Virus record (IMG/VR): IMGVR_UViG_3300050821_013102
Coordinates: 1 to 45,865 of that record
DNA: 45,865 nucleotides
Source of the DNA: a virus
Strand: one strand, 5' to 3'
A program made the position numbers and the translations under genes. Positions 1-45,865 of the stretch are shown piece by piece. Numbering within the stretch: position 1 is the first letter of the stretch; every line of letters begins with the position of its first letter. The notes beneath the pieces were generated by a model. That model had not been told where the DNA came from and did not search any database. It worked only from the letters and a program-made list of their open reading frames with translations.

Positions 1-177
1 AGTGATCGGCCCCGATTGAATGATCGATGGCTGCTGGGCAAGTGCAAGCGTCACCGTGCAAAGTATAGTAAGAGCAGCGCTAAGGAAGCGAAAAACTGGC
101 TGCGGGACTTTCACCCGCACTGCGCTGGCTTTGGAGGCCGTGTGCGCTGGTAGGAAGACCCTAGGGAAGCGGATCAT
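1..177 (-). CDS. Partial exported protein with signal peptide (3' end outside window)
   Basis: An open frame of 59 codons runs off the left edge. Reading from ATG at 177, a basic stretch is followed by a hydrophobic segment (about residues 28-45, FLSAALTILCTVTLALA) ending in an Ala-x-Ala-like site before QQ. This is a typical Sec signal peptide. GTG codons at 120 and 114 are alternative starts that would give a shorter, more standard n-region. No strong ribosome site decides between them. The gene follows the 164-aa virion-type gene with a 17-nt overlap if ATG is used. After the cleavage site the sequence IIQSGPIT resembles the VLQSGNVT near the start of that upstream protein, so the two may be related. 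Function unknown. Confidence 0.5.
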   Translation of the reverse strand, partial: MIRFPRVFLPAHTASKASAVRVKVPQPVFRFLSAALTILCTVTLALAQQPSIIQSGPIT

Positions 178-655
178 AGAAAATAGAAACATTCGCGAAC
201 ACTCCTGCCCCTTGCGGGGTTTGCACGTGGAAAAACAGCACGGGGTCGGACAGCGCCATCGTATTTTGATTGTTGATTGTCAAAGTTTGCATGTTCCCAA
301 CCGTATCCGTCGTGGTCTGATTGACAGTTACCGCTGTCCCTCCTGACACCACTGGGACGCCTCCCCCTCCCGGCGTAGTGAAGACCCCAACAGTAGAAGT
401 AGTAAGGAGTCCGGTAGCCCCGGATATCATAATGGAGGAAACCCGATAGCGAGTGTATCCCAGCGGCAGAGGTAGGGAAATCGGTGTGTCGGTGTTGGGC
501 GAATTGAAGTTCACGGCCTGCGCCGTTGCGACAAACCGCCCGTAAACGGTAGAGAAAGTGATACCAGCGTCCTCGATTATACTATCGGTCACCCACGAGG
601 CTAGATGCCCTGGAGTTACATTGCCGCTTTGCAGCACGCCGTTCATGGTAGCCAC
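161..655 (-). CDS. Small virion-type protein, unknown function
   Basis: A 164-residue protein (GTG start at 655; ATG at 646 is an alternative preceded by AGGTGG). It has no signal peptide or membrane segment. It is rich in Thr, Val, Gly and Pro with alternating hydrophobic residues, as in beta-sandwich decoration or fibre proteins. The N-terminal LQSGNVTPGH motif is a pattern I associate with phage structural or tail-associated proteins, but no named family is assigned. It lies at the downstream end of the morphogenesis operon, directly after the membrane protein gene and 0 nt from its stop codon. Confidence 0.55.
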   Translation of the reverse strand: MATMNGVLQSGNVTPGHLASWVTDSIIEDAGITFSTVYGRFVATAQAVNFNSPNTDTPISLPLPLGYTRYRVSSIMISGATGLLTTSTVGVFTTPGGGGVPVVSGGTAVTVNQTTTDTVGNMQTLTINNQNTMALSDPVLFFHVQTPQGAGVFANVSIFYDPLP

Positions 656-937
656 CTATTTCCTTCGCACGATGATGTTTATCCCCGTCACAAAGATTGC
701 GTAAAAAACCAATACGCCGAGCTGCAACGGGTCCGGGTGCGGGATCACCGCGAGCGATAGCCAAAACACCGTCGCGCACGTTAAGAGCGTGAAAAGCGAG
801 GCGGCCGCGACTATTGCCTTCTGCGATAGCGCGCGCAGCGCCAACGCCAGCATAGCGGTCGCCGTGTCATTCGTGGGGGCCGGCGCCTGGGGAACTTCCT
901 CATCGACTACGGAGAATTGCCTATTCGGCTGGTTCAT
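656..937 (-). CDS. Small membrane protein, holin candidate
   Basis: A 93-residue protein with a polar N-terminus rich in Pro and Ala, then two hydrophobic segments at about residues 40-65 and 70-90. It ends in a basic tail (RRK). The size, two membrane spans and position after the virion genes fit a class II-like holin, which would form the membrane lesion for lysis. No endolysin is visible next to it, so this is a topological inference. The start overlaps the end of the preceding 87-aa gene by 17 nt. Confidence 0.45.
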   Translation of the reverse strand: MNQPNRQFSVVDEEVPQAPAPTNDTATAMLALALRALSQKAIVAAASLFTLLTCATVFWLSLAVIPHPDPLQLGVLVFYAIFVTGINIIVRRK

Positions 938-1184
938 TGCCGTTGGTCCTCTGATGAAAATCCACTGCGCCGACTAGGCCAGCCGCGCGAATCCGGTCGC
1001 GCATTTGGTCAAAACGCTCGGACGGCGGCTCTGGCTCGGCATCGACCGTTACCACCTTACGGTAATCGATAAGCGCCTGAAACGCCTTCATGCGCTCGTT
1101 CGGGTTCAGGTCTCCCGCGATAATATCGTTAGCGATCCGGCGTGCGGCCTCATCGATGAGCTCGTGCGTTGTCTTGTCGGTCAT
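921..1184 (-). CDS. Hypothetical small acidic helical protein
   Basis: An 87-residue protein starting at ATG 1184, with AGAGG six bases upstream. A TTG two codons earlier is a weaker alternative. It is predicted mostly helical, with a first half rich in Asp, Glu and Ala (DEAARRIANDIIAGDLN) and a second conserved-looking stretch (RFDQMRDRIRAAGL). No motif for a known family was recognised. It sits between the large ejection-type protein and the holin-like protein and could be a virion or lysis accessory protein. Confidence 0.5.
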   Translation of the reverse strand: MTDKTTHELIDEAARRIANDIIAGDLNPNERMKAFQALIDYRKVVTVDAEPEPPSERFDQMRDRIRAAGLVGAVDFHQRTNGNEPAE

Positions 1185-1186
1185 CG

Positions 1187-3565
1187 TCAACCTCTAAGCA
1201 GACTTCTCATCAATCTTATTTTTGCGTTATACGGCTCGTATTCGGGACCATTTACATCTACGCCATTTTTCCTAGATAAGTTTCTATCATAAAGGAGTTG
1301 GTTCAACCGAATTTGAAAATTCGGGTCGGCTGGGTCAATAACATCATCTTCGGCAATCTGATATGAGTCATTAGGTGCTGACTCGCTTCGCTTCCCAAAT
1401 CTATCCATGAACTCCTTCAATGACGGGTCCATCGGATTATTTAGATTAGCAGGCTCATTTTGTTTTGGCGGCTTATCAGTATATACCACTTTAGGAGTCC
1501 CCGCCGCTGCGGTTTGAAAGCGCCCTTCGGTCTCCGAGGGCTGCGCCTCGCTTCTTTTGCCTGGATTTTCCCTTGAGACCTCGCCTCCGGTATCCGCCGC
1601 TCCCGCCCCGCCGGCCAGCGCCGGCGCCACAACATCCTGTGTCGCGCGAGCAGCGCCCGCAGCCGGATTGACAAAGCTAACATCGCCAGCGGCAATGCGT
1701 CTGCCGATATCCGTATTGGCAAGGTCTGGTGAAAACAATATCTTGGCTATTTCTTCAGTAAATCTTGGGTCTGGTTTGTTGCCAATATCCCGGTACAACC
1801 TCCACATCTCCCCAACGGCGCGCAGTGGATTACCGTCAACGACAACGGCCTTGGCGATCTTGGCCGCGCTCATGGCACGGACACCAACATTCACGGCAGA
1901 GACATCCTCCGCTAGCTTTTCTATACTCTGCGATCCAGTGAGTAGGCGACTTTTGCTATAGTGCATCATTTGCTCTTTTTCGACGGAATCAATAAACTCA
2001 TTAAAGTCTTTTTCCGATTTGAAAAACGGCTCCATTTGTTTTTTCGACCACTCATTGCGAATGAGTGACCTTGACTCGTCGGAGTTCAATCCAGCCCTTT
2101 GCAACTTTTCTAGCACTTTATCCGCGAGTCCTAGTCGGGCAAACTCCTTATCACCCTCAGTAAGTCCTTTCACAAAATCTATATTTTCTTCAGGCTTGAC
2201 GGAAGGATCGAGCGCATGTGATCCCCGGCTCATGGCATCTAGCGATGCGGAATGTCCCGACCATGTCTCACGCGCCTTTTTATAGACACCCGACTTATCC
2301 AAACTCTCCAGCTCTTTGACATAGCTATCCCTCAGAGCAGCCCATGATCTACCCATCGCTGAGAGCCGACCAAACTTTGAAGCATCACGATCCCCCTGGA
2401 TCATGGCATCAAGCCCCTTCTTTGCCATGTCAAGGACGTACATATTTGGCACCCGCTGAATTTGGATATTTCCTTCTGCATCTAAATCTACGCCCATCTG
2501 TGTGGGATTGAATGGGCGATTTTCCGCGAGCGCAAGATTTCTCTCAATATGGTAACCCCTCGCCATTCCCTTTGCTATATCGCCATTTTTGAAAAACTCG
2601 TCTAGTCGGGGGCTCCAAATCCCTTGTAGTGCATCTGCCTGCTCGTAAAGAGGACTTGCGGCTGCTTCACGCGAACGAAGCAGCGCCTCTGTCGTCATGT
2701 GCATCGTCGGGCCGCTGAAAACATACTTATCGACATCGCGGGCGAGGCGATCGGGAGCCCCTTTATCGCGCATTTTCAAGAACATCTCGCCCATGTCCTG
2801 CCCTGGCCCTGGCGTTCTCATCACCCGACCGCCGAGCGAGTAGAGGCTGCGTTCGGCAAAATCCATAATAGTCATGGGTTTGCCTTTCTCGTTCGCGGCT
2901 CTCATCAGCTCCATCATATCCTTTGCGGTAGGAGCACCGTACTTGCTGCCATTTTCAATACGATTAAGTATAGCGGCAACAGCCTCATTTTCCATAAACT
3001 CAGGATTCTTACGAGCGAGGTATCGGCCTATGGCCTTGACGCCCTTCGACGCGACTTTGCCGCCGACACTAAGCCCAAAACCCAGAGCCAGACCCGTGCC
3101 GGATTGCCACTTTTTGGTTTCCCAAAATTCGCGCCCGGTCTGCCCTTCCGGGGTTGGCTGCAGCATGCCACCAATACCGCCGGCGGTGACGGCGCGCATC
3201 ATCGGCGTAATAATTCGAGGAGCATTCTTCGCGGCTGCGCCCGCCGCGCCCGCCGGACCGATCATGCTGCCAAGCAAATATCCGGGACTCATATCGTCCG
3301 TGGAAACACGAGCTTTCGGCTCTGTCTTAACGCCCTCGCCCTTAGCTTGAGCCGTAGGCGTTCCTATCCCCGTAGTCTCCTTTAGCAGTTGTGCGACTCC
3401 GGTCGCAGGAGCCGCTGCCCCCCGAACCAGTTCATCGCCAAAGGCAGGCTCCGCTGGAGGTAATTTTTCCGCTTCTGCCCGCTTGAAGGGCTTCGACGGA
3501 TCAAATGATCCACTTAATGTTTTATATGGTTTCGACGGGTCAAAAACGGGCTCTGGCTCTGCCAT
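1187..3565 (-). CDS. Large internal virion / ejection-type protein
   Basis: A 792-residue protein (ATG 3565 in a TGATG overlap with the upstream stop; GTG 3568 also possible). The N-terminus carries a tandem motif, FDPSKPYK then FDPSKPFK. Residues about 95-180 are rich in Gly and Ala, with hydrophobic runs (SMIGPAGAAGAAA, ALGFGLSVGGKVA) that could insert into a membrane. The middle (about 190-640) is long, charged and helical, and the tail is low complexity. It is the last and longest of three consecutive large helical genes, as in the internal-protein sets of P22 (gp7, gp20, gp16) and T7 (gp14-16). No lytic transglycosylase motif was recognised. The role in DNA ejection is inferred from position and composition. 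Confidence 0.5.
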   Translation of the reverse strand: MAEPEPVFDPSKPYKTLSGSFDPSKPFKRAEAEKLPPAEPAFGDELVRGAAAPATGVAQLLKETTGIGTPTAQAKGEGVKTEPKARVSTDDMSPGYLLGSMIGPAGAAGAAAKNAPRIITPMMRAVTAGGIGGMLQPTPEGQTGREFWETKKWQSGTGLALGFGLSVGGKVASKGVKAIGRYLARKNPEFMENEAVAAILNRIENGSKYGAPTAKDMMELMRAANEKGKPMTIMDFAERSLYSLGGRVMRTPGPGQDMGEMFLKMRDKGAPDRLARDVDKYVFSGPTMHMTTEALLRSREAAASPLYEQADALQGIWSPRLDEFFKNGDIAKGMARGYHIERNLALAENRPFNPTQMGVDLDAEGNIQIQRVPNMYVLDMAKKGLDAMIQGDRDASKFGRLSAMGRSWAALRDSYVKELESLDKSGVYKKARETWSGHSASLDAMSRGSHALDPSVKPEENIDFVKGLTEGDKEFARLGLADKVLEKLQRAGLNSDESRSLIRNEWSKKQMEPFFKSEKDFNEFIDSVEKEQMMHYSKSRLLTGSQSIEKLAEDVSAVNVGVRAMSAAKIAKAVVVDGNPLRAVGEMWRLYRDIGNKPDPRFTEEIAKILFSPDLANTDIGRRIAAGDVSFVNPAAGAARATQDVVAPALAGGAGAADTGGEVSRENPGKRSEAQPSETEGRFQTAAAGTPKVVYTDKPPKQNEPANLNNPMDPSLKEFMDRFGKRSESAPNDSYQIAEDDVIDPADPNFQIRLNQLLYDRNLSRKNGVDVNGPEYEPYNAKIRLMRSLLRG

Positions 3566-5307
3566 CACTTCACCAACTTCATCGAGCCATCCGGCTGCTT
3601 CTCAAAGATATGACCGTTCTGCTCTACTCTATCTGGAACTTCAGTACCCCCGACGCCCGGCTTAGAAGACGATGTGTCCTCCAGGAAGAGTCTAGTCTGA
3701 GGTTCGAGCATTTCGTTGAAGTCGCCCTCCGGCAGACCTGTGGAAACCATAAATTGCCTTTTAAGCCCCTTCAGTTGTCCGCCCAAGAGAATCTGAGTCG
3801 TGTGAATAGCACCATAAAGTTGTTGAGGAGAACGCGCTCTTTGGAATGAGTTAGCTGCTTCCTCGCGCTCTGCTCCGGTTCCAGCGCCGGAACCTACGAG
3901 AGCCTTCATTATTTCCGTTCCAACAATCTGCTTTGCGGCGTCAAAGTTGGTAGGGGCTTCTTTTCCTGTTTCCTCCGCCCATTGCTGAGCAATAGCATTG
4001 AACCGAGGTATGTCGCCGTTACGCAAGGCGTCGGTTAGTCTCTCCATCGTATCCAAGTGCATAACGACAACATTCAGTGACCTTATCGTGTCTCCACGCG
4101 GGCCACCCATGAAACGATTCTGCGCGGTTTTCTCAGTTGAATATCGCTGCCACTGACGCGCTCGGTCTTGGGCACTCTGGCCTTTATCCTCCAGCATTTG
4201 AGCCGCCCGCTCTTGAATCCTGCCCATAATTTGCCCGGCAAACTGCCGAGTTCCCAGATTTGTTGGCAACTTTCCAGTCGCGTTGAAAGTCTCGGCGGCA
4301 ATATTAATTGCCTTTTCAGACCATCCCAAGTCTTTCATTTTTTCTGGCGTTAATTCACCGACCGTCTTAGACGCAGAACTAACATCGGAAATAATTTTAT
4401 CGTGTGCCGCCGCTCGTTCATCTTCTGTAGCTTTCGGATGGTTAATATCCCATGCATCAATACGTCGAGTAGACTCGCGAGATACTACGCTGCCTGCGCG
4501 ACCAGGATGTTCTCCGTCCCTTATCCTTTTCTCAGTTTCCAACTGCATATCGAATTTCTTCTGTAAATCTCCCTTTTTGTACTCCTCGCTATCTTTCAAA
4601 GCATCCATACCCGCCTTACGGATGTTCAACTCGTCCGTGGCCTTTTGCACCTTCTCAGCAATTATCGGCATTTTCGCGATAATTTCCTCGACCTTATCGA
4701 AATACCCCGCGTCCATGAGGGCGATCATTCCCTGGTTGTCGTACTTAGCGGCAATGCCTCGCAAGTTTGCCTGATAGTTGGCAATGCTAGTGTGCGCTAA
4801 ATGCGCTATGTCCTGAATTTGCTGATGCTCCATGTTCATACGCTTAATCGCAAGATCACTATTCGACTTCCACGCCTCGAACGCCCTTTCGTAGTCGTCG
4901 GTTTTGTTTTGCTTAATGGCGTTCAGCGCAGCTCCGCCAGCCATCAGCGCACTGTTCATGGGACGGGCCGAAAAAGCGCTGCCGATCATGGCGGCAATAA
5001 AACCGGGGGAACCGAAGTCCTCCCACAGGGAGGTCTCGCGCTTTTGCAGCTCTTGTTGGGTATTCCACTGGTGGGGCAGTTCCTTGATCGTCGCGCCTTC
5101 CGCCTTGACCATGCTGTCCATGCGATCGAGATAGTCCTTGCCTAATCGGCCCTGTTGCCCAATCGCGCCCTCCAACTCCTTCTGTTGGTCATGGGCAGCC
5201 TTAGACAATCCCGCCTTAGCCTTCTCCGCCGCCGCCGCCGTGAGCGGAGTAGGGGCCGCAATGGCAGTCGCGGTATTGTCGGTAATAGGGGCGGGGGAAT
5301 CTGCCAT
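3565..5307 (-). CDS. Internal virion / ejection-type protein
   Basis: A 580-residue protein, strongly helical and charged through most of its length. It has a Gly/Ala-rich hydrophobic patch at about residues 100-125 (PGFIAAMIGSAFSA, NSALMAGGAALNAI). Long stretches look like coiled coil (about 130-260 and 360-500). The N-terminus is Ala/Thr/Pro-rich and the C-terminus ends in a short hydrophilic tail. It is the second of the three ejection-type genes and overlaps the next one as TGATG. The hydrophobic patch plus coiled coils fit a protein stored in the capsid and delivered with DNA, but no named family is assigned. Confidence 0.5.
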   Translation of the reverse strand: MADSPAPITDNTATAIAAPTPLTAAAAEKAKAGLSKAAHDQQKELEGAIGQQGRLGKDYLDRMDSMVKAEGATIKELPHQWNTQQELQKRETSLWEDFGSPGFIAAMIGSAFSARPMNSALMAGGAALNAIKQNKTDDYERAFEAWKSNSDLAIKRMNMEHQQIQDIAHLAHTSIANYQANLRGIAAKYDNQGMIALMDAGYFDKVEEIIAKMPIIAEKVQKATDELNIRKAGMDALKDSEEYKKGDLQKKFDMQLETEKRIRDGEHPGRAGSVVSRESTRRIDAWDINHPKATEDERAAAHDKIISDVSSASKTVGELTPEKMKDLGWSEKAINIAAETFNATGKLPTNLGTRQFAGQIMGRIQERAAQMLEDKGQSAQDRARQWQRYSTEKTAQNRFMGGPRGDTIRSLNVVVMHLDTMERLTDALRNGDIPRFNAIAQQWAEETGKEAPTNFDAAKQIVGTEIMKALVGSGAGTGAEREEAANSFQRARSPQQLYGAIHTTQILLGGQLKGLKRQFMVSTGLPEGDFNEMLEPQTRLFLEDTSSSKPGVGGTEVPDRVEQNGHIFEKQPDGSMKLVK

Positions 5308-5308
5308 T

Positions 5309-6664
5309 TTATCCCGTCGCCGATGCCGGTGTCAGTGTGAACTTCTGCGATCCGGGCAGAGCTGCCGAGAAGATGGAGAGAGACTTGGAGAATTCGGCAG
5401 CCTGTTGATTCTTCAGACCTTCCATAATGATTGGGATTTCAGCCGAAAGCTGCGTTGCGTTAAGGCCAGTGGAGAGCAATTGATTGGCCTGCTGTGTCAT
5501 TTGGTTGCCGGCGGTGAAGAGGGTGCTTTCGAGGTTGGCTTGCAAGGTCTGGGCCTGCAAGTCAGCGTTAGCGAGCTCTTGCGCGAGGGCTGAGTTCTGC
5601 TGCGGGTTAGTGGACTGTCCACGACTGGCGTATCCCGAAATGATCTGCGCCTTCATCGCATCGACTGTCTGTTTTATCTGCGCCTGGAATTCCGGGGGCA
5701 AGGTTCCGGTCGTAAGATATTTCTGCAAAAGCTCGCCGTTAGCGATCATCGGCGCCACGGCGGTTTGCAATTGCTGCGCCGCCTGAGCCGCATTGCCCGC
5801 CGCCGTTGCTTCTTGCTGCGATAATTTGGCCATTTGGTTTCTTTGCGCGATGGAGTTAGCGACCGTGAGCCCCATGCCGCCGATGCCGACGAGCGGAGCT
5901 ATGTCCTTGGCAAAGCCGCCCGCCGACTTGAGGGCGCCCATAATACCCCCAGGTTGGGCCGCGCCCCCCGCAGATTGCATACCCATTACCCCGCCGGCGT
6001 TGGGGTTAGCTGGTGTTGCTGCTTGGAATTCAGGCCCCTGCAACGGGGTGCTAGCCGCCGCTGGGTCGGCAGTATTCCACAGGCCCTGCGTCATACCCGG
6101 CGCACTGGGATCGAACGTCGTGGCAGGATCAATGCCGCCCATCCATGCCCCCAAGTCTGACGGTGGAGCAGCGCTTTCTCCCATTGCCTGAAAGCCGCCC
6201 GCCACCACATCATTCGGGGCCATGCCCAATCCCTGAAAGCCACCTGCCACCACAGCATTCGGGGTCATTGCCTGGGAGGCGTTTGCAGCCGGAGCCAAGG
6301 CATTAAGACTGGCGACCGGATCAGCAGTGGCAGCAGCAGGTCCGCCGGTGAATGACAAAGCGCCCCCTCCTGTATCCAGTGTTCCGGCATCCGCCCCGAG
6401 CGCCGCAATATCGCCCGCGCCTCCGAATGCCGCACCCAAGCTTGCCGGCGCCTCTGCACTTAAACCCGCCGCACCCGATAAACCTCCAGCAGCCTCGCCC
6501 ACCGTTGGAAGCAACGCGCTGCCGAGCAGCTCCGGCCCGAGAAGCGCCCCGCCAATCGGCAGAGCCAAAGCGCCGAGGGTCTCGGCGATTGCGGTCGGGC
6601 TGCCGAACAGGTCGTGGCCGAGATTGCCGAAGTTGCCTTTGAACAAATCAGAGAAGAACGACAT
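5309..6664 (-). CDS. Internal virion / ejection-type protein with Gly/Ala-rich half
   Basis: A 451-residue protein from ATG 6664, preceded by AGGAGTAGGGTG; GTG 6667 is less likely. Residues 1-60 contain a hydrophobic Gly/Ala/Leu segment. Residues 60-250 are low complexity (Gly, Ala, Pro), including a near-duplicated motif ending in PNAVVAGGFQGLG and PNDVVAGGFQAMG. Residues 255-275 form another hydrophobic patch. The last 170 residues are Gln/Ala-rich coiled coil. This resembles the smallest member of podovirus ejection-protein trios, and two larger helical proteins follow. The start context is an exact copy of that of the 42-aa frame upstream. Confidence 0.5.
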   Translation of the reverse strand: MSFFSDLFKGNFGNLGHDLFGSPTAIAETLGALALPIGGALLGPELLGSALLPTVGEAAGGLSGAAGLSAEAPASLGAAFGGAGDIAALGADAGTLDTGGGALSFTGGPAAATADPVASLNALAPAANASQAMTPNAVVAGGFQGLGMAPNDVVAGGFQAMGESAAPPSDLGAWMGGIDPATTFDPSAPGMTQGLWNTADPAAASTPLQGPEFQAATPANPNAGGVMGMQSAGGAAQPGGIMGALKSAGGFAKDIAPLVGIGGMGLTVANSIAQRNQMAKLSQQEATAAGNAAQAAQQLQTAVAPMIANGELLQKYLTTGTLPPEFQAQIKQTVDAMKAQIISGYASRGQSTNPQQNSALAQELANADLQAQTLQANLESTLFTAGNQMTQQANQLLSTGLNATQLSAEIPIIMEGLKNQQAAEFSKSLSIFSAALPGSQKFTLTPASATG

Positions 6665-6677
6665 CACCCTACTCCTA
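6659..6677. repeat. 19-bp direct repeat, copy 2
   Basis: Plus-strand CGACATCACCCTACTCCTA, identical to 6798-6816. On the minus strand it holds the ribosome site and start codon of the 451-aa virion gene. The copies are 139 bp apart. Confidence 0.85.
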
Positions 6678-6803
6678 CACCCATAAGAAGCCCCAGAGGG
6701 TGCCTCTCCAGTTTAACCGAAAGGAAACCGTCCGCTGAACACGTATCCACCAGCGGCCAGGAAACGGATTCCCGGTATGTCGTCGGATTTGAAAGTGCGA
6801 CAT
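6675..6803 (-). CDS. Possible 42-aa protein or duplication remnant
   Basis: A 42-codon frame starting at ATG 6803 in a TGATG overlap with the upstream gene and preceded by AGGAGTAGGGTG. It is unusually rich in Arg and Trp for a phage protein (GRWWIR, LNWRGTLWGFLWV). Its ribosome site and first codons lie in a 19-bp segment repeated at the start of the next gene. It may therefore be a sequence trapped between two copies of a duplicated start region rather than a functional gene. Confidence 0.3.
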   Translation of the reverse strand: MSHFQIRRHTGNPFPGRWWIRVQRTVSFRLNWRGTLWGFLWV

Positions 6804-6816
6804 CACCCTACTCCTA
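6798..6816. repeat. 19-bp direct repeat, copy 1
   Basis: Identical to 6659-6677. On the minus strand it contains the end of the 112-aa gene, the AGGAGTAGGGTG ribosome site and the ATG of the 42-aa frame. The pair suggests a short duplication or the insertion of about 120 bp between the two virion genes. Confidence 0.85.
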
Positions 6817-7141
6817 GAATCCCGCCCCACTTCCGATGCTCGTCGCCGTTGAGCTGTAGCCACTCCTGGAAGTCAGCCGGCTGAGACCAGTCTAGCGATA
6901 GAAGATCATAGCCTGAAGTGCCCAAGGCCGCATTAGCCTGATTGTGCATCACCTGATGCTGATAGAGCCAAAAGCCGAGGTCATTCGGGTCTATCGGGTC
7001 GAGCGGGTATTGCGTCAAGGTTTGTGTTTTTTGTGCCGCGATAGTCCTGATGATAGTGTAATGGATAGCAGCGTGGTTGAACGCCCATGCGTTCCACGAG
7101 TCTGAATCGTCGGGGAGCCTAAAGAGAAGCGGCAGTCCCAT
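6803..7141 (-). CDS. Hypothetical virion-cluster protein
   Basis: A 112-residue protein starting MGLPLLFRLPDD at ATG 7141, inside the end of the 51-aa gene. An in-frame ATG at 7177 would lengthen it but overlaps that gene more. It is rich in Trp, His, Gln and Asn (WNAWAFNHAAIHYTII, FWLYQHQVMHNQ), predicted helical, and has no recognised domain. It lies between the propeller-like protein and the ejection-type proteins, a position often held by small neck or tail assembly genes. Function not assigned. Confidence 0.6.
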   Translation of the reverse strand: MGLPLLFRLPDDSDSWNAWAFNHAAIHYTIIRTIAAQKTQTLTQYPLDPIDPNDLGFWLYQHQVMHNQANAALGTSGYDLLSLDWSQPADFQEWLQLNGDEHRKWGGILGVG

Positions 7142-7274
7142 TACCCTGTCTTTCCAAATCACGGATAATCCGAGCAAGAACGCGCTCTTCTCTCTCCGTT
7201 ATCGGCGGCAAACGGTACCAAGTACCTTTGATTTGCACGTATTGACTACCGTCTTTTACGGTGAGTACAGGCAT
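7119..7274 (-). CDS. Small hypothetical protein (51 aa)
   Basis: A short gene fills the gap after the 660-aa virion protein. ATG 7274 has GAGG six bases upstream. ATG 7280 (53 aa) overlaps the previous stop as ATGA and is also possible. The N-terminal half, VLTVKDGSQYVQIKGTWYRL, looks like a beta hairpin; the C-terminal half is charged and helical (TEREERVLARIIRDLERQ). It overlaps the start of the next gene. The tight overlaps on both sides and the good ribosome site support it as a real gene. Function unknown. Confidence 0.6.
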   Translation of the reverse strand: MPVLTVKDGSQYVQIKGTWYRLPPITEREERVLARIIRDLERQGNGTAASL

Positions 7275-7276
7275 CG

Positions 7277-9259
7277 TCATCCTCGGTACTGGTAAAGACC
7301 CGGCAGCATCTTCGCGCTCACGAGAGCCATGTCGGCCGCATTCGTAATAATGGTGAATCCGAGCAGAACTCCTTGCTGTCCTACCGCTTCCGGTATCGTA
7401 GGTATCACTGTTCCCGTCGCGCCGTTCGCATTCATAGAGATCACCTGATTATTCACAAATTGATTGTTGTTCGAGTCGAGACCCACCGCATCGATGGTGA
7501 GAGTAAACGTCGTATTTATCGGGTTGTATATCTGCCACAAACTCCAGAACCGTGTTGCGGTCTTTGTTCCCTCGTATCCGGGGTCGTCCCAATACTTAGT
7601 CCGCGCAGTTTTGAAGAATAATACGGATGGTTGAACAAACAGAGGGTAAATCGAAAAACCATCGGTCCCGTATGCTGTAAATGTCGAATTGATTTCCTGT
7701 CCCGCGATAAACGTCAGTGTGACATCCCCGGTATATGCCCACCATTGTTTGCCATTGAACATCATAAGTTTTTGCTGGAAAAAGAAGATCGTGTCGCCAA
7801 TACCTACTTGCTGAACAACATTATTGGATAGGGTGACAGTCGTAGAAGTCTTGGATAGGACAGAAGTGCCAATCGGAATTGCTGGGCGACTCCAATCATA
7901 TACGAGCGTCCCAGGAACCACTGTTGCCGGCACTGAATTGAAATTAAGCACCGAGCCGCCAACGACGGTGATCTGATTTGTTGACTGCTGTGGCGTGCCT
8001 GTTATCGGGTCGATAATCGGGACAAGAACCATCCAAACACGCTTGCCGAAGATCGTTGCCTTGGCGGCCGATAATTGCAGACTCGCAAAATTCGGTACAC
8101 TGTTGTAAACGCCGTCTAGGGCTTCGCTGCGCTTCACAAATCCGCCGCCCGAGGATACAAACACCCCGGTCGCGTTTGCCGCCAAGATGTCCTGCCCAAG
8201 TGTGATGACTGCGTATGGATATGGTGTGCCAATTTCCGGGTCCGAGTTCTGATTTGTGAAATTTGTCGTTGGCGGCGTGCCGGTCGTAGTCACCCCCGAA
8301 ATATAGTTCATCGAGCTGTCGCCGAGCACAAACAAAAATCCATTGGTCTGAATCGCCTGTGTGTAGCCAACTCTGAGAAAATTGTCGCTTGATGTTTGGG
8401 CTCCGCCGCCGGCGGACGTGGCAAAATTTGATACCGAGCCCGATGCGGTGAAAGTGTAGAAGTTGCCGTTGAAGACCCACACGTGGCCACTGTAGGTTTG
8501 CACGACAGTGCCGCCAACGCCGAATGGCGAAAGAGTTACGGTCCCAGCGGCCGGGGTACTCGGTGAGCCTCCGGTAAACACCAAACTCACTGATGAGATT
8601 GACGAAGTATTATCGGTTGCTATCCACCCCGACCCCGCATTGGTGATGCTGACGCCGGTTACAATCCCGTTGGCTATTTGGGCCGAGAATGTTGCTCCAC
8701 CACCGTGACCGCCCGTAGTGCTGACAGCCGGCGGCGACACGTAGCCCGCACCTACATTGGTTAACACTACTCCTGGAGCAAGCGAGCCGGCGCTATAAAG
8801 AACGGTTCCATCCCAAACCCAATATCCATTCGGTATGTTGGACACTATGATTAGGTATTGCTGCGCGTACTGGCAAAACCCGATGTTCGTGGGAGACGGC
8901 GACACAATCGACCCGGCCGGGAGTATCGTGGTGACCGCCAAGGTCGAGACATTCAATTGATACGCTGACCCGTCCGACTCGAAGACGACGGCATATGGGG
9001 TGGCCCCGATATTGTAGAACCCGAATAGAACGATAGTGTTGCCGGGGTGGGCCGAGTAAACGGGGGGACCAGCGCCCCAGAGGGTCCGAAGCAGGCGAGG
9101 CTCTAGTGGCATGAAGCCATCGAGCCAAGCGGCCTGCTCCTCGGGAACCCCCGCCCGTACCGCAGCAGTGTTCAGGCCGGCAAATTGCTCGAATGTGAAC
9201 GCGCTATCGCTCTGTTGCTCCTGCTCCTGTCGAGCGCCCTTTTTCGGAGCTTGCGCCAT
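7277..9259 (-). CDS. Virion protein, propeller-like, possible head-tail stabilisation / tail protein
   Basis: A 660-residue beta-rich protein. After a hydrophilic N-terminus, residues 45-60 read WLDGFMPLEPRLLRTLWG. Repeated strand motifs follow, such as YWVWDG, VWVFNGNFYTF, FLFVLGDSSMNYI and WWAYTG, suggesting a beta-propeller. The LEPRLLRT opening and position after the adaptor genes recall P22 gp10-type DNA-stabilisation or tail hub proteins; this is a weak structural guess. Residues about 164-248 (NVGAGYVSPP to NAGSGW) look like an inserted Gly-rich beta module of the kind also seen in the 309-aa adaptor and the 372-aa capsid-adjacent protein. Confidence 0.55.
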   Translation of the reverse strand: MAQAPKKGARQEQEQQSDSAFTFEQFAGLNTAAVRAGVPEEQAAWLDGFMPLEPRLLRTLWGAGPPVYSAHPGNTIVLFGFYNIGATPYAVVFESDGSAYQLNVSTLAVTTILPAGSIVSPSPTNIGFCQYAQQYLIIVSNIPNGYWVWDGTVLYSAGSLAPGVVLTNVGAGYVSPPAVSTTGGHGGGATFSAQIANGIVTGVSITNAGSGWIATDNTSSISSVSLVFTGGSPSTPAAGTVTLSPFGVGGTVVQTYSGHVWVFNGNFYTFTASGSVSNFATSAGGGAQTSSDNFLRVGYTQAIQTNGFLFVLGDSSMNYISGVTTTGTPPTTNFTNQNSDPEIGTPYPYAVITLGQDILAANATGVFVSSGGGFVKRSEALDGVYNSVPNFASLQLSAAKATIFGKRVWMVLVPIIDPITGTPQQSTNQITVVGGSVLNFNSVPATVVPGTLVYDWSRPAIPIGTSVLSKTSTTVTLSNNVVQQVGIGDTIFFFQQKLMMFNGKQWWAYTGDVTLTFIAGQEINSTFTAYGTDGFSIYPLFVQPSVLFFKTARTKYWDDPGYEGTKTATRFWSLWQIYNPINTTFTLTIDAVGLDSNNNQFVNNQVISMNANGATGTVIPTIPEAVGQQGVLLGFTIITNAADMALVSAKMLPGLYQYRG

Positions 9260-9268
9260 CCCGGTCCA

Positions 9269-9721
9269 TTACCCCAACTTCACAAACACTTGGTCGCGTT
9301 TGAACATCCCGCCACCGACACGCGCCTTGATCATGTCGCGCGGCACATCGGAGAAAGTCTCCACAATCATCTCGCTAGACCCAATAGCAACGGCCCAGTC
9401 CTTCAAAACGCTGTACAGATACGCGCCCTCATCCCAGCACTGTTCGTTGTCACAAAGGACGAACAGTTCCTTTACCCTTGGCTTGGCCGAAAGAGCCTCG
9501 CGCGTGATCTGCGCCAAAGCTATCGCGTGACTCGTATGAATGAACATGAACTGGTCGCTGGACATCACCCCGCGCAGCCAGCTCATCAACTCGGGTTCTG
9601 TCGAACTCTTGTAAAACTCCTTCAGGCGCTCCAGGAGCCATGTGCCTTTCGTCTGCAAGTCAGGCAGGTAAAATCGGCGATGAACAAATGATGACGATAC
9701 TATTTTCAATGCTGCGGACAT
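9269..9721 (-). CDS. Virion-cluster protein, weakly GNAT-like
   Basis: A 150-residue alpha/beta protein between the adaptor pair and the propeller-like protein. Features include a central AYLYSVLKDWAVAIGSSEMI stretch and the ending DMIKARVGGGMF then RDQVFVKL. An alternation of helix and strand with a conserved-looking end recalls small GNAT-fold proteins that occur in phage structural blocks. The acetyl-CoA pyrophosphate loop is not obvious, so an enzymatic role is doubtful. The gap to the previous gene is 3 nt. Best treated as a conserved phage protein of unknown function. Confidence 0.45.
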   Translation of the reverse strand: MSAALKIVSSSFVHRRFYLPDLQTKGTWLLERLKEFYKSSTEPELMSWLRGVMSSDQFMFIHTSHAIALAQITREALSAKPRVKELFVLCDNEQCWDEGAYLYSVLKDWAVAIGSSEMIVETFSDVPRDMIKARVGGGMFKRDQVFVKLG

Positions 9722-9724
9722 GTC

Positions 9725-10654
9725 TCACCAATATAATCTACCGTAGGGGTTGCTCACTCTACCGGGGAGAGTGGCGACAGCGTGACGATTGAGCCACTTG
9801 CTGAACTCCTGATCGTAGAATTTAGCAGCGTTTAGGTTTTGGAGCTGCAAATATGCAAAATACGTAGCCATGAAGGGAACGGCATCGGTAAATGGCTCAG
9901 GTAGAGCTTCTACCGATTGGTCGTCCTCCAAGTCTGAGGGCAGACAGAATGTGTCCCACTCCATCTGCCATGGACCGGAAGGCTGTGGATACATGAAGAA
10001 CGATCCCTTTGTGCCGCGCCCGTACTGCGCCATGTAGAACGGCACATATTTATATTGGAACGGAAACGAGCGCAGCGCGGCTTGGTAGCTGGAAAAGCTC
10101 GGGCAAGCGAGCGAATATCGCCAATTAGCGTACAAAACACTAACCGATTTGACGGCAATTATTGATGCCACTCCCGGTGACGCGCTCAGGTCGATGGACG
10201 AAAACGGGTAGACCTCCTGGCCCTCGCTCATGATGTTTATCGGCGAAACGTTGAGCTGTGCCGACGCGCCCACGCCGTGCAGGTCGTTAAAGGTGATCTG
10301 CGGCTGGTAGTAGCCCGAGCCGCCATAGCTGATATCGCAGGCGACAATCTGCCCGTCCTGGACGATCGGGATGGCTAACGCTTGGTCCCCATTCGGCTTC
10401 GGGGCGAAGCCGCTTGGGAAGTCCGGCGGCGTAATCACTGCCACGGCGTTGGCGGTATAGCCCACTCCCTGCTGGATCATCGTGACCGAAACAACAGCGC
10501 CAGAGACCGGCGTGAGCACCCGGATGGCGAAGGTCCGCATGGCGACTTCGCGGCGAGCTCGATTGACGTACTCGGTCAGGTTTCCCTCATCGAGCATCCC
10601 AACGCGCTGGTCGTTCGTCATGCGGCGAACTTGCTTGAGGTAGTCAAAGAGCAT
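9725..10654 (-). CDS. Head-tail adaptor-like protein, copy 2, with inserted beta module
   Basis: A 309-residue paralogue of the preceding 263-aa protein. Both share an N-terminal helical region with a NxARxxxA-type segment (VNRARREVAM here, INKARGQIAG there), then YPFSxI, AQYGxGxxG, Y/F-PxP, an acidic DxExLP/xAIP step and TDAVPFMATYFAYL against TDAVPYFAAYLALM. The pattern matches adaptor proteins that join the portal to the tail, such as SU10-type adaptors. Between VLTPVSG (51) and the EGQEVYPFS (145) region this copy carries about 90 extra residues with GVGY and GGSGY motifs that the other copy lacks. Its start overlaps the stop of copy 1. Confidence 0.6.
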   Translation of the reverse strand: MLFDYLKQVRRMTNDQRVGMLDEGNLTEYVNRARREVAMRTFAIRVLTPVSGAVVSVTMIQQGVGYTANAVAVITPPDFPSGFAPKPNGDQALAIPIVQDGQIVACDISYGGSGYYQPQITFNDLHGVGASAQLNVSPINIMSEGQEVYPFSSIDLSASPGVASIIAVKSVSVLYANWRYSLACPSFSSYQAALRSFPFQYKYVPFYMAQYGRGTKGSFFMYPQPSGPWQMEWDTFCLPSDLEDDQSVEALPEPFTDAVPFMATYFAYLQLQNLNAAKFYDQEFSKWLNRHAVATLPGRVSNPYGRLYW

Positions 10655-11445
10655 CAGCCGCCTCCCGGTGCAGCCATTCCGCCGCCGCCTGGGCTGCCCC
10701 CTCCGAGCTTGTTCGCAAGCGTCGGGTCTTCCACCTGTTCGTAGTGACCCCGTGTGACGGCCGGGGTAGCGTACCCGCGGGCGCGCTGGGCAAACTCGCT
10801 ATACAACTGCTTCATCTGCTGCGCCTGCTGAATGCGCTGGCCGGTCTGCGCCGACATGAGCGCCAGATAGGCGGCGAAATAGGGCACCGCATCGGTCCAC
10901 AGATAGGGGATGGCTTCGATATCACCGTCCGTCGTAAGCGTCTGCGGGTAGCAAACGCAGTCGCAGAGCAGGGTATAGGCAAGATCAGGCGGGGGGTCGA
11001 TGTAAAACGACCCGGAGACGATAAATCCGAAGCCACCGCCGGTTGGGTTCCCGCCCGATGATCCTTGCCCGTACTGTGCCCATTCGAGGGGAAATCCTTG
11101 TTGCGGCACAGGGTTATTCAGCCGATAGTTGTCAAACCACTCCCAACTCTTATTCTTGACTAGCTTTTCCCCGGTAGCGACGAGGTAATGAATGCGGCGT
11201 ACGTTGATCACGCCCTGAATGCCCGTGGTGGCAGCAGTTCCAACCGAAATGGCCGAAAAGGGGTAAACCCGCTGGCCGATAGTCGTCGTGACAGAGCCGA
11301 TGGCGCGAACGCATTCGCCCTCGCCGGCTATCTGGCCGCGTGCCTTGTTAATCCACAGGTCGAGATTCGCAGGGGAATAGAGCCCCACGGGGGCGCCGGG
11401 GGACTGCAACAGGTTGTTAAGATCGAGCTCGTACTGGGTCAACAT
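10654..11445 (-). CDS. Head-tail adaptor-like protein, copy 1
   Basis: A 263-residue protein beginning MLTQYELDLNNLL with helices and an INKARGQIAGEGE segment. GQRVYPFSAI, then WFDNYRLNN, EWAQYGQGSSGG, FYIDPPPD, GDIEAIP and TDAVPYFAAYLALMSAQ follow. It ends in a Gly/Pro-rich tail. The gene position (capsid, decoration, adaptor) and fold pattern fit a portal-tail adaptor. It is a tandem paralogue of the next gene but lacks that protein's inserted beta module. A GC-rich hairpin stands just upstream of its start codon and includes the only purine-rich candidate ribosome site (AGAGG), so its translation or transcription may be limited. Confidence 0.6.
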   Translation of the reverse strand: MLTQYELDLNNLLQSPGAPVGLYSPANLDLWINKARGQIAGEGECVRAIGSVTTTIGQRVYPFSAISVGTAATTGIQGVINVRRIHYLVATGEKLVKNKSWEWFDNYRLNNPVPQQGFPLEWAQYGQGSSGGNPTGGGFGFIVSGSFYIDPPPDLAYTLLCDCVCYPQTLTTDGDIEAIPYLWTDAVPYFAAYLALMSAQTGQRIQQAQQMKQLYSEFAQRARGYATPAVTRGHYEQVEDPTLANKLGGGSPGGGGMAAPGGG

Positions 11446-11449
11446 GAAA

Positions 11450-11476
11450 GGGGCGGCCTCTGTTACAGACCGCCCC
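11450..11476 (-). terminator. Strong hairpin after the capsid/decoration genes (attenuator candidate)
   Basis: GGGGCGG (11450-11456) pairs perfectly with CCGCCCC (11470-11476). An inner TCTG/CAGA stem (11459-11462 with 11466-11469) closes a TTA loop, leaving a 2-nt bulge. On the minus strand the stem is followed by only three T residues and, a few bases later, the adaptor ATG. It may partly terminate transcription after the abundant capsid and decoration proteins, or it may mask the adaptor ribosome site. Confidence 0.55.
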
Positions 11477-11520
11477 CGCCCTCGGGCCTAGCAGCAGTGG
11501 AGACAGCCGCGAGTTAAGAT

Positions 11521-12639
11521 TTATGGTGCCGGAGTCATTCTCATGGTGCCGGGTGCCGTGCCATAGATGCCGACAACGCTGGCGCTGGTGGTAATCAGGG
11601 AGCCACCGAACGGGCTGATGATCACACCTGGGGTGCCGAGGAACAGCCCGCCGTCATAGACGGCTGACACGCTCGATAGCGAGGTGCCGGCGCCCGCGAG
11701 GAGCGCCGAGGCGGGGCGCGGCCCGAAGGCGCGGCCCTCGATGAGCGGGTTGGTGACCACGGGCACGGCTGTCGGAACGCCACCAACGGTCTGCAAGGCA
11801 GCCTGCCCGCCGGTGTACCCAGCACCGGCCGAGAACACGGTCGCGCCGGTCAGGGTGAGCATCTGGACCGGAGTCGCGGTAGCCGCGGTACCGGCGCCGG
11901 CGATCGTCAGGCTGACGCCGGTCGTAGCCACCGGGGCGCCCGGATTGGTGCAGAGGATGGCTGAGATCGACCCAGCGCCGATGACGCCTAGGAGAATGGC
12001 CCCTTGAGTAATGCCGGCACTCAGGTTCGGGTCAAACGGCGACGGCACGACAACCGCGAGCGGGGCCGCTTTATAGCCAGCGCCTACGTTGTCGAGAGTG
12101 ACGCCACTGATCGTCCCGCCCGTACCGATGGTGGTGAAACCAGTTGCCTGCACGCCGGGGCTGGGCGGCGGCGGGATCATGAGGATGGGGGCAACACCAT
12201 AATTACCGCCCTTTGCGGTAGTCGAGGCGACACTCAACTGGCCGCCGACGATCGGCTGCCAAGTCGAGCCGCCCGCGCTCGAAACGACAGTTGTCGTGGC
12301 CTGCGCGTAGCCGGAACCCTGGTTGGTAACGACAGCAGCGACGAGGCAGCCGGTCAGGTTGGCGACACGGAAATTCTCGCCATCACTCCAAGTTCCCTCG
12401 AACCCATTCCCTCCGGTTCGTGGAACTTCCCAAATTCCGTTTACCGGATCAAGGAACTGAAGAACAAGCGGGCCGCCAAGGTCAACATAGAAGTTGCCGG
12501 CAGGCACGCAGAACGTGTCGCCGCCCGCAAGCGTCATGACATTGGACGACGGGTCCTGCGGAGCGTTGAAGAGCTGGCTCGGATAGTAATTCTGAGGGGG
12601 CGGAAGCAGAATGCCCTGTCCACCAAGCTTTTGACCCAT
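11521..12639 (-). CDS. Capsid-adjacent virion protein, decoration candidate
   Basis: A 372-residue protein almost devoid of charged residues after its first 90, rich in Gly, Ala, Thr and Val. The first part (FCVPAGNFYVDLGGPLVLQFLDPVNGIWEV, given in part) looks like a compact beta domain. Residues about 100-290 contain repeated GxGY-type steps (NQGSGYAQA, NVGAGYKAAP, SAGAGYTGG) spaced as in a repeating beta module. It lies 15 nt after the capsid gene and before the adaptors. The place and composition suggest a decoration or head-fibre protein. No specific family was recognised. Confidence 0.55.
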   Translation of the reverse strand: MGQKLGGQGILLPPPQNYYPSQLFNAPQDPSSNVMTLAGGDTFCVPAGNFYVDLGGPLVLQFLDPVNGIWEVPRTGGNGFEGTWSDGENFRVANLTGCLVAAVVTNQGSGYAQATTTVVSSAGGSTWQPIVGGQLSVASTTAKGGNYGVAPILMIPPPPSPGVQATGFTTIGTGGTISGVTLDNVGAGYKAAPLAVVVPSPFDPNLSAGITQGAILLGVIGAGSISAILCTNPGAPVATTGVSLTIAGAGTAATATPVQMLTLTGATVFSAGAGYTGGQAALQTVGGVPTAVPVVTNPLIEGRAFGPRPASALLAGAGTSLSSVSAVYDGGLFLGTPGVIISPFGGSLITTSASVVGIYGTAPGTMRMTPAP

Positions 12640-12654
12640 AGCGCTATGCCTCCA

Positions 12655-13698
12655 TCAGAATGCTGCACCGGGCAGGTTGTAGCACCACGCACCGGACGAG
12701 GATTTCACCGAAATCGGGTCGTATCCGCTGACGATCACGCCCTGTTGGCCGATCTGGTTGAGCGGGATGAGGCTCTTGAAGCCGCTGAATTCAAAGAACA
12801 AATCCTCGGCCACATAGATCGTCGTGTATTTGACGTTCGAGAAGAAGATATTGCCCTTCGGCACGAAGAAGTCGGCGAAGATTGGGATACCGGAGACGTT
12901 GATGTTCGGGAAGCTGGACCGGATTGGCGTGTCCATCGAGTAGGACTTGCCGGGATCGACAAAAACTTGCTCAATCCCGATGAAGTCGGTGTTGAGTGTG
13001 GCAAAGTCGCCCGGATTCATCACGCCGTAGGTCGGGGCCTCGCCGCCGGCCTGGGTGGTGATGAACATTGTGAGCGAGGCCATAGCCTTGCGGGTTGCGC
13101 CGGCGGTAAACGGGGTCAGCCACGGGGCGGTCGCTAGGTTGATGTATTGGCCCTGGTAGGCTTGGTTGCCCTGTGCGTTGCGGTTGATGCCGCCATAGGT
13201 CGGGAAGTTCGTTCCGTTGTCGAACGCCGATTGCAAGCTGTCGGGGAATAGCGGGTTGGCCGAATTATTCGCATAAAGCAGGGTCGCCATGAGCTGACGG
13301 GAGACCGCGTAGGCGTCATTGAACCTCGCCTTGAGGATCGACACCACACGGTCGGTGGCCTGGATAACGTCTTCGCCGAACGGGATCGGGATCGGGATGA
13401 CCATGAAGGCCAAGTTCCACTGACCGGCCTGGATGCCGGGAATGATGCTTGGGGACTGGAAGCCGCCACCCCACCCGGTAAACGCGGCCTGCACCATCGA
13501 CTGCCCTTGCAGGTCTACGGTGACCTGCGAGAGGCCGCCGGCGGCGGTCTGCGAATTGCCGAGCATGTAGAATAGCGACGGCGACGCAAAATAAATCTGC
13601 ACGACGAGATTGCGGCAGAAGGCTCGCCGGGTCGTAGCGTTGAGTTCGTTAAAGATCGGACCGGCGGGCGGGACAATTCCAGTTCCGGCGATGGGCAT
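12655..13698 (-). CDS. Major capsid protein
   Basis: A 347-residue protein directly after the scaffold-like gene and before the decoration candidate, which is the usual place for the major capsid protein. The sequence has the mixed helix/strand pattern of an HK97-type fold. It contains a central long helix (DRVVSILKARFNDAYAVSRQ), a substrate-like loop with an ATRKAMASLTMFI helix, and a C-terminal beta half (GIPIFADFFVPKG, YVAEDLFFEF). The length fits podovirus capsid proteins of about 310-430 residues. Assignment rests on position, size and pattern, not a database match. Confidence 0.75.
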   Translation of the reverse strand: MPIAGTGIVPPAGPIFNELNATTRRAFCRNLVVQIYFASPSLFYMLGNSQTAAGGLSQVTVDLQGQSMVQAAFTGWGGGFQSPSIIPGIQAGQWNLAFMVIPIPIPFGEDVIQATDRVVSILKARFNDAYAVSRQLMATLLYANNSANPLFPDSLQSAFDNGTNFPTYGGINRNAQGNQAYQGQYINLATAPWLTPFTAGATRKAMASLTMFITTQAGGEAPTYGVMNPGDFATLNTDFIGIEQVFVDPGKSYSMDTPIRSSFPNINVSGIPIFADFFVPKGNIFFSNVKYTTIYVAEDLFFEFSGFKSLIPLNQIGQQGVIVSGYDPISVKSSSGAWCYNLPGAAF

Positions 13699-13709
13699 GG
13701 CCTATATCC

Positions 13710-14294
13710 TCACTGTCCTTCGCGCCGGACGTTTTCAATCATCCGGTCGAGTACCCACGGGTCGTTACCCTTGGAAGCGATGAGCCTCTTGGCTATTTCG
13801 TCACCGCCATCACCGTCCGCTTTCGCCTGGGCGAGGAAGCTACTGACGGCGGCGTTGTTCGACTTAATCGGCTGCTGCGGGGGGTGCAGACGCTCATAGA
13901 TGACCAAGGCGTCCTCATGGTCCGCGATTCCTCGCTCCTCCATGAGCTTTTCGACTGCCTTGACCCCTTCCTCGTTGTAACCGTTGGTCGCTAGAAGCTT
14001 GCGGCCGGCTTCATATTTCTTGGTGAATTGTTCGAGCTTGTTGTCGTTGTCGCGCTTCTCGCGCTCGGCCTGGAGGTCGGCGCGCAGTTCATCGAGGCTT
14101 TTCTTGACCCCGGAAATCTGCTCTTCGGACTCTTTCACCATATCCAACTGTGGAATGGCGGCGTTCGGCTCGGCTTCCTTCTGGAGTTCCAGAAGTTTCC
14201 GAGCCCTTTTCGGGTCTTTCATGATCTCAGTGAGGGAACGCATAGCGCTCTGCTGCGCATTCCACTGAGCTTCGTCTACTTCCTTGACCGGCAT
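13710..14294 (-). CDS. Scaffold-like protein
   Basis: A 194-residue, highly charged helical protein. Residues about 55-105 (EEQISGVKKSLDELRADLQA and onward) form a coiled coil, followed by a helical C-terminus with Arg and Lys near the end (MIENVRREGQ). It lies immediately upstream of the capsid gene, and this position with a coiled-coil composition is typical of capsid scaffolds. It starts at ATG 14294 in a TAATG overlap with the 58-aa gene. No protease domain is visible, so it probably acts only as a scaffold. Confidence 0.65.
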   Translation of the reverse strand: MPVKEVDEAQWNAQQSAMRSLTEIMKDPKRARKLLELQKEAEPNAAIPQLDMVKESEEQISGVKKSLDELRADLQAEREKRDNDNKLEQFTKKYEAGRKLLATNGYNEEGVKAVEKLMEERGIADHEDALVIYERLHPPQQPIKSNNAAVSSFLAQAKADGDGGDEIAKRLIASKGNDPWVLDRMIENVRREGQ

Positions 14295-14470
14295 TAGGTC
14301 TTACTGCCCATATTGGGGACGTGATTGATGCTGAGCACGGATGACTTCATCTGCCCTGGCAGATGCGCCTTGCGCCCGCCGATCTCCTGAGTTTCCATAT
14401 CAACCCGAACGATCTGCGGGTCGGACTTGGGGGCCTTGCTCGCGCTATTTTCGAAGTATGAGTTTGCCAT
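14294..14470 (-). CDS. Small hypothetical protein (58 aa)
   Basis: A 58-residue protein with a strong ribosome site (AAGGAG, seven bases before ATG 14470), whose stop overlaps the scaffold start as TAATG. Its sequence (SKAPKSDPQIVRVDMETQEI, then HLPGQMKSSVLSINHVPNMG) is polar, with no membrane segment or known motif. The tight packing between the 140-aa gene and the scaffold makes it likely to be expressed in the same morphogenesis transcript. It may be a small head assembly or decoration factor. Confidence 0.65.
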   Translation of the reverse strand: MANSYFENSASKAPKSDPQIVRVDMETQEIGGRKAHLPGQMKSSVLSINHVPNMGSKT

Positions 14471-14481
14471 GGCGATTCTCC

Positions 14482-14904
14482 TTATGCCGCGGGCGGCGGG
14501 GCGCCGGCGCCCATACCCATCGGGGCCGCACCGGGCTGCGGGGCGCCGCCGGGGGCGCCTTGTGGACGAGCCATTTGCTGACGCATCTGCTGCATCTTCT
14601 GCATCTGGTTCTGCAATTCGTTCTTGTTCCCCGCCTGGGAGACCATTCCCGGCTCTACATGCTTACCCAGCGTTGTGATGCACTTGAGAACATCCTTGCC
14701 GGCGGGAGACGCGGAGCCCAGGCGAGGGACGAGAGATTCGAGAATCTTGAGGGCCAAACCGAGCCCCTGCATACCGGCCATTTCCAAGCCGCGATTGGGT
14801 GTTGCCTGGGAGGTTGGCGACACCCCAATCGGGGAGGCTTGTTGACCCGGCGACGCAGGCAAGCCGGGTTGAGGGGAAGCCGGTGCAGGGGCTTGATCAG
14901 GCAT
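14482..14904 (-). CDS. Pro/Gln/Ala-rich protein between portal and scaffold blocks
   Basis: A 140-residue protein with disordered Pro/Ala/Ser-rich ends and a helical core at about residues 45-112, including NKNELQNQMQKMQQMRQQMA, a Gln/Met coiled coil. No catalytic motif was seen. It resembles low-complexity accessory proteins often found just before scaffold genes. No ribosome site stands directly before its ATG; a 15-codon reading frame with a strong ribosome site ends 14 nt upstream and may couple its translation. Confidence 0.6.
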   Translation of the reverse strand: MPDQAPAPASPQPGLPASPGQQASPIGVSPTSQATPNRGLEMAGMQGLGLALKILESLVPRLGSASPAGKDVLKCITTLGKHVEPGMVSQAGNKNELQNQMQKMQQMRQQMARPQGAPGGAPQPGAAPMGMGAGAPPPAA

Positions 14905-14918
14905 TTCAGGCTAGCCGT

Positions 14919-14966
14919 TTACCGGCGGCCCTTACGCTTGTGTCTACGATTGCGCGTCAGGTTCAT
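14919..14966 (-). CDS. Tiny Arg/Lys-rich ORF (15 aa), possible leader peptide
   Basis: ATG 14966 is preceded by AGGAGG with five bases between, one of the best ribosome sites in the window. The product would be MNLTRNRRHKRKGRR, with nine basic residues of fifteen plus one His. It is the first frame of the morphogenesis transcript, just after the divergent regulatory region, and the next gene lacks its own obvious ribosome site. It could be a translated leader that couples or attenuates the operon, or a small nucleic-acid-binding peptide. Alternatively it is chance. Confidence 0.45.
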   Translation of the reverse strand: MNLTRNRRHKRKGRR

Positions 14967-14980
14967 AGAACCCTCCTGTT

Positions 14981-15008
14981 GTGTCCAGGGTTTGAGCGAG
15001 TTGGACAC
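14981..15008. promoter_or_regulatory. Inverted repeat, operator or leader hairpin candidate
   Basis: GTGTCCA (14981-14987) and TGGACAC (15002-15008) are perfect 7-bp arms around a 14-bp spacer. They lie in the gap between the divergent HTH gene and the morphogenesis operon. It could be an operator for the neighbouring HTH protein, or a stem-loop in the leader of the minus-strand transcript. Confidence 0.4.
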
Positions 15009-15035
15009 TTTCACTCTCAAGACTTCAGACGCTAT

Positions 15036-15062
15036 TTGACAAGAGGGTTGTTGTTGTATAAA
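15036..15062 (+). promoter_or_regulatory. Sigma-70-like promoter candidate for the HTH gene
   Basis: TTGACA at 15036-15041 and TATAAA at 15057-15062 with a 15-bp spacer, slightly shorter than the ideal 17. A start site near 15069 would leave about 35 nt of leader before the HTH gene's ribosome site. Both hexamers are close to consensus, but the spacing lowers confidence. Confidence 0.45.
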
Positions 15063-15103
15063 CCGCAATGATAGGTATATTGCCTCACTCAGTAAGAGGA
15101 GCC

Positions 15104-15328
15104 ATGGGCAAGCAAGTACCTGCCGACCGGCGCCGAGACTTTAGTGTCCGAGAAATCTGCTATGAATTGTCGGTCTCGCGCGATTGGATCGAGAAGCGCT
15201 TAGGCACCCCCGAGGTGCCGCCCTACATCCGTCGCGGCAAGTTCCTCTTGTTCCCACGGGAAAAGTTCGTGGAGTGGAAACGGCGACAACCAATCTTCGG
15301 TGACCTAACAGGAGAACAGAATGTTTAA
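15104..15328 (+). CDS. Small HTH DNA-binding protein (excisionase/MerR-like fold)
   Basis: A 74-residue protein from ATG 15104, preceded by AAGAGGAG; an in-frame ATG at 15068 has no such site. Residues about 11-60 match the winged-HTH pattern of HTH_17 or excisionase-like proteins: FSVREICYELSVS for the helix-turn-helix, then PPYIRRGKFLLFPREKFVEWKRR for the wing. It is likely a regulator or a DNA-packaging accessory; small terminase subunits can also carry such domains. It is one of two plus-strand genes inside a minus-strand morphogenesis region. Confidence 0.65.
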   Translation: MGKQVPADRRRDFSVREICYELSVSRDWIEKRLGTPEVPPYIRRGKFLLFPREKFVEWKRRQPIFGDLTGEQNV

Positions 15329-15662
15329 CGTCATCATATCGTTCTCGACTCAATCCCAATGGCAGTTTTTATTTAACAACTACGAACGCGCCGAATCTGT
15401 CATTAAAAACTATAAGGAGGCAAACGGTAAGGGTCCTCTCAACATCTTTGACGATTTCGGCAACACCGGACTAATCGACGCGGCGTCGATCCACGGGATT
15501 TTAATCGAGAATTACCTAAAATCGACCGACGCATCTATCGAGCGGCACATGACCCAGATGCGGACCCAGGCGAAAGCGCAGAGCAAGGTCAACGCTGACC
15601 CCATTCTGCGGATGGTCCAGCCCATGAACGGCCCGATGCCGCCGGGGATGATGCGCTCTTAG
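15321..15662 (+). CDS. Hypothetical protein downstream of the HTH gene
   Basis: A 113-residue protein starting inside the end of the HTH gene, with AGGAG eight bases before ATG 15321. The N-terminal half has a compact beta/alpha pattern (FNVIISFSTQSQWQFLF, DDFGNTGLIDAASIHGILI). The C-terminal half is helical, Gln/Lys-rich and ends in a Met/Pro tail. It ends 4 nt inside the convergent portal gene. No family was recognised. Co-transcription with the HTH gene suggests a regulatory partner. Confidence 0.6.
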   Translation: MFNVIISFSTQSQWQFLFNNYERAESVIKNYKEANGKGPLNIFDDFGNTGLIDAASIHGILIENYLKSTDASIERHMTQMRTQAKAQSKVNADPILRMVQPMNGPMPPGMMRS

Positions 15663-17407
15663 CGGTGACCGCCAGCGCTCTTCTTGAGCAGTAGCTTCTC
15701 GAACAATTCGGGGTCTTGTTGCTTGATTTCCCGCATCTGTTGGGCCTGCCGCTCCTCCTCCTCTCGGAGTTGAGCGTGCAGCAGTTCTTTGTCGGGCAGG
15801 TTTAGCATATCAATGGCACCATGCTTGGTGACGAACCCCATCTTGAGCCCGAACGCAACGAGCTGCTGATGGTCGTCGGCAAAGATCGGGCTGGACGAAT
15901 GGCTGTCTACCGACACGCGCCGGTCATCGGGCAAGTCGGTCAAGTGGAAACCCGTTTCCTCCGCGTCTGTAGGCTTGTCCGCCTTTGTCCAGAACTGGCG
16001 GTCGTCCTTGGCCTGCATTAGCGAAAGCGTCGTTTCGGCTGCTGCCGCGCATTGCCTCTCAACTATCAACGATTGCTGGCGCGGTCGCGGCGATGCCGTC
16101 TTCAGCAATGTGTTGGCGTGAACGCCAGCGCGCACACCGGGCTCGCCCTTGCCCTGCATAATCTCGGGATTGCCTCCGATCAGATTGAAAATCTCCATGA
16201 TAGCCTTCAAAAGCGGTAGACCTTCCGCTGGGAACTTCGGCGTCAAGTCGGTGACAGTCGCACCGGGCGGTCCATTGAAGTAGCCGACCTGCCGCATTTC
16301 ATCGTACTTTTCATCGGTCAGGCCGTCGTAGCCGAAGAAGGCCAGTATCTTTTCGACTTGCAGCCCGAACAGCCGCACAATGTCATCCGAGAGCTGTGAC
16401 ATCATTGCCTGCGGCGCAATCAAGTCGGTCAGCTCGCTACGTCCCCAAAAATAGCCGGGAGTTATATTCGGCTGGATCAGCGTGTAGGGATGAATCCCGC
16501 TCTTGTAATCGGAGCCAAAAAGAAGATTTTCTTTGTTCTTCGTTGGATTGGGGGTAATCAGGATATCGGGCTCAATCAACTGTATCGTCACCCAATCATC
16601 AACATCCTGAACCCAGAGTTCCCGCATGACGCAAACGTCGGCAACAACTTGCGGCGCCAGCGTTCCCATCTGCGAATTACCTAGCCAGACCACACCGCCG
16701 GGGGTCGCGTTGTTGCCGGAGCCGGCGTTGGTATTGAGCGGAGCGGTCGAGAACACCTGACGAAAGAAGTTCTGCCCCCAATCGGCCTGGCCGCCGGCAT
16801 TGGCATTCCCCGCTACTTTCTTGAATAACTTGACCTGCTCCTCTTCCGAGATCGGCAATTGTGCGATTCTCTGCCACGCTTCCGGCATAGTCAGCACGGT
16901 GGTTTCGCAAAGGGCCGACTGACTTTCCAACCCGTTTTCGTTCTCGCTGTAGACTCCGAAATTCCACGGCAAAACTAGACCAGAATAGTAGCGCGGATGT
17001 TCCCCTTCTCCCCACGGCTGAACCCATTGCTTTTGAATGCAGGCGCCGAGCTTCAGCGCCTCTTGCACGCCAGCCCCAAACATCAGGTCCGTATTGTCGT
17101 TCTGCCACGTCTCCGTCAGCATCGCGGCGGCGAGCGCCCCGCGCTCCAACACGACCTTCTGATAGGGATTAGTAAAGCCGATCTTGAATTTCAGTTCCGT
17201 GGGGCTGAACAGGTTGGCCGCGCTACGATCAATGTGGTTGTAGCATAAGTTGATCAGCGATTGCTTACCGTCGCCGCGTCCTGCCTCACATATCGTGTTG
17301 ATAGTCTTGTAGAATGCCTGCCGCGAACCGAGACTGGCTGTGCACTTTACCACCAAATCGTTCGCGAATGCGACGATGTCGGCACGTTTCTCCGGCACTC
17401 CTAGCAT
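15659..17407 (-). CDS. Portal protein
   Basis: A 582-residue protein from ATG 17407. An upstream ATG at 17491 would overlap the previous gene and adds an Arg-rich stretch unlike a portal start. Features include a helical N-terminal region, a central HPYTLIQPNITPGYFWGRSE segment typical of portal crown-to-wing transitions, then helices with QLSDDIVRLFGLQVEKI, NLIGGNPEIMQG and a Gln/Glu-rich C-terminal coiled coil. The size and position, four small genes after the large terminase, fit a portal ring through which DNA is packaged. It converges with the plus-strand 113-aa gene with a 4-nt overlap of stops. Confidence 0.8.
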   Translation of the reverse strand: MLGVPEKRADIVAFANDLVVKCTASLGSRQAFYKTINTICEAGRGDGKQSLINLCYNHIDRSAANLFSPTELKFKIGFTNPYQKVVLERGALAAAMLTETWQNDNTDLMFGAGVQEALKLGACIQKQWVQPWGEGEHPRYYSGLVLPWNFGVYSENENGLESQSALCETTVLTMPEAWQRIAQLPISEEEQVKLFKKVAGNANAGGQADWGQNFFRQVFSTAPLNTNAGSGNNATPGGVVWLGNSQMGTLAPQVVADVCVMRELWVQDVDDWVTIQLIEPDILITPNPTKNKENLLFGSDYKSGIHPYTLIQPNITPGYFWGRSELTDLIAPQAMMSQLSDDIVRLFGLQVEKILAFFGYDGLTDEKYDEMRQVGYFNGPPGATVTDLTPKFPAEGLPLLKAIMEIFNLIGGNPEIMQGKGEPGVRAGVHANTLLKTASPRPRQQSLIVERQCAAAAETTLSLMQAKDDRQFWTKADKPTDAEETGFHLTDLPDDRRVSVDSHSSSPIFADDHQQLVAFGLKMGFVTKHGAIDMLNLPDKELLHAQLREEEERQAQQMREIKQQDPELFEKLLLKKSAGGHR

Positions 17408-17412
17408 CTCTA

Positions 17413-17619
17413 TCACCCTGGCCAGAATTCGCAACCAAACACCACGATAGGGCACTCGGTCTCGACAAAGTCTGCCGCTAAAATATCCCAATCATCTTTC
17501 GGTATTACTTTTTTCTTTTCTACTCTCCCATATTTTTCTAGTTCTGAGTAGATCATATGGCGAGCTTCTCGGGCACTATGAGGTTGTCTACCCTCTTGCC
17601 ACGGGTTAAATACCAACAT
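17413..17619 (-). CDS. Small hypothetical protein upstream of portal
   Basis: A 68-residue protein from ATG 17619, with GGGAG eight bases upstream. It begins MLVFNPWQEGRQPHSAREAR, followed by a helix (MIYSELEKYGRV) and a beta-rich end (ECPIVVFGCEFWPG). It overlaps the zinc-ribbon gene by 14 nt and ends 5 nt before the portal start. No recognised motif. The location between zinc-ribbon protein and portal suggests a packaging or head accessory role, which is not proven. Confidence 0.6.
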   Translation of the reverse strand: MLVFNPWQEGRQPHSAREARHMIYSELEKYGRVEKKKVIPKDDWDILAADFVETECPIVVFGCEFWPG

Positions 17620-18085
17620 GGTGCCGCTCCCGAAGTTTGTTGAGTGACTTAAGCCCCGATCCGATGCCTGATTGAGGATGAGAAACTTCAGCCGCACTGA
17701 ACCGCCCCACAGCAGCCTCGCGGGTTTGCGTGCTCGATTGTTGCATAATCGCCTGTTGCTGTGGCGTAAGTTTTGGTGCCGAGTTCTCGCCCGGACGCGC
17801 ATCATCGCGCATATTGGTGATCTTCAGGTTAGAAGCCTCCTGGGCGGACAGCCCCGCCTCCTGGGCGACCATTGCCCGGTGCTCTGACCCGCGCTCCATT
17901 GCCCGATAAACGTTGTCGTGAGCCTTCCCGGCTGCGGTAGCGATAAACGGGGCAGCAACCTCGGGCTTACCGTCGAGGCCGACATAGGTATGGCAGACCG
18001 GGCATTCGTCCGGCCACTCCGGGTGCGCCCAGGTGAATTTCTCCCCGCAGTGGTGGCACATGAGCTTGCGAGTGAAAGCCATCAT
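17606..18085 (-). CDS. Zinc-ribbon protein in the packaging operon
   Basis: A 159-residue protein with an N-terminal CHHCGEKF (Cys-x2-Cys, residues about 10-13) and CPVCHTYV (Cys-x2-Cys, about 28-31). Spacing and flanking residues fit a treble-clef or zinc-ribbon finger. The remaining 120 residues are Ala/Gln/Ser-rich, probably helical or disordered. Such fingers bind nucleic acid or partner proteins. It lies between terminase and portal, and could act in packaging or head assembly. The two Met codons at 18085 and 18082 both follow the TGATG overlap with the upstream gene. Confidence 0.6.
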   Translation of the reverse strand: MMAFTRKLMCHHCGEKFTWAHPEWPDECPVCHTYVGLDGKPEVAAPFIATAAGKAHDNVYRAMERGSEHRAMVAQEAGLSAQEASNLKITNMRDDARPGENSAPKLTPQQQAIMQQSSTQTREAAVGRFSAAEVSHPQSGIGSGLKSLNKLRERHHVGI

Positions 18086-18276
18086 CAGTCTCTCTTGATA
18101 TTGACTTCAATTTTATCAACCACTTGTGGATCATCCGAGCAGTACCGGACAACATAGTCCTTAACACGTCCGCTATTCTTTGCTTCCTCTACTATTCGCA
18201 GAGATCGTAATCCCGCCATAAAACGAGCATCTGATCGATACTTTGAGAGTTTTTCGGCAACCATCAAATGATTCAT
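18085..18276 (-). CDS. Small hypothetical basic protein
   Basis: A 63-residue protein from ATG 18276, with GAGG six bases upstream; a GTG at 18288 is less likely. It is helical and basic, with KLSKYRSDARFMAGLRSLRIVEEAK and an ending IEVNIKRD. No known motif. It overlaps the next gene as TGATG and follows the 61-aa gene by one base. It is one of a string of small genes between terminase and portal. Confidence 0.5.
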   Translation of the reverse strand: MNHLMVAEKLSKYRSDARFMAGLRSLRIVEEAKNSGRVKDYVVRYCSDDPQVVDKIEVNIKRD

Positions 18277-18277
18277 A

Positions 18278-18463
18278 TTATCCCTCACCAGCGGTGTGCA
18301 GACAGGTCCTCAAGTGCCTTATCATCTGTCTGGCATTCTCAACATTTACCTCAAATATCTTTTTGGATTCATCGGCATTCCAGAGAACAATTCTTCCACC
18401 ATCCTTCTGTTCAAGGTGTAACTGACCGATATCTGTATTAAAATCTCCAGGAGAATAGCCCAT
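18278..18463 (-). CDS. Small hypothetical protein downstream of terminase
   Basis: A 61-residue protein from ATG 18463, directly after the terminase stop (TAA-A-ATG). ATG 18475 is in frame but would touch its own GGAGG. Likely beta-beta-alpha (IGQLHLEQKDGGRIVLWN, then ENARQMIRHLRTCL). No recognised family. It is probably translated by coupling with the terminase gene. Confidence 0.5.
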   Translation of the reverse strand: MGYSPGDFNTDIGQLHLEQKDGGRIVLWNADESKKIFEVNVENARQMIRHLRTCLHTAGEG

Positions 18464-18464
18464 T

Positions 18465-20372
18465 TTATCGCCCATACCTCCACGCCTGCCGGCGTACTTG
18501 CTGGACCTCGCGCCGCCGATTCCCTGCCTTCCGATTCAGCAGCTCGTCAATCTGGTAGTCCGCAAACATCTTGACCCGATCCGTGGGGCTCAGACGACGC
18601 TTGGCCGACTCGTTGTCGCGGGTACGCTTCTGGGTGACCATCATTCTACGTATCCTGTCTTCCCACATACGCACGCACAGAGCGAGAGCAATGACCCTAT
18701 CGTCCTTCTTGCGCCCCTGACTCTCGATCTTGTCGCCGTCACGCGACACGCTGATCATCTCGTCTACGGTTGCCATAGATTTGACACGAAGCATACCATT
18801 CGACACAAAATCCCGCAAACGCTCCATCAGACCGATCTTGTTACTGCCCTGGGTTCTCCAGTGTAGTGACCGGCCCGGCCCGAGAGCATCGGAGCGCCAA
18901 TAGAAGTAATTTTTGACGTTGCGGAATATGTCTCTCAGGCCCGCTTCCTCTGCCTCTTTCGGCAGGTATCCCGACTCCAGGCGGTGCCTCAACTGCCGCA
19001 TTTCGGTGAGTACGGCGTCGCCGGGGCCATTAATCTCGATGATCATGTAAACGTCGGAATTTTGGCCGCCGTACCACGCCGCTAGGCTTGCCGCGACCCA
19101 GGCGAGATGATTCGTCGTAATCAGCGGCCACGCATATTCCGCTACTTGGTCCAGACCGTCCGCGTAGCAACGCACTACCTGTATCGCTGAGCGATCGCTT
19201 TTTTCACTGTGACCGAACGCCGGGTCTATAGAGAGAATATAGATCGCGTCGGTGGTCGGTTCCTCCCATACCTTCAGCTCCACCATTCGGCTATTCGGCG
19301 CCGGGTATACTTTCAGCTCATGAAACTCCAATCCAGGCTCATATTTCCACGTCTTGTACTTCTTGCTGACGTTCTTGTTGATCTGGTCGGAAAGCTTCTC
19401 GGGCGAGAAGAACACCGAGCCGGTAGCCTGAAACGCTTCTTCTTCGTGCCACGGAACCTCTTGGATGCGGCTAGTTGTGCCATCGAACTCGACCGGCGCG
19501 TCACCCTCGGCGGTCGCGCTGGGCTTCATGTAACGCCGCACCCACGCTAACTGCTCCTCCGTAACGTCCCAATTGTAGTCTTGCTTGACGATGGCAATCT
19601 TGCGCAACTCATCGTCAGTCGGGGGTTGGACCCCGTACTTCTCGAAATCGGGGTCGATACGGCGGATTATCTGATTGTCCTTGCCCCACCAGCCGGTGAA
19701 CAAGGTGCATTGGTGATCGTAATCCTCTTTGGCCTCAAGCCAGATGTCCCGCCAAATGTTGTAACCCTTGCCGGTCGATTCCCAGATGTAAAGCCGGTTC
19801 TCGAAGTCCTGGGCCAGCGCCGCCTTAAACGCTTCTACGGCTTCCCAGTCTCCCCAGGAGCAAACCTCTGAGCAGTGGACGAAGTTAATACCGGAGGATC
19901 GACCCAAGGTGTTAGTAGTCTTCGTGACCTTGGCACCCGCGGCAGCCAAGTTGATGCGCGTTCCGTTTTCGAGCTCGATGAGATAGCGGTTGTTGTATCG
20001 TATACGGGGAAAGTTATAGTCCGACGGGAGGCCATTGATCATCTCCAGCAGTTCAAGGCGAGCTTCCTCTTTGTGGCTATCGGTATCGAACACCATGTAT
20101 CCGCGTAAGCCCTCGTGGATGCCACACCAGAACACGGTGAGCGCACGCGAGCCCGTGCTGATGCCGAGCTGCCGGCTTTTCAGGTGCTTGAAATCGTGAA
20201 TGTCCCGGCTTAGGCCGTCGAACACCCACTCCCAAAAGCGGACTTGCGCCCGATAGATTTCGGAGCCGAGCAGCATCGGCCCCTTTTCCTTGGAGTTAAT
20301 GCGGACAACCTTGAGGAACGAGTAAAAGCTTTCTCGGAAAAGACTGACCTTTTCGGGCGTCCAGGCGGGCAT
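18465..20372 (-). CDS. Terminase large subunit
   Basis: A 635-residue packaging motor. The ATPase half shows a Walker A-like KSRQLGIST (65-73), a Walker B region INFVHCSEV (about 162-170) with its catalytic Glu, and a WESTGKG coupling segment near 197. The nuclease half begins at ILSIDPAFG (about 379-387), whose Asp is the first metal ligand of the RNase H-like fold, and continues with MIIEINGPGDA and RKKDDRVIALAL. It hydrolyses ATP to drive DNA into the procapsid and cuts concatemers. The length is typical of podovirus large terminases. The partner small subunit is not identified; the 89-aa gene upstream or the 74-aa HTH protein are candidates. Confidence 0.9.
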   Translation of the reverse strand: MPAWTPEKVSLFRESFYSFLKVVRINSKEKGPMLLGSEIYRAQVRFWEWVFDGLSRDIHDFKHLKSRQLGISTGSRALTVFWCGIHEGLRGYMVFDTDSHKEEARLELLEMINGLPSDYNFPRIRYNNRYLIELENGTRINLAAAGAKVTKTTNTLGRSSGINFVHCSEVCSWGDWEAVEAFKAALAQDFENRLYIWESTGKGYNIWRDIWLEAKEDYDHQCTLFTGWWGKDNQIIRRIDPDFEKYGVQPPTDDELRKIAIVKQDYNWDVTEEQLAWVRRYMKPSATAEGDAPVEFDGTTSRIQEVPWHEEEAFQATGSVFFSPEKLSDQINKNVSKKYKTWKYEPGLEFHELKVYPAPNSRMVELKVWEEPTTDAIYILSIDPAFGHSEKSDRSAIQVVRCYADGLDQVAEYAWPLITTNHLAWVAASLAAWYGGQNSDVYMIIEINGPGDAVLTEMRQLRHRLESGYLPKEAEEAGLRDIFRNVKNYFYWRSDALGPGRSLHWRTQGSNKIGLMERLRDFVSNGMLRVKSMATVDEMISVSRDGDKIESQGRKKDDRVIALALCVRMWEDRIRRMMVTQKRTRDNESAKRRLSPTDRVKMFADYQIDELLNRKAGNRRREVQQVRRQAWRYGR

Positions 20373-20387
20373 GCCGCCTTATTAAGC

Positions 20388-20657
20388 CTAACGCCTCCCG
20401 AAAGCCAAGCCCTGCCGTTCAGCCTTGTCGGCCTCACGCAACGCCACGTCGGCCTTGGCCTTGAGCAAGCCCCAAAACTGGGACCAATCCTGTGTAGAAT
20501 CGAGGATAAGTGTTTCGATAATCTCGATTTTCCCATCCATAGCCGGGGGGATAATCACCATACACCCTCCGAACGGACGATCGGCGTTAGCGTCCACAGC
20601 ATCGGCCATACGCCGCAGTGCATTGGCGGCCAGAGCCTCGACGGCGATGTCCGTCAT
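20388..20657 (-). CDS. Hypothetical protein upstream of terminase, small terminase candidate
   Basis: An 89-residue mostly helical protein: VEALAANALRRMADAVDANA, a short hydrophobic turn (GGCMVIIPPAMDG), and a helical end (FWGLLKAKADVALREADKAE). It overlaps the preceding epimerase gene as ATGA and stands 15 nt before the terminase gene. Small terminase subunits often occupy this place, but no HTH or oligomerisation motif is clear, so this is a positional guess. Confidence 0.4.
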   Translation of the reverse strand: MTDIAVEALAANALRRMADAVDANADRPFGGCMVIIPPAMDGKIEIIETLILDSTQDWSQFWGLLKAKADVALREADKAERQGLAFGRR

Positions 20658-21676
20658 GACAAAATCTTTCCATCCATACGAAGCCCAGAGAGCCTATTTT
20701 CCCACCCTATCAGAGACTTGTAGTAGGCGACAGTCATTGTCGTGGGATCGGTTGCGAGGTGCGGGTCTAGTTCTAGCGCCCGCCCAACCTCGCGTACACC
20801 ATCAACTACTTTTGCCCATCCCTTCGGCAGCACTTTGTTAAGTTTGGCAAACGATAGATGATAGCTGCGCCGATCGATGTCATCAGGAATTTGATGCGGT
20901 TTTGCATACGGGCAATGGTCCTGCACAATCTTCGACAAGTCAGATATCCGCAGATTCATATGATTAGCCCCGACGTTGAAAGTCTCACCCGCAACACCCT
21001 CTGCCGTGAGCATTCCCGCGAAGACCTTAACAACGTCGTTCACATGGACAAAGGGACGCCATTGCTCACCCCCACCCATCACATAGATCACATGCTCCCT
21101 TATCGCCCGCAGAGTCATACCGTTGACGGCAAGATCAAACCGCATGCGCGGAGCCACACCGAATACCGTGGCGTTGCGGAGAATGACCGGCTCGAACCCA
21201 CCACCCGCAATCTTGCGCAAGTAGTCCTCAACCTGCACCTTGCACTCGGCATAGTGTGTAAGCGGCTTGCACACGTCGTTCTCGGTCAGCCCCATCTTGT
21301 CGCCATGCCCATAGACTGCCGCCGAGCTGGCGTAGATATAACGGCGAATACCGGCGTCTTTCGCCCTTTTCGCCAGTTGCTTCGCACCCTTGAGGTTGAT
21401 CGCATATGTCAACTCGGGGTCAATATCGCACGACGCATCGTTAGACAGCCCGCACAGATCGATAACCGCATCATATGATGAAGATTTGAACTCTAATGAG
21501 AGGATGTCCACCGTAATAAACTGGAATGTACGGATGTCCGCCGTGATGCAATCACACTTCGGCCTCTTGCCGAAAAAGAATCTATCGGCGCCTGTTACCT
21601 CATGACCCCTGCTCGCGAGCTCCTCGCAAAGCGGGATGCCGATGTAGCCGCCCGCGCCAAAAACTAGAACCTTCAT
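20654..21676 (-). CDS. NAD-dependent nucleotide-sugar epimerase/reductase (extended SDR)
   Basis: A 340-residue Rossmann-fold enzyme. GAGGYIG (7-13) binds the dinucleotide. SSAAVYG (117-123) with YAECK (Tyr142, Lys146) is the SDR catalytic set. NATVFG and the RPFVHVNDV segment further on are usual in sugar-nucleotide epimerases. It has SSAAVYG rather than the TDE-type motif of 4,6-dehydratases, so a C4 epimerase or 4-keto reductase is more likely. It lies next to an aminotransferase and an acyltransferase, suggesting synthesis of an amino- or deoxy-sugar nucleotide in the infected cell. Its start overlaps the aminotransferase stop as ATGA. Confidence 0.8.
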   Translation of the reverse strand: MKVLVFGAGGYIGIPLCEELASRGHEVTGADRFFFGKRPKCDCITADIRTFQFITVDILSLEFKSSSYDAVIDLCGLSNDASCDIDPELTYAINLKGAKQLAKRAKDAGIRRYIYASSAAVYGHGDKMGLTENDVCKPLTHYAECKVQVEDYLRKIAGGGFEPVILRNATVFGVAPRMRFDLAVNGMTLRAIREHVIYVMGGGEQWRPFVHVNDVVKVFAGMLTAEGVAGETFNVGANHMNLRISDLSKIVQDHCPYAKPHQIPDDIDRRSYHLSFAKLNKVLPKGWAKVVDGVREVGRALELDPHLATDPTTMTVAYYKSLIGWENRLSGLRMDGKILS

Positions 21677-22740
21677 TTTATTGCTCCTTTTAGGACCTCG
21701 CAGATATAATTCATCTCGTCTAGCGTCATGTCGGGGAGCAGCGGCAGCGCGATCACTCTCGATGCGACAACCTCCGTCACGCTCAAGCCGGCGTGCCAGT
21801 TGACATACGGGTCCATCAGGTGACAGGCTTGATAGTACTTGCGAGCCCCAATGCCGTTCTCGTTCAAAGTCTGAAGCACTTCATCGCGTTGATCGACTAG
21901 GATCGGCATGTACGCCCAGATCGGTTGCTGTCCCGGTGGATTTTTCGGGACCTGAGCCCCCGCGTGCCTAAGAAGGCTACCAAAAAATGCAGCGCGCTCT
22001 TTCCTACGCTCGCTAACCTCGACCCACGTCTTCAGTTGCTCCAACCCAATCAGAGCGCAGACCTCGGTCATTTTGCCGTTAAGTCCAATTCGCACACATT
22101 CGCGATCTTCGGTCTGACCAAAGTCGCGAATTTTACGGGCCGCCTCGCGCAGAAGGATGTTGCTGGTGCAGAGAGCACCTCCCTCCATAGTTGAAAATGG
22201 TTTAGTGGCGTGAAAGCTGAATATCTGAGCGTCACCAAATCGCCCGGTGGGGACACCGTTTACGGTAGAGCCAAACGCGGGCGCACTGTCGAATAGCGCA
22301 TAAATATCATGGTTATCAGCAAGCTCGACTATGCCTTCGTAATCACAGCAAATCCCATAAACGTCAACGCCTAGGATAGCCTGGGTTTTCCGGGTTATTT
22401 TTTTCACGTCGATAGTCAGGGTCAGGGTCAATGGATGTATATCCGCGAACACCGGCTTGGCGCCGAGCATTGCGATAGCGTGAACCGTGGCGGGGAAAGT
22501 GAACGACGGGCAGATAACCTCGTCGCCTGCCTCGACCCCCGCCGCCATGAGCATCGTAATCAACGCCGTCTGGCCACTACTAAACGCGAGCGTCGGCACA
22601 CCGAGATATTCGGTCAACTGCCGCTCAAACTCTTGGACAATACCGTTGTTGGTGACCTGCCCGGTATGAAGGCACTTTCTGATACTAGCGGAGAGAGTAT
22701 TAGTCCAATGGAAGCTAGGTCGGACGATTGGTATTCTCAT
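21673..22740 (-). CDS. DegT/DnrJ/EryC1/StrS family sugar aminotransferase
   Basis: A 355-residue PLP enzyme from ATG 22740, with GAGGAACGA upstream; ATG 22773 is weaker and overlaps the previous gene further. Landmarks are FSSGQTAL, the FPATVHAI segment, FDSAPAFGS and FSFHATKPFSTMEGG, where the Lys (about 180) forms the aldimine with PLP. C-terminal ARKYY and LPLLPDM are family-typical. It would transfer an amino group from glutamate or glutamine to a keto-sugar nucleotide. Together with the adjacent SDR and acyltransferase it forms a three-gene set for an N-acylated amino sugar. Full length for the family. Confidence 0.85.
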   Translation of the reverse strand: MRIPIVRPSFHWTNTLSASIRKCLHTGQVTNNGIVQEFERQLTEYLGVPTLAFSSGQTALITMLMAAGVEAGDEVICPSFTFPATVHAIAMLGAKPVFADIHPLTLTLTIDVKKITRKTQAILGVDVYGICCDYEGIVELADNHDIYALFDSAPAFGSTVNGVPTGRFGDAQIFSFHATKPFSTMEGGALCTSNILLREAARKIRDFGQTEDRECVRIGLNGKMTEVCALIGLEQLKTWVEVSERRKERAAFFGSLLRHAGAQVPKNPPGQQPIWAYMPILVDQRDEVLQTLNENGIGARKYYQACHLMDPYVNWHAGLSVTEVVASRVIALPLLPDMTLDEMNYICEVLKGAIK

Positions 22741-23296
22741 TTCGTTCCTCGCAGCGCCGCTCAAAGTCGGCAAAGTCGGCCTCAGTTAGTTTCCTGATTT
22801 TCAGTACACGCGCCGGTACGCCGGCCGCTACACACATTCGGGGCAAGTCCCGCCTCACCAGCGAGAACGCGCCGACATAGGCACCATAGCCCAGTCGCAC
22901 ATTCGGTAGGATCACCGTATTGGCACAGATGGTTGCGTGCCGCTCAAAGATAATGTCTCCGATGATCAGGTGCTCGTCATCGGCTATCGAATGATCGGCA
23001 TAACTGAGATCGTCGGTAGACGTGAAAAACTTGCAGCCATGTGAAATTCCGCAATAGTCCGCTAACTCTATCTTTCCGTGACCGCTGAATGAGCACCCAG
23101 GCCCGATATGGACATTTGACCCGATCTTAATCTTACGCGCCGACAGCACTGTGAAGGCGTCGATGCGCACGTTGTCGCCCAATTCGACAGCCGCCGTGTC
23201 AGAGATCACCACAAGCGGATGGATTCGCACGTTCTTGCCGACCTTGGCAAAGCCGTGTCCCCCGCTAGGCTCCCAGAACAGCGCGTTGTGGTTCAT
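22715..23296 (-). CDS. Left-handed beta-helix sugar N/O-acyltransferase
   Basis: A 193-residue hexapeptide-repeat enzyme. Turns such as VGKNVRIHPLVVI, LGDNVRIDAFTVL, IGSNVHIGPGC, ERHATICANTVILPNVRLGYGAYVGAFSLV show the [LIV]-G-x4 hexad pattern. The late VPARVLKIR is typical of acetyltransferase ends. His in SHGCKFF could be the catalytic base. It probably acetylates the amino sugar made by the neighbouring aminotransferase and SDR, using acetyl-CoA. GGAG precedes ATG 23296. It overlaps the aminotransferase gene by 26 nt. Confidence 0.8.
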   Translation of the reverse strand: MNHNALFWEPSGGHGFAKVGKNVRIHPLVVISDTAAVELGDNVRIDAFTVLSARKIKIGSNVHIGPGCSFSGHGKIELADYCGISHGCKFFTSTDDLSYADHSIADDEHLIIGDIIFERHATICANTVILPNVRLGYGAYVGAFSLVRRDLPRMCVAAGVPARVLKIRKLTEADFADFERRCEERNENTNRPT

Positions 23297-23311
23297 GCCT
23301 AATACTCCGCC

Positions 23312-23488
23312 CTATTCCCAGATAATAGGAACGCCACTACGAATTCTGTCATCCATAAGGCGCCATCCACGTTGCCACGCCTTTATTTTCTCATCCGTGT
23401 CCACCTGGGGCGGATACTCATCAATTGTAAGCTCGGCAGAACGACCAAACCATCCAGCCTTCTCGTAGGGGGATAATTTTTTGCTCAT
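23312..23488 (-). CDS. Small protein with Rmf/CrpP-like C-terminus
   Basis: A 58-residue protein from ATG 23488, overlapping the preceding gene as ATGA. NSPYE-type beginning (SKKLSPYEKAGWFGR), an IDEYPP segment, then DEKIKAWQRGWRLMDDRIRSG. The AWQRGWR element resembles the helix of ribosome modulation factor-like and CrpP-like proteins (W-x2-GWR). The match is only by pattern, and this protein lacks the usual front part of Rmf. It could alter host translation, or it may be an unrelated phage protein. Confidence 0.4.
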   Translation of the reverse strand: MSKKLSPYEKAGWFGRSAELTIDEYPPQVDTDEKIKAWQRGWRLMDDRIRSGVPIIWE

Positions 23489-24195
23489 GCTGCCTCCATC
23501 AGACTGATTTGATTGATGTCGAGAAACCGATAGTAGAGCGAGAAATCCCGGCATTGCGTGAGGAAGCTACAGGGTTTGTACGGAAAGAGCTGCGCGATAT
23601 TAGCGATATTCATTTGGTTTTCGTGATTGCGCCAGCCGTGGATCGGCAAAATCCACAGGTCACTGTCAACGAGATTGGCGATGCGCCATTCGGGGATTGG
23701 CCATTTCGGCGAGTGTTCCCAGTCGTAGCGCTCGATGAACCGGCTTTCCTTCACATACTTAGTAGACCAGAACGAGCACGCCCACTCCGGGAACTGATAC
23801 GGGTTGGCGAACGCCGCCGCTACACCGACATCGCTGCGGTGCATCTTGTCAACTATCGGTTCGATCGGCGGAAGCCACAGCATGTCGGTTTCCCACGGCA
23901 CGACGTAATCGTATTCGCCCTCGACACCGAGCTGTAAGCAACGACAGAAAGCACGGCCGGCGCCGTCACGCTGGCCTTGACTGATCGCACCAATGTTATC
24001 GGAGAAGTATTCTATCTCGACTTCTTCAGGTAGGAAGACGCCCGGATTGAACGGGCTCGCGCTGTCTACCAGGACCAGATCAATGCCAGGGTTGATATGC
24101 TTGACAAGACGATACCAAAGCTTCGTCAGCTCGCGGCGGCCTTCGTCTGCGACATAGCTCGATCCGGCAATCAGAATACGGGGAGAACTGGTCAT
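23485..24195 (-). CDS. Nucleotide-sugar-binding fold protein, putative glycosyltransferase
   Basis: A 236-residue alpha/beta protein starting PRILIAGSSYVADEGR. After DLVLVDSASPFN, the segment GEYDYVVPWETDMLWLPPIEP has the hydrophobic strand plus acidic pair of a GT-A DxD-like metal site. Later VDSDLWILPIHGWRNH could line the acceptor site. The length is short for a full glycosyltransferase. It lies in the first sugar cassette, between the Rmf-like gene and a hypothetical gene, with ATGA overlaps on both sides. The role in transferring a sugar is inferred from this pattern and context. Confidence 0.5.
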   Translation of the reverse strand: MTSSPRILIAGSSYVADEGRRELTKLWYRLVKHINPGIDLVLVDSASPFNPGVFLPEEVEIEYFSDNIGAISQGQRDGAGRAFCRCLQLGVEGEYDYVVPWETDMLWLPPIEPIVDKMHRSDVGVAAAFANPYQFPEWACSFWSTKYVKESRFIERYDWEHSPKWPIPEWRIANLVDSDLWILPIHGWRNHENQMNIANIAQLFPYKPCSFLTQCRDFSLYYRFLDINQISLMEAA

Positions 24196-24416
24196 TTTTT
24201 GTCTGCCTTAAATGTAATTCCCAAATACATAAAATGGTCCCCCAAGTTTCCACGTCCATCGAAGTAGCACAAATCTTTTCTCTGCAATGCACAACTTAAC
24301 CTCCACCATTCATCGAATGGCATTGTGATAACTATCTTTTTCGGATCGACGTTCTCTCTGTGTAGAGCTGCCGACAAAACATGGATACAAGTAGGAAACT
24401 TGTAGATATCCATCAT
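24192..24416 (-). CDS. Hypothetical small protein
   Basis: A 74-residue protein with GGGAGG close upstream of the paired ATGs (24416, 24413). It begins DIYKFPTCIHVLSAALHREN, then KIVITMPFDEWWRLSCAL, and ends in YLGITFKADKK. Likely alpha/beta; no recognised family. It sits between the KTSC-domain gene and the GT-A-like gene and shares the ATGA overlap pattern. Confidence 0.55.
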   Translation of the reverse strand: MMDIYKFPTCIHVLSAALHRENVDPKKIVITMPFDEWWRLSCALQRKDLCYFDGRGNLGDHFMYLGITFKADKK

Positions 24417-24428
24417 GCGTCCTCCCGC

Positions 24429-24647
24429 TCATTCGCGGTACCTGTGTTTATATGCGGGCTTGATTTCATTCTTTATACGCTCGCCGACACTGGCCGACTT
24501 CGAGATGTCGTTCACTTGCTCGGGCGACACCCCTTCGTAGGCGCTCACCTTGCCGGATTGCCATTGCACCAGCATCTCGCCGGTATCGCTGTCGTGACCG
24601 ACGCGATTGACGTGCGACGAGTACACGTTGCGCCACTCTATTGTCAT
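24429..24647 (-). CDS. KTSC-domain protein
   Basis: A 72-residue protein. SSHVNRVGHDSDTGEMLVQW and SGKVSAYEGVSPEQVNDISKSASVGERIKNEIK match the KTSC domain: an initial SS-xV-xxVGYD-type strand pair, the Y-EGV-P turn and the Lys/Ser/Ala helix region with a canonical SxGxxxNxxIK end. These domains occur alone or fused in phage and bacterial proteins, and their function is not established. It overlaps the 55-aa gene as ATGA. Confidence 0.75.
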   Translation of the reverse strand: MTIEWRNVYSSHVNRVGHDSDTGEMLVQWQSGKVSAYEGVSPEQVNDISKSASVGERIKNEIKPAYKHRYRE

Positions 24648-24811
24648 TTTCCTATCCTTTTCTTCACCTCGTTAGCAATGACACTTACCTCCGAAAGCAT
24701 CGTTCGCAGCAGCCACTCCTGATAACAAAGTAGTAGCAGAGGCTCCATCCCACGCTCTTGTGCATCATCACGCAGGCGCTTTATCTGCTTGACTTGCTTG
24801 CTCTCGGTCAT
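24644..24811 (-). CDS. Small helical protein (55 aa)
   Basis: A 55-residue protein with a strong GGAGG seven bases before ATG 24811. Both ends overlap neighbours as ATGA. It is helical and charged: KQVKQIKRLRDDAQERGMEP, then a Leu-rich centre (LLLLCYQEWLLRTML) and a basic tail (NEVKKRIGK). No known motif. It probably forms a short coiled-coil dimer. Its position between the TPR glycosyltransferase and the KTSC gene gives no clear function. Confidence 0.6.
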   Translation of the reverse strand: MTESKQVKQIKRLRDDAQERGMEPLLLLCYQEWLLRTMLSEVSVIANEVKKRIGK

Positions 24812-26214
24812 TCTGCGGCCTCCTGTTTTCCCATTGTGGAAACGCGATTAGCAAGAGCATCAGCAATGCGCTCAAAAACTGGCTCCCAGCGGGCAGCCGT
24901 GCCTTGCTTGAAAATGCGGTGGTGTGGGCTCCATAGACGCCTAGTGCCGTCGTGGCCAATGCGAAACTCACGGCCGTGATAACTGTACGGTATCCAGCAC
25001 TCTTTGTTCATCGCGGCGCAGATATGGGCCAGGGCGCTTTCACAGCAGATTACCAAGTCCAAGTGCTGCAATAGTCCGATCGTGTCGGAAACGTCTCTGA
25101 CCATCGGCGACAGGTCGCGCAGCAGAGTTGCACAGCCAAGCTCATGAAGGTCGCTGGCGCGCTCGCCGATTTGCAGCGAGTATAACTGAATTCCGGGAAT
25201 ATCGTACAACGTCAGAAAGTGTTGCAGCGAGAAGGACCTCCACACATCGATGTCGTTTGCCTTTGCGCCAGCCCATGCGACGCCGATATGGAGTTTGCGA
25301 TCCGGCGATTTCCATTGCGTCGAGGGCGCCATAAACGGCGGCATGGGGATATTCGGCGCAGTGCGGATTTGCTCGTCGGTCAACCCGAGCGCCCATGGCA
25401 GCGACATAAATGTCGTCCACCCATCTGCGGGAGGCCACGGACAGGGCAGTGGGACGATATTGAGATTGGGGATTGCCTGGAACGATGCTGCGAATAAGCG
25501 CAGCAATTCCGGCTGCACTGCCATATGGACGAACTTCGCCCGCTGGCAAGCCATCGGCACAAACCGAGCGAAGCTCAGTGTATCGCCCAAACCCTGGTCT
25601 GCCACGATGTAGACAGTGGTACCCCCCTCTCCGTCCCATTTTGGGTACGGATATGACAAAAAGCTATGAAGCTTGTATTCAAATCGGGCCTCGAAATACT
25701 TCAGGCCCTCCGCGTAATTGCCAGCGAATAGGTTCGCAAACCCCAGGCCCATCCACAGTTTGCAGTCTGTCGGGTCCAGATCATAGCCGCGCTGCGCCGC
25801 CGACAGCGACTCTCGGAGTTGCCCCTTTGTCGAAAGACACAGTGAGATATTCAACCACGCATAAGCTAGCGTATCATCGAAGTTGCGTGCCTCTCGGTTC
25901 AGAGCCAGCGCTTCATCGACATAGCCAAGCCGGCGTAGACACTCTCCCAGGCTCACCATGACCTTGGCGCGGCGCTCCGGTGGGACTTCCAATTCCAACG
26001 CACGGCGATAGGCGGCGACCGCACCCTGTAAACGATGGAATGTCATGTTGCTATCGCCGACCGCGATCCATCCTTCGGCAAATGTTGGGTCGGACATGAC
26101 GGACGATTGATATAGCTGATAGGTAAGCTGCCCCGCTTGCGGGTTGGTAGCCGCATTCTGCAAGCACTCGGCCGCCTGCCGCATGCAGTTCAGGGCGGAA
26201 ATTCGGTCACCCAC
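24808..26214 (-). CDS. TPR-fused glycosyltransferase (GT9/GT41-like)
   Basis: A 468-residue protein (GTG start, GGGAG ten bases upstream). Residues about 40-200 hold tetratricopeptide repeats, with units such as FAEGWIAVGDSNMTFHRLQGAVAAYRRALEL and later A-W-LN-x-L steps. Residues 200-460 form a GT-B-type domain: VADQGLGDTLSFARFVPMAC, LHIGVAWAGAKAND and the C-terminal DLVICCESALAHICAAM. This order (TPR then transferase) is shared with many bacterial proteins annotated as GT9 or O-GlcNAc-transferase-like. TPRs may bind the protein or glycan acceptor. It heads the first sugar cassette. Confidence 0.75.
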   Translation of the reverse strand: MGDRISALNCMRQAAECLQNAATNPQAGQLTYQLYQSSVMSDPTFAEGWIAVGDSNMTFHRLQGAVAAYRRALELEVPPERRAKVMVSLGECLRRLGYVDEALALNREARNFDDTLAYAWLNISLCLSTKGQLRESLSAAQRGYDLDPTDCKLWMGLGFANLFAGNYAEGLKYFEARFEYKLHSFLSYPYPKWDGEGGTTVYIVADQGLGDTLSFARFVPMACQRAKFVHMAVQPELLRLFAASFQAIPNLNIVPLPCPWPPADGWTTFMSLPWALGLTDEQIRTAPNIPMPPFMAPSTQWKSPDRKLHIGVAWAGAKANDIDVWRSFSLQHFLTLYDIPGIQLYSLQIGERASDLHELGCATLLRDLSPMVRDVSDTIGLLQHLDLVICCESALAHICAAMNKECWIPYSYHGREFRIGHDGTRRLWSPHHRIFKQGTAARWEPVFERIADALANRVSTMGKQEAAE

Positions 26215-26227
26215 GGGGCGCGTCTCC

Positions 26228-26626
26228 CTATGCCATTGGCCTAATCGTTACCCGGCAGCCCTCGACAGCGCCGAATTCTACCGTCAGTTTTCGTAGATGT
26301 TTTGGATCGTCGTCCTCAACAAGACCCCAGCGCCGCAGTGCATCAACAATGATCTTCACACCATTATCGGCGTCCATGCGGGAGCCATCCCGCAACGTCA
26401 AGATTAATTCGTACCTGCCCTTGATCGGCGATGGCAGAAAACGCTTTTGCATGAGGAAACGTAACCCTGCATCGTCCCGCCATGCTCTTGCCCTCGCGTG
26501 ATGACTCCAGTCAATCTTACGAGTTCGGTTCACCGACAACGGTAACGGCAGCTCAAGAACGATATCAGGCGGAACGCCGAATGGCGGGTCCGCATAGAAT
26601 GGACCAGGATTGTCAATCCCGCGCAT
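26228..26626 (-). CDS. RusA-like Holliday junction resolvase
   Basis: A 132-residue protein from ATG 26626, with GAGG seven bases upstream. The earlier in-frame ATG at 26800 would overlap the Cys-rich gene. LPLPLSVNRTRKIDW, a helix with ARAWRDDAGL, YELILTLRDGSRMDADNGVKIIVDALRRWGLVEDDDPKHL and the final VTIRP match the RusA family. The Asp residues in RMDADN and VEDDD bind magnesium. It resolves recombination or replication junctions before packaging, as in lambdoid phages. Its presence next to the DnaA-like protein marks the replication end of the operon. Confidence 0.8.
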   Translation of the reverse strand: MRGIDNPGPFYADPPFGVPPDIVLELPLPLSVNRTRKIDWSHHARARAWRDDAGLRFLMQKRFLPSPIKGRYELILTLRDGSRMDADNGVKIIVDALRRWGLVEDDDPKHLRKLTVEFGAVEGCRVTIRPMA

Positions 26627-26804
26627 CTGCCCGCCTCGTCTCCCAATAAACACAATAGCCATCATAGTGGATAGGGTCCACCACGAGCGTGCATTTTCCT
26701 TCCGGCCGATTGCTCCGGGACATCGAACAATTCCCGCAATACTTTTTGGGATATGGAGACTCGAACGTATAATGCGCCTCCTTATGAGAAAGCTTCTCAT
26801 TCAT
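26613..26804 (-). CDS. Small Cys-rich protein, possible zinc binder
   Basis: A 63-residue protein with AGGA upstream of ATG 26804. It has Cys at KYCGNCSMS, GKCTLVV and DGYCVYWE, giving a Cys-x2-Cys...Cys...Cys set that could bind zinc or an iron-sulphur cluster. It overlaps RusA by 14 nt and the DnaA-like gene by 8 nt. No recognised family. The location suggests a replication or recombination accessory. Confidence 0.55.
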   Translation of the reverse strand: MNEKLSHKEAHYTFESPYPKKYCGNCSMSRSNRPEGKCTLVVDPIHYDGYCVYWETRRADARD

Positions 26805-27288
26805 CTTTCAGGTCCTTAATCTCCTGCTCGATTTGCCCAACGATCGCCATCAACTGGGGATCGCTCACAAGCAAGCCCCTGATCTTGCACCTCGAATGCC
26901 GAAGCGAGCTTGTCTCATAACCTCCTAAAAAAAGGCCGACCTTCGCCCACGAGGCATTCGTGTATTTTTTTATGAGGTAGAGGCAAACTTGCCGCGCTCG
27001 ACAAATCGGTTGACGGCGGTCATGAGACATAACCTCATAAGGAAGTACATTGAATGCCGCGCACACAATGCGGATGATATCTCGGGACATCAAATAGGTT
27101 TTCTGTACATCGCGGGAGATTGGAGCCCACGCCAGCGGGTTGCTTGCTGACGTGGGCTGCGCCTCAATGATGGGTTCGGGTACGGATACGGCGAGTGGCA
27201 CCACCTTCCTTTCTATTCCGGGGGATTTCCCGGTTAAACGCCGGATTCGCGCCTTGTGAGCCTCTTGAAGCTCCTGCAAATAGCTCAT
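26797..27288 (-). CDS. DnaA domain IV-like protein without AAA+ domain
   Basis: A 163-residue protein from ATG 27288, with GAGG ten bases upstream; ATG 27342 overlaps the promoter area. After a short helix (YLQELQEAHKARIRRL) and a linker, residues about 70-150 (IIRIVCAAFNVLPYEVMSHDRR, RARQVCLYLIKKYTNASWAKVGLFLGG, YETSSLRHSRCKI) match the helix pattern of DnaA domain IV, which recognises DnaA boxes. The usual signature GGRDHTTV is changed to GGYETSSL, so DNA specificity probably differs. No ATPase domain is present. It may act at the phage origin or as a repressor. It is the first gene of the long minus-strand operon. Confidence 0.65.
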   Translation of the reverse strand: MSYLQELQEAHKARIRRLTGKSPGIERKVVPLAVSVPEPIIEAQPTSASNPLAWAPISRDVQKTYLMSRDIIRIVCAAFNVLPYEVMSHDRRQPICRARQVCLYLIKKYTNASWAKVGLFLGGYETSSLRHSRCKIRGLLVSDPQLMAIVGQIEQEIKDLKDE

Positions 27289-27313
27289 GGAATGCGTCCT
27301 CACAGGGTCGGAT

Positions 27314-27342
27314 AGGGACCACAAAACGGGCGAATCTGTCAA
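27314..27342 (-). promoter_or_regulatory. Weak promoter candidate for the replication-packaging operon
   Basis: On the minus strand TTGACA (27342-27337) is a perfect -35 box. The best -10 candidates (TCCCTA to CCTATC around 27318-27312) match poorly at a spacing of 18-20 bp. It lies about 30-50 nt upstream of the DnaA-like ATG. A promoter is expected here because the gene pair is divergent, but the -10 box is not convincing. Confidence 0.3.
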
Positions 27343-27358
27343 CAGAAAACTTACATTT

Positions 27359-27376
27359 TGTGGGATTATTCCCGCA
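27359..27376. promoter_or_regulatory. Inverted repeat in the divergent region
   Basis: TGTGGGA (27359-27365), loop TTAT, TCCCGCA (27370-27376): seven pairs with one mismatch (G-U in RNA). It lies between the DnaA-like gene and the tailspike gene and could be an operator or a leader hairpin of the plus-strand transcript. The 123-nt gap holds nothing else that I recognise. Confidence 0.35.
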
Positions 27377-27411
27377 TTTCGGTCCTAAGTGCCCCTATGG
27401 TATGAAGATTC

Positions 27412-29388
27412 ATGGGCAACAATCTCGCTGACGGCATTAGTTTTATCGCTAACTCCACCGGGACCGGGACTTTTATCTTCGGTTCCCCACGTCCCAGCTT
27501 TCTAACCACCGCTCAGGGCCTTGCCAACGGCGTGTTGGCTGACGGTCAGATCGTAAGCTACCTCGCCCAGGATTCGCTAACCAACCCGACCCAACGCGAG
27601 TGGGGGCATGGCACATTCAGTTCTTCGGGCAATTCGATAGCCCGCACGAAGGTGCTCGGGGGCTCAGCCGGCCCAGGAGTGGCGGTCAATTTTGCCATCC
27701 CGCCGACGATATCGCTTACGGCATTGGCCGAAGATATTCTAGGATACGGCGTCAACATCCTCACCTACGGCGGCGTAGGGGACGGCGCGACCGACAACAC
27801 GGCAGCGCTCACAGCCGCCTACGCGGCGCTCAAGGTGAACGGCGGCACGATCTACTTCCCGATGGGGAAGTATCATTTCAGCTCAACTAACACGCTGACA
27901 TTCCCAGCCACCGACGTGCTTTTCTCCCTGTCAATCGTTGGCGACGGTGCTGACGCTAGCGTCCTGTCATTTGCGAGCGGGCAGGGGCTGGTCATACGCT
28001 ACAACAGCAATGTCACGGCACCGAACAATCAAAGCTCGCATTTCCGCGACATCGCCATTACCACACTCGGAACAACCGGCGTTGGAACCGGAATAACGTT
28101 GCAACAGATAGGCAGTAACAACGGCTCCTTTGCCGCACTCTCCGATCTAACGCGCGTGGCGTTTCGAGGCGATGACAGTTACACAGGAACAATGTTTTGG
28201 GGCACCTGTCTGGCCGTCGTCGGGATTAGCAATGTCGATGTTGACGGCTGCATGTTCCAGAGCATTAACAAACCAGCCGGGACTCCTGTGGGGGGCGGCG
28301 TAACCTACAACGGCATCAACGCCTCCAATGTCGCTACCGTGATGAATTTTAACGGCTGCACTTTCAATTCATTGAATGTCGGCTTCAACTACGGAGACAA
28401 TATTCAAGGCATGGCTTTCACCGCCTGCAACTTCACAGGATGCAAGATAGGCATCAACATAGCCGCCGGGCTTAGCAACATCGGTGCTCAGTTGTGCGTT
28501 GAGGGCTGCCAGTTCGGAGTGTTCGGTAACGCCAATGGCATTGTGATGCAAACCGGCATTAACTGCCTGTTGATAACCAACAGCCTATTTTTGTTGAATG
28601 CTGCAAGCAGTGGTGGAGTCGTTCTTACTGCGGCGTCCAATACGACAATCGTCGGCAATGAATTCCAATGTGCTGGAAGCACAGCAAGCATAACCGGCAT
28701 TTCTATCGGAAGTAATCCAAGCAACACCGGCATAGTCATCGCCGATAATGTCTTTGCGGGCATGAACGGCAGCGGCTCTCTGCCGATCTCGGTCGGAGCC
28801 GGCGCCAACAACGTCATTCTCGCCAACAATCCCACGATCTTCTGCAATAATATTGTCAACAACAGTACAGGTGGATTTATCTCCACAATGCAGAACAATG
28901 TAACCACTGGTAATTTTGCCTTTGCCATGTTCAACATGGCCGGCGCACCAGGTTGCGATGGGTTAGCCGTGCGTGCCGGTTCATCGACCACAACGGACTC
29001 TACTACATCACTAATTGCCTTTGCCAATGCGAACGCCGCTCCATCTCTATGTGGCACAATTACACGCAACGGCACAAACACGGTCAATTATGGTACTAGC
29101 TCCGACGCTCGACTCAAAAACCGCTTGCGCAAATCAAGCCGCGGGCTCGACATCCTCAGGCAGATTGACATTTGCGATTTTGAATGGAAGGACACCCCCG
29201 GCAAGGTAGTGCAGGGCTTTATCGCTCAAGATTTATACAAGCATTATCCTGAAGCTGTTCACGTAGGCGGGGATGATCCTGACAAGAATCCATGGGCTAC
29301 TGACTACGGGCGGCTGACCCCCCTGCTCGCGCGTACCATCCTGGAGCTAGAAGAGCGCGTTGAAGAGCTTGAACGCTCTCGGGACTAG
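27412..29388 (+). CDS. Tailspike with beta-helix and S74 intramolecular chaperone
   Basis: A 658-residue trimeric fibre or tailspike protein. Residues 1-110 look like an attachment domain. GVNILTYGGVGDGATDNTAAL at about 112 is the opening of a pectate lyase-like beta-helix, which continues to about 540 with regular Asn/Gly-rich turns. The C-terminal 99 residues are a Peptidase_S74 chaperone: the SSDARLKNRL motif with Ser564 and Lys569 as catalytic pair, then FEWKD, VQGFIAQDLY and a coiled-coil end (ELEERVEELE). The chaperone cleaves itself off after folding. The spike probably binds or degrades a surface polysaccharide. No strong ribosome site precedes the ATG. Confidence 0.85.
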   Translation: MGNNLADGISFIANSTGTGTFIFGSPRPSFLTTAQGLANGVLADGQIVSYLAQDSLTNPTQREWGHGTFSSSGNSIARTKVLGGSAGPGVAVNFAIPPTISLTALAEDILGYGVNILTYGGVGDGATDNTAALTAAYAALKVNGGTIYFPMGKYHFSSTNTLTFPATDVLFSLSIVGDGADASVLSFASGQGLVIRYNSNVTAPNNQSSHFRDIAITTLGTTGVGTGITLQQIGSNNGSFAALSDLTRVAFRGDDSYTGTMFWGTCLAVVGISNVDVDGCMFQSINKPAGTPVGGGVTYNGINASNVATVMNFNGCTFNSLNVGFNYGDNIQGMAFTACNFTGCKIGINIAAGLSNIGAQLCVEGCQFGVFGNANGIVMQTGINCLLITNSLFLLNAASSGGVVLTAASNTTIVGNEFQCAGSTASITGISIGSNPSNTGIVIADNVFAGMNGSGSLPISVGAGANNVILANNPTIFCNNIVNNSTGGFISTMQNNVTTGNFAFAMFNMAGAPGCDGLAVRAGSSTTTDSTTSLIAFANANAAPSLCGTITRNGTNTVNYGTSSDARLKNRLRKSSRGLDILRQIDICDFEWKDTPGKVVQGFIAQDLYKHYPEAVHVGGDDPDKNPWATDYGRLTPLLARTILELEERVEELERSRD

Positions 29389-29391
29389 AAC

Positions 29392-30717
29392 ATGCTGGGG
29401 TTTGCCGCTCTAGCAGAAGTCGCCAGCGCCGAAGTCCCGGCCAACATACTAACGTCGCAGATCACCCTAACAGGCTCATCCAGCCTGATCGCCGTCGCTG
29501 CGGGCGCAATACAAATCAACGCGACGCTCGCTGGTTCCTCGGCGTTCAGCGTCATACCCGGGTCGCCTGGACAGGCAACCCTAATTGCCTCCTCGACACT
29601 CAAAGCCACAGCGTTCGGCGCACAACAAGCCGTGGCGACCTTGGCGGGGTCCTCGCAGGTTAGCGCCGCGACTATAGCCGGCACACAAGCGCAAGCGACG
29701 CTGGCCGGGTCGGGGCAGATCGCCGCCGTCCAAGGTATCCTTGAGGCGGCGCTTCTAGCAGGCTCGTCCAGCCTCATCGCCATAGCCTCGGGGCCGCTCC
29801 AAGCGCTGGCAACGCTGGCTGGTTCGTCGCAGGTAACGGCCGCCGGCGTGGCTGGGTTAGGCGGGCTCGCGTTCCTCCCCGCCTCGTCCGGGCTCAATAG
29901 CGCCACGATAAACACGCTGGTCGCGAGCGCAACCCTGTCCGCGTCGTCGCAGCTCATCACCACCGCCGGAAGCTCACTGCAAGCACTAGCCCTCCTCGCT
30001 AGTTCGTCGCAAATGGTTGCCGCACCGGGATCGGCACAAGCACAGGCAAGGCTAGCCGGATCGTCGCGGGTCAGTGCCGTCGCGAGTCTCGCCCTAAGCG
30101 CGCAGGCGACTCTAGCCGGCTCATCCTCCTCATCCCAAACCGCCACCCTCGGCAGAGGCTCCCTACAGGCACAAGCGATTCTTGCCGCGTCGTCTCGACT
30201 CAGTGCTGTCGCCACCAGCACCGTCGCTCCGCCGATCCCCACTGTTACCGGACCAATACGAGCACCGAGCGGGCGTCTCATCTTCCCGCAAAACCTGCCC
30301 ACGGGAGTCCTAATCTCTAGGCTTATTAAGCCATCCCCGCCATTACCGCAGGTGTTTGTCCGTGAAGTCGCCACGATATTCGTTCCGGTAGACCCCGACT
30401 TATTCAACCTTGTAACAGACCTAATATTCACAAGACCCGATGGGTCGATGTATGCGGTCGATAGAACCCTGTTCTACCCGACATATACATTCGGATTGCC
30501 GCATATGGTCTATACGACTGCTGCTAACGAACTCAATGTGTTCGGCTGGTGGGCAGTGCAATACCAAACGGCAGATGGGATAGTCCCGACGGTTGTATTC
30601 TATTTCTATATATTTGGGTCTGGAATATCGTTTGGGTCTATAATATCGTTGCCGCCATCGCAGCCGCCGCAGCCGCCGGGCAGTCAATCGGATGCTCAGC
30701 CAATGGGGATGCCATAA
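29392..30717 (+). CDS. Repeat-array fibre-like protein A (13 units) with shared C-terminal domain
   Basis: A 441-residue protein three bases after the tailspike. Residues 26-278 hold 13 units of about 19-20 residues around an L-A-G-S-S-x-L/V core (TLAGSSQV, LLAGSSSL, TLSASSQL). Unlike its two relatives it has no N-terminal domain. Residues about 295-412 form the domain common to all three: an FVPVDPDL strand, FTRPDGSMYAVD, Y-x-A-x-NELNVFGWWAVQY and FYFYIF. A Pro/Gln tail follows. The long minus-strand open frame opposite it is an artefact of the repeats. The role may be a fibre or adhesin; not proven. Confidence 0.6.
   Translation: MLGFAALAEVASAEVPANILTSQITLTGSSSLIAVAAGAIQINATLAGSSAFSVIPGSPGQATLIASSTLKATAFGAQQAVATLAGSSQVSAATIAGTQAQATLAGSGQIAAVQGILEAALLAGSSSLIAIASGPLQALATLAGSSQVTAAGVAGLGGLAFLPASSGLNSATINTLVASATLSASSQLITTAGSSLQALALLASSSQMVAAPGSAQAQARLAGSSRVSAVASLALSAQATLAGSSSSSQTATLGRGSLQAQAILAASSRLSAVATSTVAPPIPTVTGPIRAPSGRLIFPQNLPTGVLISRLIKPSPPLPQVFVREVATIFVPVDPDLFNLVTDLIFTRPDGSMYAVDRTLFYPTYTFGLPHMVYTTAANELNVFGWWAVQYQTADGIVPTVVFYFYIFGSGISFGSIISLPPSQPPQPPGSQSDAQPMGMP
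29467..30225 (+). repeat. Degenerate 57-60-bp tandem repeats (13 units)
   Basis: About thirteen consecutive units encoding the Ala/Ser-rich repeat of protein A. Units are diverged at DNA level but keep the LAGSS core and spacing of 19-20 codons. Confidence 0.7.
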
Positions 30718-31778
30718 TGCGCCTACGCCCTGTCCTCATTCTTGCTGGTTCCTTGCTTCTGGGAATACCGACAGTCGTCGCTTTGGCGATCGTCGCTTTG
30801 GCCGATTACGTTTATACGGACGTGAATGGCCCGCACCCAGTTTTTTCTTTTGTCTGTCAGAGCACGAAGCTATGCACCGGCTTCGCGCTGATTGATTCAA
30901 CGGGGACGGAAAAGGGGACCCTTTCCAATCCGGTTGTGGTTGCAAGCAGTGGGGTCGCTCCAACAGTATTGAGTGTATGGACATCATCAACGTCATTAAA
31001 TGCAACACAATTACTCGCGACAAGTAATGCTTTGCCGGCTATCGCCGTTCAGCTCGATCAGACCTCTACGATCAGCGCAGGAGCGGTCACGTTTGAAGGC
31101 ACATTTGACGGAATCAATTGGGCTACGATCCCTGCCACCCAAGTGCTCAATGCCAATACCTTTACGCCACTGACGAATCCATACACGCTCGTCGCAAATA
31201 CAAATCAGCCGTTTCTAATCCTCACCCAAGGCTATCAACAAGTTCGGATCAAATTAAGCACGCCGATAACCGGAACGGGTACGGTGACTCCCTATGTGAC
31301 GGCTTTGCCATACAACCCGACGATTGGGGCGCTTCTCAATCCGCTTAGTCCCGGCAGCGCCATTATAGGTAAGGTTGGGGTCGATCAGACTCTCGATGGC
31401 ACGACCAATGGCGTGAGGCAAACAAATCAGTATCCAGCCGGTGCGACGGCGTTAACTGCTTCTGCGACTGGTACGACAGGCGCCACAACGGCCACGCTCG
31501 CGGCGAGCGGTGGGGTTACCGATTACATTTGCGGTTTTTCAATCCGCGCTAATGCAACGGCAGCGGTAACGGGCAATTCTACCATCTTCGGCACGATCAC
31601 CGGCACACTCAACTTCACGCAATGGACGGCGCCACTCGCCAGCGGGTTGGGTGTAACGGAAATGATCTTCAGTCCATGCGTTCCTGCGAGCGGTGTTAAC
31701 ACCGCGATTGCAGTGGTCTCTGCTGCTCCTGGAGCTGGTGGTACGGTATCCGTGGCCGCTTGGGGCTACACGAAATGA
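30717..31778 (+). CDS. Exported beta-rich phage protein
   Basis: A 353-residue protein from ATG 30717, overlapping the previous stop as TAATG; the earlier in-frame ATG at 30549 would overlap the repeat-protein gene. A basic start (MRLRP) and a long hydrophobic run (about 6-30, VLILAGSLLLGIPTVVALAI) form a Sec signal peptide or anchor. The mature part has Thr/Ser/Asn-rich strands: a FEGTFDGINWATIPA segment, a central YQQVRIKLSTPITGTGTVTPYV sandwich motif and a C-terminal beta domain. The middle resembles domains seen in phage fibres, but the export signal is unusual for a virion protein. Confidence 0.6.
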   Translation: MRLRPVLILAGSLLLGIPTVVALAIVALADYVYTDVNGPHPVFSFVCQSTKLCTGFALIDSTGTEKGTLSNPVVVASSGVAPTVLSVWTSSTSLNATQLLATSNALPAIAVQLDQTSTISAGAVTFEGTFDGINWATIPATQVLNANTFTPLTNPYTLVANTNQPFLILTQGYQQVRIKLSTPITGTGTVTPYVTALPYNPTIGALLNPLSPGSAIIGKVGVDQTLDGTTNGVRQTNQYPAGATALTASATGTTGATTATLAASGGVTDYICGFSIRANATAAVTGNSTIFGTITGTLNFTQWTAPLASGLGVTEMIFSPCVPASGVNTAIAVVSAAPGAGGTVSVAAWGYTK

Positions 31779-32662
31779 AAAGAATATATCGCCTTTTCGC
31801 AACCGCCTTGCTACTTTGTTTATGTCAACAATCTGATGCTTATTTCCAATCGCGTGATTCCAACTATGATACAATCGCTGGCGGCGGTGGCGGCGGTGGC
31901 GGTGGCCCATGTTCGCAATATACTACGTTCATCGCCCGCACATCGGGAACAAGTGGGACTGAGCAGGCAGCCTATCAGGCCATGATCTGCGGCATGGTTA
32001 CGGACGGTACATGGACTCTGCTCGACGTTCTCTATATTTTTGCTACCAACACCACTACCACGGCAGCTCTCAATCTTGTCAGCACGAGCTATACGGCGAC
32101 CGTGCATGGAACGCTGACGTTCTCTGCCGATCACGGCTGGACTGGAGATGGGTCAACTGGATACCTTGACAGCGGGTTCATCCCTGTCGCTACCAATTTC
32201 TCGCAGAATTCAGCATCGGCTGGGGTCTACGATCTTACAAGCCGAGCCTCGCAAGATGGCTCGGTGGCGTTAGGGGAGGATCAAAATAATTTTGATTTAC
32301 TTATTGGTCCGTTGTCAATAGCCGGTGGGGGCGGATTCAGCTATTCCATAGCCGGGACCCCGCAGAACGGGAATGCGAACGCCAATGCTCAAGGATCATA
32401 TCTCGTTTCTAGGACTGCCGCAGCCTCGGAATTTGCTTTTAAGAACGGCTCGTCAATTCATACTGCGACCGACTCAAGCACGACCTTGACTACTATATGG
32501 AATTTTTACGTGTTTGCGACCAACACTGGTTCACCTGCGGGTTTTACCACTGATCAATTGTCCGCAGCATGGTGGGGGGCTGGCATGACGACGACACAAG
32601 CCGGACAAGTGCAATCTCGAATCAACGCCTACATGACGGGGCTAGGGATCAATGTTTACTAA
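31775..32662 (+). CDS. Exported lectin-like (concanavalin-like) phage protein
   Basis: A 295-residue protein from ATG 31775, overlapping the previous stop as ATGA. The signal peptide MKRIYRLFATALLLCLCQQSDA has a cleavage site after SDA. Nine consecutive Gly follow at about 42-50 as a flexible linker. The rest looks like a jelly-roll lectin domain, with GWTGDGSTGYLDSGFIP and a WNFYVFATNTGSPAGFT strand region, ending in a helix (QVQSRINAYMTGLGI). Similar domains occur in phage fibres. No lipobox was recognised (LCLC lacks the small residues), although a Cys lies in the hydrophobic core. Confidence 0.6.
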   Translation: MKRIYRLFATALLLCLCQQSDAYFQSRDSNYDTIAGGGGGGGGGPCSQYTTFIARTSGTSGTEQAAYQAMICGMVTDGTWTLLDVLYIFATNTTTTAALNLVSTSYTATVHGTLTFSADHGWTGDGSTGYLDSGFIPVATNFSQNSASAGVYDLTSRASQDGSVALGEDQNNFDLLIGPLSIAGGGGFSYSIAGTPQNGNANANAQGSYLVSRTAAASEFAFKNGSSIHTATDSSTTLTTIWNFYVFATNTGSPAGFTTDQLSAAWWGAGMTTTQAGQVQSRINAYMTGLGINVY

Positions 32663-34100
32663 ATTATGCGCCCTGATTATTGTCGGGTTTCTTTATTGCT
32701 CTCTAGCATACGCCGGTGGTCGCGGTGGGCACAGCACAACCTTTGACCCAAATTTATACGGGGGCGGCTGGAAGAATATCTTGGATTTTAATGGTGCATG
32801 CGATCTGGCGGCACACGATGCTTGGATTGCCTATGGTGTTGCTCTCAATCCTGCTCAGGCAAAACTCTATATCCCACCGGGAACGATTTGTAATTGGCCC
32901 GGATGTGGCAATTTAACTAACAGTTGCATCAGCGGGAATCCCGGCATACAGAACGCAATTGTCTGGGCTTACGGCGCAAGTTTCACCTCTCCGATAAGAA
33001 TCGGTGCCTGGACATTCTTCAATGACGGAATCCATAGTGCGCGAATCAATTCCGCGAATGTGGGTGACTCTTCTGTCGTCTTGATCACTCCCGGCGATGC
33101 CGCAAAATTCTCGGTTGGTTCTTGGGTGAACGTTAACGGTCTCGAATTGCAATTCGGTGGCTTCCCTGGAAATTGGCAGTACAATGAATATCGTCTGATC
33201 ACAGCCATTAATGGATCGACGATCACATTGAACGCGCCGCTTACGAATTCTTATTCATCGGCTTGGCCACTAGCAGATATTGGGGCTATAGGCGGATTCG
33301 ATGATGGTGGCCCCGCAAGTATCTACCTGATGGAACCGAGCTGGAACGTTAATCTTACGGCGCTCGGGTTTTCCGTTTTGCTCCCGAACAACCAAATAAT
33401 TGTAACGGGGCGTGATGTGTCCGTCTATGACAGTGTGATATTTAATTATGCTCCTTCGGCCAGTATTTATAATCGGCTTTTTTCGAGCAACATCGTTGGC
33501 AGTGAAATTGACAAGGACATCGAGCTTCTGGCAATTGTCCAAAGTAAATTCAACAATAACGTCACTATCCAAAGCTCTTCTATAGCAAAACTGGTCCTAT
33601 ATAACGTCAACGGTGTTCTCTTAGGCACGGCACTGAACAACGAGATTTATGGCGGCAATCTAACCGCCAACCTCGGACCGATTGCTTTTGGCGTTACATC
33701 GACAATTACCGCTGATGGGGCGAATATTCCAGTAGCGCTTGCACTCCCCGGCCCCTTGCTCGCGGCAGCAGGATTTTCTTTCAACGCCGGTACGCTCTCG
33801 CTTCCTAACTCAGCCCGCCTTTGGCAATGGGGCGTGCCGGGTCATAAATATTATTTTAGTGATTCTGATGGCACCAATAACGCAATTCCAACGACATTTT
33901 TTACGATTGGTGCAATAACTCAGGATATCAACAATACCTATTTCACGATGACTAATTGTAGCTGGGGATCGTGTTCTGGGGCGCTTCCGACTCCCGTATG
34001 CAATACCCATTCGTGCCCAATGTATACACCTTATACAGCATTGACGATCACGCAAAAATTCACCGGCCCAGCTAATCTTGTGCCGTTTCAGGCACCTTAG
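32652..34100 (+). CDS. Exported beta-helix protein
   Basis: A 482-residue protein with signal peptide MFTKLCALIIVGFLYCSLAYA cleaved before GGRGG. Mature sequence begins with FDPNLYGGGWKN; ILDFNGACDLAAHDAWIAYG and LYIPPGTICNW fit the start of a pectate lyase-like helix, followed by Asn-rich turn repeats (VQSKFNNNVTIQSSSIAKLVLYN). Cys pairs (CNWPGCGN, CSWGSCSG, CNTHSC) may form disulphides, consistent with periplasmic folding. It is the third successive gene with an export signal. Its stop overlaps the convergent 693-aa gene by 4 nt, so no terminator separates them. Confidence 0.65.
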   Translation: MFTKLCALIIVGFLYCSLAYAGGRGGHSTTFDPNLYGGGWKNILDFNGACDLAAHDAWIAYGVALNPAQAKLYIPPGTICNWPGCGNLTNSCISGNPGIQNAIVWAYGASFTSPIRIGAWTFFNDGIHSARINSANVGDSSVVLITPGDAAKFSVGSWVNVNGLELQFGGFPGNWQYNEYRLITAINGSTITLNAPLTNSYSSAWPLADIGAIGGFDDGGPASIYLMEPSWNVNLTALGFSVLLPNNQIIVTGRDVSVYDSVIFNYAPSASIYNRLFSSNIVGSEIDKDIELLAIVQSKFNNNVTIQSSSIAKLVLYNVNGVLLGTALNNEIYGGNLTANLGPIAFGVTSTITADGANIPVALALPGPLLAAAGFSFNAGTLSLPNSARLWQWGVPGHKYYFSDSDGTNNAIPTTFFTIGAITQDINNTYFTMTNCSWGSCSGALPTPVCNTHSCPMYTPYTALTITQKFTGPANLVPFQAP

Positions 34101-36178
34101 GCCCAGATATAAAATCGGTACTTGTCGGAGAGAGTATTTGCCGTCGCGTAGTTGGCGAGCCACCAACCATACTGACCGAACTCGTTTATAGCCGCGTTAT
34201 AAATAATATTCAGATTGTCAAAATCCGACCCTATGTAAGCATACCTCATATCTGCCGGCTGTTGTGTTCCATCCGGCGCGGTAAACAGGATTGAGACCAG
34301 TTTTTCGCTTAGCTGCTGCTTGATGGGCAAGAACAACACGCACGACTGGTTCTCGAAGACCTGAGTCTTGGGGGCGACTTTCGGGAGCGAGAAGCCGGCG
34401 GTGTCCGGCACATCGACCAGAAGCGGCTCGGCAAAAATGTTCTTGCCGGTCGAAGGACGCGGGGTCGGCGCCACGAACGAAACGAGGATAGGAGTCGCAG
34501 TCAGCGTGCTGTTGGCAGCGAGGGTCGCGACCGCTTGGGTGGCTAAGAACGCCGTGGTCCTCAGAGTGCTCGACCCGGCCAGCGTCGCAGTATCGAAAAT
34601 AATCGAGGTCCAAAGCGCCGTCAGCGTGCTCGACGCTGCCAGCGTGGCGCTCACCAGCATCGCCTGCCGGGCCGTTGCGGTCAGCGTGGACGTAGCGGGT
34701 AGGATGGCTATCGCCGCTAGAGCAAACCTCGCGGTTGCCGAAAGGGTGCTCGATCCTATGAGTGTGGCAGTGAAGCCGGACCCGAGCGGCATCGCCCGCA
34801 GCGTGCTCGACCCGGCCAGTGTGGCGATCGCCGCAAGGGTCTGAAGAAGGGTTGCCGAAAGGGTAGAGGTGCCGGCTAGGGTAGCCGTGGCGGTGAGCGC
34901 GAGGCTTGTGGTTGCGGTTAGCGTGGATGACGCCGCTAGGGTCGCGGCCAGTAATTGACCCAACGGAATGGCGCTCAGGGAGCTGCTGCCGGCCAGGGTT
35001 GCGACCACCAGCAGGTTCGCAGTCGCCGTCGCCGTCAGCGTGCTCGACCCGGCTAGCGTAGCCACCAGCGCCAGGGCAGCCGCGCCGGGGATGAGGGTAG
35101 AAGAGGCCGCCAAGGTCGCCGTTGCCAGCAGCGCCAGCGAGGTGGTCGCCGTCAGGGTCGAAGAAGCGGCAAGGGTGACATTGGCCGTCAGCGCTAGCTG
35201 GGTGGTGGCGGTTAGCGTTGAGGAGGCGGCAAGGGTGGCCACCAACGCCTGAGCGGCTTGTGCAACGATGAAGGTGGAGCTCGCAGAGAGTGTCGCGGCA
35301 GCGCTGAGCGCCAGAGAAGTAGTAGCCGTAAGGGCTGAGGAACCCGCCAGTGTCGCGTTCGCCGTTAAGGCGGCTGTGATCTTGGCAGTAAGCGTGCTGG
35401 AAGCAGCGAGAGTAGCGGTGGCGGACGAAATGACGGTGGGAGGCAGCAGTACCGGAAGTTCTCTCTCGGGCTGACCTTGAAGGTAAGAGAGTCCGTTAGC
35501 GTAAAGAGCAAAGACTTCATCAGCGCCGAGTGCGCGGTTGTAAAGCCGACAATCATCTTGAGTGAATGGAGAATAGGTGTATTGGTTACCGTTAAATTGA
35601 CCGCTTATGAAGAAATTTCTAACGGTGTAGCCAGTGTAAGAACCCGCCCCATTACTGGCAGCGGTGCCGACAAGAAGGCCATCTATGTATAGATTTTGTT
35701 TTGTCGCGCTGTATGTAGCTGCAATGTGATGCCAATTGCCGTCTGTTACCTGTCCAACAATAGTGCTGGCAACTGTTACCTGGGAGGTGCCATTATATAT
35801 TAACCACCCCACCAGACCAGTGACGCCAACCCACACGATTTTATCGAATGTGGGACTACCTAGTCCGTTCGCAAATCCGAAAAGCGCCCAATTGGTGCCT
35901 GTTGGTGGAGAGCCCTTAACCCAAAGTGATAGGGTTACAAACGGAACATTTATTACGGTGTTACTGAGTACATAATTGTTGGTTCCGTTGAATTTTAATG
36001 CTCCCCCAATGATCCCATCGGCTGGCAGGGGATTATTTACCAGTGTCCCGTTATTCTGATTGCCGGTGAAGTCAGTCGCGGTGCCGTCGTCAAATGTATA
36101 CCACGCGAAGAGGCCGTTATCGTTGACCTTCAACTGCGCCGTAAGGACGTTGAATTTAGCCAGCGGCGAGAAAGGCAT
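34097..36178 (-). CDS. Repeat-array fibre-like protein B (LamG head, about 16 units, shared C-terminal domain)
   Basis: A 693-residue protein. Residues 15-230 are a LamG/concanavalin-like domain: LFAWYTFDDGTATDFTGNQN, LSLWVKG, WHHIAATYSATKQNLYIDG, DDCRLYNRALGADEV. Residues 257-568 hold about 16 units of a 19-20-residue Ala/Ser/Thr repeat (TLAASSTLTATTSLALTA type). Residues 574-693 are the shared end domain with GKNIFAE, FENQSCVLFLP, ILFTAPDGTQQPAD, YGWWLANYATAN and DKYRFYIWA. The architecture suggests a glycan-binding head, a stalk and a common anchor or assembly domain. Confidence 0.65.
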   Translation of the reverse strand: MPFSPLAKFNVLTAQLKVNDNGLFAWYTFDDGTATDFTGNQNNGTLVNNPLPADGIIGGALKFNGTNNYVLSNTVINVPFVTLSLWVKGSPPTGTNWALFGFANGLGSPTFDKIVWVGVTGLVGWLIYNGTSQVTVASTIVGQVTDGNWHHIAATYSATKQNLYIDGLLVGTAASNGAGSYTGYTVRNFFISGQFNGNQYTYSPFTQDDCRLYNRALGADEVFALYANGLSYLQGQPERELPVLLPPTVISSATATLAASSTLTAKITAALTANATLAGSSALTATTSLALSAAATLSASSTFIVAQAAQALVATLAASSTLTATTQLALTANVTLAASSTLTATTSLALLATATLAASSTLIPGAAALALVATLAGSSTLTATATANLLVVATLAGSSSLSAIPLGQLLAATLAASSTLTATTSLALTATATLAGTSTLSATLLQTLAAIATLAGSSTLRAMPLGSGFTATLIGSSTLSATARFALAAIAILPATSTLTATARQAMLVSATLAASSTLTALWTSIIFDTATLAGSSTLRTTAFLATQAVATLAANSTLTATPILVSFVAPTPRPSTGKNIFAEPLLVDVPDTAGFSLPKVAPKTQVFENQSCVLFLPIKQQLSEKLVSILFTAPDGTQQPADMRYAYIGSDFDNLNIIYNAAINEFGQYGWWLANYATANTLSDKYRFYIWA
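34475..35410 (-). repeat. Degenerate 57-60-bp tandem repeats (about 16 units)
   Basis: These encode the LAASSTL-type repeat of protein B, with a period of 19-20 codons. The plus strand lacks stops over long parts, giving spurious antisense frames. Confidence 0.75.
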
Positions 36179-36191
36179 TTACGCCACCGAG

Positions 36192-36659
36192 TTATGCGAT
36201 ACTTCGGTTATACGTTCGGTACTGGCAAGTATTTCCAGACGCCGCTAAGGCAACGCCGCCGCCATTGTAAAGAACAAAACTAAAAGTGCCGGGCGGAAGA
36301 ATGAGTCTGTTAAGCGATCCGACTTGAGTTTGTGTCGCAGCGACGATGCCAATGTTGCCTTGCCAGTAATTGCCAGGCGGAGGTCCCGCAGCGGATGCGG
36401 CAAACCGGCCGTCACCGAAAGTCGTGCCGTCCTTGTTCAGTGGATACAAATAAATGCCAATGAAATTTGGCGCCACGAAAGCCGCAGAGGCAAGCGCAAT
36501 GCTCACATCAGCAAAAACATCCAGAGCCGTCCCATTCGTGATTGATATTCCCGATAGAATAGCGTTGCCGTTGGCAATCGAGTTAAGCGTAGCCGTGGCA
36601 AACGCATCGCCCCAAGTCAGTCCTTGGCCAGAACCGGCAATCCATTTCTCAACTGACAT
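36192..36659 (-). CDS. Small virion-type beta protein
   Basis: A 155-residue protein with GGAG eight bases before its ATG. WIAGSGQGLTWGDAFATA, IGIYLYPLNKDGTTFGDGRF and a PPGTFSFVLYNGGGVAL ending resemble beta-sandwich proteins found among phage tail genes. No known domain is named. It lies between the two large repeat proteins and may form part of the same fibre. Confidence 0.6.
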   Translation of the reverse strand: MSVEKWIAGSGQGLTWGDAFATATLNSIANGNAILSGISITNGTALDVFADVSIALASAAFVAPNFIGIYLYPLNKDGTTFGDGRFAASAAGPPPGNYWQGNIGIVAATQTQVGSLNRLILPPGTFSFVLYNGGGVALAASGNTCQYRTYNRSIA

Positions 36660-36695
36660 AGGTTACTCCGGGTTGAAGCGGAAAGCATACACTTC

Positions 36696-39629
36696 CTACT
36701 GCCATATGTAAAACCTATACTTATCAGAGAGTACGTTAGCACTTGCGTAGGCTACCATCCACCAGCCGAACTGATCTAGCTCTCTCGGAGCTACATTATA
36801 AATGACATGTTCCTCACCAAAAGTAGAGCCTACGTAAGCAAAGCTTATGTCGCCTGACTGCTGCGTCCCATCCGGCTTGGTAAATAGGATAGCTTCCAAG
36901 TTGCCATACAGCGGCTTTCGTTTTGGCACAAATAATACACACGACTCATTCTCAAAAATCTGAGTTGTGGGACTAGTTGGCGGAAGTTTGAAGGGATTAA
37001 AGGTCAGCGGATCAACAAGCTCGGCAAAAATATTAGCACCAGTCGTGCGGCGCGGCACGAGCGGGATGGGCGGGATGGGCGGAACAAACACGGTCGCGGC
37101 CAACGTACTAGAAGAGGCCAACGTAGCGACCGCTTGGAGAGCATTCGCCGGCGTCACCCACAACGCCGACAGAGTTCCCGACGCCGCCAAGGTAGCGGCC
37201 ACCATCATCGTTGCGGTCACATTAGCGGTGAGCGTCGAGGAGCCGGGCAGCAAAGAAATGCTGAACCCTATCGCCATGGCAATAGCACCCAGCGTGCTGG
37301 ACGCCGCCAATGTCGCGTTCACCTGCTGCGCCAACGAGATGTTAGCAGTGAGGGCGCTCGACCCGGCTAGTGCCGCTATCGCGGCAAGAGAAAACTTGGC
37401 TGTGGCGGCGAGCGTTGAAGAACCCGGCAGCAAAGAGATGCTGAACCCTATCGCCTGGGCAATCCCGCCAAGGGTGCTCGAGCCGGCGAGGGTTGCGAGG
37501 GCGGTTAGCGCAAGCGACGGAGTCGCGGCAAGAGCACCACTGGCAGCGAGCGTCGCGGTAGCGGCGAGATGAAGAGAGGGCGTAACGGCGAGGGTCGAAG
37601 AGGCAGCAAGAGTGGCGTTCGCCGTGAGACCGAGCGAAGTCGTCGCGGCCAGCGAGCTTGACCCCGCAAGCGTCGCGGTGGCGGCAAGCACGTTGAGAAC
37701 GGCGCTGAAAGTGCTCGAACCAGCGAGGGTTGCTGTAAGTAACTGACCAAGGGGGATTGCTGTCAGCGTCGAGGAACCGGCCAGTATTTGGTCGGGCACG
37801 ACTGCTGCAAGGGAAAGGGCCGATAATTCGCCGTCGCCGACAAGCGTGGCGCTTACCCGCATAGTTTGCGTGGCCGTCAGACTGAGTATGCTAGAGGCAG
37901 CCAGTGTGGTGTTGGCGCGAAGCGCGAGCGAGGTCGTGGCCGTGAGGGTCGAGGAGGCGGCCAGTGTCGCCGTCGCCGTCAAGGCGAGCGAGGTCGTGGC
38001 GGTAAGAGTGCTCGATCCCGCGAGCGTTGCCGTGCTGAGAACTGCCGCTGCGGTCGAGGCGGTTGCACTAAGGGTGCTCGAACCAGCCAGCACAGCACTA
38101 GCGGTAAGACCGAGAGATGTCGTAGCGGTGAGAGTACTCAACCCAGCGAGGACAGCATTAGCGGTGAGGCCGAGCGACGTGGTCGCCGTCAGCGTCGAGG
38201 TGCCCGCGAGCGTCGCAGTCAGAAGTTGACCCAGCGGGATCGCTGTCAACGTCGAGCTTGCAGCCAGTGTCGCGGTAACGCTGAGCGCTAGCGAAGTCGT
38301 CGCCCCGAGCGTAGAGGAGCCCGCAAGGATTGTGCTTGCGGTAAGACCGAGAGATGGCGCCGCCGACAGCGTGCTCGACGCGGTGAGCGTCGCGGTGCTG
38401 AACACTACAGTCGGGGTTGGAATAGCGCTGAGCGCGCCCGCGCCCGCGAGCGTGGCCGTGAGCAATTGGCCGAGTGGAATTGCGGTAAGAGTTGAGGAGG
38501 CGGCCAATACCGCGTTGGCGGCAAGACCGAGCGAGGTGGTCGCGGTGAGGGTAGATACGCCTACAAGAGTACGAAATAGAAATTGATTGCTGGTGGCAGC
38601 CAACGTCGAGATGGCCGCGAGTCTCGCATTAGCTGTCAGGCCGATACTGGTTGTGGCGGACAGCGTAGAAGAGGCGGCCAGCGTGGCCGACGCAAAGAGC
38701 GGAGCAAGAGGGATCAGCGTGCTGGACGCTACGAGATTAGCGTTAGCGGTGAGACCAATCTGGGTCGTAGCGGTCAGAGTCGAAGACGATGCGAGCGTCG
38801 CATTCAGAAATGATTTGCCGAGGTTGCCAGTGGCAGCCAGCGTCGAAGATGCGGCAAGGCGTGCGTTCGCCGTAAACGCCTGAAACGGCGTTGCGGTAAG
38901 TGTGGCACCGCCCGCTAATTTCGCGGTATTGGCACCACCTACCGTTCCAAGCGCCGCAATGTCGCAGGCAGTCCAGCAGGCCGGATTAGACTGGGGAGCG
39001 CTGACGGCTTCAGCAACAGCACAGTTAGTCGAAGCACCCGCGCCAGCGATATAAATTCCGCCGCCCGAGACGTTTGTAATCAAGCCATAAAGGAAAGTAC
39101 CAGTCTGGCCACTACCTCCGGCGGTTGTGGCCCACGTGCCGTTATTTGTCCCGGCGCAAAACACCCCAAAGTCGCCAGACGCGCAATTTAAGGAAGCGCC
39201 GCCTGTTGGATACGCCACGGCAGAGCTGGCGGAAGATGCCGGATTGCCGCTGATGAAATTTCTAAAGGTGCCAGCGACGCTGCCTTGATCCGCTCCGGTG
39301 AAGGAAACCATGCAATAGGCGTACGAGGCTGACCCAGTCCACGAGACTTTTAGAAGCTTCGCGCCCGACGTGGGAGCAATCAGACCAAAAATGTAACTAG
39401 AGGCAAGATTGTCGGACTCGACTGAGCTGCCAACCAGGGTCATTGCCTGGTTGGTGCCGGCTGTATCCCAGAAAGCCGTAACGCTACTAACGACGCCCCC
39501 GAATTGGATCAACAGGGCGAGAACCCTGTTTGACCCGGCCCCCACGGTTATCGAGGACGCGCCCTCAGTAAATGTAGTCGCCGCACCCGCTGTATGTGCT
39601 GTACCCGCAGCATCGAATGCGACGGCCAT
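36696..39629 (-). CDS. Repeat-array fibre-like protein C (about 31 units, shared C-terminal domain)
   Basis: A 977-residue protein, the largest in the window. Residues 1-235 are a Gly/Ser-rich jelly-roll-like head (VLALLIQFGGVVSSVTAFWD, LLKVSWTGSASYAYCMVSF). Residues 238-847 contain about 31 units of a 20-residue repeat with core LAxSSTLTA and a second half such as TTSLALTANA or IPLGQLLTA. Residues 858-977 are the same end domain as protein B (NIFAE, FENESCVLFVP, ILFTKPDGTQQSGD, FGWWMVAYASAN, DKYRFYIWQ). Two copies of IGFSISLLPGSSTL stand exactly 60 residues apart, showing recent three-unit duplication. The repeat may form a beta-solenoid stalk. Confidence 0.65.
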   Translation of the reverse strand: MAVAFDAAGTAHTAGAATTFTEGASSITVGAGSNRVLALLIQFGGVVSSVTAFWDTAGTNQAMTLVGSSVESDNLASSYIFGLIAPTSGAKLLKVSWTGSASYAYCMVSFTGADQGSVAGTFRNFISGNPASSASSAVAYPTGGASLNCASGDFGVFCAGTNNGTWATTAGGSGQTGTFLYGLITNVSGGGIYIAGAGASTNCAVAEAVSAPQSNPACWTACDIAALGTVGGANTAKLAGGATLTATPFQAFTANARLAASSTLAATGNLGKSFLNATLASSSTLTATTQIGLTANANLVASSTLIPLAPLFASATLAASSTLSATTSIGLTANARLAAISTLAATSNQFLFRTLVGVSTLTATTSLGLAANAVLAASSTLTAIPLGQLLTATLAGAGALSAIPTPTVVFSTATLTASSTLSAAPSLGLTASTILAGSSTLGATTSLALSVTATLAASSTLTAIPLGQLLTATLAGTSTLTATTSLGLTANAVLAGLSTLTATTSLGLTASAVLAGSSTLSATASTAAAVLSTATLAGSSTLTATTSLALTATATLAASSTLTATTSLALRANTTLAASSILSLTATQTMRVSATLVGDGELSALSLAAVVPDQILAGSSTLTAIPLGQLLTATLAGSSTFSAVLNVLAATATLAGSSSLAATTSLGLTANATLAASSTLAVTPSLHLAATATLAASGALAATPSLALTALATLAGSSTLGGIAQAIGFSISLLPGSSTLAATAKFSLAAIAALAGSSALTANISLAQQVNATLAASSTLGAIAMAIGFSISLLPGSSTLTANVTATMMVAATLAASGTLSALWVTPANALQAVATLASSSTLAATVFVPPIPPIPLVPRRTTGANIFAELVDPLTFNPFKLPPTSPTTQIFENESCVLFVPKRKPLYGNLEAILFTKPDGTQQSGDISFAYVGSTFGEEHVIYNVAPRELDQFGWWMVAYASANVLSDKYRFYIWQ
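37089..38918 (-). repeat. 60-bp tandem repeat array (about 31 units)
   Basis: About 1.83 kb of degenerate 57-60-bp units encoding the repeat of protein C. A higher-order copy is visible where 37251-37275 and 37431-37455 differ by one base over 25 and are 180 bp apart. Confidence 0.8.
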
Positions 39630-39633
39630 GAAA

Positions 39634-40080
39634 CTAGCCTATGGTGGCGATCAGCGCCGTTATGGCTGTCTGCAAGCCCGCAGTTTGCGCACTGGTGAAG
39701 GAAGCCGGGGTCCTACTCCCGTCCGCATTCAGAGTAAATGCTTGAAGGAAGCCACTGCTGTTAGGAAAATTCGCCACTACCCAATTAATACATGCCTGCG
39801 CTGCATTCACGGTCGCCGTGATATCTGTCACCATCGTTCCAGCATAGCCGGGCAGTTGTGCCGTCGCATAGGCATTCAGGCCGGTCGTAGCCTTTAGCGC
39901 GTTTAGACTTGTGATGAGCCCGTTCAATTGGTCGAGCATTTGAAACACAAACAATGTAGTAACGGGTCCGGCTTGCAACGAAACGAGCACATTGCCGGCC
40001 TGAGATTTCACGCTCGCCGCGATGTTCTGCACCTGCGCCAGAGCAGCGCCCAGCGATGATGTTGATGAGGGAAGAGCCAT
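39634..40080 (-). CDS. Helical virion-type protein, unknown function
   Basis: A 148-residue protein with few charged residues and an Ala/Gln/Thr-rich helical composition: LAQVQNIAASVKSQAGNVLV, a Leu-rich core helix (MLDQLNGLITSLNALKA) and an ending ITALIATIG. The motif FLQAFTLNADGSRTPASFT near the end is a strand pair. No known family, although similar small helical proteins occur beside phage fibre genes. Four nt separate its stop from protein C. Confidence 0.55.
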   Translation of the reverse strand: MALPSSTSSLGAALAQVQNIAASVKSQAGNVLVSLQAGPVTTLFVFQMLDQLNGLITSLNALKATTGLNAYATAQLPGYAGTMVTDITATVNAAQACINWVVANFPNSSGFLQAFTLNADGSRTPASFTSAQTAGLQTAITALIATIG

Positions 40081-40095
40081 TTCAGTTTTCCTTTC

Positions 40096-41247
40096 CTATG
40101 GTCCATTTGGCCAGTCGGTCGCGCTCAACGTCGTATCAGGCAAAATAAACTTACCGTTGTCCCCGGCTACCCATGACGGGGTTGACCCGGACCCCCACGC
40201 CGTAGGATATGTAGGAATAACCAACAAGGTGTTTCTACGCCATGTATTGCCGGTGCCGTTACCAAACACGACATCGGCTGAAAAGCTAGATACACCCCAC
40301 GCACCATCCGTGGTGATTAAGTTGTCAGTGACCTGTGCATTTGATACCGAGTTTGCGAGATTGCCCGTTTGAATCAAATGCCCCCACTGGGTGAGATAGT
40401 TGTTTGTGATCGTCAGGTTTGTATAAGTACCAGCGCCTTGCAGGGCAATTGCGCTAGTGTTCCCGACCGAAGCGAAAACACAATGGTTGATCTTTAAGCC
40501 AAGGATACCACCGCCCTGCTCGTTGCCAACACCGTCGGTGTGGTCGCCGGTAGTATCGTCGCGCATATCGTGGAACCAACAGTCAGTGAATACCACTGGT
40601 CCGGCTGGCGTCGGGTCGATGTCACACCCCTGCCCCGATCCCCAGAAATCACAGTGGTCAAAATACAGAGCACCTAAAGTATTGCTCAGGTTTCGCCCAA
40701 ACACCCACAGGTCGCTGCCGTTAGCCGCGGGAACCAAATATGTTTGCGCCCCGCCCACATAGCCGATGCCGGCTCCCCCAGTCGCACACGGCCAAGAATG
40801 TCCGGCCGATGGCGAAGGAAGATTCGGTTGCAAGCTTACCAACGGGGTGAAGCTGCAATAGCTGAACGCAATGTTATTGGATTGGATTACCGAGTTAAAG
40901 TTTCCAGAACCACTCGCTTGGAATCGACAACCGATAAACGTGATGAAGTTAGTCCCGCTCGCCAGAGAAATGCCACCGGAAAAGTCTTTGAAAGTTACAA
41001 TCTGCGGGCTGCCTGACGACCCTCCCACCAGACTAGGCGGAGCTCCTAGACTCCCCGGATAGGCAGTGTTTGAATACTGTACGCTGTTGATAGTGACATT
41101 CGCCGGGGTTGCAGCAAATCCTACTGGGTTGCCGGCCTGTCCAGGAAATGCCGCCCCGCTCGATAACGACAGCGAAGAACCACCAGCGAGCACGCCCTGG
41201 CCAGAGCTTCGCGCTACCCAGATTCTACCTAGTTGGGAGGGGGCCAC
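40096..41247 (-). CDS. Beta-helix fibre-like protein
   Basis: A 383-residue protein with GTG start at 41247; no upstream ATG is in frame and no ribosome site is clear. WVARSSGQGVLAGGS begins a region of strands, then right-handed beta-helix turns (FITFIGCRFQASGSGNF, ALYFDHCDFWGSGQGCDI, VVFTDCWFHDMRDD, LKINHCVFASVGNTS, LTITNNYLTQWG). The repeated C-x-F and N-x-F turns fit a pectate lyase-like fold, probably a receptor-binding or depolymerase domain. It is the second fibre-region gene of this operon. Confidence 0.65.
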   Translation of the reverse strand: MAPSQLGRIWVARSSGQGVLAGGSSLSLSSGAAFPGQAGNPVGFAATPANVTINSVQYSNTAYPGSLGAPPSLVGGSSGSPQIVTFKDFSGGISLASGTNFITFIGCRFQASGSGNFNSVIQSNNIAFSYCSFTPLVSLQPNLPSPSAGHSWPCATGGAGIGYVGGAQTYLVPAANGSDLWVFGRNLSNTLGALYFDHCDFWGSGQGCDIDPTPAGPVVFTDCWFHDMRDDTTGDHTDGVGNEQGGGILGLKINHCVFASVGNTSAIALQGAGTYTNLTITNNYLTQWGHLIQTGNLANSVSNAQVTDNLITTDGAWGVSSFSADVVFGNGTGNTWRRNTLLVIPTYPTAWGSGSTPSWVAGDNGKFILPDTTLSATDWPNGP

Positions 41248-41263
41248 TTGCCATTGGGAAACT

Positions 41264-41659
41264 CTACGAAATCGTTAGCGTCAGAGCTCCCGCCGCAAAG
41301 ATAAGAGTGTCACCGATACCGAAAGTGCGAGCCGTCGCCAAGGTGCCGTACCACAGCATGTCCGAGGAGTTCACCGGCGAGCCGTCGAACAGTGCCACAC
41401 CAAGCGCCGAGCCCACCGAGGAGAACGGGCCGAAGGTCATCGCCGCCGTGATGCTCGCGCTGCCGGTCGGGCTGGCTGCCGCACCAAACAGTGACGTAAG
41501 CCGGGAATATCCGGTCAGCGTCCCCATCTCCGAGGCCGAGACCGATGTCGGCGTCCCGATCGAAAGCGCCGCCCAACGGGCGGCCGGTTGCGTGGCGGTT
41601 GCCGCCCCGGTAGCAAAATCAAGATAAAGCTTCTCTAGGAAGGCGCCGATTGCAGGCAT
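41264..41659 (-). CDS. Phage tail-associated protein
   Basis: A 131-residue protein: FLEKLYLDFATG, AALSIGTPTSVSASEMGTLTGYSRL, a Ser/Ala-rich beta region (ASITAAMTFGPFSSVGSALGVALF) and SDMLWYGTLATARTFGIGDTLIFAAG. The pattern LYL-ALS-x-PxS-xSE-GYxR is one I know from small phage proteins near fibre genes, probably adopting a beta-sandwich. Its gene overlaps the glycosyltransferase gene by 25 nt. Confidence 0.65.
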   Translation of the reverse strand: MPAIGAFLEKLYLDFATGAATATQPAARWAALSIGTPTSVSASEMGTLTGYSRLTSLFGAAASPTGSASITAAMTFGPFSSVGSALGVALFDGSPVNSSDMLWYGTLATARTFGIGDTLIFAAGALTLTIS

Positions 41660-42414
41660 TCCGATTCTCCTTCGGCCACTGTCTTATCTCGGAGTTCTTT
41701 TATGATCCCCGGATGCTGCTGGCAAAACGCCTTCATCATGTACGACTCGCGGATGTATGGCGAGGCGACCGCCAACGACACTCGTTCTAGTACCTTATCG
41801 TGCGGCAACACTATAGGCCAATTGAACATCGCGTGGAAGCCGAAGTGTCTTGACGTATCTGACGGTCTACTGCACTCGAATGCGAACTGATGCGCCACAC
41901 GCTCCGGCGCCCACAAAAACCCGGCCTCCTCCAAAACCGGGCGATACTTACGGCAAAGCAGGTCGTCATCAACGTGAGTGTCGCAGGGAAACTCCAAACG
42001 CCGGTCGGCAATATAGCGCTTCAGCCGCGTGGAAATAAGAGAAAAACCCCCGTTGCCAACGTTCTTGCCGTCACGATACCACCACGGCGCCCCAATGTAA
42101 TCGTACTCCATGAACGCGTCAGTCCACATCGACGGGTCCCAAATCCAACTGTCCCACTGAATGTTAAGGGTCTGCCGGGTGCGAACAAGCGGCGGTACCT
42201 CGAACCACCACGCCCGCGACCAGCCCAGCTTGTTCGGCCAGTCGGGAACATAATGATAATTACCGACGATCCCCGCAAACTCAACCGGCTTGTCGGTCAG
42301 GATCAGCACGGCCCCAAACTCGGCAACCTTCAGACACTCCTCGACCGCCATCGCCGCTAGCTTGTGCTCGCGGGTCTCGACCATCACAAGGGTAACATCA
42401 GGGAGCTTTAACAT
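41635..42414 (-). CDS. DUF5672-like glycosyltransferase
   Basis: A 259-residue protein from ATG 42414, with GGGAG upstream; an ATG at 42504 would add an Arg-rich stretch overlapping the previous gene. VTLVMVETREHKLAAMAVEECL begins it, followed by AVLILTDKPVEF, QWDSWIWDPSMWTDAFMEYDYIGAPWW and VGNGGFSLISTRL, with DTHVDDDLLCR. These are landmarks of DUF5672, a GT-A-type family. It probably transfers a sugar to a glycan or protein. It is the last gene of the second glycan cassette, immediately before the fibre genes. Confidence 0.75.
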   Translation of the reverse strand: MLKLPDVTLVMVETREHKLAAMAVEECLKVAEFGAVLILTDKPVEFAGIVGNYHYVPDWPNKLGWSRAWWFEVPPLVRTRQTLNIQWDSWIWDPSMWTDAFMEYDYIGAPWWYRDGKNVGNGGFSLISTRLKRYIADRRLEFPCDTHVDDDLLCRKYRPVLEEAGFLWAPERVAHQFAFECSRPSDTSRHFGFHAMFNWPIVLPHDKVLERVSLAVASPYIRESYMMKAFCQQHPGIIKELRDKTVAEGESECLQSAPS

Positions 42415-42622
42415 TCCGCTCCCATTGCCAATCCCCCCGTTCCTTCGGCCGAAACCACTTGCGCCAACGCCAACGGTTCGCCGAGCGCACGATGTGCTCC
42501 GCAAACTCTCTACCCCACTCCCCGCCGGTCACATCACAAACAATCGCGCCGTGGCCGTCGGCAATCGAAATATAGAACGGGTGGCGGTTTGGGCTAGTAA
42601 CAATGCGCAGCGGATACTTCAT
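42398..42622 (-). CDS. Small phage protein, unknown function
   Basis: A 74-residue protein from ATG 42622, with GAGG five bases upstream. MKYPLRIVTSPNRHPFYISIADGHGAIVC contains a strand pair (given here in parts: PLRIVTS, PFYISIADG, IVCDVTGG), and the C-terminus is basic and Trp-rich (RWRWRKWFRP). Similar small proteins with an N-x-PFYI-D element occur in phages. No function is known to me. It overlaps both neighbours. Confidence 0.55.
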   Translation of the reverse strand: MKYPLRIVTSPNRHPFYISIADGHGAIVCDVTGGEWGREFAEHIVRSANRWRWRKWFRPKERGDWQWERNVKAP

Positions 42623-43320
42623 TTCAACCTCGGCTTCATCACATACCACGCCATCAGGCACGGACGGCCCTCGTTCACCGCAAACCAACGAACCAACGAA
42701 CTCTGCCGGTGCAGAATCTCATAGATGTTCGGATTGCGCGGGCCTTCCCAGATGCACTCAATGTCATGAGAACCATGCCACCTCTGAGTCAATATCCCCT
42801 GTGTGTCCTGATGCAGCAGATTGTGCAACTCGACAATGATGTGAGCATGCTTCAGATCAGGAAACTTCTCCGCATCGAGGTACTCAACCTCAGCCCCCTC
42901 ACAGTCCATCACCACAAGATCGGGCGCAGCAAATACTTCGCTAAGAGGTTCTCCCGAGATCAAGCTAACCCCATTCAACGCCGCCGTGTGGCGCGCAATC
43001 CGCAATGCCTTCTCGTCCGTATCAATCACATACATTCGCGCATGCGGCAGCCGCCGCTTCAACCCCACCGCATAATACCCCTCCGCACACCCGACATTCA
43101 CAATCTTCGGCGTTGCTACCGACTCTAACCGCTCTATCTCCTGCTCTATCACCTCATGCAATTCCGCCTCGTAACAGCCCAGCAATTGCGGCGATAGAAA
43201 ACCACTGTCCCATGACTGCTCGCGGAACAGATTCATCCCCTTAAACGGACCAGATTGCACAACGCCCCCAGTCTGCTCGTACAGCCAGTCCTCAAACTCA
43301 CCCTTTGAATGAATCTCCAT
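42619..43320 (-). CDS. SAM-dependent methyltransferase (FkbM-like)
   Basis: A 233-residue protein from ATG 43320 in a TGATG overlap with the GT9-like gene. IVNVGCAEGYYAVGLKRRL is the SAM-binding glycine motif, YVIDTDEKAL the acidic residue for the ribose, then LVVMDCEGAEVEYL with the D-x-E-G-E/A pattern of FkbM-type enzymes. C-terminal IVELHNL fits. It probably methylates a sugar or glycan made by the adjacent transferases. Confidence 0.75.
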   Translation of the reverse strand: MEIHSKGEFEDWLYEQTGGVVQSGPFKGMNLFREQSWDSGFLSPQLLGCYEAELHEVIEQEIERLESVATPKIVNVGCAEGYYAVGLKRRLPHARMYVIDTDEKALRIARHTAALNGVSLISGEPLSEVFAAPDLVVMDCEGAEVEYLDAEKFPDLKHAHIIVELHNLLHQDTQGILTQRWHGSHDIECIWEGPRNPNIYEILHRQSSLVRWFAVNEGRPCLMAWYVMKPRLK

Positions 43321-44402
43321 CACGATACCCGCGTCGGCCAGCTAGCCCACATCGCAGCCCCCGCCGCCGCATCCCCCAGCGCCGCCTTCACCGCCGTCAC
43401 AATCAGCTCCACCGATATGTCCGCCATGCACGCCGCCGCATGACCCAAATCCTTCGCCGGCGTGCAGGTCGAAATGTCGTTGTGCAACCGATGACACGGC
43501 CAACACGGAACCTCCGCCACATCACAGTGCAGCGTTACCGTGTTCACCCAGTGCTTCGTGATGTTCTCTACACTCGCATGCGATACCATCATTACCTTCG
43601 GCATCGCTTCCATCGCTACCGCCCACGCCGCCCCCGTGTCCGGCGAAACAACCACGTCCGCCGCTAACGTCTGACTCAAACTGCGCCGAATCGACCAGTG
43701 CTCATGTCCACCAGGGTCCGCCCCCGCCGCCGTAATCGTCGAGTGTAACCCCCGCACATCCCCATTCTGCCGCCGTACATGATTCACCCGCTCCTTGGTA
43801 ATCTCACTCTGCGTCCCACCCTCCCCAACCATCAATACACTCACCCCCAATTCCCGAATAATTCGCCCGATCGCCATCGCCGCATACGGATACGCCTTGT
43901 CCACCCGCGACCCAGCCAATACCCACGCCACATAACGCCCGCCAAGCACCTCCTCCTTCACCCGCGCCGCTCGCACCGCCTCGTCCTCGCTCGGGAAAAA
44001 TACCGGCCCAAACTCGTGCGCAACCCCTACAATGTCGTGCGCCGTCTCCAAATACGACCCCGCACACACCCGCCGCCGATACTCCGGTCGCCACCAAAAT
44101 TGCGGCTGATTCACCTGCAACGCATGCCGAACCTCGCAACTGTAACTCAAATGCGCAAATAAATCGTACTCCCGAGCCCGCGATACAAACCACCGCGTCC
44201 CCGCCTCGCCCGCAGGAATGTCCCCCGCAGGCTGCACCGAAAGCTTGTCTATATACGGATTGTTCAGAAATACCGCCGCCGCTCGACCCGACGTAATCAC
44301 TTCCGTCTTATACCCCAGCCGCCGCAATGGCCGCAAAACCGACGCCGCTATCAAATGATCCCCAATGCCCCCAAACCTCGCAATCCCCGCCCAGCCCGGC
44401 AT
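43320..44402 (-). CDS. GT9-like glycosyltransferase (heptosyltransferase-type)
   Basis: A 360-residue GT-B-type protein with AAGG upstream. IARFGGIGDHLIAASVLRPLRRLGYKTEVIT is the N-terminal Rossmann fold, with GGIGDHL as the loop. The C-terminal ADVVVSPDTGAAWAVAMEAMPKVMMV segment is the donor-binding D-T/S-G element. It also has a Cys-rich motif (VPCWPCHRLHND, STC). The family usually transfers a heptose or similar sugar to lipopolysaccharide. It lies in the second glycan cassette with a methyltransferase and another transferase. Confidence 0.7.
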   Translation of the reverse strand: MPGWAGIARFGGIGDHLIAASVLRPLRRLGYKTEVITSGRAAAVFLNNPYIDKLSVQPAGDIPAGEAGTRWFVSRAREYDLFAHLSYSCEVRHALQVNQPQFWWRPEYRRRVCAGSYLETAHDIVGVAHEFGPVFFPSEDEAVRAARVKEEVLGGRYVAWVLAGSRVDKAYPYAAMAIGRIIRELGVSVLMVGEGGTQSEITKERVNHVRRQNGDVRGLHSTITAAGADPGGHEHWSIRRSLSQTLAADVVVSPDTGAAWAVAMEAMPKVMMVSHASVENITKHWVNTVTLHCDVAEVPCWPCHRLHNDISTCTPAKDLGHAAACMADISVELIVTAVKAALGDAAAGAAMWASWPTRVS

Positions 44403-44567
44403 CTATGCCTTCTCACTAACCACAATCCCAGCCAGATCGTCCCACTTCCAATCAAATTCAGTAAAAGCTCCCGCTAACTGCTCACACAAATCCGCCGCAC
44501 AATAAAAACAACCCCCGTCCGCAGTCTCGCAAATCGCCGCAACCTTCTTCGCCTCTTCCAAAGTCAT
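44403..44567 (-). CDS. Small Cys-rich protein (54 aa)
   Basis: A 54-residue protein whose start overlaps the upstream stop as TGATG and whose stop abuts the GT9-like ATG. Cys at positions 13, 20, 23 and 28 (AICETADGGCFYCAADLC) could bind zinc. The rest is acidic and helical (FTEFDWKWDDLAGIVV). The tight packing supports it as a real gene. No known family. Confidence 0.6.
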   Translation of the reverse strand: MTLEEAKKVAAICETADGGCFYCAADLCEQLAGAFTEFDWKWDDLAGIVVSEKA

Positions 44568-44791
44568 CAGTTCTTCCTAATCACCCCGTCCGCACCCATC
44601 ACAAATACCTTGTCCTCATCAATCCGCATCGTCCCCTCCCCAACCGACGTTGGCTTCACCCGCACCAAATGATAAACCGTCACCGGCGGAATGTCCGGCC
44701 GTAACTGCCAACCCCCCGCCGCTAGCCGGTCCATCTCGCCCTGCAAATTGCCGTCAACCTTAAACGATACCACCAACGTCTCTAGTTCCAT
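44567..44791 (-). CDS. Small hypothetical protein
   Basis: A 74-residue protein, probably two strand-helix elements: LETLVVSFKVDGNLQGEMDRLAAGGWQL and a beta-rich end (PVTVYHLVRVKPTS, MRIDEDKVFVMGADG). The first half (helix ending in LAAGGWQL) resembles small phage proteins of the DUF4177 type, where a GW motif follows a helix. That match is weak. It lies within the operon just before the Cys-rich gene. Confidence 0.5.
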   Translation of the reverse strand: MELETLVVSFKVDGNLQGEMDRLAAGGWQLRPDIPPVTVYHLVRVKPTSVGEGTMRIDEDKVFVMGADGVIRKN

Positions 44792-44794
44792 CGC

Positions 44795-45022
44795 TCAATC
44801 CTCCATATAAGACCGCTCAGCGGCCTCATATTCGTCGTTATCAGCCTGCGATTTCAGCCGCTCAATCTCATGCAGATAGTCGCTCGCCGTCTGCGAAATC
44901 GCCGCCTTGTCCGCCCGCAATCGCTCAATCTCGTCAGCCGCCTCATGACAAAGAGGCCACGGACCATCCTTCCGCCCGCGCCCTAGCGAACGCAGCCAAT
45001 CCACAATGCCAATCTCTGCCAT
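44795..45022 (-). CDS. Small helical phage protein (Ea22-like end)
   Basis: A 75-residue protein from ATG 45022 in a TGATG overlap. IVDWLRSLGRGRKDG, then PLCHEAADEIERLRADKAAI and a long coiled coil ending YEAAERSYMED. The EAADEIERLR motif is shared by many small phage proteins of the Ea22/Eaa kind, whose function is mostly unknown. It could form coiled-coil contacts with the neighbouring 68-aa protein. Confidence 0.55.
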   Translation of the reverse strand: MAEIGIVDWLRSLGRGRKDGPWPLCHEAADEIERLRADKAAISQTASDYLHEIERLKSQADNDEYEAAERSYMED

Positions 45023-45228
45023 CAGTAATCCCACTCGCTTACCACCGGAATGCCCCCATACCACCCTATCGCCTCGTTCATCGCCGCCCGCGCATGCGCC
45101 GCCTTGACCATCGTCTCCGTCAGCAACTCCATTTCCGCCACCCGCTCCCGCAAACGCGCAATCTCAGCCGCGGCCTCCCATTCAGTCCTGCTGCCGTGCG
45201 CGAGCAGCCGCTCTACAAGCTCGCTCAT
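45022..45228 (-). CDS. Small coiled-coil phage protein
   Basis: A 68-residue protein from ATG 45228, overlapping the upstream stop as ATGA. MSELVERLLAHGS then AAAEIARLRERVAEMELLTETMVKAAHA (in part) form a coiled coil similar to the EAADEIERLR motif of the following gene, so the two may be distant relatives. It ends in WYGGIPVVSEWDY. Function unknown. Confidence 0.55.
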   Translation of the reverse strand: MSELVERLLAHGSRTEWEAAAEIARLRERVAEMELLTETMVKAAHARAAMNEAIGWYGGIPVVSEWDY

Positions 45229-45506
45229 GCCGCCGCCCGCAGCCGGCCCAAAAACCCCCCAAAGGTCCAATCCACCGGCTTGTTCCAGTCGCCCCGCAAA
45301 ATCACGTTTAATTCATGCCACTCCCCCCTAAACTGCCCACCCTGGAGGGTCGTAAGAGCCTTAATCCACTCAGGCGAGCGCCTCAACGCCCGCGCTAACT
45401 GCCCACACCCACAGTTCACCGGGTCATCCCAGTCATACCGCCCGGCCGGGTCTTGCCCCTCCAGCCACCCTATCGCCAAATCCCGCAACGGCGTCCGTGC
45501 CAACAT
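45225..45506 (-). CDS. Hypothetical small protein
   Basis: A 93-residue protein from ATG 45506, with AGGAGAGG upstream, which favours this over the ATG at 45527. LAIGWLEGQDPAGRYDW, VNCGCGQLARALRRSPEWIKAL and a Trp-rich end (WHELNVILRGDWNKPVDW). The Cys-Gly-Cys followed by an amphipathic helix has no known family match here. Confidence 0.55.
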   Translation of the reverse strand: MLARTPLRDLAIGWLEGQDPAGRYDWDDPVNCGCGQLARALRRSPEWIKALTTLQGGQFRGEWHELNVILRGDWNKPVDWTFGGFLGRLRAAA

Positions 45507-45523
45507 CGCACCTCTCCTCTGCC

Positions 45524-45763
45524 TCAAACGTCCGAATCAAATAGCCCCTGCCGTACCTTCCTCGGTATCGGTAACTCCGGCGCCGTCGTCACTACCGAAA
45601 CCACATTAGATACCGGCATCCGCTCCTGTACCCACCGCCCGTCCGGGGTCTCAAATACCGGATACGCCCCCTGCCAACCTCGAAACGTCCGTACCTCCGT
45701 CGTCACCCCGTCCTCCCGCTTCATCACCATCCTAGACCCATTGCTAAATTGTGGGTTCGTCAT
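45524..45763 (-). CDS. Hypothetical small beta-rich protein
   Basis: A 79-residue protein with GGAGG five bases before ATG 45763. Alternating strands (VTTEVRTFRGWQGAYPVFET, PDGRWVQERMPVSNVVSVV) and a polar tail (RKVRQGLFDSDV). It looks like a small SH3- or beta-barrel-like domain; no known family. It is the first complete gene of the right-hand operon. Confidence 0.55.
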   Translation of the reverse strand: MTNPQFSNGSRMVMKREDGVTTEVRTFRGWQGAYPVFETPDGRWVQERMPVSNVVSVVTTAPELPIPRKVRQGLFDSDV

Positions 45764-45785
45764 CGCAACCTCCGTTACTGCTTCC

Positions 45786-45865
45786 TCACGACCGATTAAA
45801 ACCTCCCCTCACATACTGCGAATAATCCCCATAGTCAACCCCCCTCCCGCATCCCCCGCAATACC
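45786..45865 (-). CDS. C-terminal end of a partial gene at the right edge
   Basis: A minus-strand reading frame enters at the right edge and gives 25 codons ending VDYGDYSQYVRGGFNRS with a stop at 45786. It ends 22 nt before the next gene. It is in the same orientation as all nearby genes, so it may be the 3' end of another operon member. Too short for function, and only the frame and orientation support it. Confidence 0.4.
   Translation of the reverse strand, partial: YCGGCGRGVDYGDYSQYVRGGFNRS

Follow-up and report, generated by a model that had tools for sequence, protein, structure and literature searches.

Most known fibres of Caudoviricetes are anchored to the virion via the N-terminus. 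The pIII protein of filamentous phages carries N-terminal receptor-binding domains, flexible repeats, and a C-terminal virion anchor; it is compared here only for the way it works, the phage type being unrelated and no homology being claimed. In the case of the lactococcal phage TP901-1, the N-terminal domain of BppU (PF10651) forms part of the means by which peripheral adhesins are attached to the baseplate (PMC3893620). The N-terminal domains of FibL and FibU of Staphylococcus phage 80alpha are also used for baseplate attachment, a common module being combined with different stalks (PMC7048315). The latter system is the closest known design to the three proteins analyzed here, namely, P1, P2, and P3, as it comprises two fibres with the same kind of Ig-like domain and differing stalks, one a coiled coil and the other collagen-like. 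BppU_N domains bind the tail hub (Dit) and bear receptor-binding parts. The likeness to BppU lies in an Ig-like domain that links, or in our proteins would link, peripheral receptor-binding parts to the virion. However, the BppU domain is N-terminal and continues into a coiled coil, whereas the domain shared by P1–P3 (the C-domain) is C-terminal or nearly so in 18 of 19 copies and the proteins have beta repeats. Similarly, the FibL and FibU domains are N-terminal and belong to a siphophage baseplate, whereas the C-domain stands behind long beta-repeat arrays, and the likeness is one of fold and design, with no sequence relation detected. As known fibres are mostly N-anchored, a C-terminal foot would be unusual.

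The window, that is, the whole stretch of 45,865 bases that was analyzed, is IMG/VR virus record IMGVR_UViG_3300050821_013102 from an uncultured tailed phage infecting bacteria. According to our own reading of the IMG accessions for the window and its sister contigs, the habitat of the virus is probably soil. Its encoded proteins include matches to terminase large subunit, major head, and head closure proteins, and a putative portal was assigned from its position and a sister-phage homologue. The best terminase identities among GenBank phages were not above 35% (uncultured spring phages) and 27% (Hydrogenobaculum phage), and no near relative was found among these phages. Moreover, megablast with positions 1-25000 of the window returned zero matches, and scans of bacterial and archaeal genomes with the C-domain and the portal revealed no relatives. 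Profile searches with the portal and terminase yielded approximately 100 sister contigs, many of 62-68 kb, all of which are partial sequences.

Several other genes of the window were also noted. A sugar-nucleotide cassette (20654-23296, minus strand) encoding an NAD-dependent epimerase/dehydratase, a DegT/DnrJ aminotransferase, and a hexapeptide transferase is located among the structural genes, which suggests possible glycan modification; a TPR protein (24808-26214) adjoins it. The phage protein encoded at 26797-27342 (minus) has the C-terminal helix-turn-helix domain of DnaA. Ahead of the P3 gene cluster, the region 41635-44402 (minus) encodes DUF5672 and methyltransferase-like proteins as well as a 360-aa protein that had no match in Pfam and appeared glycosyltransferase-like by eye. 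At 161-655 (minus), a small protein starts with LQSGNVTPGHLASWVTDS; its homologues in the sister phages G001 and G007 lie directly 3' of the C-domain gene, and the G007 homologue forms the N-terminus of a pectate-lyase-like tailspike.

The three open reading frames of the preliminary description were recovered at the same positions and on the same strands. P1 (441 aa; 29392..30717, plus strand) consists of a short N-terminal peptide of approximately 25 residues starting with MLGFAALAEV (29392..29466), an array of 13 LAxSS units (29467..30240), the C-domain (30250..30606; profile E 2.8e-31), and a Pro-rich tail of approximately 35 residues, all on the plus strand. P2 (693 aa; 34097..36178, minus) has a LamG/concanavalin-like head (35444..36178), 16 LAxSSTL units (34463..35410), and the C-domain (34103..34468; profile E 3.2e-36), likewise on the minus strand. 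P3 (977 aa; 36696..39629, minus) is composed of a head (38919..39629), 31 LAxSSTL units (37062..38918), a Pro hinge, and the C-domain (36702..37058), again all on the minus strand. The front ends thus differ, as had been described. The P2 head matched Laminin_G_3 (PF13385) with an E-value of 6e-15, and this family covers the exchangeable head only. The P3 head is of another kind, for which no relative was found in Pfam, PHROG, or the fetched sister loci. P1, which had been regarded as having no front end, indeed has no head domain, but its N-terminal peptide is present. When the fetched loci were searched for LamG, only the window's own copies were returned; the head of the sister protein G013 gave a weak LamG match (0.0015) below the cut-off.

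We consider P1–P3 to be paralogous tail-fibre-type adhesins with a probability of roughly 0.6, each built from an exchangeable head, a beta-repeat stalk, a Pro hinge, and an Ig-like virion-docking foot. Exchangeable heads on a common scaffold, as expected of modular tail fibres and adhesins, were found here. From the N- to the C-terminus, a head would be followed by the tandem beta-repeat stalk, the Pro-rich hinge, and the Ig-like C-terminal foot. The stalk length would be set by the number of repeat units, and the foot would dock onto a common virion partner, so that a single phage would present several distinct heads on identical sockets. These heads presumably bind glycans. In the course of lineage evolution, the stalk-foot cassette would have been duplicated and the heads exchanged, as would the stalk over longer times.

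The genomic context is consistent with a virion role. P1 directly follows the gene of a tailspike (27412..29388, plus) that has a pectate-lyase-like domain and a Peptidase_S74 chaperone and stops 3 bases before the P1 start. A different role, in which P1–P3 are not virion proteins but are displayed or secreted by the infected cell, for example, for superinfection block or host-envelope action, is highly improbable. It draws on the signal-peptide-like starts of two proteins whose genes lie shortly after P1 (31775 and 32652, plus) and on a third open reading frame with a hydrophobic start; however, a crude scan revealed no signal-peptide-like start on P1–P3 themselves, and the S74 tailspike lies immediately before P1.

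Signal-peptide-like N-termini were also seen on fibre-type proteins more broadly, that is, in the window at 31775-34100 (plus) and in the sister contigs L007 (1577, minus) and L143 (6510, minus), examples being MKRIYRLFATALLLCLCQQSDAY and MFTKLCALIIVGFLYCSLAYAG. In the sister phages, such starts precede a tailspike-type motif, SGFVTPGHAxCWxTNG. They are odd for virion proteins and, judged from the sequence, could indicate export during infection. The stand-alone protein at 32652..34100 (plus) showed 28% identity (E 5e-29) to the head of G030b, a sister protein from contig L124 with a beta-helix-type head, repeats, and the C-domain. Thus, the same domain exists with and without a stalk and foot.

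The repeats had been described as units of 19-20 residues, numbering 13, 16, and 31 in P1, P2, and P3, respectively. The counts were confirmed and the mode was 20 residues, whereas the lengths inside the arrays ranged from 18 to 23. The motif occurred 11, 15, and 23 times in P1, P2, and P3, respectively, compared with at most 3-5 times in 1000 shuffles, and the identity at a lag of 20 residues was 0.30-0.41, whereas shuffled sequences reached no more than 0.19-0.21. The residue identity between units was approximately 50%. The fourfold third bases at conserved repeat residues differed at a rate of 0.68-0.71 (0.63 between adjacent units), while 0.69 was expected at random. Since the synonymous sites are saturated with the amino acids retained, the units are old and the protein pattern is under selection. 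The same saturation ruled out an origin of the repeats by recent tandem duplication. As the composition of the arrays is biased, they could be taken for a chance product of low-complexity Ala/Ser/Thr/Leu sequence with neither true units nor homology. This reading is refuted by the register and motif counts far above shuffles, by the synonymous saturation with amino acids kept, and by the highly significant homology of the C-domains; accordingly, the concern that the repeats might lack a conserved register was not borne out.

AlphaFold models of the arrays were all-beta and strictly periodic, with pLDDT values of 56-90 over two models (56-79 in one; a mean of 76.5 and pTM of 0.70 in the other). 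The two models disagreed in how the strands are laid out, and the PDB gave only non-significant matches to the array model, many of the best being beta-solenoids. The predicted fold of the stalk is therefore provisional, and the stalk would presumably be rod-like. In addition, PHROG 31951, the function of which is not known, matched the P2 repeats (1e-7) and P3 repeats (6e-5) but neither the C-domain nor the heads, and similar repeats are thus present in other phages. No matches were obtained by tblastn against GenBank phages using P3, the P2 C-domain, the sister protein G001a, the LAxSSTL array, and the L081 protein, the negatives for repeats alone being weak with the low-complexity filter on.

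In the case of the C-domain, the approximately 115 last residues were homologous in all three proteins, as previously proposed. The pairwise identity was 56% for P2/P3, 30% for P1/P2, and 35% for P1/P3, with BLASTP E-values of 2.6e-48, 2.7e-16, and 5.0e-21, respectively, and the Smith-Waterman scores were 143-356 compared with 52-66 for the best shuffled sequences. Among the aligned motifs that had been listed, FTxPDG and (F/Y)GWW occur in all three proteins, whereas DKYRFYI is restricted to P2 and P3, P1 having FYFYIF instead. When 12 C-domains were searched, none matched Pfam or PHROG better than E 0.02, i.e., beyond chance, which agrees with the earlier remark that no named phage family with this combination was known. 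Sequence matches in the PDB, such as that to tachylectin-2, covered a stretch of only approximately 27 residues and were judged to be due to chance.

The C-domain of P3 was predicted by AlphaFold to be an Ig-like sandwich (pLDDT 85-96). Unrelated C-terminal folds had been named as a result that would speak against the proposal; instead, the C-domains are homologous in sequence, and the predicted fold comes from that of P3 alone. Among viral fold matches (BFVD), an 88-aa phage protein ranked first, and baseplate and BppU N-terminal proteins were among the top matches (E 6e-4 to 2e-3). The PDB fold matches included general Ig domains, TP901-1 BppU (4v96), and an 80alpha baseplate chain (6v8i); as Ig folds are generic, antibody matches scored about equally to those of BppU. 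Membership in BppU_N was rejected by sequence, as none of the 34 records matched PF10651 at E<=10 while a Lactococcus lactis control was positive. A link by profile was rejected as well, hhalign giving E-values of 0.29 against TP901-1 BppU and 0.73 against a profile of 51 BppU sequences. The C-domain may work like BppU_N, as far as the model goes, although these comparisons did not place it in that family.

To follow the C-domain beyond the window, up to 49 sister records were searched, of which 13 were positive, with L081 added by iteration. The profile searches revealed 16 further copies in 11 sister phages, giving 19 distinct copies including the window's three. With the family split in two, the halves still aligned (hhalign E 7.5e-11). 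In all copies but one, the domain ended within 36 residues of the C-terminus, mostly behind an array. The exception is G037, a 1573-aa protein that has its C-domain close to the N-terminus. The upstream 260 residues were tandemly periodic beyond 100/100 shuffles in 13 of the 19 copies, with periods of 20-21 or approximately 35-38 residues. In G013 and G030b, repeats could be seen by eye although the periodicity test gave a borderline result, and no upstream array was seen in G001a, G011, G033b, and G037. A Pro-rich stretch directly before the C-domain was visible in approximately half of the copies.

The arrays fell into approximately seven sequence classes, namely, LASS/FAGAG/LPG, GVSG, ITEADDT, SEAASAADTV, a W/P-rich class of ~37 aa, FFD-KLLK, and EEQH. 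LASS aligned with FAGAG and LPG in hhalign. A single origin for all classes was rejected, as LASS was not joined to GVSG, ITEA, or SEAA; the pairs with ITEA_L124a are invalid in this comparison, no units having been extracted for it. Sister-phage fibres of L007 (2078-6073), L120, L122, and L142 also contain W/P-rich arrays (GWEIQPPQPPHPRPERSGAIMRGDDGNEAPF) of ~37 residues per unit and approximately 1000 aa in length. As the C-domain recurs with unrelated repeat types, it is this domain that stays constant, rather than the LAxSSTL array. The proposal of one scaffold with different heads was thereby upheld and widened, the C-domain being joined to other heads and unrelated repeats in 11 sister phages.

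These copies also bear on the possibility that the C-domain helps the stalk to assemble or trimerise, or caps it, and neither docks nor binds. Such a function would suit its position behind a repeat array in most copies, and caps or chaperones are a frequent need of fibre ends, the adjoining tailspike having its own Peptidase_S74 chaperone. However, G001a and G011 have no repeats to cap, the G037 copy belongs to a large protein of another kind and is found close to that protein's N-terminus, and the preceding repeat classes are too dissimilar for one specific cap. This explanation was thus considered improbable.

The main rival to the docking foot is reversed polarity, in which the C-domain would be a distal adhesin and weak glycan binder, the N-terminus would dock, and the repeats would serve as a spacer. 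N-anchoring is usual in tailed-phage fibres, and the sister phage G001, which was found by profile and has two C-domain copies, offers a suitable case. Its protein G001a (L004; approximately 160 aa) starts with MLGFAALAEV as P1 does and has no repeats, so that only this peptide and the C-domain are common to both, as expected of a docking peptide plus a binder. The second copy is in a 1331-aa protein with a different head and a W/P-rich repeat of approximately 35 residues. However, P2, P3, and most sister proteins start with differing domains, including the binding-type LamG, and thus lack a common N-terminal dock. Moreover, the constant part is the C-domain, which is most alike within a genome. 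The mean C-domain identity was 42% within genomes compared with 22% between genomes (permutation p 1e-4), and the window's trio (G000) and the G030 pair formed clades with support of 97/92 and 99/100, respectively. Reversed polarity was therefore regarded as unlikely.

Three observations favour anchoring of the foot to the virion, namely, the Ig fold resembling that of BppU_N, the within-genome similarity of the C-domains, and the exchange of heads. A constant foot, variable heads, and phage-specific foot similarity fit docking to one phage-specific partner, although the within-genome similarity could arise from plain recent duplication alone. Points against the docking foot are the position of the C-domain in G037 and the approximately three-quarters of sister contigs with no detected copy; in these, the C-domain system would be either accessory or diverged past detection.

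Fibres determine the host range of phages, and most fibres of uncultured phages escape sequence recognition. The conserved foot provides a profile for finding fibres by their constant end, regardless of the stalk and head. More tentatively, and at somewhat less than even odds, a large group of uncultured phages would have this unnamed C-terminal Ig-like domain as its universal foot, one that accepts any of several unrelated repeat stalks and any head, with several different C-anchored fibres per particle. Should the foot indeed anchor these proteins to the virion, they would reveal a plan for tailed-phage fibres with C-terminal anchoring, as well as a natural system of head exchange.
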